A stretch of DNA of 39,798 nucleotides from a virus: the IMG/VR virus record IMGVR_UViG_3300025162_000012, positions 1-39,798 of that record; one strand, written 5' to 3'. This document shows, piece by piece, positions 1 through 39,798 of this stretch. A program made the translations under genes and the position numbers. The notes beneath the pieces are model-generated. The model was not told the DNA's origin and ran no database searches. It saw only the letters and a program-made list of their open reading frames with translations. Position 1 is the stretch's first letter, and the number at the start of each line of letters is the position of its first letter.

Positions 1-91
1 ATCCTCAAGTTCCAGCAGTTCCTCAAGCCGAAGCTCGAGTTCAAGTTCGAGCAGCAGTTCCTTGTCCTCATCTTCGAGTTCTTCGTCAAGT
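1..91. repeat. Terminal direct repeat (copy at left end)
   Basis: These 91 bases match 39708-39798 base for base. They lie inside a poly-serine coding tract, and the reading frame is preserved across the joint. This fits a circular or circularly permuted genome assembled with a 91-base overlap, giving about 39,707 bp. Because the same sequence also occurs inside a 123-bp tandem repeat (39585 onward), the overlap could instead be an assembler break inside a repeat array, so the number of repeat units at the joint is uncertain. Confidence 0.9.
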
Positions 92-697
92 TCATCGAGC
101 AGTTCCTCTTCCAGTTCTTTGAGCTCGAGTAGCTCGTCTAGTTCGTCGAGTTTTTCTTCGAGCTCAAGTAGTAGTTCTTCAAGCTCTTCACTTTCGTCGA
201 GCTCTTCGAGTTCTTCGTCCTCGAGCTCATCATCATCGAGTTCTTTAAGCTCGAGCTCATCATCATCGAGTTCTTCGTCCTCGAGCTCATCATCATCGAG
301 TTCTTTAAGCTCGAGCAGTTCTTCGTCCAGCTCCAGCTCCAGCTCCAGCAGCTCATCGAGCAGTTCCTCGAGCTCGTCTTTTTCATCCAGTTCCAGTAGC
401 TCTTCGTCGAGTTCGAGCAGCAGCTCTTTGAGTTCATCGAGTTCAAGTTCATCGTTTTCGTCTAGTAGCAGCTCGTCTAGTTCGAGTTCATCGTCCAGTT
501 CGTCATCCAGTAGTTCTTCGAGCAGTTCGTCGTCTCACGATTATTCGTGGCATGACAGGACAGAACCATGCCCGGTAAAGGATTGGATCCGGGATCCGGT
601 TACTCCGGCGCCGGATGCAGCATGGGGAAAAAGAATAGAACCTTGCCCGGTGAAAGAGCCGACAAGAGATCCGGTGTTTGCTCCGGAGAAATCATAA
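2..697 (+). CDS. C-terminal part of Gly-rich/poly-Ser adhesin (continues from 38554)
   Basis: This is the 3' part of the gene that starts at 38554. Position 2 is in the same codon phase as 39709, so after removing the 91-base overlap the joined gene is 1851 nt (616 aa). There is no ATG in the tract; the earliest possible start here is a TTG inside the serine repeat, so an independent gene is unlikely. The translation is almost pure serine, broken by single Leu or Phe residues, up to about position 535. It ends in a 53-aa non-repetitive tail with two copies of an EPCPVK...RDPV motif. I infer an extended stalk ending in a small Cys-containing tip, probably part of a tail fibre or virion spike. 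A GGGGA ribosome site for the next gene overlaps its end. Confidence 0.75.
   Translation, partial: SSSSSSSSSRSSSSSSSSSSLSSSSSSSSSSSSSSSSSSLSSSSSSSSSSFSSSSSSSSSSSSLSSSSSSSSSSSSSSSSSLSSSSSSSSSSSSSSSSSSSLSSSSSSSSSSSSSSSSSSSSSSSSFSSSSSSSSSSSSSSSLSSSSSSSSFSSSSSSSSSSSSSSSSSSSSSSSSSSHDYSWHDRTEPCPVKDWIRDPVTPAPDAAWGKRIEPCPVKEPTRDPVFAPEKS
215..304 (+). repeat. 30-bp tandem repeat in the serine tract
   Basis: Three 30-bp units (10 codons each) share the core TCGAGCTCATCATCATCGAG at 221-240, 251-270 and 281-300. The six bases before the core alternate between TCGTCC and TTAAGC. The period is a multiple of three, so copy changes keep the serine frame. Confidence 0.85.
470..522 (+). repeat. 53-bp direct repeat shared by two poly-Ser genes (copy 1)
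   Basis: Identical to 861-913 over 53 bases, in the same serine reading phase in both genes. This suggests duplication or gene conversion between the adhesin and the small poly-Ser gene that follows. Confidence 0.85.
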
Positions 698-707
698 GGG
701 GAAATAT

Positions 708-962
708 ATGGTGGATCAATGCGATGCCTGGAAATTACGGCCAGAGGGATATGCGGAGTCGTCGTCGAGCAGCTCGTCCAGCTCGTCCTCTTCTTCATTA
801 TCGTCTTCCTCATCATCGTCGTCCTCGAGCTCTTCGAGTTCTTCGAGTTCTAGTTCTCATAGCTCGTCTAGTTCGAGTTCATCGTCCAGTTCGTCATCCA
901 GTAGTTCTTCGAGTTCAAGCTCGAGCCGATCAAGCTCATCGAGTTCTAGCTCGAGCACATAG
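708..962 (+). CDS. Small poly-serine protein
   Basis: An 84-aa protein with a 17-aa head (MVDQCDAWKLRPEGYAE) followed by about 67 residues of serine with single Leu, His and Arg interruptions. The ATG at 708 is preferred because GGGGA lies five bases upstream; an in-frame earlier start at 678 would overlap the previous gene and has no ribosome site. It sits between the adhesin and the head-tail adaptor, so a virion role is likely. The gene ends ACA-TAG followed by GAGGATTTATG, almost the same junction as after the other poly-Ser gene at 31693, which suggests the serine module and downstream ribosome site were copied together. No family is recognised. Confidence 0.7.
   Translation: MVDQCDAWKLRPEGYAESSSSSSSSSSSSSLSSSSSSSSSSSSSSSSSSSHSSSSSSSSSSSSSSSSSSSSSSRSSSSSSSSST
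861..913 (+). repeat. 53-bp direct repeat shared by two poly-Ser genes (copy 2)
   Basis: Second copy of the repeat at 470-522, identical and in the serine frame. Confidence 0.85.
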
Positions 963-970
963 GAGGATTT

Positions 971-1660
971 ATGTCTACGCTTTTAGAATTAACGAATAAA
1001 GTGAAACAGATCTACAAGAGGGACGACGCGGATACTCTTCAAACGTCCGTAGCCATCAATGACACTTACAAGGCGATGCTCGCTGTTTTGGGCCATCACA
1101 AACTCCAGGATCGCGCCTATAAGAATATCGTCAAAGGGCAGTATGAGGTTTCTCTTCCGGACGGTTTCTTGCGGATCCATCACCCGATAAAACTGATCGA
1201 CCCGGACGGTGGATCCCAGGCGACGAGTTCTTATCCTCTTCGATTCATGACGAAACAGGAATACGATTATTGGGAGCCTTCTCCGGATCTTTGGGCGATG
1301 GATAACTCGACCGGGATCCCCTGGGGATATTGCATCTGGAAAAACTCGATCTATATCACTTCAATCCCGGACAGGGATTACACCCTTGAAATGATGATCG
1401 GTGGAGATCCGGTCGATCTTTTGACTGATTCCGACGAGTCGATCCTTTCTTCGACGTGGGATGAGACTATCATGGCCGGGGCTCTTTCAAGGCTTTATGC
1501 GGCCGTCAAGCTTTATACAGACGCCGATTACTGGAGAAAAGTTTATCTGAACGGATCGGAAGGCGATGGAGCTTCCCTTGTGGGAGGTCTTAACCTTTTA
1601 CGTCAGCTCGATTCCGGGAACACTCACGGTCCTATCATCATCACAAATCAAAAGTTATAA
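971..1660 (+). CDS. Head-tail adaptor/connector protein candidate
   Basis: A 229-aa protein with an AGGAGG ribosome site six bases before its ATG. The N-terminal half is helical (a TLLELTNKVKQIY start, then an amphipathic ALAVLGHHKLQD-like segment), followed by a beta-rich middle and a C-terminal helix with a long ELSRLYAAVKLY-type pattern. This layout resembles podoviral head-tail adaptors (P22 gp4 or gp6-like connector families), which sit under the portal and join head to tail. Its position before fibre and hub genes agrees. The assignment rests on overall pattern, length and neighbours, not a diagnostic motif. Confidence 0.5.
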   Translation: MSTLLELTNKVKQIYKRDDADTLQTSVAINDTYKAMLAVLGHHKLQDRAYKNIVKGQYEVSLPDGFLRIHHPIKLIDPDGGSQATSSYPLRFMTKQEYDYWEPSPDLWAMDNSTGIPWGYCIWKNSIYITSIPDRDYTLEMMIGGDPVDLLTDSDESILSSTWDETIMAGALSRLYAAVKLYTDADYWRKVYLNGSEGDGASLVGGLNLLRQLDSGNTHGPIIITNQKL

Positions 1661-1669
1661 GGAGGATTT

Positions 1670-2569
1670 ATGACATTCGTTCAAACGTGGGATGAGACAT
1701 TCCCCTCAGATACTCAGCTCGCCAGCTATGGAGCAGACGATATTAGGAGACTAACGCAAGCGGTCCGTGAGCGTCTCGCCGTGGATCATTACGCCCTAGC
1801 CGTTGAAGCCGGAGATCCTAAGATTGGATTCCATAACAAGGTTACGCTCGTCGATCAAGTAGTGGATCTTCTTGGGGTTACTGGGGCTACACGTCTATTT
1901 TCAAAAACAGTCGGAGGAGTGATTGAGCTTTTTCTCGTTCATCCGGACAACTCCGTTCATCAGCTCACAAGTAACGGAGGATTATCCATTGAATCTCTGT
2001 ATATCGCCGGAGCAATTCTAGGAGATTTTATTCGATATGACGGAGCGAAGTGGACAAGATATTCTCAGGCGGATCTAATTGCCCTTTTGAATGGTCTTAT
2101 AACTTTCCCCTATCTTCCTGGGGGATCGGTCCAGGTTGTGAACTATCAAACTGGAGCCCCTTCTACTGGAGTAACTCCTCTTCCGTTCGATAATACCGTC
2201 CCTCTGAATACCGAGGGAGATGAGTATATGACGTTAGCCATAACTCCAACGTCAGCGACAAATAAATTAAAAATCGACGTTGTTTTAAACGGTCTTGCCG
2301 GTAATGACTATTGCAACGTCGCATTATTCCAGGACGCTAATCCGAACGCTCTTTGTGCTAACGCTTACATAGCCGGGCATGTAAATTGGGCCGGTCGTGT
2401 AAATTTCACATATTTTATGACGGCTGGGACAGTAGCCGAAACGACTTTTAAAGTCAGAGCTGGCGACGGAGCGGCTGGGACATTTCAATTCAACGGAAAT
2501 CAATATGACGGAGCGAAATTCGGAGGAGTTTATTTTTCCTCCATCACAATCACGGAGGTCAAAGTTTAA
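1670..2569 (+). CDS. Tail fibre-like protein, two-part
   Basis: A 299-aa protein starting nine bases after the adaptor with an AGGAGG site. The N-terminal half (about 1-150) is a repeat-poor, beta/alpha virion-anchor type sequence. From about residue 155 a QVVNYQTGAPSTG segment leads into LNTEGDEYMTLAITPTSATNKL and a beta-sandwich-like end finishing in ITITEVKV. This C-terminal pattern recurs in phage fibre and virion-surface proteins and probably forms a trimeric jelly-roll-like tip. DNA composition changes in the middle of the gene: the last GATC is at 2124 and none follow in this gene, which suggests the tip domain was exchanged. Confidence 0.6.
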   Translation: MTFVQTWDETFPSDTQLASYGADDIRRLTQAVRERLAVDHYALAVEAGDPKIGFHNKVTLVDQVVDLLGVTGATRLFSKTVGGVIELFLVHPDNSVHQLTSNGGLSIESLYIAGAILGDFIRYDGAKWTRYSQADLIALLNGLITFPYLPGGSVQVVNYQTGAPSTGVTPLPFDNTVPLNTEGDEYMTLAITPTSATNKLKIDVVLNGLAGNDYCNVALFQDANPNALCANAYIAGHVNWAGRVNFTYFMTAGTVAETTFKVRAGDGAAGTFQFNGNQYDGAKFGGVYFSSITITEVKV

Positions 2570-2571
2570 TT

Positions 2572-3009
2572 ATGGATACAAACCTTGGAAGAATCGATTT
2601 AACCGGAAAACAGGTTTCCAGACTTTCAGATTTAAAAACGGAAGTTATCAAAGGGTTTTCGTATTGGCCGGGTGATAAGATCGTTGCAGTATCCGAAAGA
2701 GATCTAACCGCGCAGGAAATAAATGATTTAAAGGTTTCGATCGCCGGGCTTCCGGATGAATACTCCCAGGATCACTTCAGAACATTTTTTGATCTCGTTA
2801 TGTTCCAAACGGATCTCGCGAATATTCTCCCGTCTCTTTCGGATCCTAACCTTCGATGGGAGTTTGCGGCGTTAAATACCTACGCCACAAACAAAGATTT
2901 TGAAGGAATGGCGGGGTATATGGATATGCTCGGAGCGGCTGGAGCGGCTCAACAATCAGACGACGATGCCGTTATCGCCCTTCTAACAAAACAAGGGATC
3001 GTGATCTAA
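2572..3009 (+). CDS. Hypothetical protein between fibre and hub genes
   Basis: A 145-aa acidic protein that I do not recognise. It contains a DLTAQEINDLKVSIAGLP segment and a helical C-terminal half with an MAGYMDMLGAAGAAQQ stretch. It starts two bases after the fibre gene and its stop is followed directly by the hub ATG, so it is part of the same tail operon. A fibre chaperone or small tail component would fit the place, but nothing in the sequence shows this directly. Confidence 0.6.
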   Translation: MDTNLGRIDLTGKQVSRLSDLKTEVIKGFSYWPGDKIVAVSERDLTAQEINDLKVSIAGLPDEYSQDHFRTFFDLVMFQTDLANILPSLSDPNLRWEFAALNTYATNKDFEGMAGYMDMLGAAGAAQQSDDDAVIALLTKQGIVI

Positions 3010-4554
3010 ATGCCATACCTAAGAAAAGGGGAGCTTCTTCCGGTAAAAGGATACGATCTTTCCGTCCCTTCTCTGTTTACAAAGGACGGTTACGGAGCTC
3101 CCTCGGATATGCAATACGACCGGGGCCAGATGAGGAAACGAGACGGAAAATCTCAGTTTGGGGATCCGTCTATCGGGAACCTTAATTTTATTCATCTTGA
3201 CGTTTTTAGTATGTCAAACAAGATCCAGAGACTTATGGCTCACACTCGTCGTCAAGTTTATAACTATAATACAAGCACAAAAAAGTTTGACGATCTGACG
3301 GGGTGGAACGATCTCACCGGAGGAGACACCGATTATTTCGATAGCTGTACCATTCCAGAGCTCGATTGGTATCTCTTCACGAATTACGTCGATAATATCC
3401 GGAAGATCGCGAATGTCGGGAACAGCTCGGATCTTGGGGGGAGTCCTCCAAAAGCGAAGTGCATAGAGTATATGACTCCTTACGTTTTCATCGCAAACCT
3501 TAATCAAGGAGGGCTCGCTTCTCCGACGAAAGGAGCCTGGTGCGACACCGGGAATCCGGAGAATTGGGCGGCCGGAGGAAACAGCAACGCCGGATCTCAT
3601 TTATTCACAAACGATCCATCTGAGATCATGCGCGTCAAGAAGATGGGAGAGTATCTTTTTGTTTACAAGGCCGGGATGAGTTACCGGGGATGGCTCGTTT
3701 CGACCGCTGATATCTTTGATTTTATTACTCATTCCCTCGATCGCGGTCTTTACGCGCCTCGATCTTTGGTGGACGCCGACAGCAAGCATTTTTATATGGG
3801 CGCTAATAACTTTCATGTGAATAACGGAGTCCGGATCGATGATATCGGGGAATCCGTCCGGGAGTATGTTTTCGGGCGTCTTAATAGATCTGTCAATAAT
3901 TCATGCTTCGCGATGCCGGTCCTGGAGTTTAAAGAGATCTGGTTTTTCATCACCGTTACCGGCCATGATGTTCCTACGGAAGTTTGGAAATACAAATACG
4001 ATCTTGGATTTTGGTACAAGGATACCGTCTTTAATGTTCTCTGCGGAACGAATTACAAGAGGACTTCTGGTGTTCGCTGGATTGATCTGATCGGGACATG
4101 GCTGGATCAGACGTGGCGCTGGTCGGATCAAACCGGCCAGGCGGACTCTCCTCTTCAAGTTTTCGGGAACGATAAAGGGATCTGTGTGGTCCGGGATCCT
4201 TTAAAGCATAACGACAACGGGGATATTTATATCGGGCGTATGGAGACGAGAGATTATTGCGGAATCGGAGACTCCGGCCAGATCGGGATCGAGGACGATC
4301 AAGAATGGTATCAACTCGATTTCTTCGCGTCCGGATCGTCCGTTGATATTTATTATTCGACGGACGAAGGAAACAACTGGAAGTTTTTAAAGACAAAAGA
4401 GCTCACTCAAGAGATAAAGAAAAACTCCGTTTTCTTTGACGTGGTAGCTCCGACGATCCGTTTTCGTATCGAGAATAGAGATCCTATTGGATTTTTCACT
4501 TTGAGATCCTTAATTCCTTATTATCTTGACTCTGGAAACATAGAGGCTCCTTAA
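3010..4554 (+). CDS. Tail hub/nozzle beta-propeller-like protein
   Basis: A 514-aa protein, rich in Trp, Tyr, Gly and Asp, with repeated short beta-strand blades such as YVDNIRKIAN, MGEYLFVYKAG and EVWKYKYDLGFWYKD. P22 gp10 and the T7 gp12 nozzle are beta-propellers of similar size built this way, and occupy the tail tube below the adaptor. Here it follows the adaptor and fibre genes, as expected for a podoviral hub. No single diagnostic motif was seen, so the call is by length, composition and context. It ends in TTAATG, overlapping the next start by one base. Confidence 0.5.
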   Translation: MPYLRKGELLPVKGYDLSVPSLFTKDGYGAPSDMQYDRGQMRKRDGKSQFGDPSIGNLNFIHLDVFSMSNKIQRLMAHTRRQVYNYNTSTKKFDDLTGWNDLTGGDTDYFDSCTIPELDWYLFTNYVDNIRKIANVGNSSDLGGSPPKAKCIEYMTPYVFIANLNQGGLASPTKGAWCDTGNPENWAAGGNSNAGSHLFTNDPSEIMRVKKMGEYLFVYKAGMSYRGWLVSTADIFDFITHSLDRGLYAPRSLVDADSKHFYMGANNFHVNNGVRIDDIGESVREYVFGRLNRSVNNSCFAMPVLEFKEIWFFITVTGHDVPTEVWKYKYDLGFWYKDTVFNVLCGTNYKRTSGVRWIDLIGTWLDQTWRWSDQTGQADSPLQVFGNDKGICVVRDPLKHNDNGDIYIGRMETRDYCGIGDSGQIGIEDDQEWYQLDFFASGSSVDIYYSTDEGNNWKFLKTKELTQEIKKNSVFFDVVAPTIRFRIENRDPIGFFTLRSLIPYYLDSGNIEAP

Positions 4555-4901
4555 TGCAAATTGACAGAGTAGATCTAGGGAAAGCTCCGGCGACTACTGA
4601 TTTTGAAAAGAACCTAGATAAATCTTTTCAGAGACTCATGGATCAGCTCGTTCAGATCTTGAATAAAGGACTTATTCCTTCGGATAATTTCTCATGTTAT
4701 ATCGGGAGCATTACAACGAACGGAACGCCTGGAGTGGAGAGCTCGGTCGCTCATGGCCTCAAACGTGTTCCGTCCGGATATATCGTTTTAAGCCGTAACC
4801 AGGCCGGGATCCTTTACGACGGATCGAGTTCCTGGACAGTTTCAAACATTTACGTCAAAGCAAATGTCGCGTCGCTCACAACAAAGATCATGATTTTCTA
4901 A
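4554..4901 (+). CDS. Small tail/fibre tip domain protein
   Basis: A 115-aa protein, start overlapping the hub stop. A helical N-terminus (TDFEKNLDKSFQRLMDQL) leads into a beta-rich domain: TPGVESSVAHGLKRVPSGYIVLSRNQAG ends with two NIYVKA/TTKIMIF strands. The VAHGL-RVP-GYIV pattern is a recurrent one at the C-termini of phage tail and fibre proteins. A trimer through the N-terminal helix and a small beta tip is a reasonable inference. Confidence 0.55.
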   Translation: MQIDRVDLGKAPATTDFEKNLDKSFQRLMDQLVQILNKGLIPSDNFSCYIGSITTNGTPGVESSVAHGLKRVPSGYIVLSRNQAGILYDGSSSWTVSNIYVKANVASLTTKIMIF

Positions 4902-4911
4902 GGAGGATACA

Positions 4912-5694
4912 ATGGCAAATATCAGTTTACTCGATACCCGGAATCCGCAGCAAAACGCTATCGATAGCTCTCTCTCGGATTTTATTACCACATATTTACC
5001 TCAGTTTAAACCGGGAGAGCCGTATACCGGCCAGCTTTCCGCGCCGATGGACACGTTCCAGAACCAGGGGATGAGTTTCCTCCAGAAATATCTGGATCAA
5101 TCTCAGCAGCCCGGAGCGAACGCGGTTACGGATGCCGCCGGGAAACAGATTACAGATACCATGAACGGAGCGTATGATCCATCAACCTCTCCGTTTTATA
5201 AGGCAACCAGGGACGCGGCAAAGGTGGAGCAGCAGAGCGCTCTCAACCAGCAAAACGCGCAGCTCGGAGCCAGAGGAAAATTCTTCTCGAGTGAGGCTCT
5301 AAACGAGGGCCAGCAGCTCAATACGAACACCACGAATTTCTTGAATACCACTTTGACCGGGATGGCGGAAAAAGAGCGCCAGAATAAATTGACGGCGGCC
5401 GGGATGGCACCAGCGATCAGCGCGGCGCAGACTCGACAATCCCTGGCGCCCATAGAAGCCGCGACAACGGTAGGAGCTCTTCCTCAACAGATGCAGCAAG
5501 CGGATCTGGAGCGTCAATATCAAGAGTTTCAGAGACAGCGCCAGGAGAAAGCTTTGCCGCTCACGGCCGCAACGGGAGCTTATAGCAATCAAGGGATGCA
5601 GACGGTCGCAAACCAGGACAAGCCCGGTTTCGATTGGGGATCTTTCCTCGGGACCGTCGGATCCGCAGCCGTTACCGCCGCGCTTGCGGCTTAA
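4912..5694 (+). CDS. Internal virion (DNA ejection) protein candidate
   Basis: A 260-aa protein with an AGGAGG site. It is Gln-, Ala- and Asn-rich, mostly helical (about 60-220), with QQSALNQQNAQLGARG and a long charged coil QADLERQYQEFQRQRQE, and ends in a hydrophobic WGSFLGTVGSAAVTAALAA segment that could enter a membrane. The helical Gln/Ala-rich layout and terminal hydrophobic helix match podoviral ejection proteins (P22 gp7/gp16/gp20 or T7 gp14 types) rather than a fixed tail part. It lies directly before two further internal-protein candidates. Confidence 0.5.
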   Translation: MANISLLDTRNPQQNAIDSSLSDFITTYLPQFKPGEPYTGQLSAPMDTFQNQGMSFLQKYLDQSQQPGANAVTDAAGKQITDTMNGAYDPSTSPFYKATRDAAKVEQQSALNQQNAQLGARGKFFSSEALNEGQQLNTNTTNFLNTTLTGMAEKERQNKLTAAGMAPAISAAQTRQSLAPIEAATTVGALPQQMQQADLERQYQEFQRQRQEKALPLTAATGAYSNQGMQTVANQDKPGFDWGSFLGTVGSAAVTAALAA

Positions 5695-5706
5695 AAGGAG
5701 AAAAAA

Positions 5707-6441
5707 ATGGCAAACAACAACGATTTTATCAATAGCGGAACACAAATAAGCGGAACGGATATCAGTATCCAGCCGGGAGCGTCCGGTGGTACTCGATTTC
5801 TAAGCACGTTCCTCGGTGGCCTCATGAATAGCGGAGGCGGCCAGGAATCGAAGATGAAGAAAGAGAAAGACAAATTGACGTATTATACTGAGCTCCGTCA
5901 AGCCGGGTACTCGGCGGACGAGGCCTCGAAACGCGTCAATAAACAATTCACCGGCGGTTTCATGAGTAAGATCCTCGGAAAAACAAACGCCGGTTTCCAG
6001 CCTCCAGCTTCCGGGACGGACACTCTGAACGCTAAAGCGGAGGAATTGAAAGCGAGCGCGAAGTTAAAAGGCACTCAAGCCGATTGGTTTGCCCGGAGAT
6101 CCGGGAGCGATGCTTCCGGAGGAAAGTCCGGGACAGGCGATACGGAGCGGATCAAATCCCTCCAGACGATGCTCCAGAAAACCCAGGATGATATTGACGC
6201 GGCGGTAACGGCGAACAAACCGCAAGACGGGCTCCGTAAACGCTTAGACAAATATCAGAAAGCTTATGATAAGCTAGTGGGCGCGGACGATAGCGCTTCG
6301 GTACAAGGAAATGAATCCCCGACAGGAGGGTATGTCCCAGGCCAGACTCAAGTAGGGCAGACGTTTAAACATTCAAACGGAAAAACCTATAAAGTCGTCG
6401 GGATCTCAGATCCAAATGATCCGGACGTAGAAGAGGCATAA
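5707..6441 (+). CDS. Internal virion protein candidate
   Basis: A 244-aa protein with an AAGGAG site. The N-terminal 45 residues are Ser/Gly-rich with a short hydrophobic RFLSTFLGGLM segment; the middle is helical and basic (KMKKEKDKLTYYTELRQAG), then a coiled coil about 150-190. The C-terminus carries GQTFKHSNGKTYKVVGI followed by DPNDPDVEE, a short beta motif that I have seen at the ends of phage internal proteins. It sits between an ejection-protein candidate and the giant protein, so co-packaging is likely. Confidence 0.45.
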   Translation: MANNNDFINSGTQISGTDISIQPGASGGTRFLSTFLGGLMNSGGGQESKMKKEKDKLTYYTELRQAGYSADEASKRVNKQFTGGFMSKILGKTNAGFQPPASGTDTLNAKAEELKASAKLKGTQADWFARRSGSDASGGKSGTGDTERIKSLQTMLQKTQDDIDAAVTANKPQDGLRKRLDKYQKAYDKLVGADDSASVQGNESPTGGYVPGQTQVGQTFKHSNGKTYKVVGISDPNDPDVEEA

Positions 6442-9400
6442 GTGAAGCTCTCAGAAGCGGCCATCGATATCCCGGACGGGTCCGGAGGATCGGATCCTCA
6501 GCTCCTCTCACAAGATCAGCTCTCCGCTCAGAAGCAAAAGAGCGGTCCGATGAAACTCTCCCAAATCGGAGCGCCTCGCGCTCCGGCGAAACTCTCGCAG
6601 ATCACTAACCCGGACAATTCTCTCGAGGATCAGATCACCGCTCGGAAGAAACAGCTCGAGGATCAGCAAAAAGCGGCCTACCAGAAGGAAGCGGAGATCC
6701 AGCAGCAAGCGCAGCAGAAGAAAGCGATCGAGGACGATCCGAAGAATTGGTCAAGCGAACGGATCCAGAAGGAAACTCCGAAGCCCAGGACGTTACAGGA
6801 AGCGGCGCAGAAAGACGCTGCTGTTTCCATGAGAAAAGAACAGGAGAAAGAGATCTCGGATAAGATCCTCGGGAAAAACCAGCCGCAGATCGGGCCTCCT
6901 ACCCCAGGATCACGACCGGCCAGCCCAAAAGAAGAGGAAAAAGCTCGGGTAGAGAGCGAGGCCTCGTATCTCAAGAAACACCCAGGGGAACAGGACGTCT
7001 TTGAAGCGTTCCAGCTTGGGCTTGTCCCGTACTCCACGCAAGGACAAGAGCACATCAAGGTTATGGAGAAAGCTCATCCGATCGCGAAATCGGTCGGGCA
7101 GATGACGGGCATGGCTCTTTCTATGCTTGCCACAGCTCCGATTGAAGGTGTTGTCCAAGCGCAGCCAACGATTCGGGCTCTCAGAGCGGTAAGTAGCCCG
7201 GCCTTAAAAGAGGTCGCACGATACGGAGCCCGGGCGATCCCTCGGGCCATTCATTTCGCGGCTTCCGGTTTCACAAAATCGGTTCTTGATAATTCCATGC
7301 TTCTCGCTCAAGGCGGCCGCTCCATAGCGGAGGCCGTAAAAGACATCGCGCAGACGACCGCAGACATGGCGGTATTTGCGCTCCCTCAATCTCTGGCGAA
7401 TCCTCTCGCTAGGATCCCGGCCACAGGCGCGGAGCAATACATCTCAAGTCTCATGCAGGGCCATGACCAGATCTCTTCTCTTGCTTCCGGGGTGTTAGGC
7501 GTCGCTCTTGGTTTGCTCGATCGCAGTAATTTCTCGGTCGAAGAAAAAGCTCTAGCGTTCAGAAAAACGATCGGAGAAATCCATCAGAAAATCGTGGAGA
7601 AAACCGCAGCAGAAAGCGAAGTTTTAGGAAAACAAGCAACCGTAATCATGGGAGACTCGAGTCGCGAATCTCTCCGGTCGAGAATAAAAAATCTTGCGGA
7701 CGAAGGCCGGATCGTGAAAGTGGATCCCGAAGAAATCGATAAAATCATCGATCAGGTTTTAAATGTTTGGGGCCGGGAATTGAGCGTCGCAAAAACCCAA
7801 AAGCGAGGACCTCGTTTATTGGATCTTCCGGAGATGCTTGGTGCTCAAAAACCGGGATATTTCACAAAAGGCACTTTGCAACAGGAAGCCTCAGAATTGG
7901 CCCAAAAAGAGACCCCCGCCACATCGGAGGCTCCAGCAGAGAAAGCCCTGCCACAGGACGGGGAAGTGGCAAAAACCCCTATTGTGGAGGGGAAAATGGA
8001 TTATGAGCGAGTAATTTCAGAAGAAGGCGGCACTTTTCTCGGAGTTACCAAAGGATTCAAGAAAAAGGACGGAACGACAACGGCCGATCTGATCCAGTTC
8101 CGCGCGCCATCCGGGACTACTCTCGCGATCCCATCGGATAAAATAACTCCGGATCTCATCCGTTCAAAGATCGCGGACGCGGAGAAATTAAAAAAGTCTC
8201 AAGCGAAGGATGAGGAAGTCGCGAAAAAAGAAGAAAAGAAGCCCGTCAAACTGAGCGAGGTCGAGAAGCCGCAAGGGGTGAGGGCGAAACATTGGACGAC
8301 GGCGGAAGGGAAAGCAGCTCTTGAGCGCGGAGAGAAGTTTGATTTTACGAAGAAGCCGATACATGGGACCGGATCTCTTGGTGGAGAGGAAAAAACAGGA
8401 CGCTTTGCCGGTGATCGGATCTATTTGTCTCTCGCTGATGACATTTGGGGAAAAACATCGACTCGAGAAGGCGAGGATAAGATCGTCGAGGTCGGTGGAG
8501 TGGAGCACTTGAAAGAACTTAACAAAGCCGGAGCTGAGACTTTCTACGATTACGATAATCAAAAATGGATGGCTAAGACCGGAGCGAAGGTCGTGAAAAA
8601 GAATTTGCACCCGGTCGAGTACGAGATCGATGCCGGCGCAAAGATCAAAGTGATCGATAATCTTGACAGTTACAGGGCCGCGCAGAACGAGGTAAGTCAG
8701 TACGCCGGGGATCCCGGGTTTTGGGACGCTCTCGCCAAGAAATATGATGCCGTCGTATTCAAGAACGTCGGGAAGATCGCCCGGGAACACGATCATAAGT
8801 TTTTTAAAGCGCTCTTAGCGGATCAGATAGTTATCTTAAATCCGGATAAGGTCCGGGTCGTGAGCGGTCAAGTCGAGAAATCTACCCCGAAGCCGGACTA
8901 CTCCGTTACTTCGCGCACGTCCGAAGATTTTGAAATCAATCCTTCCAAGATGAAGGATCTCAAAAAAGGATACGTCTCAATCAAGTTCGGGAAGAAAGTC
9001 TACGCCGCGAAGATCGGGAGCGTCGTCAATGGCGTAACGATTTACAACCATGCGGATCTCGCGGAAGCGAAGAAGATCGACTTTCACGAAGCGATCCCCG
9101 GATTTATCGACAAAAAAGGGAAGTTTGTGGATCAATATCCTCCGGCGATCGAGGTAAAGGTCCGGGGTCCCATAAAATACAACGAGACAAAAGCGGCGGA
9201 GCAAGGAGATCTCCGGACTCTTGTGAAGATCTACGGCGGCCTCGATAAGACCGCGAGCATTTTTAAGAATTTCGCGCCGGAAGAAGTACGGAAATTGTTT
9301 CCTCTTTTTAGAAAAAAAGGACGCGCTCCGGATGGACTTCTCAAAGAATTGAAAGGCCAGTATCCGGATCTTTTCAAAGATTATGAGAGCGATCACGAAA

Positions 9401-12400
9401 TGCTCCGGGCCTTGATTGACGGGAAGGCCGCGAAAGTGAAACCTAACATCGATAAGATGATCGAAGAACAGGAGAAAAAAGATGGAGAAATCGCAGAACA
9501 AGCCAAGCTCGAAGGAGCCAATGAAGCAACCCTCGAGGAAGCTCGTCGAATTAGTGAAAGAGAGCGACAGGATGAAGGAGACGATAGCGTGGGCGCAGGG
9601 GGAGCAGAAGCCGCCGCTCTAAGAGACTTCCAGACCGGGGACATTGTTTACGATCACTATAACGGGAAGATTCTCTCTTATCTTGGGAAGGATCCAAAAA
9701 CGGGAAACCTTGTTTTCCGAGATCGGGATGGAGCCCAAAAGAAGGTCGTATATAAGGCCAGCGAGCCAGGACGAAATCACTTTTTATCGAAGCAGCCCAA
9801 ACAGTTATATTTCACGTTTGACGGGAAGAAATATCGCCTTGAAACAACATCAAGCATTTTATCCTCAAGAGAAGAAGCCGATAAGATTGAGGCTGAAACT
9901 GGTAAATTCGGATACTCGATGGAAGTGAAAAGAGAAAATGATGATCTCATGTGGGATATCGTAAATCAAGAACGAGTAAACCCTGAAGGAGAAAAGATCG
10001 GATCCGGAGATCTTGCTTTTAAAGGGATCGAAGATGCAAAGGCCTATCTTAAAAAACAAAAGATAGACTCTTCTCCGGTCGTGGTGGATACAAGAGAGCC
10101 GGACGAAATTCCTTCCGGAGATCTTATCGAGACAGACGCCTCGCGGATCCAGGAGCTCAAGAACAGTATCGCCGAAGCGGAAATGATCGTGAAATCCGGG
10201 AAGACAGCCGCCGGGCGTAAAATGGAAAAAGGCGAGATCGACGCGGTTCAAAGAACGATCGACAAGATGAAAGCGAAGCTCCCGTCCTACAAGAAAGCGG
10301 AATTTGGAGGGCCGAAGACTCTCAAAGAACAAAAGACGGAAGCGACGCCACTCGAGCAAGCGGCGGCGGACGAGAAGCAAGGATCTCTTTTCGGGAACGA
10401 AAAAGGATCCGTAAACGTCGCCATGATCCCAGGCGTCGAGGAAGTAGCGGCCGGGCTCGCGGAAGGATCCGAAGCGATCATTAAGACTCTCGCTCCCATG
10501 TCGGCCAGCCCGGAAGCTAGGATCGCGGCAGAGGTATTGAGAGAGCAGACCGGGAAGCTCGCGCAAGCGACGGATCGGACGGAAAAGGCGCTCGAGAACG
10601 CTCAAAAGTTATTTGACAGGCTTGGGAAAAATGCGCTCCCGTTTATTTATGATATGGAGGCCGGCCGTCCACAGCCAACTCCAGAGCTCCAGCAGATCGC
10701 GGATATCATGCGGAAGATGCTGGATGATGAGCGGAAGAACGTCCAGGCTCTCGGCAAGGGAAAACTAGAGCATTTCATCGATAATTATTTCCCTCACATT
10801 TGGGAGGATCCGAAGAAAGCGAAGGACGTGATCCGAAAAATGTTCGGGAAAAGACCGCTCCAGGGATCCAAGTCGTTCCTCAAGGAAAGAACGATCGAGA
10901 GCATTGAAGCCGGCATCAAAAAAGGATTGATCCCTGCCTCCTATAACCCGGTGGATCTGGTAATGACAAAGCTCTACGAAATGCGGAAATACGTCATGGC
11001 GCATAAGGTGCTCCAGGCGTACAAAGCGATGGGCCTCGCGAAGTTCGTGGCGGTCGGGATGAAACCGCCGGAGGGATGGGTGAAGGTAGACGACTCGATC
11101 TCGACCGTTTATGGGAGTCCGATGATCCAGATCCAAGAGGCGTTTGACAAACAGATTTACTCCGCTTACGAAAAGATCATGAATGATCTCGGGATCGATT
11201 ACAAGACGAAGGCGAAGATCGGAGGGAAACGGTGGGGATATTACCGGCCATTTGGTGATGAGATTGTTAGGAAGTTTGGAGGGGATCTCGGGATGATCGG
11301 TCCTCATGAGATCGGGCATTGGATCGACGAGCATTATGGCCTCCAGGCGGTTATGTTCGGAGATAAACGGTTAATGTCTCCCATGATCGCGGAAAACATG
11401 ATCAAGAAAGCTGAACGCGAAGGAAGGACGTCGGACGCTCTCAAGATGAGGGAACAAGTTACCCGGAACAATGAGATCCGGGCTCTGGCGGACGCTTCCG
11501 GTACGGCGAAATATTACCGGCGCAAGGGAACGGAAAAAATGGCGTTTATGATCGAGACGTTTCAACACGCTCCCGATCAGTTCAAACAGCTCGCCCCGGA
11601 GACGTACAAGTTTTTGACGAATTGGATGAAATTCGGACCGGCGGCGGACAAACTAAAACCGCTCTTTGATATTAAGCCATCCATTGAGCTCGGAGTCGGA
11701 GCTTCCGAAGTCTATGCCGGTGGCCTGGTGATCTCCGGATATAACTATATGCCAGGGGATGCCGCCAGGATCATAAACAATTATCTCTCTCCTGGGCTAA
11801 GAAAAAACTTTTTCTATAATCTCTACCGGAACGCCGGAAACTCGCTTAATCAGTTCCAGCTCGGGCTCTCCGCGTTCCATGCCGGGTTTACCACGATTGA
11901 CGTGATGATCTCGAAGATGGCGCTCGGATTTAATCAGATGATGGACGGGAAATGGGCGGACGCTTTTCAATCTCTCGTCGCGATCCCGGCAAATCCGATC
12001 TCAAATATCATCCGGGGAGATAAACTCTTAAAGGCATGGTACGGGAAGCCTACGGATGCGAAGACGGCAGCGATCGCGGAGGCGATGGCCTCCGCCGGTG
12101 GCCGGGCGAGGATGGACAAATTTTATCTCGTCGAGGCGCACAAGCAGCTAAAGAAAAATATCGCTCAAGGGAAACTCGTAAACGCTTTTTTTAGTATGGT
12201 CCTTTCTCTTGTCGAGAAGGCGTCCATGCCGATCATGAATGAGCTCGTCCCCCGGCAGAAGCTCGGAGTCTTCTTCGATATCATGGATTATGAGATCAAA
12301 AAGAATCCAAAACTCACTCACGAAGAGCTCCGACGTATGGCTCAAAAGGCATGGGACTCCGTTGATAACCGTCTCGGCCAGCTCGTTTATGACAATTTGT

Positions 12401-13482
12401 TTTGGGATAAGACGGTCAAGGATCTGCTCATGGGATCCGTCCGATCCCTGGGATGGAATCTCGGGACGTTGCGCGAAGTTGGCGGCGGTGCGATCGATTT
12501 CGCGAGGATGCTTAACAATATCCGCCAGGGAAAGAAACCGGAAAACTCGTACCGGACCGGATATCTTCTCGCTCTCCCGATCCTTGTGGGGATCCTGGGG
12601 GCGATCTATCAATATCTTAGGACCGGCCAGGCGCCATCAGAGCTCAAGGATTATTATTTCCCAAAGAACGGGAAGGTAGACCGGAACGGGGATCCGCAGC
12701 GCGTATCTCTCCCGACCTACATGAAAGACATTTATCACTATACAAAACATCCTTTTCGGACCGTGATGAATAAACTCGCGCCTCAGAACGCGATGATCTT
12801 TCAAATGCTCGAGAATAAGGATTATTACGGAACGGAGATCCGGAACGTGGACGATCCGGCCTTGAAGCAGCTCGCACAAGAAGGAAAGTTTTTTCTTGAG
12901 CAGCTTCTTCCATTCGGGATCCGCCAGGCCGGAAGAACGATCGAAACCTTATCTCCCATGAAGGCAAAAGAGGGGAAATTCCCGATCGAAGAAGTGATGA
13001 AAGAGCCCTTGAGCATCGCGGAGCCGTTCGTCGGAGTCGTCCCGGCTCCTTATGATATCAATATGACGAAGGCCGAGGAACGAGCTTATGAGATCATGAG
13101 AGGAAAGATCCCAATGGGCGCCAGGACCGAGGAGCAAGCGGATCGCTCGAAGTTTAAAGCGGATCTTCGGAATTATTATTTTACGAAAAAAGACTCGATG
13201 CCTCTTTCACAAGCGACAAGCAAGCGAATGATAACTTCGAAAGAGAAAGAGAATCTCATGAAGTCTTCAAAAGAGGATCCATTGATCCGGATGATGAAAA
13301 GTTTTACGGTTCGCGAGGTTACGGCCGTCTATAAACAAGCGACTCCGGAGGAGCGGAAGAAGATCATCCCGGTCCTAAAGAAGAAGCTCGAGAACAAACT
13401 CAAGAAGCCGCTCGCGGCGGAAGAAGAAAAGCAAGATCAAGATCTTTACAAGAAATATTTCGGACATAGGTTCTATGTTTAA
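6442..13482 (+). CDS. Giant polyvalent internal virion protein with ART-like and zincin-like domains
   Basis: A 2346-aa protein with a GTG start directly after the upstream stop and GAAGAGG before it. Residues 1-200 are Lys/Gln-rich coil with KLS(E/Q) motifs. Hydrophobic helices occur near 215-240, 345-360 and 2038-2058. Residues about 620-808 resemble the ADP-ribosyltransferase fold of phage polyvalent proteins: H641 in HGTG, Y661/S663 in IYLSL, a YDAVVFKNVG segment and D794-Q795 before IVILNPDKV. Residues 1622-1626 are HEIGH followed by WIDEH, a zinc metallopeptidase signature; E1678 (NEIRALAD) or E1698 (EKMAFMIE) could be the third ligand. The rest is helical and typical of a protein threaded out of the capsid. 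I infer ejection with the DNA and action on host proteins early in infection. Domain calls are by motif only. Confidence 0.7.
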   Translation: MKLSEAAIDIPDGSGGSDPQLLSQDQLSAQKQKSGPMKLSQIGAPRAPAKLSQITNPDNSLEDQITARKKQLEDQQKAAYQKEAEIQQQAQQKKAIEDDPKNWSSERIQKETPKPRTLQEAAQKDAAVSMRKEQEKEISDKILGKNQPQIGPPTPGSRPASPKEEEKARVESEASYLKKHPGEQDVFEAFQLGLVPYSTQGQEHIKVMEKAHPIAKSVGQMTGMALSMLATAPIEGVVQAQPTIRALRAVSSPALKEVARYGARAIPRAIHFAASGFTKSVLDNSMLLAQGGRSIAEAVKDIAQTTADMAVFALPQSLANPLARIPATGAEQYISSLMQGHDQISSLASGVLGVALGLLDRSNFSVEEKALAFRKTIGEIHQKIVEKTAAESEVLGKQATVIMGDSSRESLRSRIKNLADEGRIVKVDPEEIDKIIDQVLNVWGRELSVAKTQKRGPRLLDLPEMLGAQKPGYFTKGTLQQEASELAQKETPATSEAPAEKALPQDGEVAKTPIVEGKMDYERVISEEGGTFLGVTKGFKKKDGTTTADLIQFRAPSGTTLAIPSDKITPDLIRSKIADAEKLKKSQAKDEEVAKKEEKKPVKLSEVEKPQGVRAKHWTTAEGKAALERGEKFDFTKKPIHGTGSLGGEEKTGRFAGDRIYLSLADDIWGKTSTREGEDKIVEVGGVEHLKELNKAGAETFYDYDNQKWMAKTGAKVVKKNLHPVEYEIDAGAKIKVIDNLDSYRAAQNEVSQYAGDPGFWDALAKKYDAVVFKNVGKIAREHDHKFFKALLADQIVILNPDKVRVVSGQVEKSTPKPDYSVTSRTSEDFEINPSKMKDLKKGYVSIKFGKKVYAAKIGSVVNGVTIYNHADLAEAKKIDFHEAIPGFIDKKGKFVDQYPPAIEVKVRGPIKYNETKAAEQGDLRTLVKIYGGLDKTASIFKNFAPEEVRKLFPLFRKKGRAPDGLLKELKGQYPDLFKDYESDHEMLRALIDGKAAKVKPNIDKMIEEQEKKDGEIAEQAKLEGANEATLEEARRISERERQDEGDDSVGAGGAEAAALRDFQTGDIVYDHYNGKILSYLGKDPKTGNLVFRDRDGAQKKVVYKASEPGRNHFLSKQPKQLYFTFDGKKYRLETTSSILSSREEADKIEAETGKFGYSMEVKRENDDLMWDIVNQERVNPEGEKIGSGDLAFKGIEDAKAYLKKQKIDSSPVVVDTREPDEIPSGDLIETDASRIQELKNSIAEAEMIVKSGKTAAGRKMEKGEIDAVQRTIDKMKAKLPSYKKAEFGGPKTLKEQKTEATPLEQAAADEKQGSLFGNEKGSVNVAMIPGVEEVAAGLAEGSEAIIKTLAPMSASPEARIAAEVLREQTGKLAQATDRTEKALENAQKLFDRLGKNALPFIYDMEAGRPQPTPELQQIADIMRKMLDDERKNVQALGKGKLEHFIDNYFPHIWEDPKKAKDVIRKMFGKRPLQGSKSFLKERTIESIEAGIKKGLIPASYNPVDLVMTKLYEMRKYVMAHKVLQAYKAMGLAKFVAVGMKPPEGWVKVDDSISTVYGSPMIQIQEAFDKQIYSAYEKIMNDLGIDYKTKAKIGGKRWGYYRPFGDEIVRKFGGDLGMIGPHEIGHWIDEHYGLQAVMFGDKRLMSPMIAENMIKKAEREGRTSDALKMREQVTRNNEIRALADASGTAKYYRRKGTEKMAFMIETFQHAPDQFKQLAPETYKFLTNWMKFGPAADKLKPLFDIKPSIELGVGASEVYAGGLVISGYNYMPGDAARIINNYLSPGLRKNFFYNLYRNAGNSLNQFQLGLSAFHAGFTTIDVMISKMALGFNQMMDGKWADAFQSLVAIPANPISNIIRGDKLLKAWYGKPTDAKTAAIAEAMASAGGRARMDKFYLVEAHKQLKKNIAQGKLVNAFFSMVLSLVEKASMPIMNELVPRQKLGVFFDIMDYEIKKNPKLTHEELRRMAQKAWDSVDNRLGQLVYDNLFWDKTVKDLLMGSVRSLGWNLGTLREVGGGAIDFARMLNNIRQGKKPENSYRTGYLLALPILVGILGAIYQYLRTGQAPSELKDYYFPKNGKVDRNGDPQRVSLPTYMKDIYHYTKHPFRTVMNKLAPQNAMIFQMLENKDYYGTEIRNVDDPALKQLAQEGKFFLEQLLPFGIRQAGRTIETLSPMKAKEGKFPIEEVMKEPLSIAEPFVGVVPAPYDINMTKAEERAYEIMRGKIPMGARTEEQADRSKFKADLRNYYFTKKDSMPLSQATSKRMITSKEKENLMKSSKEDPLIRMMKSFTVREVTAVYKQATPEERKKIIPVLKKKLENKLKKPLAAEEEKQDQDLYKKYFGHRFYV

Positions 13483-13600
13483 AAAACAGTTTGGGCCATA
13501 CGACGACGGATTGATTTTTGTTTGCTTCGCGATCTTGACGGTCGTTTGGCAGATTTTCGTTTCGGTCGCTCATGTTGTGGAAACGAAGGGATGGATATGA
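13475..13600 (+). CDS. 41-aa single-pass membrane protein
   Basis: A short gene: ATG at 13475 inside the last codons of the giant protein gene, TGA at 13598-13600 overlapping the ATG (13597) of the next gene as ATGA. The product starts MFKKQFGPYDDG, has one strong membrane helix (LIFVCFAILTVVWQIFVSVA) and ends HVVETKGWI. Start and stop overlaps on both sides fit the packed style of this genome and support it being real. Function unknown; a holin-like or virion membrane peptide is possible. Confidence 0.55.
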   Translation: MFKKQFGPYDDGLIFVCFAILTVVWQIFVSVAHVVETKGWI

Positions 13601-14823
13601 TTACTTTTTTAGTAAAAGATCCTGGAGGCCTTTTTTGTATTCATGCCGAGGCCCTGGCCGATGGCGGAAAGAACAAAGTCTATTACTGGACTCAATACAA
13701 TTACAAGTACCGGGATTTCGCGATCGGAAAGGATTTCGGCCATCTTGAGAAGATCCTTTATTTCGACGAATACATTTCTAAGGCCGATTGTATAGTGGAT
13801 TTTGACGTCCGGGGGAATGATCAGATCGGAGAGATCCGGGACCGGCAGCCGGAGCGATCCACGTTCGGATCCGGATGGGGCTGCAAGCTCGAAGACGACC
13901 GGCTCATGCTCAAGGAGTTCGTGAAGTCCTGGGGACTTCCGATGCAACCCTATAAAAAAATTACCGGAATGACGGCGCTCCGGGAATATCTCAAAGCAAA
14001 TCCGAAGAAATATGTCAAGCTCAATATCTTCCGGGAGGACATGGAAAGCTTCTACGCTCCCGATTACGATACGGTCGAGCTCAAACTGGATGAGATCTCC
14101 GGGAATCTTGGAGCTCACAAGGAGACGTATGATTTCGTGCTCGAGGATCCGATTGAAACGGACGTCGAGATCGGTTTCGATGGTTTCTTTAACGGAGTCG
14201 ATTATTCCCGGCCGTTTCTCTACGGGTACGAGCTCCACAAAAATCTTTATATCGGGAAGGTTTCGAGTGTGATGCCGGCGCCGCTCGAGGAGACGATGCA
14301 AGCGTTTAAACCGCTCCTCCAGAAACTTGATTACCGGGGAGCGATATCGACCGAAGAGAAGATCGTCTCGATGGAGAAACATTATCTCCTTGATTTCTGC
14401 GCTCGCCTGGCGAGTCCGTTCACCGCCGGTTACACCGAATGGATCCGAAACTGGCCCATGTTCGTCTATGGCGTCGGATTGAAACAAAACGTCGCTCCGG
14501 ATTTTGGTACGAAGTACGTCGGCGCTTTTGCTCTCAAGAGCAGCGAAGCGCTCGATATGGGCGTCAAGATCAATATCAAGGATCCTAAAAAGGTGAAGAT
14601 GATCATGCCTTACGGAAACAAGAAGGGAAATTATGCCATAAGCGGCGAGGATCACGTCGCGGTCGTGATCGCTTCCGGGGACTCTGTTCAAGAGGTCCTG
14701 GAACAGATCCACGAAAACGCGGAGCTCGTTGATGGCCATGGCCTCGACAAAGATCCTCTCAAGGGGATCGATGAGATCGAGGGCGTGATCGAAGAAGGCG
14801 AAGAAGCTGGGATCGAGTTCTAA
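13597..14823 (+). CDS. ATP-grasp-like ligase (PurD-type fold)
   Basis: A 408-aa protein. I chose ATG 13597 because GAAGGG lies six bases upstream and the start overlaps the preceding stop as ATGA; an open frame extends upstream to 13522 without a ribosome site. Residues about 97-125 (KLEDDRLMLKEFVKSWGLP) look like the lid-entry helix seen before the ATP-grasp domain in PurD and carbamoyl-phosphate-synthase-like enzymes. EDPIETDVEIGFDGF (183-197) and YLLDFCARLASP (263-274) match the two acidic ATP/Mg-binding segments. Such enzymes form a carbon-nitrogen bond using ATP and an acyl phosphate. The substrate is unknown. It lies between the internal proteins and the lysis-type cluster and is not beside any purine gene, so a peptide or virion modification is as plausible as nucleotide metabolism. 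Confidence 0.55.
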   Translation: MITFLVKDPGGLFCIHAEALADGGKNKVYYWTQYNYKYRDFAIGKDFGHLEKILYFDEYISKADCIVDFDVRGNDQIGEIRDRQPERSTFGSGWGCKLEDDRLMLKEFVKSWGLPMQPYKKITGMTALREYLKANPKKYVKLNIFREDMESFYAPDYDTVELKLDEISGNLGAHKETYDFVLEDPIETDVEIGFDGFFNGVDYSRPFLYGYELHKNLYIGKVSSVMPAPLEETMQAFKPLLQKLDYRGAISTEEKIVSMEKHYLLDFCARLASPFTAGYTEWIRNWPMFVYGVGLKQNVAPDFGTKYVGAFALKSSEALDMGVKINIKDPKKVKMIMPYGNKKGNYAISGEDHVAVVIASGDSVQEVLEQIHENAELVDGHGLDKDPLKGIDEIEGVIEEGEEAGIEF

Positions 14824-14836
14824 CGAGGGGGATAGT

Positions 14837-15115
14837 ATGCCAGAAAACGAATTGCTCGCAAATGAACGTCGGGAGCTGTGCCGGATCCACAAGATCCGCC
14901 TCGACGGGATCGATAAAAAACTGGAGCGAGTCGATTTGGCTCTTTACGGAAACGGAGATCCGGAAAAAGGTATCCTTTGGATGGCGACGGTCAATAAGCG
15001 CACTCTTGATTGGGTCGCTAAGATCGCCTTTGGTATTTTGATCCTTGTGTCCGGAAACGTAGTTTTGAGAATAATACCAGAGATAGCAAAACTTTTTCAG
15101 ACGGGAAAGATATGA
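14837..15115 (+). CDS. XhlA-like holin-associated membrane protein
   Basis: A 92-aa protein with a strong GAGGGGGATAG ribosome site. The N-terminal half is a charged helix (ERRELCRIHKIRLDGIDKKLERV), followed by GNGDPEKGILWMATVNKRTLDWVAKI and one membrane helix (IAFGILILVSGNVVLRII). The coil, then NG-PEKG, then membrane-helix layout is common in phage proteins next to holins (XhlA-like). Its stop overlaps the next start (ATGA). Confidence 0.5.
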   Translation: MPENELLANERRELCRIHKIRLDGIDKKLERVDLALYGNGDPEKGILWMATVNKRTLDWVAKIAFGILILVSGNVVLRIIPEIAKLFQTGKI

Positions 15116-15294
15116 AATGCGATCAAGTATTTGGGTGCCATAATTGTAGAGAGAAAATGCTGCTTTTACGCGCTCAGATAATTCAATTCCGGGAAATTTT
15201 TAAAAGAGTGAACGAAGAAGTGATAGCCGTTGATAAATTCATCCAGGATATAGCGGCTACGGATGAAATCGAAACTGAAAACAAAGGAGGGTGA
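15112..15294 (+). CDS. Small Cys-containing protein
   Basis: A 60-aa protein beginning MKCDQVFGCHNCREKM, with three cysteines in the first 12 residues, then a helix. Start overlaps the previous stop by ATGA, and it ends in AAAGGAGGG, the ribosome site of the next gene. A zinc-binding or redox pair is possible. Not recognised. Confidence 0.5.
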   Translation: MKCDQVFGCHNCREKMLLLRAQIIQFREIFKRVNEEVIAVDKFIQDIAATDEIETENKGG

Positions 15295-15295
15295 T

Positions 15296-15484
15296 ATGAA
15301 TTGGCTGACAATGATCCAGAAGGGCGGCATGGGGCTTTTAACTTTCGGGGTAGCGTATCTCGCAACGAATCCGAACGTCATTTTGAAACTTGTCCCGGCG
15401 GCATGGGGACAAATGACGGTCGGCGGTTTGATCGCTGCTTTGCTGGTTATGGCTTCAAACTGGCTCAAGAACAAGAATAAATAA
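15296..15484 (+). CDS. Holin-like two-helix membrane protein
   Basis: A 62-aa protein starting at ATG 15296, five bases after AGGAGGG. Two hydrophobic helices (about 10-30 and 38-57) are separated by NPNVILKLVPAAW, and the end is NWLKNKNK. Size, topology and basic tail fit class II holins, which open the inner membrane at lysis. An earlier in-frame start at 15263 overlaps the preceding gene and lacks a ribosome site. Confidence 0.5.
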   Translation: MNWLTMIQKGGMGLLTFGVAYLATNPNVILKLVPAAWGQMTVGGLIAALLVMASNWLKNKNK

Positions 15485-15485
15485 T

Positions 15486-15677
15486 ATGTGGCTCGCGATT
15501 ATTGCCGTCGTCGATAAACTTTTGGGGATCATCGGGACATGGCTCCCGTGGCAACTGAACCGGTCCGACGCCTCAAAGAAAGCAAAGGACGCCGCGCAAG
15601 CCGACATGGATGCCGCCGTCAAGAAAGGAGACAATGATGCGTATTGGGAAGCTCGCGCTCGTAAGCGTCGCGCTTAG
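15486..15677 (+). CDS. Membrane-anchored small protein, possible inner-membrane spanin
   Basis: A 63-aa protein with an N-terminal hydrophobic helix (MWLAIIAVVDKLLGIIG), then WLPWQ and a highly charged helix ending in ARARKRRA. A lipoprotein gene begins inside it in another frame (15637), the arrangement seen for Rz/Rz1 pairs. It is short for an inner-membrane spanin, so this is a context inference. Confidence 0.45.
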   Translation: MWLAIIAVVDKLLGIIGTWLPWQLNRSDASKKAKDAAQADMDAAVKKGDNDAYWEARARKRRA

Positions 15678-15876
15678 TCTTTTAAGCGGGTGCGCTATGA
15701 TGACAAAACAACTTCCGGCTCCATGCGGCGTGAATGATTACATCGATACAAACGTAGGCCAGGTGATGACCGGAGTTTCTTTACCGACCGATGAGGCCGG
15801 CAAGAAATACAACGTCGTTCTCCCTAAAAAGGGCTTCTGGATCTCTTCAGATTGCGATAACAGGTTAGGCCGATGA
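15637..15876 (+). CDS. Outer-membrane lipoprotein, possible o-spanin
   Basis: A 79-aa protein. The second ATG (15637) is six bases after AAGGAG, while the first (15634) is only three, so 15637 is preferred. MRIGKLALVSVALSLLSGC is a textbook lipoprotein signal with lipobox LSGC; Cys19 would be lipidated. The mature part has two or three more cysteines and a KKGFWISSDC end. It starts within the upstream gene and ends ATGA with the next. I infer the outer-membrane partner in host lysis. It is not proline-rich as many Rz1 proteins are. Confidence 0.5.
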   Translation: MRIGKLALVSVALSLLSGCAMMTKQLPAPCGVNDYIDTNVGQVMTGVSLPTDEAGKKYNVVLPKKGFWISSDCDNRLGR

Positions 15877-16193
15877 CAAAGCGCGTGACTTTAACTCAAA
15901 GATGGCGTAAGTGGGCCTGGGGATCTGAAGGGCATCCTCCGGAACCGTTTTGGGCTTTCTCTGCCCTGGGGTGCATGGCTCTTGCGTTCTTGAGCCTTAT
16001 CCTTCACCTGGGCGTCTCAAACGGTATGGTGAGCGGAATCGCCTTAATCACGATGATTTCCTTTGCCGCTCTCTGCGACGTGATCTTGGCGCTTCGGAAA
16101 CAATGGTGGTGGTTTATTTATTGGACGTCTTGCGTCATAGTCGGAGTGATCCTTTTTGAGATCGCTTCTTACTTCTTCGGTGGACAACTGTGA
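15873..16193 (+). CDS. Three-helix membrane protein
   Basis: A 106-aa protein with a basic N-terminus (MTKRVTLTQRWRKWAWG) and three hydrophobic helices (about 27-48, 52-71, 78-100). Coupled to the lipoprotein gene by ATGA and to the next gene by GTGA. In this cluster a holin or antiholin is possible, but no family is recognised. Confidence 0.5.
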   Translation: MTKRVTLTQRWRKWAWGSEGHPPEPFWAFSALGCMALAFLSLILHLGVSNGMVSGIALITMISFAALCDVILALRKQWWWFIYWTSCVIVGVILFEIASYFFGGQL

Positions 16194-16591
16194 CATTAAA
16201 AGACTTCCTGGATAACCCGGAAGAGATCTTCATCGGGGCGGCCCTTCAATTCCCGCTTTATTTTATTGTGGGGTGGTGGGTCGCTCCGGTCATGCTCCTT
16301 TGCGGCGTTCTTTGGAGACTCGGCGGGACCGCCGGCGGCTCTAAACTTTTCCGACGGATCGGCGTTCCTCTCGTCGTTTGTTCGATGACTTTCTTCTCGC
16401 TCCATGATTGGCAGATATTTCTCGCGATCCCGTTCATGGTGTGGCTCTGTCCGGCCGCTTACGGGAAAGATTCCTGGCTTTACAAGTGGATCCTGGGGAT
16501 CGTTAAAAACGAAAAGAAAGCGGATCTGATCGTTCGCGGGATTCTTTTCGTTTGGTATTGGTCCGCGTTCGGGATCGCTTTAATGTTCTAA
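16190..16591 (+). CDS. Multi-pass membrane protein
   Basis: A 133-aa protein with a GTG start overlapping the previous stop. Hydrophobic segments at about 14-45, 58-92 and 112-133, with many Trp residues (YFIVGWWVAPVMLLCGVLW). Last gene of the lysis-type cluster; its TAA runs into an A/T-rich palindrome and a new promoter. Not recognised. Confidence 0.5.
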   Translation: MTLKDFLDNPEEIFIGAALQFPLYFIVGWWVAPVMLLCGVLWRLGGTAGGSKLFRRIGVPLVVCSMTFFSLHDWQIFLAIPFMVWLCPAAYGKDSWLYKWILGIVKNEKKADLIVRGILFVWYWSAFGIALMF

Positions 16592-16639
16592 AAATAAATG
16601 TTAAGTTTATTTGACAGGATCCGATAACGGGTGTAGGAT
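16592..16639 (+). promoter_or_regulatory. Sigma70-type promoter with overlapping palindrome
   Basis: TTGACA at 16611-16616 and TAGGAT at 16634-16639 are separated by exactly 17 bases. The -35 box overlaps the right arm of a perfect palindrome, AAATAAA (16592-16598) and TTTATTT (16606-16612) around TGTTAAG. The promoter would drive the early genes from 16682. The palindrome could be a weak terminator for the lysis-type cluster or an operator controlling the promoter. Confidence 0.65.
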
Positions 16640-16681
16640 TTTATCAGAAACGAAAGTAGTAAAAACCTTCGGAGGTTTCAA

Positions 16682-16876
16682 ATGAAACTCTACAAAGTGT
16701 TTTACCGGGAAATTTGTTATCGCATGGCAACGGTCCCGGCACAAACCGCAGAAGAAGCAAAAGCCTATGTCAAAAATCCGCAAAGTAATTACGCTTCTCA
16801 ACCGCGCCATTTTTTAAAACAAACAGTTTGGGCACGCAGAGATAAAGACGCGGAAAAACAATCTGTAAAAAATTGA
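16682..16876 (+). CDS. Small hypothetical early protein
   Basis: A 64-aa basic protein, first gene after the promoter, with a CGGAGG site nine bases upstream. It begins MKLYKVFYREICYRMATVPA and has the TAEEAKAYVKN pattern of small alpha/beta phage proteins. Function unknown. Confidence 0.55.
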   Translation: MKLYKVFYREICYRMATVPAQTAEEAKAYVKNPQSNYASQPRHFLKQTVWARRDKDAEKQSVKN

Positions 16877-16877
16877 C

Positions 16878-17339
16878 ATGAAAAAAATCCTTCGGAGGAT
16901 AAAAACTTTTTGTGCCGGTGGTGGCGTTGGCTCACGCCAGGAGGCTCTCCGCCTCACTCCGAAGGTCGTCGCCATCGGCCTCTTTTTTCTTGTGTGCTCT
17001 CCCGCGTTTGCCCTCGAGGGAAAAGCATCATGGTATTCCTCAAAAGACGCTTGCAAATATAACCCAACGAAAGGATGCCCGACCGCTTCGGGTAAATCAA
17101 TTTATGTGCTCGAAAAAGAAAAGATCATGTTCGCGGCTTCGTGGTCGTACCCCCTTGGGACGAAAGTGCGTGTTACAAATCGAGAAAATTCTCGATCCAT
17201 CGTGGTCGAAATTTGGGATCGCGGACCGGCGAAACGACTTGCTCGAGTTATTGATCTTGGAAAAGAGGCTTTTTCAAAAATTGCACCGTTAAAATCGGGG
17301 GTGATAAATGTCTCGGCCGAAACATTATCAAGTTTATGA
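16878..17339 (+). CDS. RlpA-like secreted double-psi beta-barrel protein
   Basis: A 153-aa protein. Residues 28-45 form a signal peptide core (PKVVAIGLFFLVCSPAFA) with likely cleavage before LEG. The mature part follows the RlpA family: GKASWYS, a Cys59-Cys67 pair, TASGK, PLGTKVRVTN, EIWDRGPAKR with D114, and RVIDLGKEAFSKIA. RlpA-type enzymes are lytic transglycosylases that cut peptidoglycan strands. At the usual active-site histidine before the LPFGT-like segment, this protein has SW (88-89). It could be the lysis enzyme or aid entry. The 29 residues before the signal core are unusually long, and the DNA there folds into a three-way junction (see separate entry). No ribosome site precedes ATG 16878, so the start is uncertain. 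Confidence 0.65.
   Translation: MKKILRRIKTFCAGGGVGSRQEALRLTPKVVAIGLFFLVCSPAFALEGKASWYSSKDACKYNPTKGCPTASGKSIYVLEKEKIMFAASWSYPLGTKVRVTNRENSRSIVVEIWDRGPAKRLARVIDLGKEAFSKIAPLKSGVINVSAETLSSL
16889..16965 (+). other. Candidate three-way-junction RNA structure
   Basis: A perfect 9-bp outer stem (CCTTCGGAG 16889-16897 with CTCCGAAGG 16957-16965) encloses two adjacent hairpins: TGGCGT/ACGCCA (16922-16927 with 16934-16939) and GAGGC/GCCTC (16941-16945 with 16951-16955). Almost no unpaired bases separate the stems on the 3' side; a run of six T follows at about 16983. This lies inside the first codons of the RlpA-like gene. It may be a regulatory leader or an inserted palindromic element. No known riboswitch class is recognised. 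Confidence 0.4.
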
Positions 17340-17583
17340 TCGTGTAATTTGGGATGATGATTGCGAGGAGTACGTCGTGAGTCGCAAGCATGAGGGCGTT
17401 GATCTTTATGAGATCTGCAAAGTTCAAGAGTGGTACGGACTCCCGTTTGATTCAAGTCCAAAAGTGGTAACGGATATTCATGGAGGGATCCTGGCGGAAG
17501 ATCTCCAGCCAGCGCCGGATCTCGATGATGATGGAGAAGAGATCGAAAACATTAACCCGGAAGATTTCAGCAAAGAGTTTTAA
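17308..17583 (+). CDS. Small acidic hypothetical protein
   Basis: A 91-aa protein overlapping the end of the RlpA-like gene by 32 bases, with GGGGGTGA before the ATG. It starts MSRPKHYQVYDRVIWDDDCEEYVV and has a very acidic tail (DLDDDGEEIENINPEDF). Not recognised. Early-region location suggests a small host-takeover or regulatory protein, but nothing shows this. Confidence 0.55.
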   Translation: MSRPKHYQVYDRVIWDDDCEEYVVSRKHEGVDLYEICKVQEWYGLPFDSSPKVVTDIHGGILAEDLQPAPDLDDDGEEIENINPEDFSKEF

Positions 17584-17613
17584 AATCCTACACACAAAAA
17601 AAAGGAGAACGAA

Positions 17614-18330
17614 ATGGAAGAAGAAAAAAAACAATCGAAGGCGATGGCAACGACTCAAGGAAACTCACCGGCGGATCTGATCCGGATGGCCGTAAGCGGC
17701 GGCGCGGATCTGGAGAAGCTGGAGAAGCTGCTGCAACTGCAAGAACGCTACGAAACAAACGAAGCGAGAAAAGCCTACCACAAAGCGATGGCCGAATTTA
17801 AGGCTAACCCCCCGGAGATCAAGAAGGACAAGAAAGTATCGTTCGGAAACACGAAATACAATCACGCGTCGCTCTATAACGTGGTCGAGAAGATCACCAA
17901 AGAGCTCTCGAAATACGGACTCTCCGTTTCTTGGCAAACTCACCAGAACGGAAGCATCGGAGTAACGTGCCGGATCACTCACGTCCTGGGTCATAGCCAG
18001 GAAACGACGCTCCAGGCGCCGGCGGATACGTCCGGATCCAAGAACGCGATCCAGGCAATCGGATCCACGATCTCCTATCTCCAGCGCTACTCTCTCTTGT
18101 CGGTCCTGGGCCTCGCGGCTCATGATATGGACGACGACGGCGCGAAGGCGGAAGATCTCCCGATCACCGATCAGCAGCTCGCGGTCATTCGCGATTATCT
18201 TGTGGCCGGGAAGGTGGACGAGACGAAGTTCCTCACCTATCTCAAAGTCGAGTCTCTCGATCAGATCATGCAAAGTCAATACAGCAAAGCCGTCAAAGCT
18301 CTCGAGGCGAAAGCGAAGGTAAAAAAATGA
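17614..18330 (+). CDS. erf: ERF-family single-strand annealing protein
   Basis: A 238-aa protein with an AAGGAGAA site. Residues about 50-165 fit the ERF family: YHKAMAEFKANPPEIKKDKK, then FGNTKYNHASLYNVVEKI, the GLSVSWQTHQ strand and SGSKNAIQAIGSTISYLQRY, with the typical YLQRYSL end. ERF proteins anneal complementary single strands and promote homologous recombination or circularisation of phage DNA. The stop overlaps the exonuclease start (ATGA), so the two are made together, like lambda Bet and Exo. Confidence 0.88.
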   Translation: MEEEKKQSKAMATTQGNSPADLIRMAVSGGADLEKLEKLLQLQERYETNEARKAYHKAMAEFKANPPEIKKDKKVSFGNTKYNHASLYNVVEKITKELSKYGLSVSWQTHQNGSIGVTCRITHVLGHSQETTLQAPADTSGSKNAIQAIGSTISYLQRYSLLSVLGLAAHDMDDDGAKAEDLPITDQQLAVIRDYLVAGKVDETKFLTYLKVESLDQIMQSQYSKAVKALEAKAKVKK

Positions 18331-18929
18331 TTATCGTCGATATCCAGCAGAACACGCCGGAATGGGAGAAAGAGAAGCTAGGAAAGCCGTCCGCCTCAAA
18401 CTGCTCAAAGATCATCACGAACAAAGGGGAGCCATCCAAGCAGCGCGAGGGATATCTCTATGAGCTCGCCGGTGAAGTTATTACCGGGAACAAAGAGATA
18501 TCCTGGCGGAACGCTTGTACGGATCAAGGAAACGAACGGGAGCAAGAAGCGATCGATTTCTTTTCCATGCTCAAGAACAAAGAGGTCCAGAAGGTCGGCG
18601 TCGTTTACAAGGACGAGGATCGGAAGTTTCTCTGTTCTCCGGACGGGATCATCTTGAAAAAAGAGGAGGGCTTTGAATGTAAAAATCCTCTTGCAAAAAC
18701 TCAAGTGAAGTATCTCCTGGACAATGTTCTCCCGGCCGATTATTTCGGGCAAGTCCAGTTTTCCCTATACGTTACGGGATTTAAGATCTGGAATTTCTTT
18801 TCGTATGTCCCCGGGATGAAGCCGTTGCTTCTCCGGGTGAAGCGCGACGAGAAGTTTCTGGAGATCCTGGACGTGGAGATAAAAAAGTTTTGCGCGGATC
18901 TTGAAGCGATCGTTTCTAAAATCAAATAG
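18327..18929 (+). CDS. YqaJ/lambda-Exo-type 5'-3' exonuclease
   Basis: A 200-aa protein. The start TPEWEKEKLGKPSASNCSKII is the N-terminal signature of YqaJ-type recombinases; the PD-(D/E)xK core is visible as SPDG (D106) and FECKNP (E117, K119). Such enzymes resect double-strand ends to give 3' overhangs for the annealing protein encoded just upstream. Together they form a two-component recombination system, probably used for genome circularisation or concatemer formation. Confidence 0.88.
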   Translation: MIIVDIQQNTPEWEKEKLGKPSASNCSKIITNKGEPSKQREGYLYELAGEVITGNKEISWRNACTDQGNEREQEAIDFFSMLKNKEVQKVGVVYKDEDRKFLCSPDGIILKKEEGFECKNPLAKTQVKYLLDNVLPADYFGQVQFSLYVTGFKIWNFFSYVPGMKPLLLRVKRDEKFLEILDVEIKKFCADLEAIVSKIK

Positions 18930-18937
18930 GAGGAGTT

Positions 18938-19129
18938 ATGGTAAAAAAGTTCATTTGTGTAGGGGAGCCGTACAAGGGAAACGATGGAACGGATAAAATG
19001 TCATTCAAGAGGATCGGGGAGCTCTTCACCGGGAAGAACGGCAAGGAATACGCCAAGATCTACACGATCCCAGGACAGCTTCTCCATGTTTTCGAGGACA
19101 AACCCAAAGACGCTCCGGAGGATTTTTAA
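18938..19129 (+). CDS. Small hypothetical protein in the recombination operon
   Basis: A 63-aa protein with an AGGAGG site. Short beta-rich sequence ([17 protein letters not shown], then [26 protein letters not shown]). Its last base overlaps the next ATG (TAATG). It resembles small single-strand-binding or OB-like accessory proteins only in general composition. Not recognised. Confidence 0.5.
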
Positions 19130-19554
19130 TGCCTAAGATCATGGCCAAAGTGCTCGCGACGGGAGAAAAAGACGGCGAGCTTCTCGCAAAACTGAAATTT
19201 AACGGGAAGCTGCCGCCCGTCGGCGAGCTGGTGGCCGTCAAGTGGGGATCCGTCCGGACTCTTTCTCAAAACTCTCTCTATTGGCTGTTCCTCTCATGGC
19301 TAATCAATCATGGCGGCCTCAAGGATCACGGACATTTTTCCGAACAGGCGCTCCATGAGGATCTCAAGGCCCATTTCATCGCGGATAAGATCTTTGAGCG
19401 CGGAAAGTTCAAAGCGATCGAGGAGGCGACGACAACGGATCTCACTAAGTCGGATTTTGGAGAGTACGTCGATAAAGTGGACGAGTTCGTTAAAGACTTC
19501 TTTCACGTCGATACCGCTCCGTTTTGGGAGCAATACAGGAGGGATTATACATGA
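19129..19554 (+). CDS. NinB-like recombination accessory protein candidate
   Basis: A 141-aa protein. After a beta-rich N-terminus it has [18 protein letters not shown], then [14 protein letters not shown] and a helical C-terminus. The [10 protein letters not shown]-type segment followed by a LHE.LK pattern is shared with NinB-like and related phage recombination accessory proteins. The location directly after the ERF and exonuclease genes agrees. Moderate to weak call. Confidence 0.4.
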
Positions 19555-19940
19555 GCGATCCTTGTTCAAAGTGGGCTTACGATCACATCATAAAGACCGG
19601 GTACGTCGGGGAGCGCCAGGCAAAGGTGCTCGAGATCTTTACCCGGGATCCGGAGAAGGATTACACCGGAGCGGAGATCGCGGAGAATTTCAATAAGGAT
19701 CGAGCTAGTGAGACGGTCCGGAACAGGATCACTGAGCTTTGTGATATGGGTTTTTTAACGAAATATGCTAGAAAGGCTTGCCCGATAACTGGAGAGCTCG
19801 TAAATACGTTTAAATGGACCGGGAGGAAGATCCCCTTCAAGGCGAAAGAGATCGATTGTAAATGTCCTAAGTGTAACGGGACGGGATGGACAAAGAAGCG
19901 CGTCCCGTTAGAACCTAACGATCATCCGGAGTTATTTTGA
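19551..19940 (+). CDS. Winged-helix plus zinc-ribbon DNA-binding protein
   Basis: A 129-aa protein with the ATG at 19551 overlapping the previous stop (ATGA) and an AGGAGGGA site. Residues 20-85 form a winged-helix pattern ([43 protein letters not shown]). The C-terminus has a [11 protein letters not shown] zinc ribbon. A role in regulating early genes or in replication is inferred. Confidence 0.55.
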
Positions 19941-19958
19941 AAAAAAAGAGAGGTCGCT

Positions 19959-20579
19959 ATGAAATATCTGCACGTTAAAAACTTGGATAAATATCACCCG
20001 GGGTATCAAGATCGATATTTAATTTGGTGTAAGATCCATTTTTCAATGATTTCTGGGGATCCGGATTTTGAAATGATCGACGAATTGGATCAATGGAGAT
20101 TTGTAAAATTGATCATGTTGGAGCTCCAAAGTCGAGGTCCGGTCCCGTTGGATCAGAAATATCTTGAAAGGAAGGGTTTTAACTTCAAAAAACGAGCTAT
20201 GTCTTTGACTTTAATGGAGTTACAGAGATTTATTGAGGTGTGTAACACTAAGGAAGAAAATGGTGTTACGCCGACGGTCGAGGTGGTGGCTATCTCTACA
20301 TCTACGTCTATATCTACTCTTTTACGTAGTGATATACCAAAAACAATCGAAGAAGCTAAAGAATACTTTTTAGAGATTGGATCAACGGAGGTCGCGGCGA
20401 ATAGATTTTTTGATTATTTTACTTCGATTGGGTGGATGGTTGGAAAAGGACACCGGATGAAGGATTGGAAGGCGGCATCAAGAAATTGGGTAAACCGGGA
20501 CAAAGAAAAAACGGTCGGAAGCCACGCTAGGATTAAAAACAGAGCTAAGAGATTTGCAGAGGAGATCGCCCATTTATGA
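19959..20579 (+). CDS. DnaD-like replication initiator/organiser
   Basis: A 206-aa protein. The N-terminus (WCKIHFSMISGDPDFEMI, DQWRFVKLIMLELQSRG, then KAMSLTLMELQRF-like helices) is the winged-helix part typical of phage replication organisers. A low-complexity Ser/Thr linker follows, then a C-terminal NRFFDYFTSIGWMVGKG and MKDWKAASRNWVNR segment, the end seen in DnaD-like and replisome-organiser proteins. These bind the origin and recruit host helicase. The gene has more A+T and less GATC than its neighbours. The origin could lie within it, but no iterons were seen. Confidence 0.65.
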   Translation: MKYLHVKNLDKYHPGYQDRYLIWCKIHFSMISGDPDFEMIDELDQWRFVKLIMLELQSRGPVPLDQKYLERKGFNFKKRAMSLTLMELQRFIEVCNTKEENGVTPTVEVVAISTSTSISTLLRSDIPKTIEEAKEYFLEIGSTEVAANRFFDYFTSIGWMVGKGHRMKDWKAASRNWVNRDKEKTVGSHARIKNRAKRFAEEIAHL

Positions 20580-20905
20580 AAAAAGAAACATTTGTCCAAG
20601 GAGTAACAATTCTCGAGGAAACTTTTAACCGGACGCTAAACAGGATGATCGCATGGGAAATTTTAAACGATATCCAAGATGAGAAGTTTATGGGAGCTGT
20701 CCGGATTATGGTTAGGGATCTCCGGACGCTGTATCCGAACGATAACCTTGTTGCAATCGTCCGGGAATACGTTGGAGAGTTTGTGAAAAAGAGCTATCAA
20801 GATAAGATTGCTGGAGAGAAAGAGTTTCCCGCTATTGATTGGGAGCCATGCCCTCCCCCGAAAGAATGGGAAGAAATGAAGAAGAAAATAGGGGGTGGAG
20901 TATGA
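20576..20905 (+). CDS. Small protein after the initiator, possible helicase-loading partner
   Basis: A 109-aa helical protein coupled to the initiator by ATGA. GVTILEETFNRTLNRM and AWEILNDIQDEKFMGAV resemble the helical pattern of G39P-type helicase loader/inhibitor proteins (YP.F......W...L.D). The next-to-initiator position fits. The match is general and not decisive. Confidence 0.4.
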   Translation: MKKETFVQGVTILEETFNRTLNRMIAWEILNDIQDEKFMGAVRIMVRDLRTLYPNDNLVAIVREYVGEFVKKSYQDKIAGEKEFPAIDWEPCPPPKEWEEMKKKIGGGV

Positions 20906-21375
20906 CCAAGGACATGAGTGAGGAAAAGGATAATTGTAATGGTTGCCCGACCTGTAACGACACGCATTTAGGTTCAGCAGGATGTTTTGTTCACGGAGAG
21001 CAATACCTACAAGACAAAATTAAGTCTTTGGAATCCAGACTGTCAGCATTGAACGATGTTAAATGGGGCTTGGAATCCAGACTGAAGGAATCCGAAGAAG
21101 AAGTCTTTATCAAATGCAAGCAGAATGGAGTATTGCTTGAGAGACTTTCCCAAGCGGAGGCTGAGAACAAAGTCCTGCGAGATGAGAATGTCGCTTACAA
21201 CAAGAATTATCTGAAGCTCATGGATGTTGCGGAGAAACTTTCCGAATGGGTAGAAGGATATATCGACTACCTTGGGCATGAGGACTGCGGGAATGAATGT
21301 CAGCAAGGTGAGATGAGAAAAGAAATGGAGAAACTTATTGCCGAATGGGATGGGATTAAAAAGGAGGAAAAATGA
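20902..21375 (+). CDS. Coiled-coil protein with Cys-rich N-terminus, foreign composition
   Basis: A 157-aa protein starting at ATG 20902 (ATGA overlap with the previous gene, GGGGGTGG before it). Residues 10-30 hold a Cys cluster (NCNGCPTCNDTHLGSAGC). Residues 35-110 form a coiled coil, with a 15-base repeat (TTGGAATCCAGACTG) encoding LESRL twice, 42 bases apart. The C-terminus has further Cys residues (DCGNEC). It has no GATC in 474 bp, unlike its neighbours, so it was probably acquired recently. Function unknown. Confidence 0.6.
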   Translation: MTKDMSEEKDNCNGCPTCNDTHLGSAGCFVHGEQYLQDKIKSLESRLSALNDVKWGLESRLKESEEEVFIKCKQNGVLLERLSQAEAENKVLRDENVAYNKNYLKLMDVAEKLSEWVEGYIDYLGHEDCGNECQQGEMRKEMEKLIAEWDGIKKEEK

Positions 21376-21815
21376 TTATTCATCGGGAAAAAGGATCGAA
21401 ATACGGGAACTCGGTTGTCCATGGGATCCGGGGATACACCTACCGATCGAAAGCGGAGAGGGATCATGCTCTTTGGCTCGAGGCGGAGCGCAGATCCGGA
21501 CGGGTGAAGGCTTGGGAATACGAGAAAAGCTATGATCTGACGGCCGGGGATCCGTTCCCTGGGGATTCGATCAAGGCCGGGGAGCGCGTCGGGGATGGAG
21601 GGATCAAGTTAATCGGCCGGCACAAACCGGATTTTACGATAACGCTACCGGATGGACGGATCGAGGTGCATGAGGTGAAGGGCGGCCAGGCCACAAAAAC
21701 AGAAGCCTGGGGGCTCCGTAAGAAGTTATTCGAGGCGAATTATCCACATATCCGATACAGAGTTTTTGAGTTCGGATCCGAAAGAAGAGCGAGGGTGATC
21801 AGATGGGATTGCTAG
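21372..21815 (+). CDS. DUF1064-type PD-(D/E)xK nuclease
   Basis: A 147-aa protein. KYGNSVVHGIRGYTYRSKAE, then a WEYEKSYDL strand, KPDFTITLPDG with D of the catalytic motif, and EVHEVKGG (E and K) match the DUF1064 family of small phage endonuclease-fold proteins. These are thought to act in Holliday junction or replication-intermediate processing. It sits near the recombination genes and uses ATGA coupling to the upstream gene. Confidence 0.7.
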   Translation: MIIHREKGSKYGNSVVHGIRGYTYRSKAERDHALWLEAERRSGRVKAWEYEKSYDLTAGDPFPGDSIKAGERVGDGGIKLIGRHKPDFTITLPDGRIEVHEVKGGQATKTEAWGLRKKLFEANYPHIRYRVFEFGSERRARVIRWDC

Positions 21816-22024
21816 ACGTATTCAAGAAGAAAAAGAAGCTGGAGATCCCGGAGCCGGATCCTATTGATCCGATCCCGGAAGCTCCCAAGGTGAAGAAAGA
21901 TTTTTTTAAGAGGATGGTCGAATTTATCGAACCGGAAGAGAAACGAAAAATCAAACACAGGAAGAGGGGAGAACGTCATGGTTTGTCGCTCAGAGAGACG
22001 CGGAAAATGGGGGTGGCCGAGTGA
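21803..22024 (+). CDS. Small basic hypothetical protein
   Basis: A 73-aa protein overlapping the nuclease gene by 13 bases. MGLLDVFKKKKKLEIPEPDPIDPIPEAP has a Pro/Asp repeat, followed by a basic helix (KRKIKHRKRGERHG). Not recognised; a DNA-binding accessory is possible. Confidence 0.5.
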   Translation: MGLLDVFKKKKKLEIPEPDPIDPIPEAPKVKKDFFKRMVEFIEPEEKRKIKHRKRGERHGLSLRETRKMGVAE

Positions 22025-22317
22025 AATTTACCGGGTGGGTCGCGAGACTTTTTGGAATCGCCGAAAAAAAGATCGAGAGTTCGGAGGATCTACGTTTACG
22101 GCTCCAAAAAGCTTATGCCGCGAAACGGACGATCACGAAGATCTCCGAAAGGATGAAAGCCAGGCCGGAACGGATGGCGGCCTACCAAAAGCAACGGGCG
22201 AGAGCATTGAAACGGGCCAGGATCCAGCAGCATAAAAGCATGGGCCTTGTGGACGATCAAGAATTTGGTCCGCAATATCCGCGAATGACGTTACTTGAAG
22301 CAAAGGTGAAGTTTTGA
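22021..22317 (+). CDS. Basic helical hypothetical protein
   Basis: A 98-aa protein with GTG start overlapping the previous stop. Almost wholly helical and Arg/Lys-rich (LQKAYAAKRTITKISERMKA, KQRARALKRARIQQHKSMG). It may bind nucleic acid. Not recognised. Confidence 0.5.
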   Translation: MKFTGWVARLFGIAEKKIESSEDLRLRLQKAYAAKRTITKISERMKARPERMAAYQKQRARALKRARIQQHKSMGLVDDQEFGPQYPRMTLLEAKVKF

Positions 22318-22439
22318 ACGCGATCCAAAGAGCCAGGAAAAGCTTTCTCTTGGCGTACAGAATCGCGCCATTCAACGGGAGGAAGAAAAAATGCTCACAA
22401 AAAAAGAAGAAAACATATTTGAAAGCTTCGTCAGTTTGA
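22314..22439 (+). CDS. Possible 41-aa basic peptide (TTG start)
   Basis: A short frame starting with TTG at 22314, four bases after AAGGTGA, and ending at TGA 22437-22439, overlapping genes on both sides. It reads MNAIQRARKSFLLAYRIAP then Lys-rich. The sequence looks like small phage peptides and fills the gap before 22391, but the start is weak and the C-terminal part is out of frame inside a better-supported gene. Confidence 0.25.
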   Translation: MNAIQRARKSFLLAYRIAPFNGRKKKCSQKKKKTYLKASSV

Positions 22440-22693
22440 TCCTTTTCGTTGTAGCGCTCTCCGCGATCTTGTGGTGTATTGTGGTCTGGAGACAGGATAC
22501 GGCTCAAGCCGGGGAGTACCAGGACGGATATCGGAATGGCTACGAATACAGCGAGAGCGGTATGCCGTCGCTCCCTCCGATGCCGGTGATTAACCAAACT
22601 CCGAGGACCGGAGAGGATCAGTTCGTTCGTGGGATCCTGGATGGTCGTGAGGAAAAAGAAAGCGAGGATCAAAGTGAAGATAGTGATCGTTGA
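22391..22693 (+). CDS. Single-pass membrane protein
   Basis: A 100-aa protein with a GGAGG site. One membrane helix (VSLILFVVALSAILWCIVV, about 14-33) is followed by an outside or inside domain with YQDGYRNGYEYSESGMP, Pro-rich linker and an acidic end. In the early region, a membrane protein of this size could be a superinfection or host-envelope factor. Not recognised. Confidence 0.5.
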   Translation: MLTKKEENIFESFVSLILFVVALSAILWCIVVWRQDTAQAGEYQDGYRNGYEYSESGMPSLPPMPVINQTPRTGEDQFVRGILDGREEKESEDQSEDSDR

Positions 22694-23342
22694 AAAAGAC
22701 AAGATCGAAGGATATGCCGCCGCGTGGGTGGCAAAGCGAATGTTAAAAAACGAGTGCCAGATCGTGTTCTTTGGTCCTGGGGATAAGCTTCCGGATACGA
22801 CGAAACAGGATCTCTTGATCTTTGGGATATCTTTTTCCCGGAGCGTGGTCGAGAAGCTGGCGAAGCAAGCAAGCGCGGATCATTGTGAGTTCAGAATGTT
22901 CGACAATGATTTCAAAGCGAAGTCGGAGCTGGCCGGGATCAAAGAGGTAAAAGTGAACATGAATCAAACCCCGGCGCGTATGGCCTGGGAATATCTCCGC
23001 GCTGATTTTAGGGTGAAGATCGGACCGTCAAAACATGAGTTTCATTTCTCGAGCTCTCCCTGGATCATTGATTATTCGGATAACTCGCAGCTCTGGCGCT
23101 GGCCGACGCTCTCTCCGTTTTTTATAAAGACCGCGATCGATAACTGCTACAAACGGGAGCTCGAGAGCTGGGATGAGCTCGCGACCAGGGATCTCGCGGT
23201 CATTGTCGAGCAAGGCAAAGAGTTTATTAAAAACAAAAACAAGGAGGAAGAAAATGCGCCAGGAGAAACCGTCGCCGGAGAGGGAGAAGGAAATAAACCA
23301 GTTCGGAGACAAGCTGCTCGAAAAGCTAAAGCCGGGGAGTAA
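22674..23342 (+). CDS. Degenerate DHH-family phosphoesterase-like protein
   Basis: A 222-aa protein. GTG 22674 is preferred, six bases after GAGG; an open frame extends up to 22629 without a site. The fold pattern follows small DHH proteins (NrnA/RecJ-like): start strand KIVIVEK, GYAAAWVAKRML, TKQDLLIFGISFSRSVVEKL, EFRMFDNDFKA, NQTPARMAWEYL, DYSDNSQLWRW. But three motifs that bind manganese are changed: the usual DG near residue 12 is EG, the Asp at residue 51 is Gly, and the DHH at 77-79 is DND. Asp133 and Asp136 remain. It has thus probably lost hydrolysis and may bind a nucleotide or bridge proteins. The C-terminus is basic and Glu-rich. Confidence 0.6.
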   Translation: MKIVIVEKDKIEGYAAAWVAKRMLKNECQIVFFGPGDKLPDTTKQDLLIFGISFSRSVVEKLAKQASADHCEFRMFDNDFKAKSELAGIKEVKVNMNQTPARMAWEYLRADFRVKIGPSKHEFHFSSSPWIIDYSDNSQLWRWPTLSPFFIKTAIDNCYKRELESWDELATRDLAVIVEQGKEFIKNKNKEEENAPGETVAGEGEGNKPVRRQAARKAKAGE

Positions 23343-23502
23343 ATTTTTAGTAACGCTCCACACGATCGAGGAAGGTCAGATCGTTCACTCCGTTCTCACA
23401 AATGAGTTTCCAAACGGGGATCTGATGATCTGTCTAAACTATCTCGAGAATGAATTTGTGAAGATCATGAAGCGATCAGCAACCGGGAATGGGAGGATGT
23501 GA
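23254..23502 (+). CDS. Small hypothetical protein
   Basis: An 82-aa protein whose ATG at 23254 follows AAGGAGGA; it overlaps the DHH-like gene by 89 bases in another frame. The sequence MRQEKPSPEREKEINQFGD leads into a short alpha/beta fold (KFLVTLHTIEEGQIVHSVLTNEF). Not recognised. Confidence 0.55.
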   Translation: MRQEKPSPEREKEINQFGDKLLEKLKPGSKFLVTLHTIEEGQIVHSVLTNEFPNGDLMICLNYLENEFVKIMKRSATGNGRM

Positions 23503-23693
23503 TGTCTCCGTTTGAAGAGCAGATGCTTAAAGCGAAGAAAGAAGGAGCTGACGTCGTGATCATTTGCTTCCCGGAGGTTCTAGGCGATGATTTTGAAACG
23601 GTCATGGAGCGTCTCGAGGTTCTTAGTAAGCATGGACTCCAGCTCGCGATAGTTCCTCCGGAAGAAAGAAGCGTCGCCATGAGGAGAAACTAA
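23502..23693 (+). CDS. Small hypothetical protein
   Basis: A 63-aa protein, ATG 23502 five bases after GGGAGG and overlapping the previous TGA by one base. It reads MSPFEEQMLKAKKEGADVVI, a Rossmann-like beta-alpha start, and ends VPPEERSVAMRRN. Not recognised. Confidence 0.5.
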   Translation: MSPFEEQMLKAKKEGADVVIICFPEVLGDDFETVMERLEVLSKHGLQLAIVPPEERSVAMRRN

Positions 23694-23695
23694 TC

Positions 23696-23914
23696 ATGCG
23701 CTGCCCCGGGTTCTTATGCGGATCGTTACGGAGCGACGTAGTGAAGACAGAGCGCCGGTCGTTATTCATTCGCCGGATCCGGAAGTGCGCGAAGTGCGGC
23801 CTCCGGTTCGCGACCGAAGAAAGAAAAAGCGAAAGGCATCCGATTAGAGATTACGCTTGCTCGCAACAAACAAGGTTTGGACCGCCATATAATATGCCTC
23901 GCCGTAAAAAATAA
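23696..23914 (+). CDS. NrdR-like zinc-ribbon regulatory protein
   Basis: A 72-aa protein. The beginning MRCPGFLCGS...VVKTERRSLFIRR-RKCAKCGLRFATEER closely follows the zinc ribbon of NrdR (MxCPxCxS, VVDSR, RRRECxxCGxRFTTYE), but the first pair is C-x4-C instead of C-x2-C. The ATP-cone domain of NrdR is missing, and a basic tail ends in PRRKK. It lies just before the hairpin and promoter of the late genes, so an Ogr-like activator or a dominant-negative NrdR mimic is plausible. Confidence 0.5.
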   Translation: MRCPGFLCGSLRSDVVKTERRSLFIRRIRKCAKCGLRFATEERKSERHPIRDYACSQQTRFGPPYNMPRRKK

Positions 23915-23922
23915 TCCGTCTC

Positions 23923-23985
23923 AAAGCGTTTAAAATGAAGAAAATCGACTACTAATAGCCGATTTGATCATTTTAAGCGCTTTTC
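23923..23985 (+). terminator. Large stem-loop at end of early region
   Basis: A 16-bp stem (23923-23938 with 23968-23983, one G-U pair) encloses a smaller 6-bp stem (AAATCG 23942-23947 with CGATTT 23960-23965). It ends in TTTT. It lies right after the last early gene and before the late promoter, so it is best read as the early terminator. A second use as packaging or replication signal is possible. Confidence 0.6.
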
Positions 23986-23987
23986 TC

Positions 23988-24016
23988 TTGCCAGAATATT
24001 CTCCAGCGCGTAATAA
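23988..24016 (+). promoter_or_regulatory. Sigma70-type promoter for terminase/structural genes
   Basis: TTGCCA at 23988-23993 and TAATAA at 24011-24016 with a 17-base spacer. It is placed directly between the early terminator and the first late gene and points the right way. The remaining bases up to 24071 form an untranslated leader; I see no other signal there. Confidence 0.6.
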
Positions 24017-24071
24017 TTCAAGCGTACACGTTCTTTCGATAAGTCCTTTTGCTCCTGGAGGATAGAAAAAA

Positions 24072-24293
24072 GTGTCGCTCAAGTCTGGTGATATTCGAAA
24101 TCTTGCGATCAGAGAGAAAAAAAGCTTTAAGGTTATCGATCATTGTCTCTCCCCGAAATGCAAAGATATCGAAGTCCGAATGGAAGCCGCAAAGTTTATC
24201 CTCTCCCGTCTTTACCCAATAAAAACAGAAAGTAAAGTCGAACACTCGGGAGAGCTGACGTTAAGCCAGCTTGTCAAAGATGCTTGTAATTGA
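24072..24293 (+). CDS. terS: Terminase small subunit candidate
   Basis: A 73-aa protein with a GTG start; GGAGG lies ten bases upstream. It is helical (SGDIRNLAIREKKSFKVI, then DIEVRMEAAKFILSRLYP) and ends in a short GELTLSQLVKDACN tail like small-subunit C-termini. It overlaps the large terminase start. Small terminase subunits bind the packaging site and load the large subunit. Short for the family, but place and pattern agree. Confidence 0.55.
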   Translation: MSLKSGDIRNLAIREKKSFKVIDHCLSPKCKDIEVRMEAAKFILSRLYPIKTESKVEHSGELTLSQLVKDACN

Positions 24294-25752
24294 CAAGCCC
24301 TCCAAGATCAAGGTCCATCAACGGATCCAGAGCTCCCCGGAATATTTCACTGAGAAGGTTTTAGGCGTAACGAATTACTGGCAAGGCCAGCGCGAGATTA
24401 TGCAATCGGTGAAGGATAACCGGATTACGGTCGTCGCCTCCGGCCACGCGCTCGGTAAAGACTTCATCGCTTCATGTATCGGTCTATGGTTTTCTTATTC
24501 GTTTTGCCCCTCGAAAGTAATTCTCACCGCTCCCTCGCAGCGCCAAGTCAAAGACATTATGTGGTCGGAGCTGACAAGCCGGTACTCTCATTCTCTTGTT
24601 CCGCTCGGCGGCGATCTCCAGAGTTTGAAGCTGATCCTGGAAAATGATTGGTTCATCGAAGGTTTTACGACGAAAGAAGTGAATCAATCGGTCGGGAAGT
24701 TCCAGGGCTATCACTCTCCGAACATTCTGATCGTGATCTCGGAAGCGCAAGCGGTCGAGGAGATAATCTTTGATCAAGCGGAAGCGATCATGACGTCTCA
24801 CAATTCTAAAATGCTTGTGATCGGGAATCCCATTACTCCGACCGGGCGCTTTGCGAAGATGATCAAGGATACGACTCATAATCACGTTATCGAGCTATCG
24901 TGCCTTGAAAGCCCGAACGTGATCGAAAGCCGGGAAGTGATCCCGGGTTTGTGCAGCCGGGCGTGGGTGGAAGACAAGCGCAAGAAATGGAACGCGGACG
25001 GGACCGGCAAGGATCCGCGCTGGATGGGCCGGGTGCTTGGAAAGGTTCCGACAACGAGCATTAACACCGTAATCTCGGAAGATCTCTACCGGAAATGTAT
25101 CGGGAAGCAGATCATCCAGCCGGTTCGCCGGGGATCGATCGGCGTGGATCCGGCCAGGGAAGGCGACGACGACATGGTGATCTCGGTGTTTGAGAACGGG
25201 ACTCTGATCGATGAGAAGTCTATACCGAAATGCGATGCGGTCGAAGGCGCTGGCGAAGTGATCGTGCTCCAGAACAAGCATTTCCCTCAAGGACAATGCG
25301 CGATCGTGTTTGATTGCGACGGGCTTGGCGGTCCGTTCTTGGACATCGCGAAGAAGATGGTCCCGGATAATCTCGAGATTAACTTTGTCGAGTTCAAAGG
25401 ATCTTGCTCTGATGCCGCGATCGTGGACACTCAGTATCAGAATCTCCGGGCGCAAGCGGCGTTTCACGCTCAGAGCATGATGGATCAAGGACTCATAAGC
25501 CTAGACGATAACGAGGCGGCGATGGAGGAAGCGATCGCAGAGAAATACTTTATCAATCTCCGGGGCAAGATGCAGATCGAGGAGAAAGCGGATTTGAAGG
25601 AGCTCATCGGCCGGAGCCCGGACCGGTGGGACGCTCGGAAGCTTGGAATTTGGGGGATGCAGTTCGCGCCCGTCATTCGTCCTATTGATGCACAAACCCG
25701 GGAGAGACGTATGAGCATGGTCCCGGATCGTCATAGTTATATGGGGAGCTAA
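24280..25752 (+). CDS. terL: Terminase large subunit
   Basis: A 490-aa protein (ATG 24280; TTG 24271 is an in-frame alternative). Residues 54-61 SGHALGKD are the Walker A loop with K60; ILIVISEAQ (149-157) is the Walker B strand, with E155 as catalytic Glu but Ser in place of the preceding Asp. The nuclease domain has GVDPAREGDDDMVI (D290) and later acidic residues (VFDCDGLGG). The protein translocates DNA into the head by ATP hydrolysis and cuts concatemers. It sits between the small subunit and the portal. Confidence 0.9.
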   Translation: MLVIDKPSKIKVHQRIQSSPEYFTEKVLGVTNYWQGQREIMQSVKDNRITVVASGHALGKDFIASCIGLWFSYSFCPSKVILTAPSQRQVKDIMWSELTSRYSHSLVPLGGDLQSLKLILENDWFIEGFTTKEVNQSVGKFQGYHSPNILIVISEAQAVEEIIFDQAEAIMTSHNSKMLVIGNPITPTGRFAKMIKDTTHNHVIELSCLESPNVIESREVIPGLCSRAWVEDKRKKWNADGTGKDPRWMGRVLGKVPTTSINTVISEDLYRKCIGKQIIQPVRRGSIGVDPAREGDDDMVISVFENGTLIDEKSIPKCDAVEGAGEVIVLQNKHFPQGQCAIVFDCDGLGGPFLDIAKKMVPDNLEINFVEFKGSCSDAAIVDTQYQNLRAQAAFHAQSMMDQGLISLDDNEAAMEEAIAEKYFINLRGKMQIEEKADLKELIGRSPDRWDARKLGIWGMQFAPVIRPIDAQTRERRMSMVPDRHSYMGS

Positions 25753-25754
25753 TC

Positions 25755-27953
25755 ATGGCCAAAAAGAAAAAGAAGTTATCAGAGATCAAAACTCCGGAGC
25801 TGATTGACGAACTCGCCGGGAAAAAGAAGAAGCAGCTCCTTGATGTGGGTGAGGAAGCGCCGGCAGCGAACACGAAGATCCAGGACGTCAGAGACGAGGA
25901 CGAGCTTGTGGATCCGGAGACGGAGACGACCGGGATCCCAAAAGAGCATGAGAAGGACGAGGACAAAGAAGGTGAAGGCGATATCGATGATCTCCGGAAG
26001 GAGCTGGACACGCTGCTCCCGATCGCGCTCAAAGCGGACTCAAACTGGATGCTCGAAGCGAAAGAGGATATCAATTTCTGTCTCGGGGAACAATGGGACG
26101 AGCAAGACAAGAACGATCTCCGCCGGCAGAATAGACCGGTCATGGTGTTCAACAAGATCAAGCCATTGATCCAGCTTGTAACCGGGCATTTGATCCAGAC
26201 TAAGGCCAGGATCCAGGCGTTCCCGGAAGGCGGCGAGGATCAGACGTTTACCGAAGTGATGGACAAAGCGATCGATCATATCGAAAAGGTATCCCATCTT
26301 AATTTTAAGATGAGTTATCTCTTCTCCGGTGGAGAGAAGGCCGGGAAGAATTGGCTCGAGTTCAATCTGGATTACGATGACGATCCGATCTTCGGACAGC
26401 TCCGGATCCCGAATCTCGGGCCGTTCAAAGTGTTTATGGATCCCCAGGGAGTAGAGTACGATCTGAGCGATTGCGGTTTCGGGTTCAAGGTCCAGAAGAT
26501 CACGAAGTCCCGGCTCAAGCAGCTTTACCCGGACAAGGAAGAAGAAATTGATCGAGACGTTGATAATTCTCTGAATACGATGGTAACAAACAGCCAGCAA
26601 GTCCCGTCCGGGGACGAGTCCGATTACGGGAACAGCCCGATCGTTCCCAGGGGCGGTCAGACAACGGACGCGAATGACGAGATCACCGGAGATAACAAAG
26701 CGGTTACGGTGGTCGAGTATTGGAAAAAGAAATACATCGATCGCTGGTTCGTGTATTTCGTGGAGGATGGCGCGGTCGAGGAGTTCGACAGCGAGCCGGA
26801 AGCGCTCGCGGAAGTAGCCAGGCGCCAGAAGAACAGGCACGACAAGCTCATGCAAGAGCATACCGCGAAGGTGAATAAGATCCAGGCGGTCAAGTCGATG
26901 GTCAAGGATATCGCGCCGCACGTCGCGACTCCTCCTCCGGTGGATGACGTTCAGATCCCGGAAGCGCCTCTACCGCCAAAGGTCGAGTACGCGATGCGCA
27001 AGCGCAAGGTCGCGAAGATGCAAGTCTCGGTGTGGGCCGGTCAATGCTGTTTAACGGACGGGATGCAGGACAGTCCTTTCGAGCCGTATTACTCTGGTTA
27101 TCCGTTCTTCCGGTACATCGCGGAATGGAGTCCGGAAGCGGAGAAGCCGGAGCTTCGGTTCATGAGCCTGGTCCGGAGTCTCAAGGATCCGCAGCGAGAG
27201 AAGAACAAAGCGCGGAGTCAGTTCTTGCATATGCTCAACACGTCCGCCAATAGCGGATGGATCGGGGACGATGATGCGCTCTCCCCGGCGCAGAAGGACG
27301 AGCTCAAGGAGTTTGGCGCGGTCCCTGGGATCACGATCTGGAAGAAGAAAGGATCCGCTCTTGATAGGATCCATCCCATTGAGCCCAGCGCGGCCATGCT
27401 CACCCGTGAGAAAGCGGCGAATGACGATTTTAAAGAAGTCTCCGGAATCAATTCTGATTTACTGGCGATGGACTCAAACGAGAATCCAAGCGGAAAAGCG
27501 ATCGCGTTACGGATCCGGCAAGCGATCACGATCTTGCAACCCAGCTTAGAAAACTTCCGGTATACGAAGATCTTAATCGGCAAGTTTCTTTTCTCGATCA
27601 TCCCGACGCTCTTTGACAGCGCGAAGCTCGAGAAAGTCTTGGGTGAGAAATATATGCAAGAATCGAAGCTCGACCGCGCCAGACTCGATGCTTATCTCAC
27701 GATGATCCATGACGGGAAGTACCACGTCAATATCAACGAAGCTGGTGCGCCGGATACGCTCCGCGAGGAGACGTTTGAGGATCTCATGCAGCTCGCGCAG
27801 CATGGAGTCTCTATGCCTCCGGATCTGTTTATCGAGTTTATGAATATGCCAAACAAGTCTCAGATCTTGAACAAGGTGAAGGAATGGACTCAAGCTCAAG
27901 CGCAGATGACGTTGGCGACGAAAGGGAAGCAGAAACTCGGGCGCTCAAGATAA
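25755..27953 (+). CDS. Portal protein (P22-like size)
   Basis: A 732-aa protein close to the 725 aa of P22 portal. After an acidic Lys/Glu-rich 80-residue N-terminus it has EDINFCLGEQWDEQDKNDL and RPVMVFNKIKPLIQLVTGH, a recognised portal opening; then GKNWLEFNLDYDDDP, and the C-terminal half has NENPSGKAIALRIRQAITILQ. It ends with a helical barrel-like segment. Twelve copies form the channel at one head vertex. The gene follows terminase with two bases between. Confidence 0.85.
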   Translation: MAKKKKKLSEIKTPELIDELAGKKKKQLLDVGEEAPAANTKIQDVRDEDELVDPETETTGIPKEHEKDEDKEGEGDIDDLRKELDTLLPIALKADSNWMLEAKEDINFCLGEQWDEQDKNDLRRQNRPVMVFNKIKPLIQLVTGHLIQTKARIQAFPEGGEDQTFTEVMDKAIDHIEKVSHLNFKMSYLFSGGEKAGKNWLEFNLDYDDDPIFGQLRIPNLGPFKVFMDPQGVEYDLSDCGFGFKVQKITKSRLKQLYPDKEEEIDRDVDNSLNTMVTNSQQVPSGDESDYGNSPIVPRGGQTTDANDEITGDNKAVTVVEYWKKKYIDRWFVYFVEDGAVEEFDSEPEALAEVARRQKNRHDKLMQEHTAKVNKIQAVKSMVKDIAPHVATPPPVDDVQIPEAPLPPKVEYAMRKRKVAKMQVSVWAGQCCLTDGMQDSPFEPYYSGYPFFRYIAEWSPEAEKPELRFMSLVRSLKDPQREKNKARSQFLHMLNTSANSGWIGDDDALSPAQKDELKEFGAVPGITIWKKKGSALDRIHPIEPSAAMLTREKAANDDFKEVSGINSDLLAMDSNENPSGKAIALRIRQAITILQPSLENFRYTKILIGKFLFSIIPTLFDSAKLEKVLGEKYMQESKLDRARLDAYLTMIHDGKYHVNINEAGAPDTLREETFEDLMQLAQHGVSMPPDLFIEFMNMPNKSQILNKVKEWTQAQAQMTLATKGKQKLGRSR

Positions 27954-28048
27954 TCTGTCCCGACGAGATTTGCTATGAGGTTTGCGGTCCTCTTGGCGAA
28001 GTCGAGGAGGATATCGAAGAAGCGGACGAGGGAGAGGAAGAAGAATAA
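27884..28048 (+). CDS. Possible 54-aa acidic protein overlapping the portal end
   Basis: ATG 27884 follows AGGTGA by four bases; the frame is -1 relative to the portal and runs past its stop to TAA 28046-28048. It reads MDSSSADDVGDEREAETRAL, then ICPDEICYEVCG with three Cys, and a very acidic end (EEDIEEADEGEEEE). It may be a small acidic scaffold accessory, or a -1 frameshift extension of the portal, though no typical slippery heptamer is present. Confidence 0.4.
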   Translation: MDSSSSADDVGDEREAETRALKIICPDEICYEVCGPLGEVEEDIEEADEGEEEE

Positions 28049-28114
28049 CTCTACCGGGGAGATCCTTCCCGGAGAGATACACGCCTTAACCGGCGAGAAC
28101 AAAAGGAGAAAATT

Positions 28115-29203
28115 ATGGCGGACATTGAAGCAAGTCTAGAGAAACTGGAAGGAAAGATCGATAGCGGAGAGAAGCTCACTCCCGAAGAGGAGAAGCTTCT
28201 CAACGAATCTCCCCAAGAGAACAGCGAAGCGAAGGCTGGGGATGAAGAAGTCGATCCGGAAAAAGTTACCGTCGAGAAGATCGACGAAGAGAAGCCGTCG
28301 GATACCCCCGACGAAAAGGACGAGGAATCATCGACCTCGAAGAAAAAAACGGATGAGGACGCGGCAGCCGAAGAAGCCGAGAGAAAGAAGCTCATCGAAG
28401 AGGACGCGGAGAAGCCGCTCGATGAAGTTGATTTAAAAGATTATTCTCCGATCGAACGCGGTCTGTTTTTCGAGCTCAGAGCCGAGAGAAAGAAACGGCA
28501 GCAAGCGCAGACCGAAACGGATACGCTCAAGTTTGAACGGGCGAAGAACGAAGCGAGACGTCAGATCGAGGCGGAGAACGCAGCGGCGAAAGCGAAAGCG
28601 GAAGCCGAGAAGGAACAGGATCCGTTTGAAGGAGTGGAGGACGACGATCTTCTTACGGCCGGGCAGCTCAAGAAGCTCATGGCCGGGCAGAAGAAAGAAG
28701 CTCCAAAGACAGCGCCGGAGGAACAAGCCCGGGCGAATAAGCTGCTCCTAGAAAACTGGACCTTAAAAGCGCAGATGAAACTTCCGGACGTAGATCTTCA
28801 AGAAGTAACGAAGCTCGCCGACGAGGTTCTTATGCGGAACGGGGTGAGAGACTCCGATGCTGCCTCAGAAGTGGATGATGTTGTCGCAAAGGGTGGGAAT
28901 CCATTAATCGCGACGTATAACTTTTTACGCGCTCATCCCAAGTTCGGGCCGATGCTCGAGAAGCGTTTGGCCAAAGAAGGGGACGAGGACGGTGAGAAGG
29001 CGAAAGAGGATGATGCCCGGACAAACAAAGACCGAGCGAAACGAATCGAAGCAAACAAGAAAAAACCAGTTACGACCGGATCGGGTGGTGGCGCTCCTCC
29101 AAGTGGGGAGTATACCGTCCAGGAGCTTCTGAATATGTCGGAGGATCAGTTTGCAAAGCTTCCGAAATCTCAGAGAGATAGGATCCTGGAAAACTTCGGT
29201 TAG
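28115..29203 (+). CDS. Scaffold protein
   Basis: A 362-aa acidic, helical protein with an AAAAGGAG site, between portal and major capsid genes. Glu/Lys/Ala-rich coil throughout (LEKLEGKIDSGEKLTPEEEK, then RRQIEAENAAAKAKAEAEKE), with a C-terminal basic helix before QELLNMSEDQFAKLPKSQRDR. This composition and place are typical of podoviral scaffolds, which guide capsid assembly and then leave or are cut. No protease motif is seen. Confidence 0.75.
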   Translation: MADIEASLEKLEGKIDSGEKLTPEEEKLLNESPQENSEAKAGDEEVDPEKVTVEKIDEEKPSDTPDEKDEESSTSKKKTDEDAAAEEAERKKLIEEDAEKPLDEVDLKDYSPIERGLFFELRAERKKRQQAQTETDTLKFERAKNEARRQIEAENAAAKAKAEAEKEQDPFEGVEDDDLLTAGQLKKLMAGQKKEAPKTAPEEQARANKLLLENWTLKAQMKLPDVDLQEVTKLADEVLMRNGVRDSDAASEVDDVVAKGGNPLIATYNFLRAHPKFGPMLEKRLAKEGDEDGEKAKEDDARTNKDRAKRIEANKKKPVTTGSGGGAPPSGEYTVQELLNMSEDQFAKLPKSQRDRILENFG

Positions 29204-29242
29204 GTCGTAGCGCAAATTCCTTTTTGAAAGGGGTAACTTACA

Positions 29243-30265
29243 ATGGCAAACACAACGAGTATTGCAAGTTTAAGAGCAAAACTCTGGTACAAGGAGCTAT
29301 TCGCCGACGTCCAGACGATGCTTTTCATGAAACGGTTTATGGGCGAAGGCGCCAATAACCCGATTCAAGTTGTCCGGGATCTCCAGAAGCAAGCCGGGAA
29401 TTACATCGAGTTCGGTCTTTCGACAAAGCTCTCCGGGGATGGTGTTACCGGGGATGATGAGCTCGAAGGGAACGAGGAAGAGATTCTCACCTATCAGAAC
29501 GAGCTAGCAATCGATCAGCTCCGTCATGCGGTTCGTCTCAAAGGCCGTATGGATGAGAAGAAGGTGGCGTACAAGATGCGGAAAGACGCCAAGGAAAAAC
29601 TCAAGATCTGGTGGGCGGAACGTATCGACCGCGAAATCCTCTGGAAACTGAGCGGCGCGACGGCGAAGACTTTCGCGAACACGCCGACCGCTCCTTCCTC
29701 CAATCGATCGATATGGGCCGGGAACGCCGGGGCCGACAATTCCTTGACCGCTTCAATGATCATGGATACGAAGTGCCTCGACGCCGCGAAGGAGCTCGCT
29801 TTAACCAGCACTCCGAAAGTCCGTCCGATCAAGATGGAGAACAGCCAGGAAACGGGCGAGTCGAAATACATCTGTATCATGCACCCGTATCAATTCTCCG
29901 CTCTCCGCAAGGATCCGGTGTATGCTCAGATCCAGCGTGAAGCGAATGTGCGCGGAAGTTCAAATCCGCTCATGAGCGGCGCCGTTGCCGAATACAACGG
30001 GATCATCATCTACCAGCATGAGCTGGCGTACACCTTCACGAACACCGGTACCGTAGCTGTTGGCCGCGCTCTTTTGATGGGCCAGCAAGCCGGTATTTTT
30101 GGCGTTGGCGAAGATGAACGCTGGACCGAAGAAGAGAAGGATTATAAGAATAAGTGGGGAATCGCCGCTGGTCGTATTTTCGGCGTGATCAAACCCGTCT
30201 TCAATTCCGAAGACTACGGGATCATCACTATCGCAACGGCCGCAGCGAAAGCAACGACCGCCTAA
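29243..30265 (+). CDS. Major capsid protein (N4-gp56/DUF4043-like)
   Basis: A 340-aa protein. The N-terminus LWYKELFADVQTMLFMKRFMG, then IQVVRDLQKQAGNYIEFGLS, DELEGNEEEILTYQNELAID, and AERIDREILWKLSG fit the N4-gp56/DUF4043 capsid families. A peripheral EYNGIIIYQHELAYTFTN strand and a GVIKPVFNSEDYGIITI end are also typical. Copies form the icosahedral head. It is shorter than N4 gp56 (about 400 aa). A terminator-like hairpin follows. Confidence 0.85.
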   Translation: MANTTSIASLRAKLWYKELFADVQTMLFMKRFMGEGANNPIQVVRDLQKQAGNYIEFGLSTKLSGDGVTGDDELEGNEEEILTYQNELAIDQLRHAVRLKGRMDEKKVAYKMRKDAKEKLKIWWAERIDREILWKLSGATAKTFANTPTAPSSNRSIWAGNAGADNSLTASMIMDTKCLDAAKELALTSTPKVRPIKMENSQETGESKYICIMHPYQFSALRKDPVYAQIQREANVRGSSNPLMSGAVAEYNGIIIYQHELAYTFTNTGTVAVGRALLMGQQAGIFGVGEDERWTEEEKDYKNKWGIAAGRIFGVIKPVFNSEDYGIITIATAAAKATTA

Positions 30266-30286
30266 TAACCCGGGATCTTAGATAAC

Positions 30287-30311
30287 GCCGGGAGGTAAAT
30301 GGCCTCCCGGC
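30287..30311 (+). terminator. Hairpin after the capsid gene
   Basis: GCCGGGAGG (30287-30295) pairs perfectly with CCTCCCGGC (30303-30311) around a seven-base loop. Only a short T stretch follows, so it may slow transcription or protect the capsid mRNA more than stop it. Confidence 0.6.
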
Positions 30312-30341
30312 TTCTAACCCGAAAAAGAAAGGGATAATCAC

Positions 30342-30641
30342 ATGGGAGTTCTTACAGCAGCAAGTGGTGGACTTACAACGGAGCTCGCCGGGGATAAGAA
30401 ACTGTTTCTCCGGAAAGTAACACTCGCAACGGCTTCGGACACGCTCACGCTTGTCCGGGCGACGGATGGTTTAACGACCATTCTTCAAGTGTTCGCACAG
30501 ATCAAGACCGGAGGCGGCGCAAATTTCGCGACCGTCAATGTTACTTTTTCCGGTCTTGTGATCACGATCGTATCGCTCAACGCGGCCGGAGCATCGGCCT
30601 CGAGCTGGGGCGACGTTGATCTTCTGATCATCGGGTACTAA
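30342..30641 (+). CDS. Small beta-rich virion protein, capsid decoration candidate
   Basis: A 99-aa protein just after the capsid gene, with GGGATAATCAC before the ATG. It is almost all beta strand, with alternating Thr/Val/Leu (TLATASDTLTLVRATDG, then TVNVTFSGLVITIVSLN) and a GDVDLLIIGY end. The place between capsid and the poly-Ser protein, with its own flanking hairpins, suggests an abundant virion protein such as a head decoration. No family recognised. Confidence 0.5.
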   Translation: MGVLTAASGGLTTELAGDKKLFLRKVTLATASDTLTLVRATDGLTTILQVFAQIKTGGGANFATVNVTFSGLVITIVSLNAAGASASSWGDVDLLIIGY

Positions 30642-30658
30642 GCCCAAAACCAGAGACG

Positions 30659-30680
30659 CCGGGGATCTAACGGTCCCCGG
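30659..30680 (+). terminator. Hairpin between cistrons
   Basis: CCGGGGA (30659-30665) pairs with TCCCCGG (30674-30680), eight-base loop. No T-run follows; probably mRNA processing or stability. Confidence 0.5.
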
Positions 30681-30682
30681 TA

Positions 30683-30703
30683 TCTCCCATACAAAAAGGG
30701 AGA
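30683..30703 (+). promoter_or_regulatory. Hairpin covering the ribosome site of the poly-Ser gene
   Basis: TCTCCC (30683-30688) pairs with GGGAGA (30698-30703), which contains the ribosome site for the ATG at 30710. If formed, it could lower translation of the poly-Ser protein relative to the capsid. Confidence 0.35.
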
Positions 30704-30709
30704 GGGCCT

Positions 30710-31693
30710 ATGACTATCAACAGATCAAATTCAATCGCGCAGATCCGATCAAAAGGGATCACGCAAGCGGATCTTCTGTATATCGTAAGCGCCATGACTA
30801 ACAGTTTCAATTTCGTTTGCTCGAAATTGGACGCGGAAGGTCTTGGCTATACGAATTACTGGAGTCTGTATTACATCGAGAATGAGATCGATGAAACCAA
30901 AGGACCGGACGATGTGAACGAACGGAACATCTACGGGGCCGGGTATTGGTGGGCGGATCTTTACACTCAGCTCCGAGCCTTGTTCGTAAACTTCAACGCT
31001 CTTTGCGAACATCTTGCGGCGGATACTACTGTAAACGGGACGACCGTTTACACCGCAAGGGAAATATCCACGACAGACAGCAAAGGAAGAGCGGTCGGGG
31101 AATACGGATCGCAGATCCAGCAAAACGGCCATACTCAAATGGCGCTCGTTGATTTTCTCGATCTTTGGATCGATATGTTCAACGCTGTATTGTATGAGCT
31201 GGATCACGATAGCGGCATAACCGGGACGGATTATCGTTCCGCGTTTGCTGTAACGGATATCATCGCAACCGTATCGAGCTCGAGCTCATCTTCATCGAGT
31301 TCAAGTTCGAGTAAGTCGTCCTCAAGCTCCTCGAGTTCAAGTTCAAGCTCCAGCTCTTCCTCAAGTTCCTCGAGCTCATCCAGTTCGAGTTCCTCTTCGA
31401 GCAAGAGTTCTTCAAGCAGCTCCTCTTCGTCGAGCAGCTCAAGCTCCAGCAGCTCAAAGAGTTCTTCTTCTTCGAGCAGTTCATCGAGTTCGAGCAGTTC
31501 TTCGTCTTCGAGCAGTTCCAGTTCTTCGAGCTCAAGCTCTTCGAGTTCGAGCTCCAGCAGCAGTTCCAGAAGCTCCTCAAGTTCTAGCGTGTCCAGCAGC
31601 TCATCCTCGAGTTCGAGCAATTCTTCGAGCTCCTCAAGCAGCTCTAGCAGCAGCTCAAGTTCTTCGAGCAGCTCGTCTAGCGCCAGCGCATAG
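30710..31693 (+). CDS. Virion protein with long poly-serine tail
   Basis: A 327-aa protein. Residues 1-188 are a folded, mostly helical domain with several Trp/Tyr (YTNYWSLYYIENEI, AGYWWADLYTQLRALF, LVDFLDLWIDMFNAVLYELD). Residues 189-327 are serine with about one Lys, Arg, Val or Asn every 10-30 residues, ending SASA. All six Ser codons are used, so selection is at the protein level. Between capsid-associated genes and before the sugar cassette, it could be a head fibre with a glycosylated stalk. No known family for the head domain. Confidence 0.7.
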   Translation: MTINRSNSIAQIRSKGITQADLLYIVSAMTNSFNFVCSKLDAEGLGYTNYWSLYYIENEIDETKGPDDVNERNIYGAGYWWADLYTQLRALFVNFNALCEHLAADTTVNGTTVYTAREISTTDSKGRAVGEYGSQIQQNGHTQMALVDFLDLWIDMFNAVLYELDHDSGITGTDYRSAFAVTDIIATVSSSSSSSSSSSSSKSSSSSSSSSSSSSSSSSSSSSSSSSSSSSKSSSSSSSSSSSSSSSSSKSSSSSSSSSSSSSSSSSSSSSSSSSSSSSSSSSSSSRSSSSSSVSSSSSSSSSNSSSSSSSSSSSSSSSSSSSSASA

Positions 31694-31701
31694 GAGGATC
31701 T

Positions 31702-32004
31702 ATGGCTACTAGACCGCAAGGAGTGAAGTTCTGGAAGGGAACCGGAGCCGGTGGGACAGTAATGACCGGGCTAGGAAATCTCTATTCGATCCAAATTTCC
31801 TATGCCGGAGTAACGGCCGGGAATAGGGTCGTGATCCTGGACGGAGTAAAACCGATCTATGAGTTCATCTTGGCAGAAGCGGCAAACTCGAATGTCTCCC
31901 CGGTGCTTCCATCGGTCGGGATCCAGTTTGAGACGTCTCTTGTTGTTTCTTATGCCGGAGCCGGTGAACTTGATATCTCGATCGGGTACGACGGGAACGG
32001 GTAA
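31702..32004 (+). CDS. Small beta-rich virion protein
   Basis: A 100-aa protein with AGGAGG six bases before ATG. Beta-rich (LGNLYSIQISYAGVTAGNRV, then FETSLVVSYAGAGELDISIGY), similar in style and C-terminal GY ending to the 99-aa protein at 30342. Both may be decoration or fibre-base proteins. No family recognised. Confidence 0.5.
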   Translation: MATRPQGVKFWKGTGAGGTVMTGLGNLYSIQISYAGVTAGNRVVILDGVKPIYEFILAEAANSNVSPVLPSVGIQFETSLVVSYAGAGELDISIGYDGNG

Positions 32005-32008
32005 CGCT

Positions 32009-32104
32009 ATGGCGAAGAAAAAGAAGAAAGGCAAAAAGGGAACGATGTCAAATCCTCTCGATGCTAAGTATCATTTCGCTAAGCTGGTCCGTCCTCCAAA
32101 GTAG
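32009..32104 (+). CDS. 31-aa basic peptide
   Basis: ATG 32009, four bases after the previous stop. The product begins MAKKKKKGKKGTMSNPLD and ends FAKLVRPPK. The very basic start suggests nucleic acid or membrane binding, perhaps packaged. A terminator-type hairpin follows, which supports a real end of operon here. Confidence 0.5.
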   Translation: MAKKKKKGKKGTMSNPLDAKYHFAKLVRPPK

Positions 32105-32115
32105 TTAATCGGGAT

Positions 32116-32142
32116 GGAGTACCTCACTTTGTGGGGTACTCC
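32116..32142 (+). terminator. Hairpin before the sugar cassette
   Basis: GGAGTACCTC (32116-32125) pairs with GGGGTACTCC (32133-32142), ten pairs with one G-U, seven-base loop. No T-run. It separates the structural genes from the modification genes and may set their relative mRNA level. Confidence 0.55.
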
Positions 32143-32179
32143 TCCCATAACCTCACACATATAAAAAGGGGTGAATGAA

Positions 32180-33808
32180 ATGGAACATGATCTGTTCAAA
32201 GCGAAGACGCTCGAAGACGGGATCCATAACACCGTCGGGAATTGTAACGGGATCCCGGCGCATGAACGCTGGGAAAAAGAAACTCCTGTCTTTGTCAGAG
32301 AAATACGCGAGCTTTATAATTCGCAGCCAGGGTTTACGATCCTGGACTACGGAACCGGCGTCGGAAGATTAGCAAAAGAGTTCATCAAACAGGATCCGAA
32401 CGTAACGGTTATTGGCCTGGACGCTTCCTCGGATCAGCTCAAGATCGCGAAGGAATACGTCAATGACAGCCGGTTTATTCCGGTCCTTCCTCACCAGCTT
32501 AATCAAAAGGTGGATCTTGTATACTGCATCTATTGTCTCCAGCACGTCCCCGGGATCGAGCTCAGAGATGTTCTATCTCGGATTCATACCTTTCTCAAGC
32601 CCGGCGGATTACTCGTATACTGCTCGAGCGATTACCGTATGGCTATACGCTTCGATGGCCAGGGATTCTTTGACGATCGTTTCCTGGGAGTGAATATCCG
32701 GGAAGAGATCTCCAGACTTTTCAAGGAGGAGAAGGATCTCTTTGAACGGACGACCGGACTCGAGCCCGTCGTCGAAAAAATGGTTTGGGGCGAGCTCCCT
32801 CATCCGGCAAAGGTTTACTCGAGGAGAGAGATCTCCGGACCTTTGTTTAATGCTCCGATTCCAAAGGAAGAAGCGGCGTCAGTTCCAGCGCTTCCTACCG
32901 GATACGCTCCAATCGCTCGAAGGCTTGTCCTCAGAAACCGACTCGCCCCAGGAGATATCCTTGTGATGAGCGTCGCGATCCGGGCTCTTTACAAAGCGCA
33001 TGGAGACAAGTTCATGATCGACGTGGAGACTCCATGCGACGATATCTTTTTAAATAATCCGTACCTCACGAAGTTCGATCACATCGGAGCAGACGTCCAA
33101 GTGATCGATATGCAATATCCGGAGGTCCATAAATCCGGCGCGAGCGGCCGTCATTTCACAGACGGACACCGAAAGTTTCTTGAACAGGTCCTAGACCTCG
33201 AGATCCCTCGCGTCGGGTTGCTTCCAGATATTTTCCTCACTCAAGACGAGAAGCTCTGGCCGTCTCCGGTCCTAAAGCATACCGGCCATGACGGGAAATA
33301 TTGGGTGATCAATGCCGGGACGAAATCGGATTACACTCTGAAACAATATCATCGATGGCAAGAAGTGGCGGATCTTTGGGCCAAGACTTTCCCGGGTATT
33401 CAGCTCGTTCAGATCGGACAGGCCGAACACAATCATAAACCATTGAGCGGCGCCATAGATCTACGAGGGAAAACTAGTACCCGGGAATTATTTAGAACGA
33501 TCCATCACGCGGAGGGAGTGTTGACGTGTGTAAGTTACCCGATGCACATCGCGGCCGCGCTCGAGAAACCTTGTGTGGTGGTAGCCGGTGGCCGGGAAGG
33601 AACGCGCTGGGAGCTTTACCCGTCTCATCGTTTCCTCTATACAAACGGGACAATGGATTGCGCTTTGTATGACGGCTGCTGGAAATCGAAGACGGAAGAT
33701 TGCTTGCATCTTGTGAATGGAAATCCTCTCTGCATGGATCTGATCCGTCCGGAGGATATCGTCCGGGCGGCGGAGTTATATTACAAGGGAGGGCTTCTTC
33801 ATGCCTAA
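32180..33808 (+). CDS. Methyltransferase-GT9 glycosyltransferase fusion
   Basis: A 542-aa two-domain protein. ATG 32180 is preferred because AGGGG lies ten bases upstream; GTG 32171 is adjacent to it. Residues about 1-220 are a class I SAM methyltransferase: motif I ILDYGTGVGRLAKEF (54-68), VTVIGLDASSDQLKIA and VDLVYCIYCLQHV. Residues about 245-542 are GT9-like (heptosyltransferase-type GT-B): RNRLAPGDILVMSVAIRAL, NPYLTKFDHIG, a CVSYPMHIAAALEKPCVVV segment and GGREGTRWELYP with conserved Cys (GCWKS). It would transfer and perhaps methylate a sugar. First gene of the cassette, coupled to the next by an 8-base overlap. Confidence 0.75.
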   Translation: MEHDLFKAKTLEDGIHNTVGNCNGIPAHERWEKETPVFVREIRELYNSQPGFTILDYGTGVGRLAKEFIKQDPNVTVIGLDASSDQLKIAKEYVNDSRFIPVLPHQLNQKVDLVYCIYCLQHVPGIELRDVLSRIHTFLKPGGLLVYCSSDYRMAIRFDGQGFFDDRFLGVNIREEISRLFKEEKDLFERTTGLEPVVEKMVWGELPHPAKVYSRREISGPLFNAPIPKEEAASVPALPTGYAPIARRLVLRNRLAPGDILVMSVAIRALYKAHGDKFMIDVETPCDDIFLNNPYLTKFDHIGADVQVIDMQYPEVHKSGASGRHFTDGHRKFLEQVLDLEIPRVGLLPDIFLTQDEKLWPSPVLKHTGHDGKYWVINAGTKSDYTLKQYHRWQEVADLWAKTFPGIQLVQIGQAEHNHKPLSGAIDLRGKTSTRELFRTIHHAEGVLTCVSYPMHIAAALEKPCVVVAGGREGTRWELYPSHRFLYTNGTMDCALYDGCWKSKTEDCLHLVNGNPLCMDLIRPEDIVRAAELYYKGGLLHA

Positions 33809-34451
33809 CGTACTCATGCAAGCGGTGATCTTTAACACGCTCCGGATCTTGAAGAGAGAAAACCCTGGGGATTGTTACTACGAGAATTATCTCGGGCATC
33901 TTCAACGGAACGGCGAGAATTTCTATGATCAGTATATGCTCGCCTGGGAGATCGGCTGCACGAAACACCCAGCCCGGATCCTGGAGATTGGGACCAGGAC
34001 CGGTCTTTCTCTTTGCCAGTTACTTAGCTCGTTCGTGGATCAATCGAAGATCGTGAAGGTGGTTTGCATCGATCCATTCGCGGATCCGTACACGTCGGCG
34101 GAGCTGGTGAAGAAAAACTTGAGAGCGTTGAATCTTCCGGTGGAGAAGGTCGAGTTTCTTGTCGGATATTCCCAGGACTTTCTTCCGAAGATGGTTTACC
34201 TGGACAAGGATCTATTTGATTACATTCTTGTCGATGGCGATCATTCCAAGAAAGCGGCTCGGGAGGATCTCGAGTCTGTTCATAATCTTGTGGCTCCTGG
34301 CGGAGTGATCGTGTTCGACGACGTTTCTGACGCTCCCGGAGAGTGCGCTCTGATCGATGTGTGGACTCAGTTCAAGGCGGAGCATGAGACGGATTACGAA
34401 TGGCATTTAAATATGTCCGGGAAGGGGGTCGCATGGGCGATCAGAAAATAA
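33801..34451 (+). CDS. Class I SAM methyltransferase (Methyltransf_24-like)
   Basis: A 216-aa protein with AAGGGAGGG before the ATG. Motif I ARILEIGTRTGLSLCQLL near 58-75, VVCIDPFADPY (motif II), DYILVDGDHSKKAAREDLES and VAPGGVIVFDDVSD. The VDGDH segment is typical of sugar O-methyltransferases of the Methyltransf_24/TylF type. The acceptor is unknown; the glycosyltransferases around it point to a glycan. Confidence 0.7.
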   Translation: MPNVLMQAVIFNTLRILKRENPGDCYYENYLGHLQRNGENFYDQYMLAWEIGCTKHPARILEIGTRTGLSLCQLLSSFVDQSKIVKVVCIDPFADPYTSAELVKKNLRALNLPVEKVEFLVGYSQDFLPKMVYLDKDLFDYILVDGDHSKKAAREDLESVHNLVAPGGVIVFDDVSDAPGECALIDVWTQFKAEHETDYEWHLNMSGKGVAWAIRK

Positions 34452-35005
34452 TCTATCCCGTCGGCGATAGCCACGCCTGGCATTGTTGGCTCAAGATCCC
34501 GGAGGCCTCGACCTACACCGTCGGGCCGATGACTCTTTATCATTTTGGGCTTTATAAACCGGTCGTTACCGATTTGATCCCGAAAGATAAGATCGTCGTG
34601 TTTTGTTGGGGAGAGATTGATTGTCGGTGCCATGTTTATATGCATCTCCCGTCGATTCCTTGTATCAATAATCTAGTGAAGAATTACCGGGAAGCGATCA
34701 AAGTCAATACGATCGGCCGGGATCCTGGGAAGGTTTGGGTCTATAACGTCGTCCCCCCGGCGAAGGAGCATCCTCTTGATAATCCAGGATTTCCTTTTCT
34801 TGGTACTGGAGAGGAGCGCCTGTCTTACGCTCAATACATGAATGAGACGCTATCAAGAATGTGCCATGTCGAGGGGTGGACGTTTGTGGACGTCTATAAA
34901 TTTTACTCGGATAAAGAAGGGTTCTTGATCCCAGGAATGTCGGACGATCAAGTTCACGTCTCGGATCCAAAACCTTTACAGGAGTTTGTCAATGCTCACA
35001 CATGA
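34433..35005 (+). CDS. SGNH-like hydrolase/acyl-modifying enzyme
   Basis: A 190-aa protein. ATG 34433 is chosen since GGGGGT lies five bases upstream and the open frame further up overlaps the previous gene. The N-terminus IIYPVGDSHAW has block I GDS with S13 as nucleophile; WGEIDCR resembles block III; DDQVHVS near the C-terminus supplies the Asp-x-x-His. SGNH enzymes remove or transfer acyl groups on glycans. Overlaps its neighbours by 19 and 14 bases. May edit the cassette's glycan. Confidence 0.6.
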   Translation: MGDQKIIYPVGDSHAWHCWLKIPEASTYTVGPMTLYHFGLYKPVVTDLIPKDKIVVFCWGEIDCRCHVYMHLPSIPCINNLVKNYREAIKVNTIGRDPGKVWVYNVVPPAKEHPLDNPGFPFLGTGEERLSYAQYMNETLSRMCHVEGWTFVDVYKFYSDKEGFLIPGMSDDQVHVSDPKPLQEFVNAHT

Positions 35006-35645
35006 GAGAGATATAGAATATTTCGGGGAATATCCGGCTCCGATCATGCAAGCGGTCCAGGAGCTTCATCACACGAATATCAATAGCACGATCTCTTTCT
35101 TTGGACCGATGATGTATTTCTTGCTCAGGGATATTGGCGCGGAGCAAGTGCTCGAGATCGGACACGCGGAAGGATACACCGCGCATTATCTTGCGAACGC
35201 GGTGAAAGACAACGCCACTCGCTTCGGGATGAAGGGGAATAAGTATTACGGGATCGATATCGTTCAGACGGAGAAAGTTCGGGATGCGCTTCTCGCTAAA
35301 AATCTCCCGGTCGATATCCGGAATCTGGACTCGATGAAACTCTCGAAGGATACCTTTCCCGATGTTCAGTTCGACGTGATATTTCAAGACGGATGCCATG
35401 ATACGGAGCACGTCCTCCAGGAGTTCAGAACGATGTGGCCGCAACTCAAAGGCGAAGGAAAAGGATACTGGATCGCTCATGACGTGTTCGGGCCTAGTGA
35501 GGACGGGATGAAGAAGATCAAGATCATGCTCGATGAGGGAGCCTACAGGGGTGAATACCTCCGCATTTTTTCTTGTTACGGTCTTATGATCATCCGGAAG
35601 ATGGACGGATGGGACGAGTCAAAACTTCATTGGGTGAATCCATGA
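34992..35645 (+). CDS. Class I SAM methyltransferase-like
   Basis: A 217-aa protein. ATG 34992 is seven bases after AGGAG; the TTG at 34986 is too close to the site. EQVLEIGHAEGYTAHYLANA is motif I, KYYGIDIVQTEKV motif II, and FDVIFQDGCHDTEHVLQEF with a following WIAHDVFG segment gives motifs IV and V. FQDG.H replaces VDGDH. Its stop overlaps the next start (ATGA). Confidence 0.65.
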   Translation: MLTHERDIEYFGEYPAPIMQAVQELHHTNINSTISFFGPMMYFLLRDIGAEQVLEIGHAEGYTAHYLANAVKDNATRFGMKGNKYYGIDIVQTEKVRDALLAKNLPVDIRNLDSMKLSKDTFPDVQFDVIFQDGCHDTEHVLQEFRTMWPQLKGEGKGYWIAHDVFGPSEDGMKKIKIMLDEGAYRGEYLRIFSCYGLMIIRKMDGWDESKLHWVNP

Positions 35646-36232
35646 ATTGCGAGGTTTGTAAAAGAGATCAAGGCCCGGACGGGACGGCTCCTCTAATTGT
35701 ATTGGGAAAAACGTATAATCTTTGTCCGTTCGATCAGCTCGAGATCGAGAGATTTATCCAGATGCGGAAGGCCGGGGAAGCGGTAAATATAAACTGGGGT
35801 GGCGGTAAACTTGCTCCTGGTTGCTGGGAGGGGATCCGAAAAATTATCCGGGAGAACGGGATCAAAGAGGTTTTAGAGTTCGGGGCCGGTCTTTCCAGCG
35901 AGTTATTCGTCAATGAAGGGCTCGGTCTGGTTAGTTTTGACGTTCTTGACTTTCATATCGCGATGCTTAAAAGATGCCTGGCTGGGAAAGCGGATCTTTA
36001 CGCTTACGAATACGGAGTCCCTCCTCCGGTGAAGGAGCTTTATCCAGGGAGGAAATGGGAGTTCGTGTTTGTGGACGGTCCTCAAGAGAGATCCAGGGAA
36101 GTACGGACCGCGATGGAAGTCTCGAGCAAATTCATTTATCTCCATGATCCCAACATGGGGGAAGAGTCCTTTTTTCCAAACGAGGAGTGGGAAGCCCTCG
36201 ATCTCAAACTCTTTAAAAAGAGAGGAACATAA
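35642..36232 (+). CDS. Zinc-binding methyltransferase-like protein
   Basis: A 196-aa protein, ATG 35642 overlapping the previous TGA. The start MNCEVCKRDQGPDG and NLCPFDQ suggests a C-x2-C...C metal site. Then EVLEFGAGLSSELF (motif I), KWEFVFVDGPQERSREV (motif IV) and KFIYLHDPN form a Rossmann methyltransferase-like core. It is paralogous in layout to its neighbours. Confidence 0.55.
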   Translation: MNCEVCKRDQGPDGTAPLIVLGKTYNLCPFDQLEIERFIQMRKAGEAVNINWGGGKLAPGCWEGIRKIIRENGIKEVLEFGAGLSSELFVNEGLGLVSFDVLDFHIAMLKRCLAGKADLYAYEYGVPPPVKELYPGRKWEFVFVDGPQERSREVRTAMEVSSKFIYLHDPNMGEESFFPNEEWEALDLKLFKKRGT

Positions 36233-36750
36233 TGGACGTTTTTAATCATCACACTCAAGTCATTGATTTACTTCAAAAGCATTTCGGAGATCAGAAGATC
36301 ACCGGGATCGAGATCGGAACGCAAGGCGGAGGACTCACGAAAGGGATCCTTTTGAATTGTCCGAACGTCTCAAAACTTTATACGGTGGATCCCTGGAATC
36401 ATCGGGAAGGGAATCTGTTCGAGGCCGGGCATCCCCAGGAAGAGCACGACACCGTTAAAGGGTGGGCGTATACGGCTTTGGCGGAGTACGGGGATCGCGT
36501 AGAGATCATGCCGATTACAAGCGACGAAGCATTTACGAAGATCCAGGGACCGGTGGATTTCGTATGGATCGACGGGGATCATACCGTCGAGGCCGTCGAA
36601 CGCGATATCTTAAACGGACTCAGAATGGTCGGGCCTGGTGGGATCCTAGGTGGCCACGATCACAATACTGTCCTTGAAGCGATTAAGAAGACGTTGACTT
36701 ATCGTACCGTTTTTGAAGGGGAAGACCAAACGTGGTGGGTGTTCCTGTGA
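36232..36750 (+). CDS. Class I SAM methyltransferase (Methyltransf_24-like)
   Basis: A 172-aa protein starting with the last base of the previous stop (TAATG). ITGIEIGTQGGGLTKGIL is motif I, KLYTVDPWNHREGN motif II, and DFVWIDGDHTVEAVERDI followed by VGPGGILGGHDH is the strongest Methyltransf_24 signature in the cassette. Likely methylates a sugar hydroxyl. Confidence 0.75.
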   Translation: MDVFNHHTQVIDLLQKHFGDQKITGIEIGTQGGGLTKGILLNCPNVSKLYTVDPWNHREGNLFEAGHPQEEHDTVKGWAYTALAEYGDRVEIMPITSDEAFTKIQGPVDFVWIDGDHTVEAVERDILNGLRMVGPGGILGGHDHNTVLEAIKKTLTYRTVFEGEDQTWWVFL

Positions 36751-37745
36751 AAAACTACGCGATCGTCGTCTCGGCTTGCAAGAAATATGTTCCAGAATTG
36801 ACAGCGCTTCTTAATTCTCTGGAGAGGATCGGGAACGTCCATGACGTTCATATCAACGGTTTCAATCTTCCTTTTGAGTTTGTGGCCCAGCTCGATAATC
36901 TTTCCTATTCTGTTTTCCATCATCCGATTTCTGAGGCGGACGCTAGAGAGTTCGGCGGAGAGTCGGAGATCCTATGCCGGAAACGGTACTGGTTCGCGGC
37001 GGAGTGGGGCCAGTTCTACGACTCGGTTTGTGTTCTTGACGCGGATATGATCGTCGTCCGAAACATGGACGCGTTCTTCCGGATAGCGGAGCATGGGACG
37101 ATCCTCGGTGTAACGCTCGAGCAAAAGACTACCTACGGAACGGACGAGCAAGGCCACGATCATCAGCGCTGTCTCGGGGAGCATATGGTCAAGACTCCGA
37201 CTTGGAACACAAAAGATATGTGCTGTACCCCGATGTTCATCAATGCAAAGACCTACGAATCGCAACTCAAGAAAGCCTGGCAGATCTTCACGGAAGGATA
37301 CCCGGTTAATAACTTCAAAGCTCCGGATCAGCAAGCGTTCAATATGATCCTGGTTGCGGAAGATCTCACGAAAAACGTGGTGCTGCTCCCGAATATGTGC
37401 TGGGTCGGATCAAACGAGAAGCTCCTAAAGCCTTACACCAGGGTCACGACTCAATCGGACGGACTTCTTTGGACCGAGAGCGGGGAGCCGATCTATATTT
37501 TTCATGGACGGTATTACACGAAAAAATGGCGGAATCAGCAGCTTCTTAATCGCCACGGATGCGCTCAAGGATATCTGAAAGCTACGGAATGTTGCGACGC
37601 GATCGCGGAAGGTGCGATGAATTGTCTCTACGAGTTTTTTAAAAAATGCCTGGAAGGTCCGATAGTCGTCGATACGACGATCGAGTATACGACTGACGGG
37701 CTCCCGGATCACACCTACGCCGATCTCGGAAAAGAGGTTGTATGA
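36747..37745 (+). CDS. GT-A glycosyltransferase (GT8-like)
   Basis: A 332-aa protein. GTG 36747 overlaps the previous stop (GTGA) and follows GGTGGG; GTG 36732 is an alternative adding five residues. KNYAIVVSACKKYVPELTALLNSL is a GT-A beta-alpha start, and SVCVLDADMIVVRNMD carries the metal-binding D-x-D (98-100). CCTPMFINAKTYES and DQQAFNMI match the acceptor-side part of GT8-type enzymes. It would add one sugar from a nucleotide donor. Coupled to the next gene by ATGA. Confidence 0.75.
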   Translation: MKNYAIVVSACKKYVPELTALLNSLERIGNVHDVHINGFNLPFEFVAQLDNLSYSVFHHPISEADAREFGGESEILCRKRYWFAAEWGQFYDSVCVLDADMIVVRNMDAFFRIAEHGTILGVTLEQKTTYGTDEQGHDHQRCLGEHMVKTPTWNTKDMCCTPMFINAKTYESQLKKAWQIFTEGYPVNNFKAPDQQAFNMILVAEDLTKNVVLLPNMCWVGSNEKLLKPYTRVTTQSDGLLWTESGEPIYIFHGRYYTKKWRNQQLLNRHGCAQGYLKATECCDAIAEGAMNCLYEFFKKCLEGPIVVDTTIEYTTDGLPDHTYADLGKEVV

Positions 37746-38554
37746 GTTTTTTGACGGAAGCTAAGAACGGAATGAAGCTCGCGGAACACCTGGACACAGG
37801 GAAATTCAAGAGCGTATTGATCCCGTTTTGGCATGGAGTGGGGGACGTTGTGATGGTGCTGCCTATTGTGAAGCGTCTTAGAGAATTATATCCGGCTATC
37901 GAGTTCAAACTCGGGCTCTGCAAAGGACTTGATCAGGAAACCTTTGTCCCGGACGCCATACTTCTCGAAGGAGACTGGCGAGAGAAGGCGCTCACTTTAG
38001 GATTCGATCTTGTGTTCCCGGTGAATTTCCCGATTGAAAGGATGGATGATCTCACGAAGACGAAAGCGGAGGTTTGTTGCGAGGAAGAGATCGGGATCCC
38101 GCCGGTGTGTGGTCACTTGCCGTTATCGGGGAAGCGTCTGGTCGGCGTTTGTTTTCAATGCACGTCGGTCCCATGGGTAGCGAACGCGGACGAGGAAGTA
38201 GCTCAAAAGATCTGGAACGATATCAAGGAGGCCGGCTATGTTCCTATTGAAACTCAGTTTATTCATTGTTTCGCTAATCCTGACAATAAGATTTTTTCCT
38301 TTATTGATGCTCATCTTCGCGGTTGCCCCGCGAGGATTGAAACGCTCATGGCTATTCTTGGGCGGTGCGATTCTTTTGTTGGGACTGTCGGTGGCAACTT
38401 TCATATGGCTTTGTCCATCCTTGGTCCAGATCGCGTTATGCTGCTTGAAAAAGACCTGAAGCGAGAGCATTTCACGAAAGAGAAGATCGCGACGGCAAAT
38501 TTGAAAGATTATCAAGGTGAAGTAAAAAAATGGCTCATTGAGGTTTTAAAATAA
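37742..38554 (+). CDS. GT9-like glycosyltransferase
   Basis: A 270-aa protein. SVLIPFWHGVGDVVMVLPIVKRL (23-45) is the GT9 N-terminal loop; GRCDSFVGTVGGNFHMALSI and RVMLLEK form the donor-binding end. It is shorter than typical heptosyltransferases (about 320-350 aa). Its stop overlaps the adhesin ATG (TAATG), so adhesin translation is coupled to it. Codon use from about 38240 to 38420 changes (ATT, CTT, GGT instead of ATC, CTC, GGG), where another membrane ORF is hidden in the +1 frame. Confidence 0.7.
   Translation: MSFLTEAKNGMKLAEHLDTGKFKSVLIPFWHGVGDVVMVLPIVKRLRELYPAIEFKLGLCKGLDQETFVPDAILLEGDWREKALTLGFDLVFPVNFPIERMDDLTKTKAEVCCEEEIGIPPVCGHLPLSGKRLVGVCFQCTSVPWVANADEEVAQKIWNDIKEAGYVPIETQFIHCFANPDNKIFSFIDAHLRGCPARIETLMAILGRCDSFVGTVGGNFHMALSILGPDRVMLLEKDLKREHFTKEKIATANLKDYQGEVKKWLIEVLK
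38238..38459 (+). CDS. Overprinted two-helix membrane ORF inside the GT9-like gene
   Basis: A 73-aa frame within the GT9-like gene (+1 frame). AAGGAGG (38225-38231) is six bases before its ATG. It reads MFLLKLSLFIVSLILTIRFF, a Leu/Phe-rich helix, RGLKRSWLF basic turn, a second helix (LGGAILLLGLSVATFIWL), and a Lys end. Size and topology match a holin. The host gene's codon use is unusual exactly here, which supports dual coding, but a chance frame cannot be excluded. Confidence 0.35.
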   Translation: MFLLKLSLFIVSLILTIRFFPLLMLIFAVAPRGLKRSWLFLGGAILLLGLSVATFIWLCPSLVQIALCCLKKT

Positions 38555-39798
38555 TGGGTGAAGCAACTGGCGGGACAATAACTCACGCGAACGGGAAAAC
38601 GATCCACACGTTTAAACTTGGGGATTCCGGGACAAACTTTGTCGTTCCTGCCGGAGGATTAACCGTTCGTTCTCTTGTTGTCGCAGGAGGAGGCGGTGGT
38701 GGATCTTATTATATTGGTTCTGGAGGAGGAGGTGGTGGAGTGGTTTCCACGGCCTCAACCGCAGTTGCCGAAGGAAGTTATGCCGTAACGGTTGGTGATG
38801 GAGGTTCTGGTGGATCTCCTCAAAATGCAGGATCGAAAGGTAGCGACTCAAAAATAAACTTTACCTCGGCAATTACTGCAACTGGAGGAGGATACGGAGC
38901 TTGCGCTAGTGTCGCTCCGGGTAACGGAGGGTGTGGAGGCGGTGCGGTATACACCGCTGCAACCACTGTTGGAACTGGTAGTCAAGGATATAACGGTGGC
39001 CAAGCTTATGCCGGTGGAGGAGGCTATGGAGCAGGTGGAGGCGGTGGAGCAGGAGGTCTTGGTGGAAATGGTTCCTCTACGAATGGGGGAACCGGTGGAG
39101 CCGGATTTGCTTCTAACATTTCTACTGGTGGAGGCTCTTCCGTAAACTATGCAGGAGGAGGTGGCGGTGCTGCTTATGCTGCAACGGCAGGAACTGGTAC
39201 GGATGGAGGTGGAAACGGAGCTAGCACTTCTCCTGCAAATGCAACGGCAGGTGCGTCCGATACTGGTGGAGGCGGTGGAGGTTCAGAAAGAAGCGGTACT
39301 GGAATAGGCGGCAAGGGAGGCTCCGGGATTGTAATTATTTCGTATGATACTCCATCCAGCTCTTCAAGCTCGAGTAGCAGTTCAAGTTCGTCCTCCTCTT
39401 CTTCAAAATCTTCAAGCAGCTCCAGTTCAAGTAGTTCGTCCCTGAGTTCATCGTCATCGTCGAGTTCGAAAAGTTCATCGAGTTCATCGTCATCGTCGAG
39501 TTCGAAAAGTTCATCGAGTTCATCGTCATCGTCATCGTCGAGTTCGAAAAGTTCATCGAGTTCCAGTTCAAGCTCGAGTTTGTCATCCTCAAGTTCCAGC
39601 AGTTCCTCAAGCCGAAGCTCGAGTTCAAGTTCGAGCAGCAGTTCCTTGTCCTCATCTTCGAGTTCTTCGTCAAGTTCATCGAGTTCCAGTTCAAGCTCGA
39701 GTTTGTCATCCTCAAGTTCCAGCAGTTCCTCAAGCCGAAGCTCGAGTTCAAGTTCGAGCAGCAGTTCCTTGTCCTCATCTTCGAGTTCTTCGTCAAGT
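38554..39798 (+). CDS. Gly-rich/poly-Ser adhesin, N-terminal part (continues at 2)
   Basis: Residues 1-267 are a Gly-rich domain: GKTIHTFKLGDSGTNFVVP start, repeated GGGGGG runs alternating with short strands, and a GKGGSGIVIISY end. This is the pattern of phage Gly-rich tail-fibre domains (Gly_rich_2-like), thought to form a polyglycine II bundle whose loops contact the receptor. From residue 268 it is serine with single Lys, Leu, Arg and Phe residues. Joined with positions 2-697 the protein is about 616 aa, with about 296 serine-tract residues and a 53-aa tail. Start overlaps the GT9-like stop. Length of the Ser tract may be affected by assembly. Confidence 0.75.
   Translation, partial: MGEATGGTITHANGKTIHTFKLGDSGTNFVVPAGGLTVRSLVVAGGGGGGSYYIGSGGGGGGVVSTASTAVAEGSYAVTVGDGGSGGSPQNAGSKGSDSKINFTSAITATGGGYGACASVAPGNGGCGGGAVYTAATTVGTGSQGYNGGQAYAGGGGYGAGGGGGAGGLGGNGSSTNGGTGGAGFASNISTGGGSSVNYAGGGGGAAYAATAGTGTDGGGNGASTSPANATAGASDTGGGGGGSERSGTGIGGKGGSGIVIISYDTPSSSSSSSSSSSSSSSSSKSSSSSSSSSSSLSSSSSSSSKSSSSSSSSSSSKSSSSSSSSSSSSSKSSSSSSSSSSLSSSSSSSSSSRSSSSSSSSSSLSSSSSSSSSSSSSSSSSSLSSSSSSSSSSRSSSSSSSSSSLSSSSSSSSS
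39444..39557 (+). repeat. 36-bp tandem repeat in the serine tract
   Basis: Units begin at 39444, 39480 and 39516; the first two are identical 36-bp copies and the third has a 6-bp TCATCG insertion. Each encodes Ser with one Lys, so the Lys recurs every 12-14 residues. Confidence 0.85.
39552..39797 (+). repeat. 123-bp tandem repeat at right end
   Basis: Two 41-codon units starting at 39552 and 39675, essentially identical, and the second runs into the terminal 91-base overlap. The window breaks inside this repeat. Confidence 0.85.
39708..39798. repeat. Terminal direct repeat (copy at right end)
   Basis: Identical to 1-91; supports a closed or circularly permuted molecule of about 39,707 bp. 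Confidence 0.9.

Follow-up and report, generated by a model that had tools for sequence, protein, structure and literature searches.

The window analysed here is the whole of IMG/VR record IMGVR_UViG_3300025162_000012, an environmental phage sequence of 39,798 nt, with the focus on positions 30710-39798; all genes named below lie on the + strand. Three ORFs, here called gA, gB and gC, have C-terminal Ser tracts that are 139, 296 and 67 residues long. These lengths agree with the original prediction, although the figure for gB is reached through circular closure of the record. The gA gene (30710..31693) lies directly 3' of capsid genes, with the major capsid protein (29243..30265; phrog_334, E 6e-79) on its 5' side, and encodes a helical N-terminal domain of 188 aa followed by the poly-Ser tail (aa 189-327, 131 of the 139 residues being Ser, ending in SASA). 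The poly-Ser tail is retained in every homologue of the gA N-terminal domain (26-73% identity). The predicted gA structure has a pLDDT of 74, and a search of this fold against BFVD gave no match.

The first part of gB (38554..39798) encodes a Gly-rich fibre-type domain (PF21722, phrog_2295) and the start of the tract, and the remainder continues over the circular join (92..697) up to aa 563 and into C-terminal W-x-x-R-x-E repeats. For the joining, the 91-bp terminal overlap was taken out, bases 1-91 being a duplicate of the record's end. The joined protein has 616 aa with its tract at aa 268-563; because both record ends fall within a perfect 123-bp repeat of gB, its true length could differ from this in steps of 41 aa. 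A short poly-Ser protein, gC (678..962), follows, for which the ATG at 708 is a more likely start than 678, and directly 3' of it lies a virion structural protein gene (971..1660; phrog_2941, E 5e-5). On gene position alone, gA and gC are candidate virion proteins.

All six Ser codons are used in the tracts of the window (entropy 2.49-2.52 of 2.58 bits), and gB has fewer identical codons side by side than expected (0.09 versus 0.155). The Ser tracts of other phages with the enzyme cassette described below behave likewise, with codon entropies of 2.0-2.55 of 2.58 bits and a depletion of adjacent identical codons; the largest count is 848 tract Ser within one ORF of such a phage. An artefact of repeat slippage is ruled out by these two properties. 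Among 789 non-Ser residues of the tracts there are 8 Thr and 1 Pro, Gly is nearly absent too, and hydrophobic residues are regularly spaced (9, 10, 12, 15). The use of six codons, the few adjacent repeats and the near absence of Thr together show that the tracts are under selection at the protein level. Avoidance of Thr was considered as a hallmark of the cassette and dropped, since most cassette-free poly-Ser phages avoid Thr as well.

Nine genes had been placed between two of the tracts, and nine ORFs do run from gA to gB: a 100-aa ORF (31702..32004), conserved in relatives and with no PHROG match, and eight cytoplasm-type enzyme genes. The first of these (32171..33808) is a fusion of a SAM methyltransferase (PF13489, 4e-13) with a GT9 domain, which passes the PF01075 cut-off (27.2 versus 22 bits) and is GT9 by the CAZy profile criterion. 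Next come a PF13578 methyltransferase (33801..34451) with weaker matches to TylF and to the RMNT_CmcI sugar O-methyltransferases, an SGNH/GDSL-like protein (34400..35005), a second PF13578 methyltransferase (34986..35645) conserved in other cassettes, a methyltransferase-like protein (35573..36232) and a third PF13578 methyltransferase (36232..36750). Pfam thus recognises four of the five methyltransferase domains originally proposed (those starting at 32171, 33801, 34986 and 36232); the fifth shows only the motif-like VLEFGAGLSS and has neither a Pfam nor a PHROG match. The proposed SGNH-like hydrolase has a GDSH block and a match to PF13472, the latter at an E value of 3e-4 and under the cut-off.

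The last two cassette genes complete the three glycosyltransferase domains that had been proposed, at strengths below that of the fusion protein. A GT8-like glycosyltransferase of the retaining GT-A type (36732..37745), in which LDADM is invariant, matches PF01501 with an E value of 0.0023, under the cut-off, and four of 12 members of its family match at E<=0.01. Its structural model has a retaining GT-A fold and resembles the GT6/GT8 enzymes GTA/GTB, glycogenin and LARGE1. The GT9-like glycosyltransferase (37742..38554), whose stop codon touches the gB start, has no Pfam match; the profile of its family gives a weak match (E 0.004) to PDB 3tov, a GT9 protein.

Linkage between cassette and tract was surveyed in IMG/VR, where a Ser-rich ORF adjoins the GT9 cassette in 27 of 31 evaluable lineages; the four lineages that lack a Ser tract are all distant relatives. 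At a density of at least 30 Ser per 40 residues, the tract was found in 26/31 cassette lineages, in none of 120 random viral stretches and in none of 110 stretches chosen by an SDR (sugar-epimerase) motif pattern (p about 1e-23 to 1e-24); this pattern took the place of an epimerase alignment that had three relatives only. With 27 of 31 lineages set against 0/120 and 0/110 in the controls, the pairing is not due to chance. The poly-Ser ORF is the next gene after the last glycosyltransferase in 14 of 24 lineages, and in 13 of 24 it starts less than 100 nt from the glycosyltransferase stop or overlaps it. The co-occurrence expected from the original prediction therefore holds from the side of the cassette. 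From the side of the tract it does not: among 31 records picked by Ser-codon pattern alone, GT9 was present in two and a GT8 homologue in one of those two, and for three near-complete poly-Ser phages the 25 families listed, out of 43, included no glycosyltransferase. Since many poly-Ser phages are without the cassette, poly-Ser can work without it.

Across 24 divergent loci only GT9 (24), GT8 (23) and methyltransferases (22) are common, and capsid or terminase families are common to at most six. As these enzymes are the only genes shared by phages with unrelated capsids and terminases, the module moves as a unit. The heads of the poly-Ser proteins vary (Gly-rich, LamG, F5/8C galactose-binding) and the tail is constant. 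Relatives' cassettes carry epimerases, LicD, radical SAM or nonulosonate enzymes. Sugar-nucleotide genes are added in cassettes other than the window's, and the products encoded there include NeuB, a PseF-like cytidylyltransferase and NAD-dependent dehydratases.

Because unrelated phages keep the pairing of enzymes and poly-Ser, the enzymes probably put sugars on the Ser stalks, and we consider it likely that the cassette is a phage-encoded, horizontally mobile pathway for O-glycosylation of these stalks. The conserved GT8-like/GT9-like pair, aided by the methyltransferase-GT9 fusion, would act in the cytoplasm of the infected cell and attach short sugar chains to Ser hydroxyls in the long tails of fibre or decoration proteins from the same operon. 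Ser as the acceptor, the order of transfer and the identity of the sugars are what we infer here; sugar variety would come from the methyltransferases and, in relatives, from the epimerases, LicD, radical SAM or nonulosonate enzymes. The glycosylated stretches may form extended, hydrophilic, mucin-like stalks, possibly stiff and protease-resistant, that bear sugar-binding or other heads and would shield the particle. There is about an even chance that this amounts to a transferable 'phage mucin', in which homopolymeric Ser has a GT8/GT9 pair of its own and tracts with bulky hydrophobics at fixed spacing are plugged onto many unrelated heads, giving one glycosylated-stalk technology over different morphogenetic lineages with lineage-specific sugars.

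It is unlikely, though the best of the alternatives, that the cassette remodels the host surface (lipopolysaccharide or capsule) against superinfection and that the poly-Ser proteins are unmodified spacers co-located in the late region. The family of the heptosyltransferases is GT9, O-antigen loci typically have methyltransferase and nonulosonate genes too, and poly-Ser exists without the cassette. The gtrABC seroconversion cassettes of temperate phages are also phage-borne glycosyltransferases, but they comprise the GtrA flippase, the GT2 enzyme GtrB and the membrane protein GtrC, whereas no transmembrane flippase or bactoprenol transferase is evident in the window cassette and membrane proteins are scarce among 128 proteins from 13 relatives. 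Moreover, the cassette sits in the late structural region touching poly-Ser genes, and this linkage persists when the remaining phage genome is exchanged.

Somewhat less probable still is a reading in which poly-Ser serves as an unmodified, flexible stalk and the enzymes have the Gly-rich, lectin-like head domains or some other virion protein as their target. We know of no coupling of the poly-Ser linkers in Saccharophagus/Teredinibacter/Cellvibrio-type enzymes to a glycosyltransferase cassette. Long poly-Ser segments are joined to carbohydrate-binding domains in such enzymes, and their presence in the polysaccharide-degrading enzymes of Saccharophagus and Teredinibacter agrees with an unmodified stalk (PMC2386152, PMC2699552); those, however, are linkers between secreted enzyme domains, and the phage tracts are far longer, reaching hundreds of Ser with Thr, Gly and Pro near absent, unlike ordinary linkers. 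The heads also vary by lineage, whereas the Ser tract is what stays constant beside the cassette. Glycosylation of phage DNA bases (T4-type hypermodification), a frequent role of phage glycosyltransferases (PMC12619734), is very improbable, as no base hydroxymethylase or equivalent occurs among the 30 window proteins scanned (a set without small ORFs and a few others) and gene position and poly-Ser linkage would be left unexplained.

Two further known systems come close to the proposed O-glycosylation of Ser stalks. The serine-rich repeat adhesins of Gram-positive bacteria are served by GtfA/GtfB, GT8-type extenders and accessory Sec, and the gene for the Ser-rich acceptor adjoins a cluster of glycosyltransferase genes, GT8-type enzymes among them. 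Here too a Ser-rich candidate acceptor is encoded beside glycosyltransferases, but the eight cassette proteins gave no match to a GtfA/GtfB-type (GT4) initiating enzyme, and the tracts consist almost purely of Ser, interrupted by hydrophobic spacers, in a phage structural context. The virion glycans of mycobacteriophages, a published precedent, are made by phage-encoded glycosyltransferases. Their capsid and tail-tube subunits bear O-glycans on the C-termini, with a shield role (Freeman et al. 2023, as cited in PMC12619734), so that the earlier statement that no such phage system had been described was too strong. In both cases glycosyltransferase genes lie beside structural genes, the present cassette being between capsid and tail-region genes. 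Here, the candidate acceptors are C-terminal tails of homopolymeric Ser, tens to hundreds of residues long, on fibre or decoration-type proteins that their gene position makes candidates for the virion, and the enzymes form a GT8/GT9/methyltransferase cassette in phages known from metagenomes only. A literature search on phage poly-Ser found nothing on point.

If Ser-stalk glycosylation is confirmed, virion glycosylation, so far a matter of a few mycobacteriophages, would reach many environmental phages, with a named acceptor and a minimal, testable enzyme pair. It would account for the extreme poly-Ser proteins of viral metagenomes, and densely glycosylated mucin-like polymers could be reached by a genetically encoded route. 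GT8-GT9 followed by poly-Ser would serve as a marker with which to find phages of this type. A further question is what poly-Ser does in the many cassette-free phages.

No match to the GT8-like, GT9-like or methyltransferase-GT9 proteins was obtained by tblastn of isolate phages (50,697 records for the GT8-like protein), and gA and the gB head have no relatives among isolate phages. A profile scan of genome contigs with the GT8-like family returned no relative; the GT9 search of genome contigs gave one good match, on a contig binned as Anoxychlamydiales that is likely a phage contig.

The original prediction of three serine tracts was borne out exactly, with 139 residues in gA (30710-31693), 67 in gC (678-962) and 296 in gB (38554-39798 joined to 92-697), the length of gB being uncertain by units of 41 residues because its circular join falls within a perfect 123-bp repeat. 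Two perfect copies of this repeat lie within gB at 39549-39798, where the assembly terminates, and the sibling contig L070 is broken at the same repeat. All six serine codons are present in the tracts at near-maximal entropy, and the same codon occurs twice in a row less often than expected, both in gB (0.09 vs 0.155) and in three relatives (0.04-0.12 vs 0.22-0.26). TCN and AGY codons are not interconvertible by a single synonymous step, and their mixture therefore indicates selection on Ser itself. The poly-Ser tracts are genuine. By gene content (terminase, portal, capsid, Erf/RecE-like recombination genes and tail-region structural proteins) the record of 39,798 bases, with a 91-base overlap between its ends, reads as a podovirus-like phage. 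A 2,346-aa protein without a PHROG match (6442-13482) adjoins the tail-region genes, and a 153-aa secreted-type protein (16878-17339), matching the lipoprotein family phrog_7930, is possibly RlpA-like and lysis-related.

Between gA and gB are one 100-aa ORF and eight enzyme-type genes (32171-38554). These encode a methyltransferase-GT9 fusion, three further methyltransferases (PF13578), an SGNH-like protein matching below cut-off, a methyltransferase-like ORF for which Pfam gave no match, a GT9-like protein and a GT8-like protein, the last carrying an LDADM motif invariant in 12 relatives. Among the structures matched by its AlphaFold2 model (pLDDT 80, pTM 0.85) are GTA/GTB, glycogenin and LARGE1, retaining GT-A enzymes of GT6/GT8 type; at TM 0.4-0.5 this is evidence on fold and not on substrate. 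No membrane flippase was evident in the window cassette by hydropathy, the top value (1.84) belonging to GT9, a Rossmann-type protein. The GT8-like, GT9-like and fusion proteins had no tblastn match among 50,697 isolate-phage records.

IMG/VR was scanned with GT8 and GT9 alignments, and GT9 matches were clustered at 90% identity. Linkage to poly-Ser was observed in 27 of 34 clusters, which carry a Ser-rich ORF beside the cassette; four, all distant, do not (L213, L220, L218/L219 and L221), and three were lost at contig ends. At a threshold of at least 30 Ser per 40, positives were 26/31 cassette clusters, 0/120 random stretches and 0/110 stretches with a sugar-epimerase motif (27/31, 1/120 and 2/110 at 26 or more), a difference for which mean stretch size (controls about 9 kb vs 17 kb) cannot account. 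Operon contact is likewise observed, the poly-Ser ORF starting within 100 nt of the stop of the last glycosyltransferase in 13/24 lineages, frequently with overlap. In all-against-all comparison of 24 loci only GT9, GT8 and methyltransferases were near-universal, while capsid and terminase families were common to at most six; it follows that the module passes from one unrelated phage to another, retaining its poly-Ser partner. A contig binned as Anoxychlamydiales (L342, JAAKFN010000050.1) also carries a methyltransferase/GT8/GT9 cassette followed by Ser-rich ORFs, possibly a host hint or a mis-binned phage.

The putative acceptor is nearly pure, Ser making up 9,094 of 9,883 tract residues across 20 cassette loci; the remainder is chiefly Phe, Leu, Ile and Arg (Thr 8, Pro 1). 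Hydrophobic spacers recur at fixed periods of 9, 12/15/18 or 10/15 residues in five survey stretches (L009, L011, L014, L026, L027), the period varying by phage (Ile 9 in L009; Phe 15 or 12 in L011; Leu 10 or 15 in L026). Homologues of gA retain the poly-Ser tail although N-domain identity drops to 26%. LamG and F5/8C galactose-binding domains are among the heads to which poly-Ser is joined. Conserved W-x-x-R-x-E repeats cap the end of the tract in gB relatives, and another group has a second conserved end-cap (ASSLPxKVEFKDxTYxYKF). Immediately upstream of one GT9/GT8 cassette is a 3,680-aa ORF with 1,464 Ser (L169:2387-13429; G021, contig shared with L045), with Cys also within its tracts. 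Ser/Cys-rich tracts of the SSSCSSSF type, not near-pure Ser, adjoin distant GT9 cassettes in L215, L216 and L217.

In the most probable mechanism, GT8 and GT9 would act as a pair, possibly joined by the GT9 of the fusion protein, and build short O-linked glycans on Ser while the proteins are still in the cytoplasm, prior to assembly; the methyltransferases would cap or diversify the sugars. Counting against glycosylation, poly-Ser is not bound to the GT8/GT9 cassette: among 31 poly-Ser records chosen by Ser codons, only two had a GT9 relative, one a GT8 relative and two a GT2, and three near-complete poly-Ser phages had no glycosyltransferase among 25 listed of 43 Pfam families. Such phages may use host enzymes or other enzymes, or carry bare poly-Ser; PF13578 methyltransferases occur in 8/31 of these records vs 1/18 controls. 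Mycobacteriophage capsid and tail-tube C-termini are O-glycosylated (Freeman et al. 2023, as cited in PMC12619734). Glycosylation of the window's tracts, where the presence of a glycan, the position it occupies and the function it serves are all inferred, would be similar in its working, but on another type of acceptor, with other enzymes and in other groups of phages.

Methyltransferases predominate among 128 cassette-region proteins from 13 loci, together with epimerases, LicD, cytidylyltransferases and radical SAM proteins. Nonulosonate-type sugars are likely in one cassette (L196:3021-8193), because it encodes a NeuB-family synthase together with a cytidylyltransferase of PseF-like type, neither of which reaches its NCBIfam equivalog cut-off; a B12 radical SAM protein, a class IV aminotransferase and a group I intron-type endonuclease are also present there. 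In L165 a different cassette (epimerase, methyltransferase, radical SAM) lies upstream of two poly-Ser proteins with Gly-rich heads.
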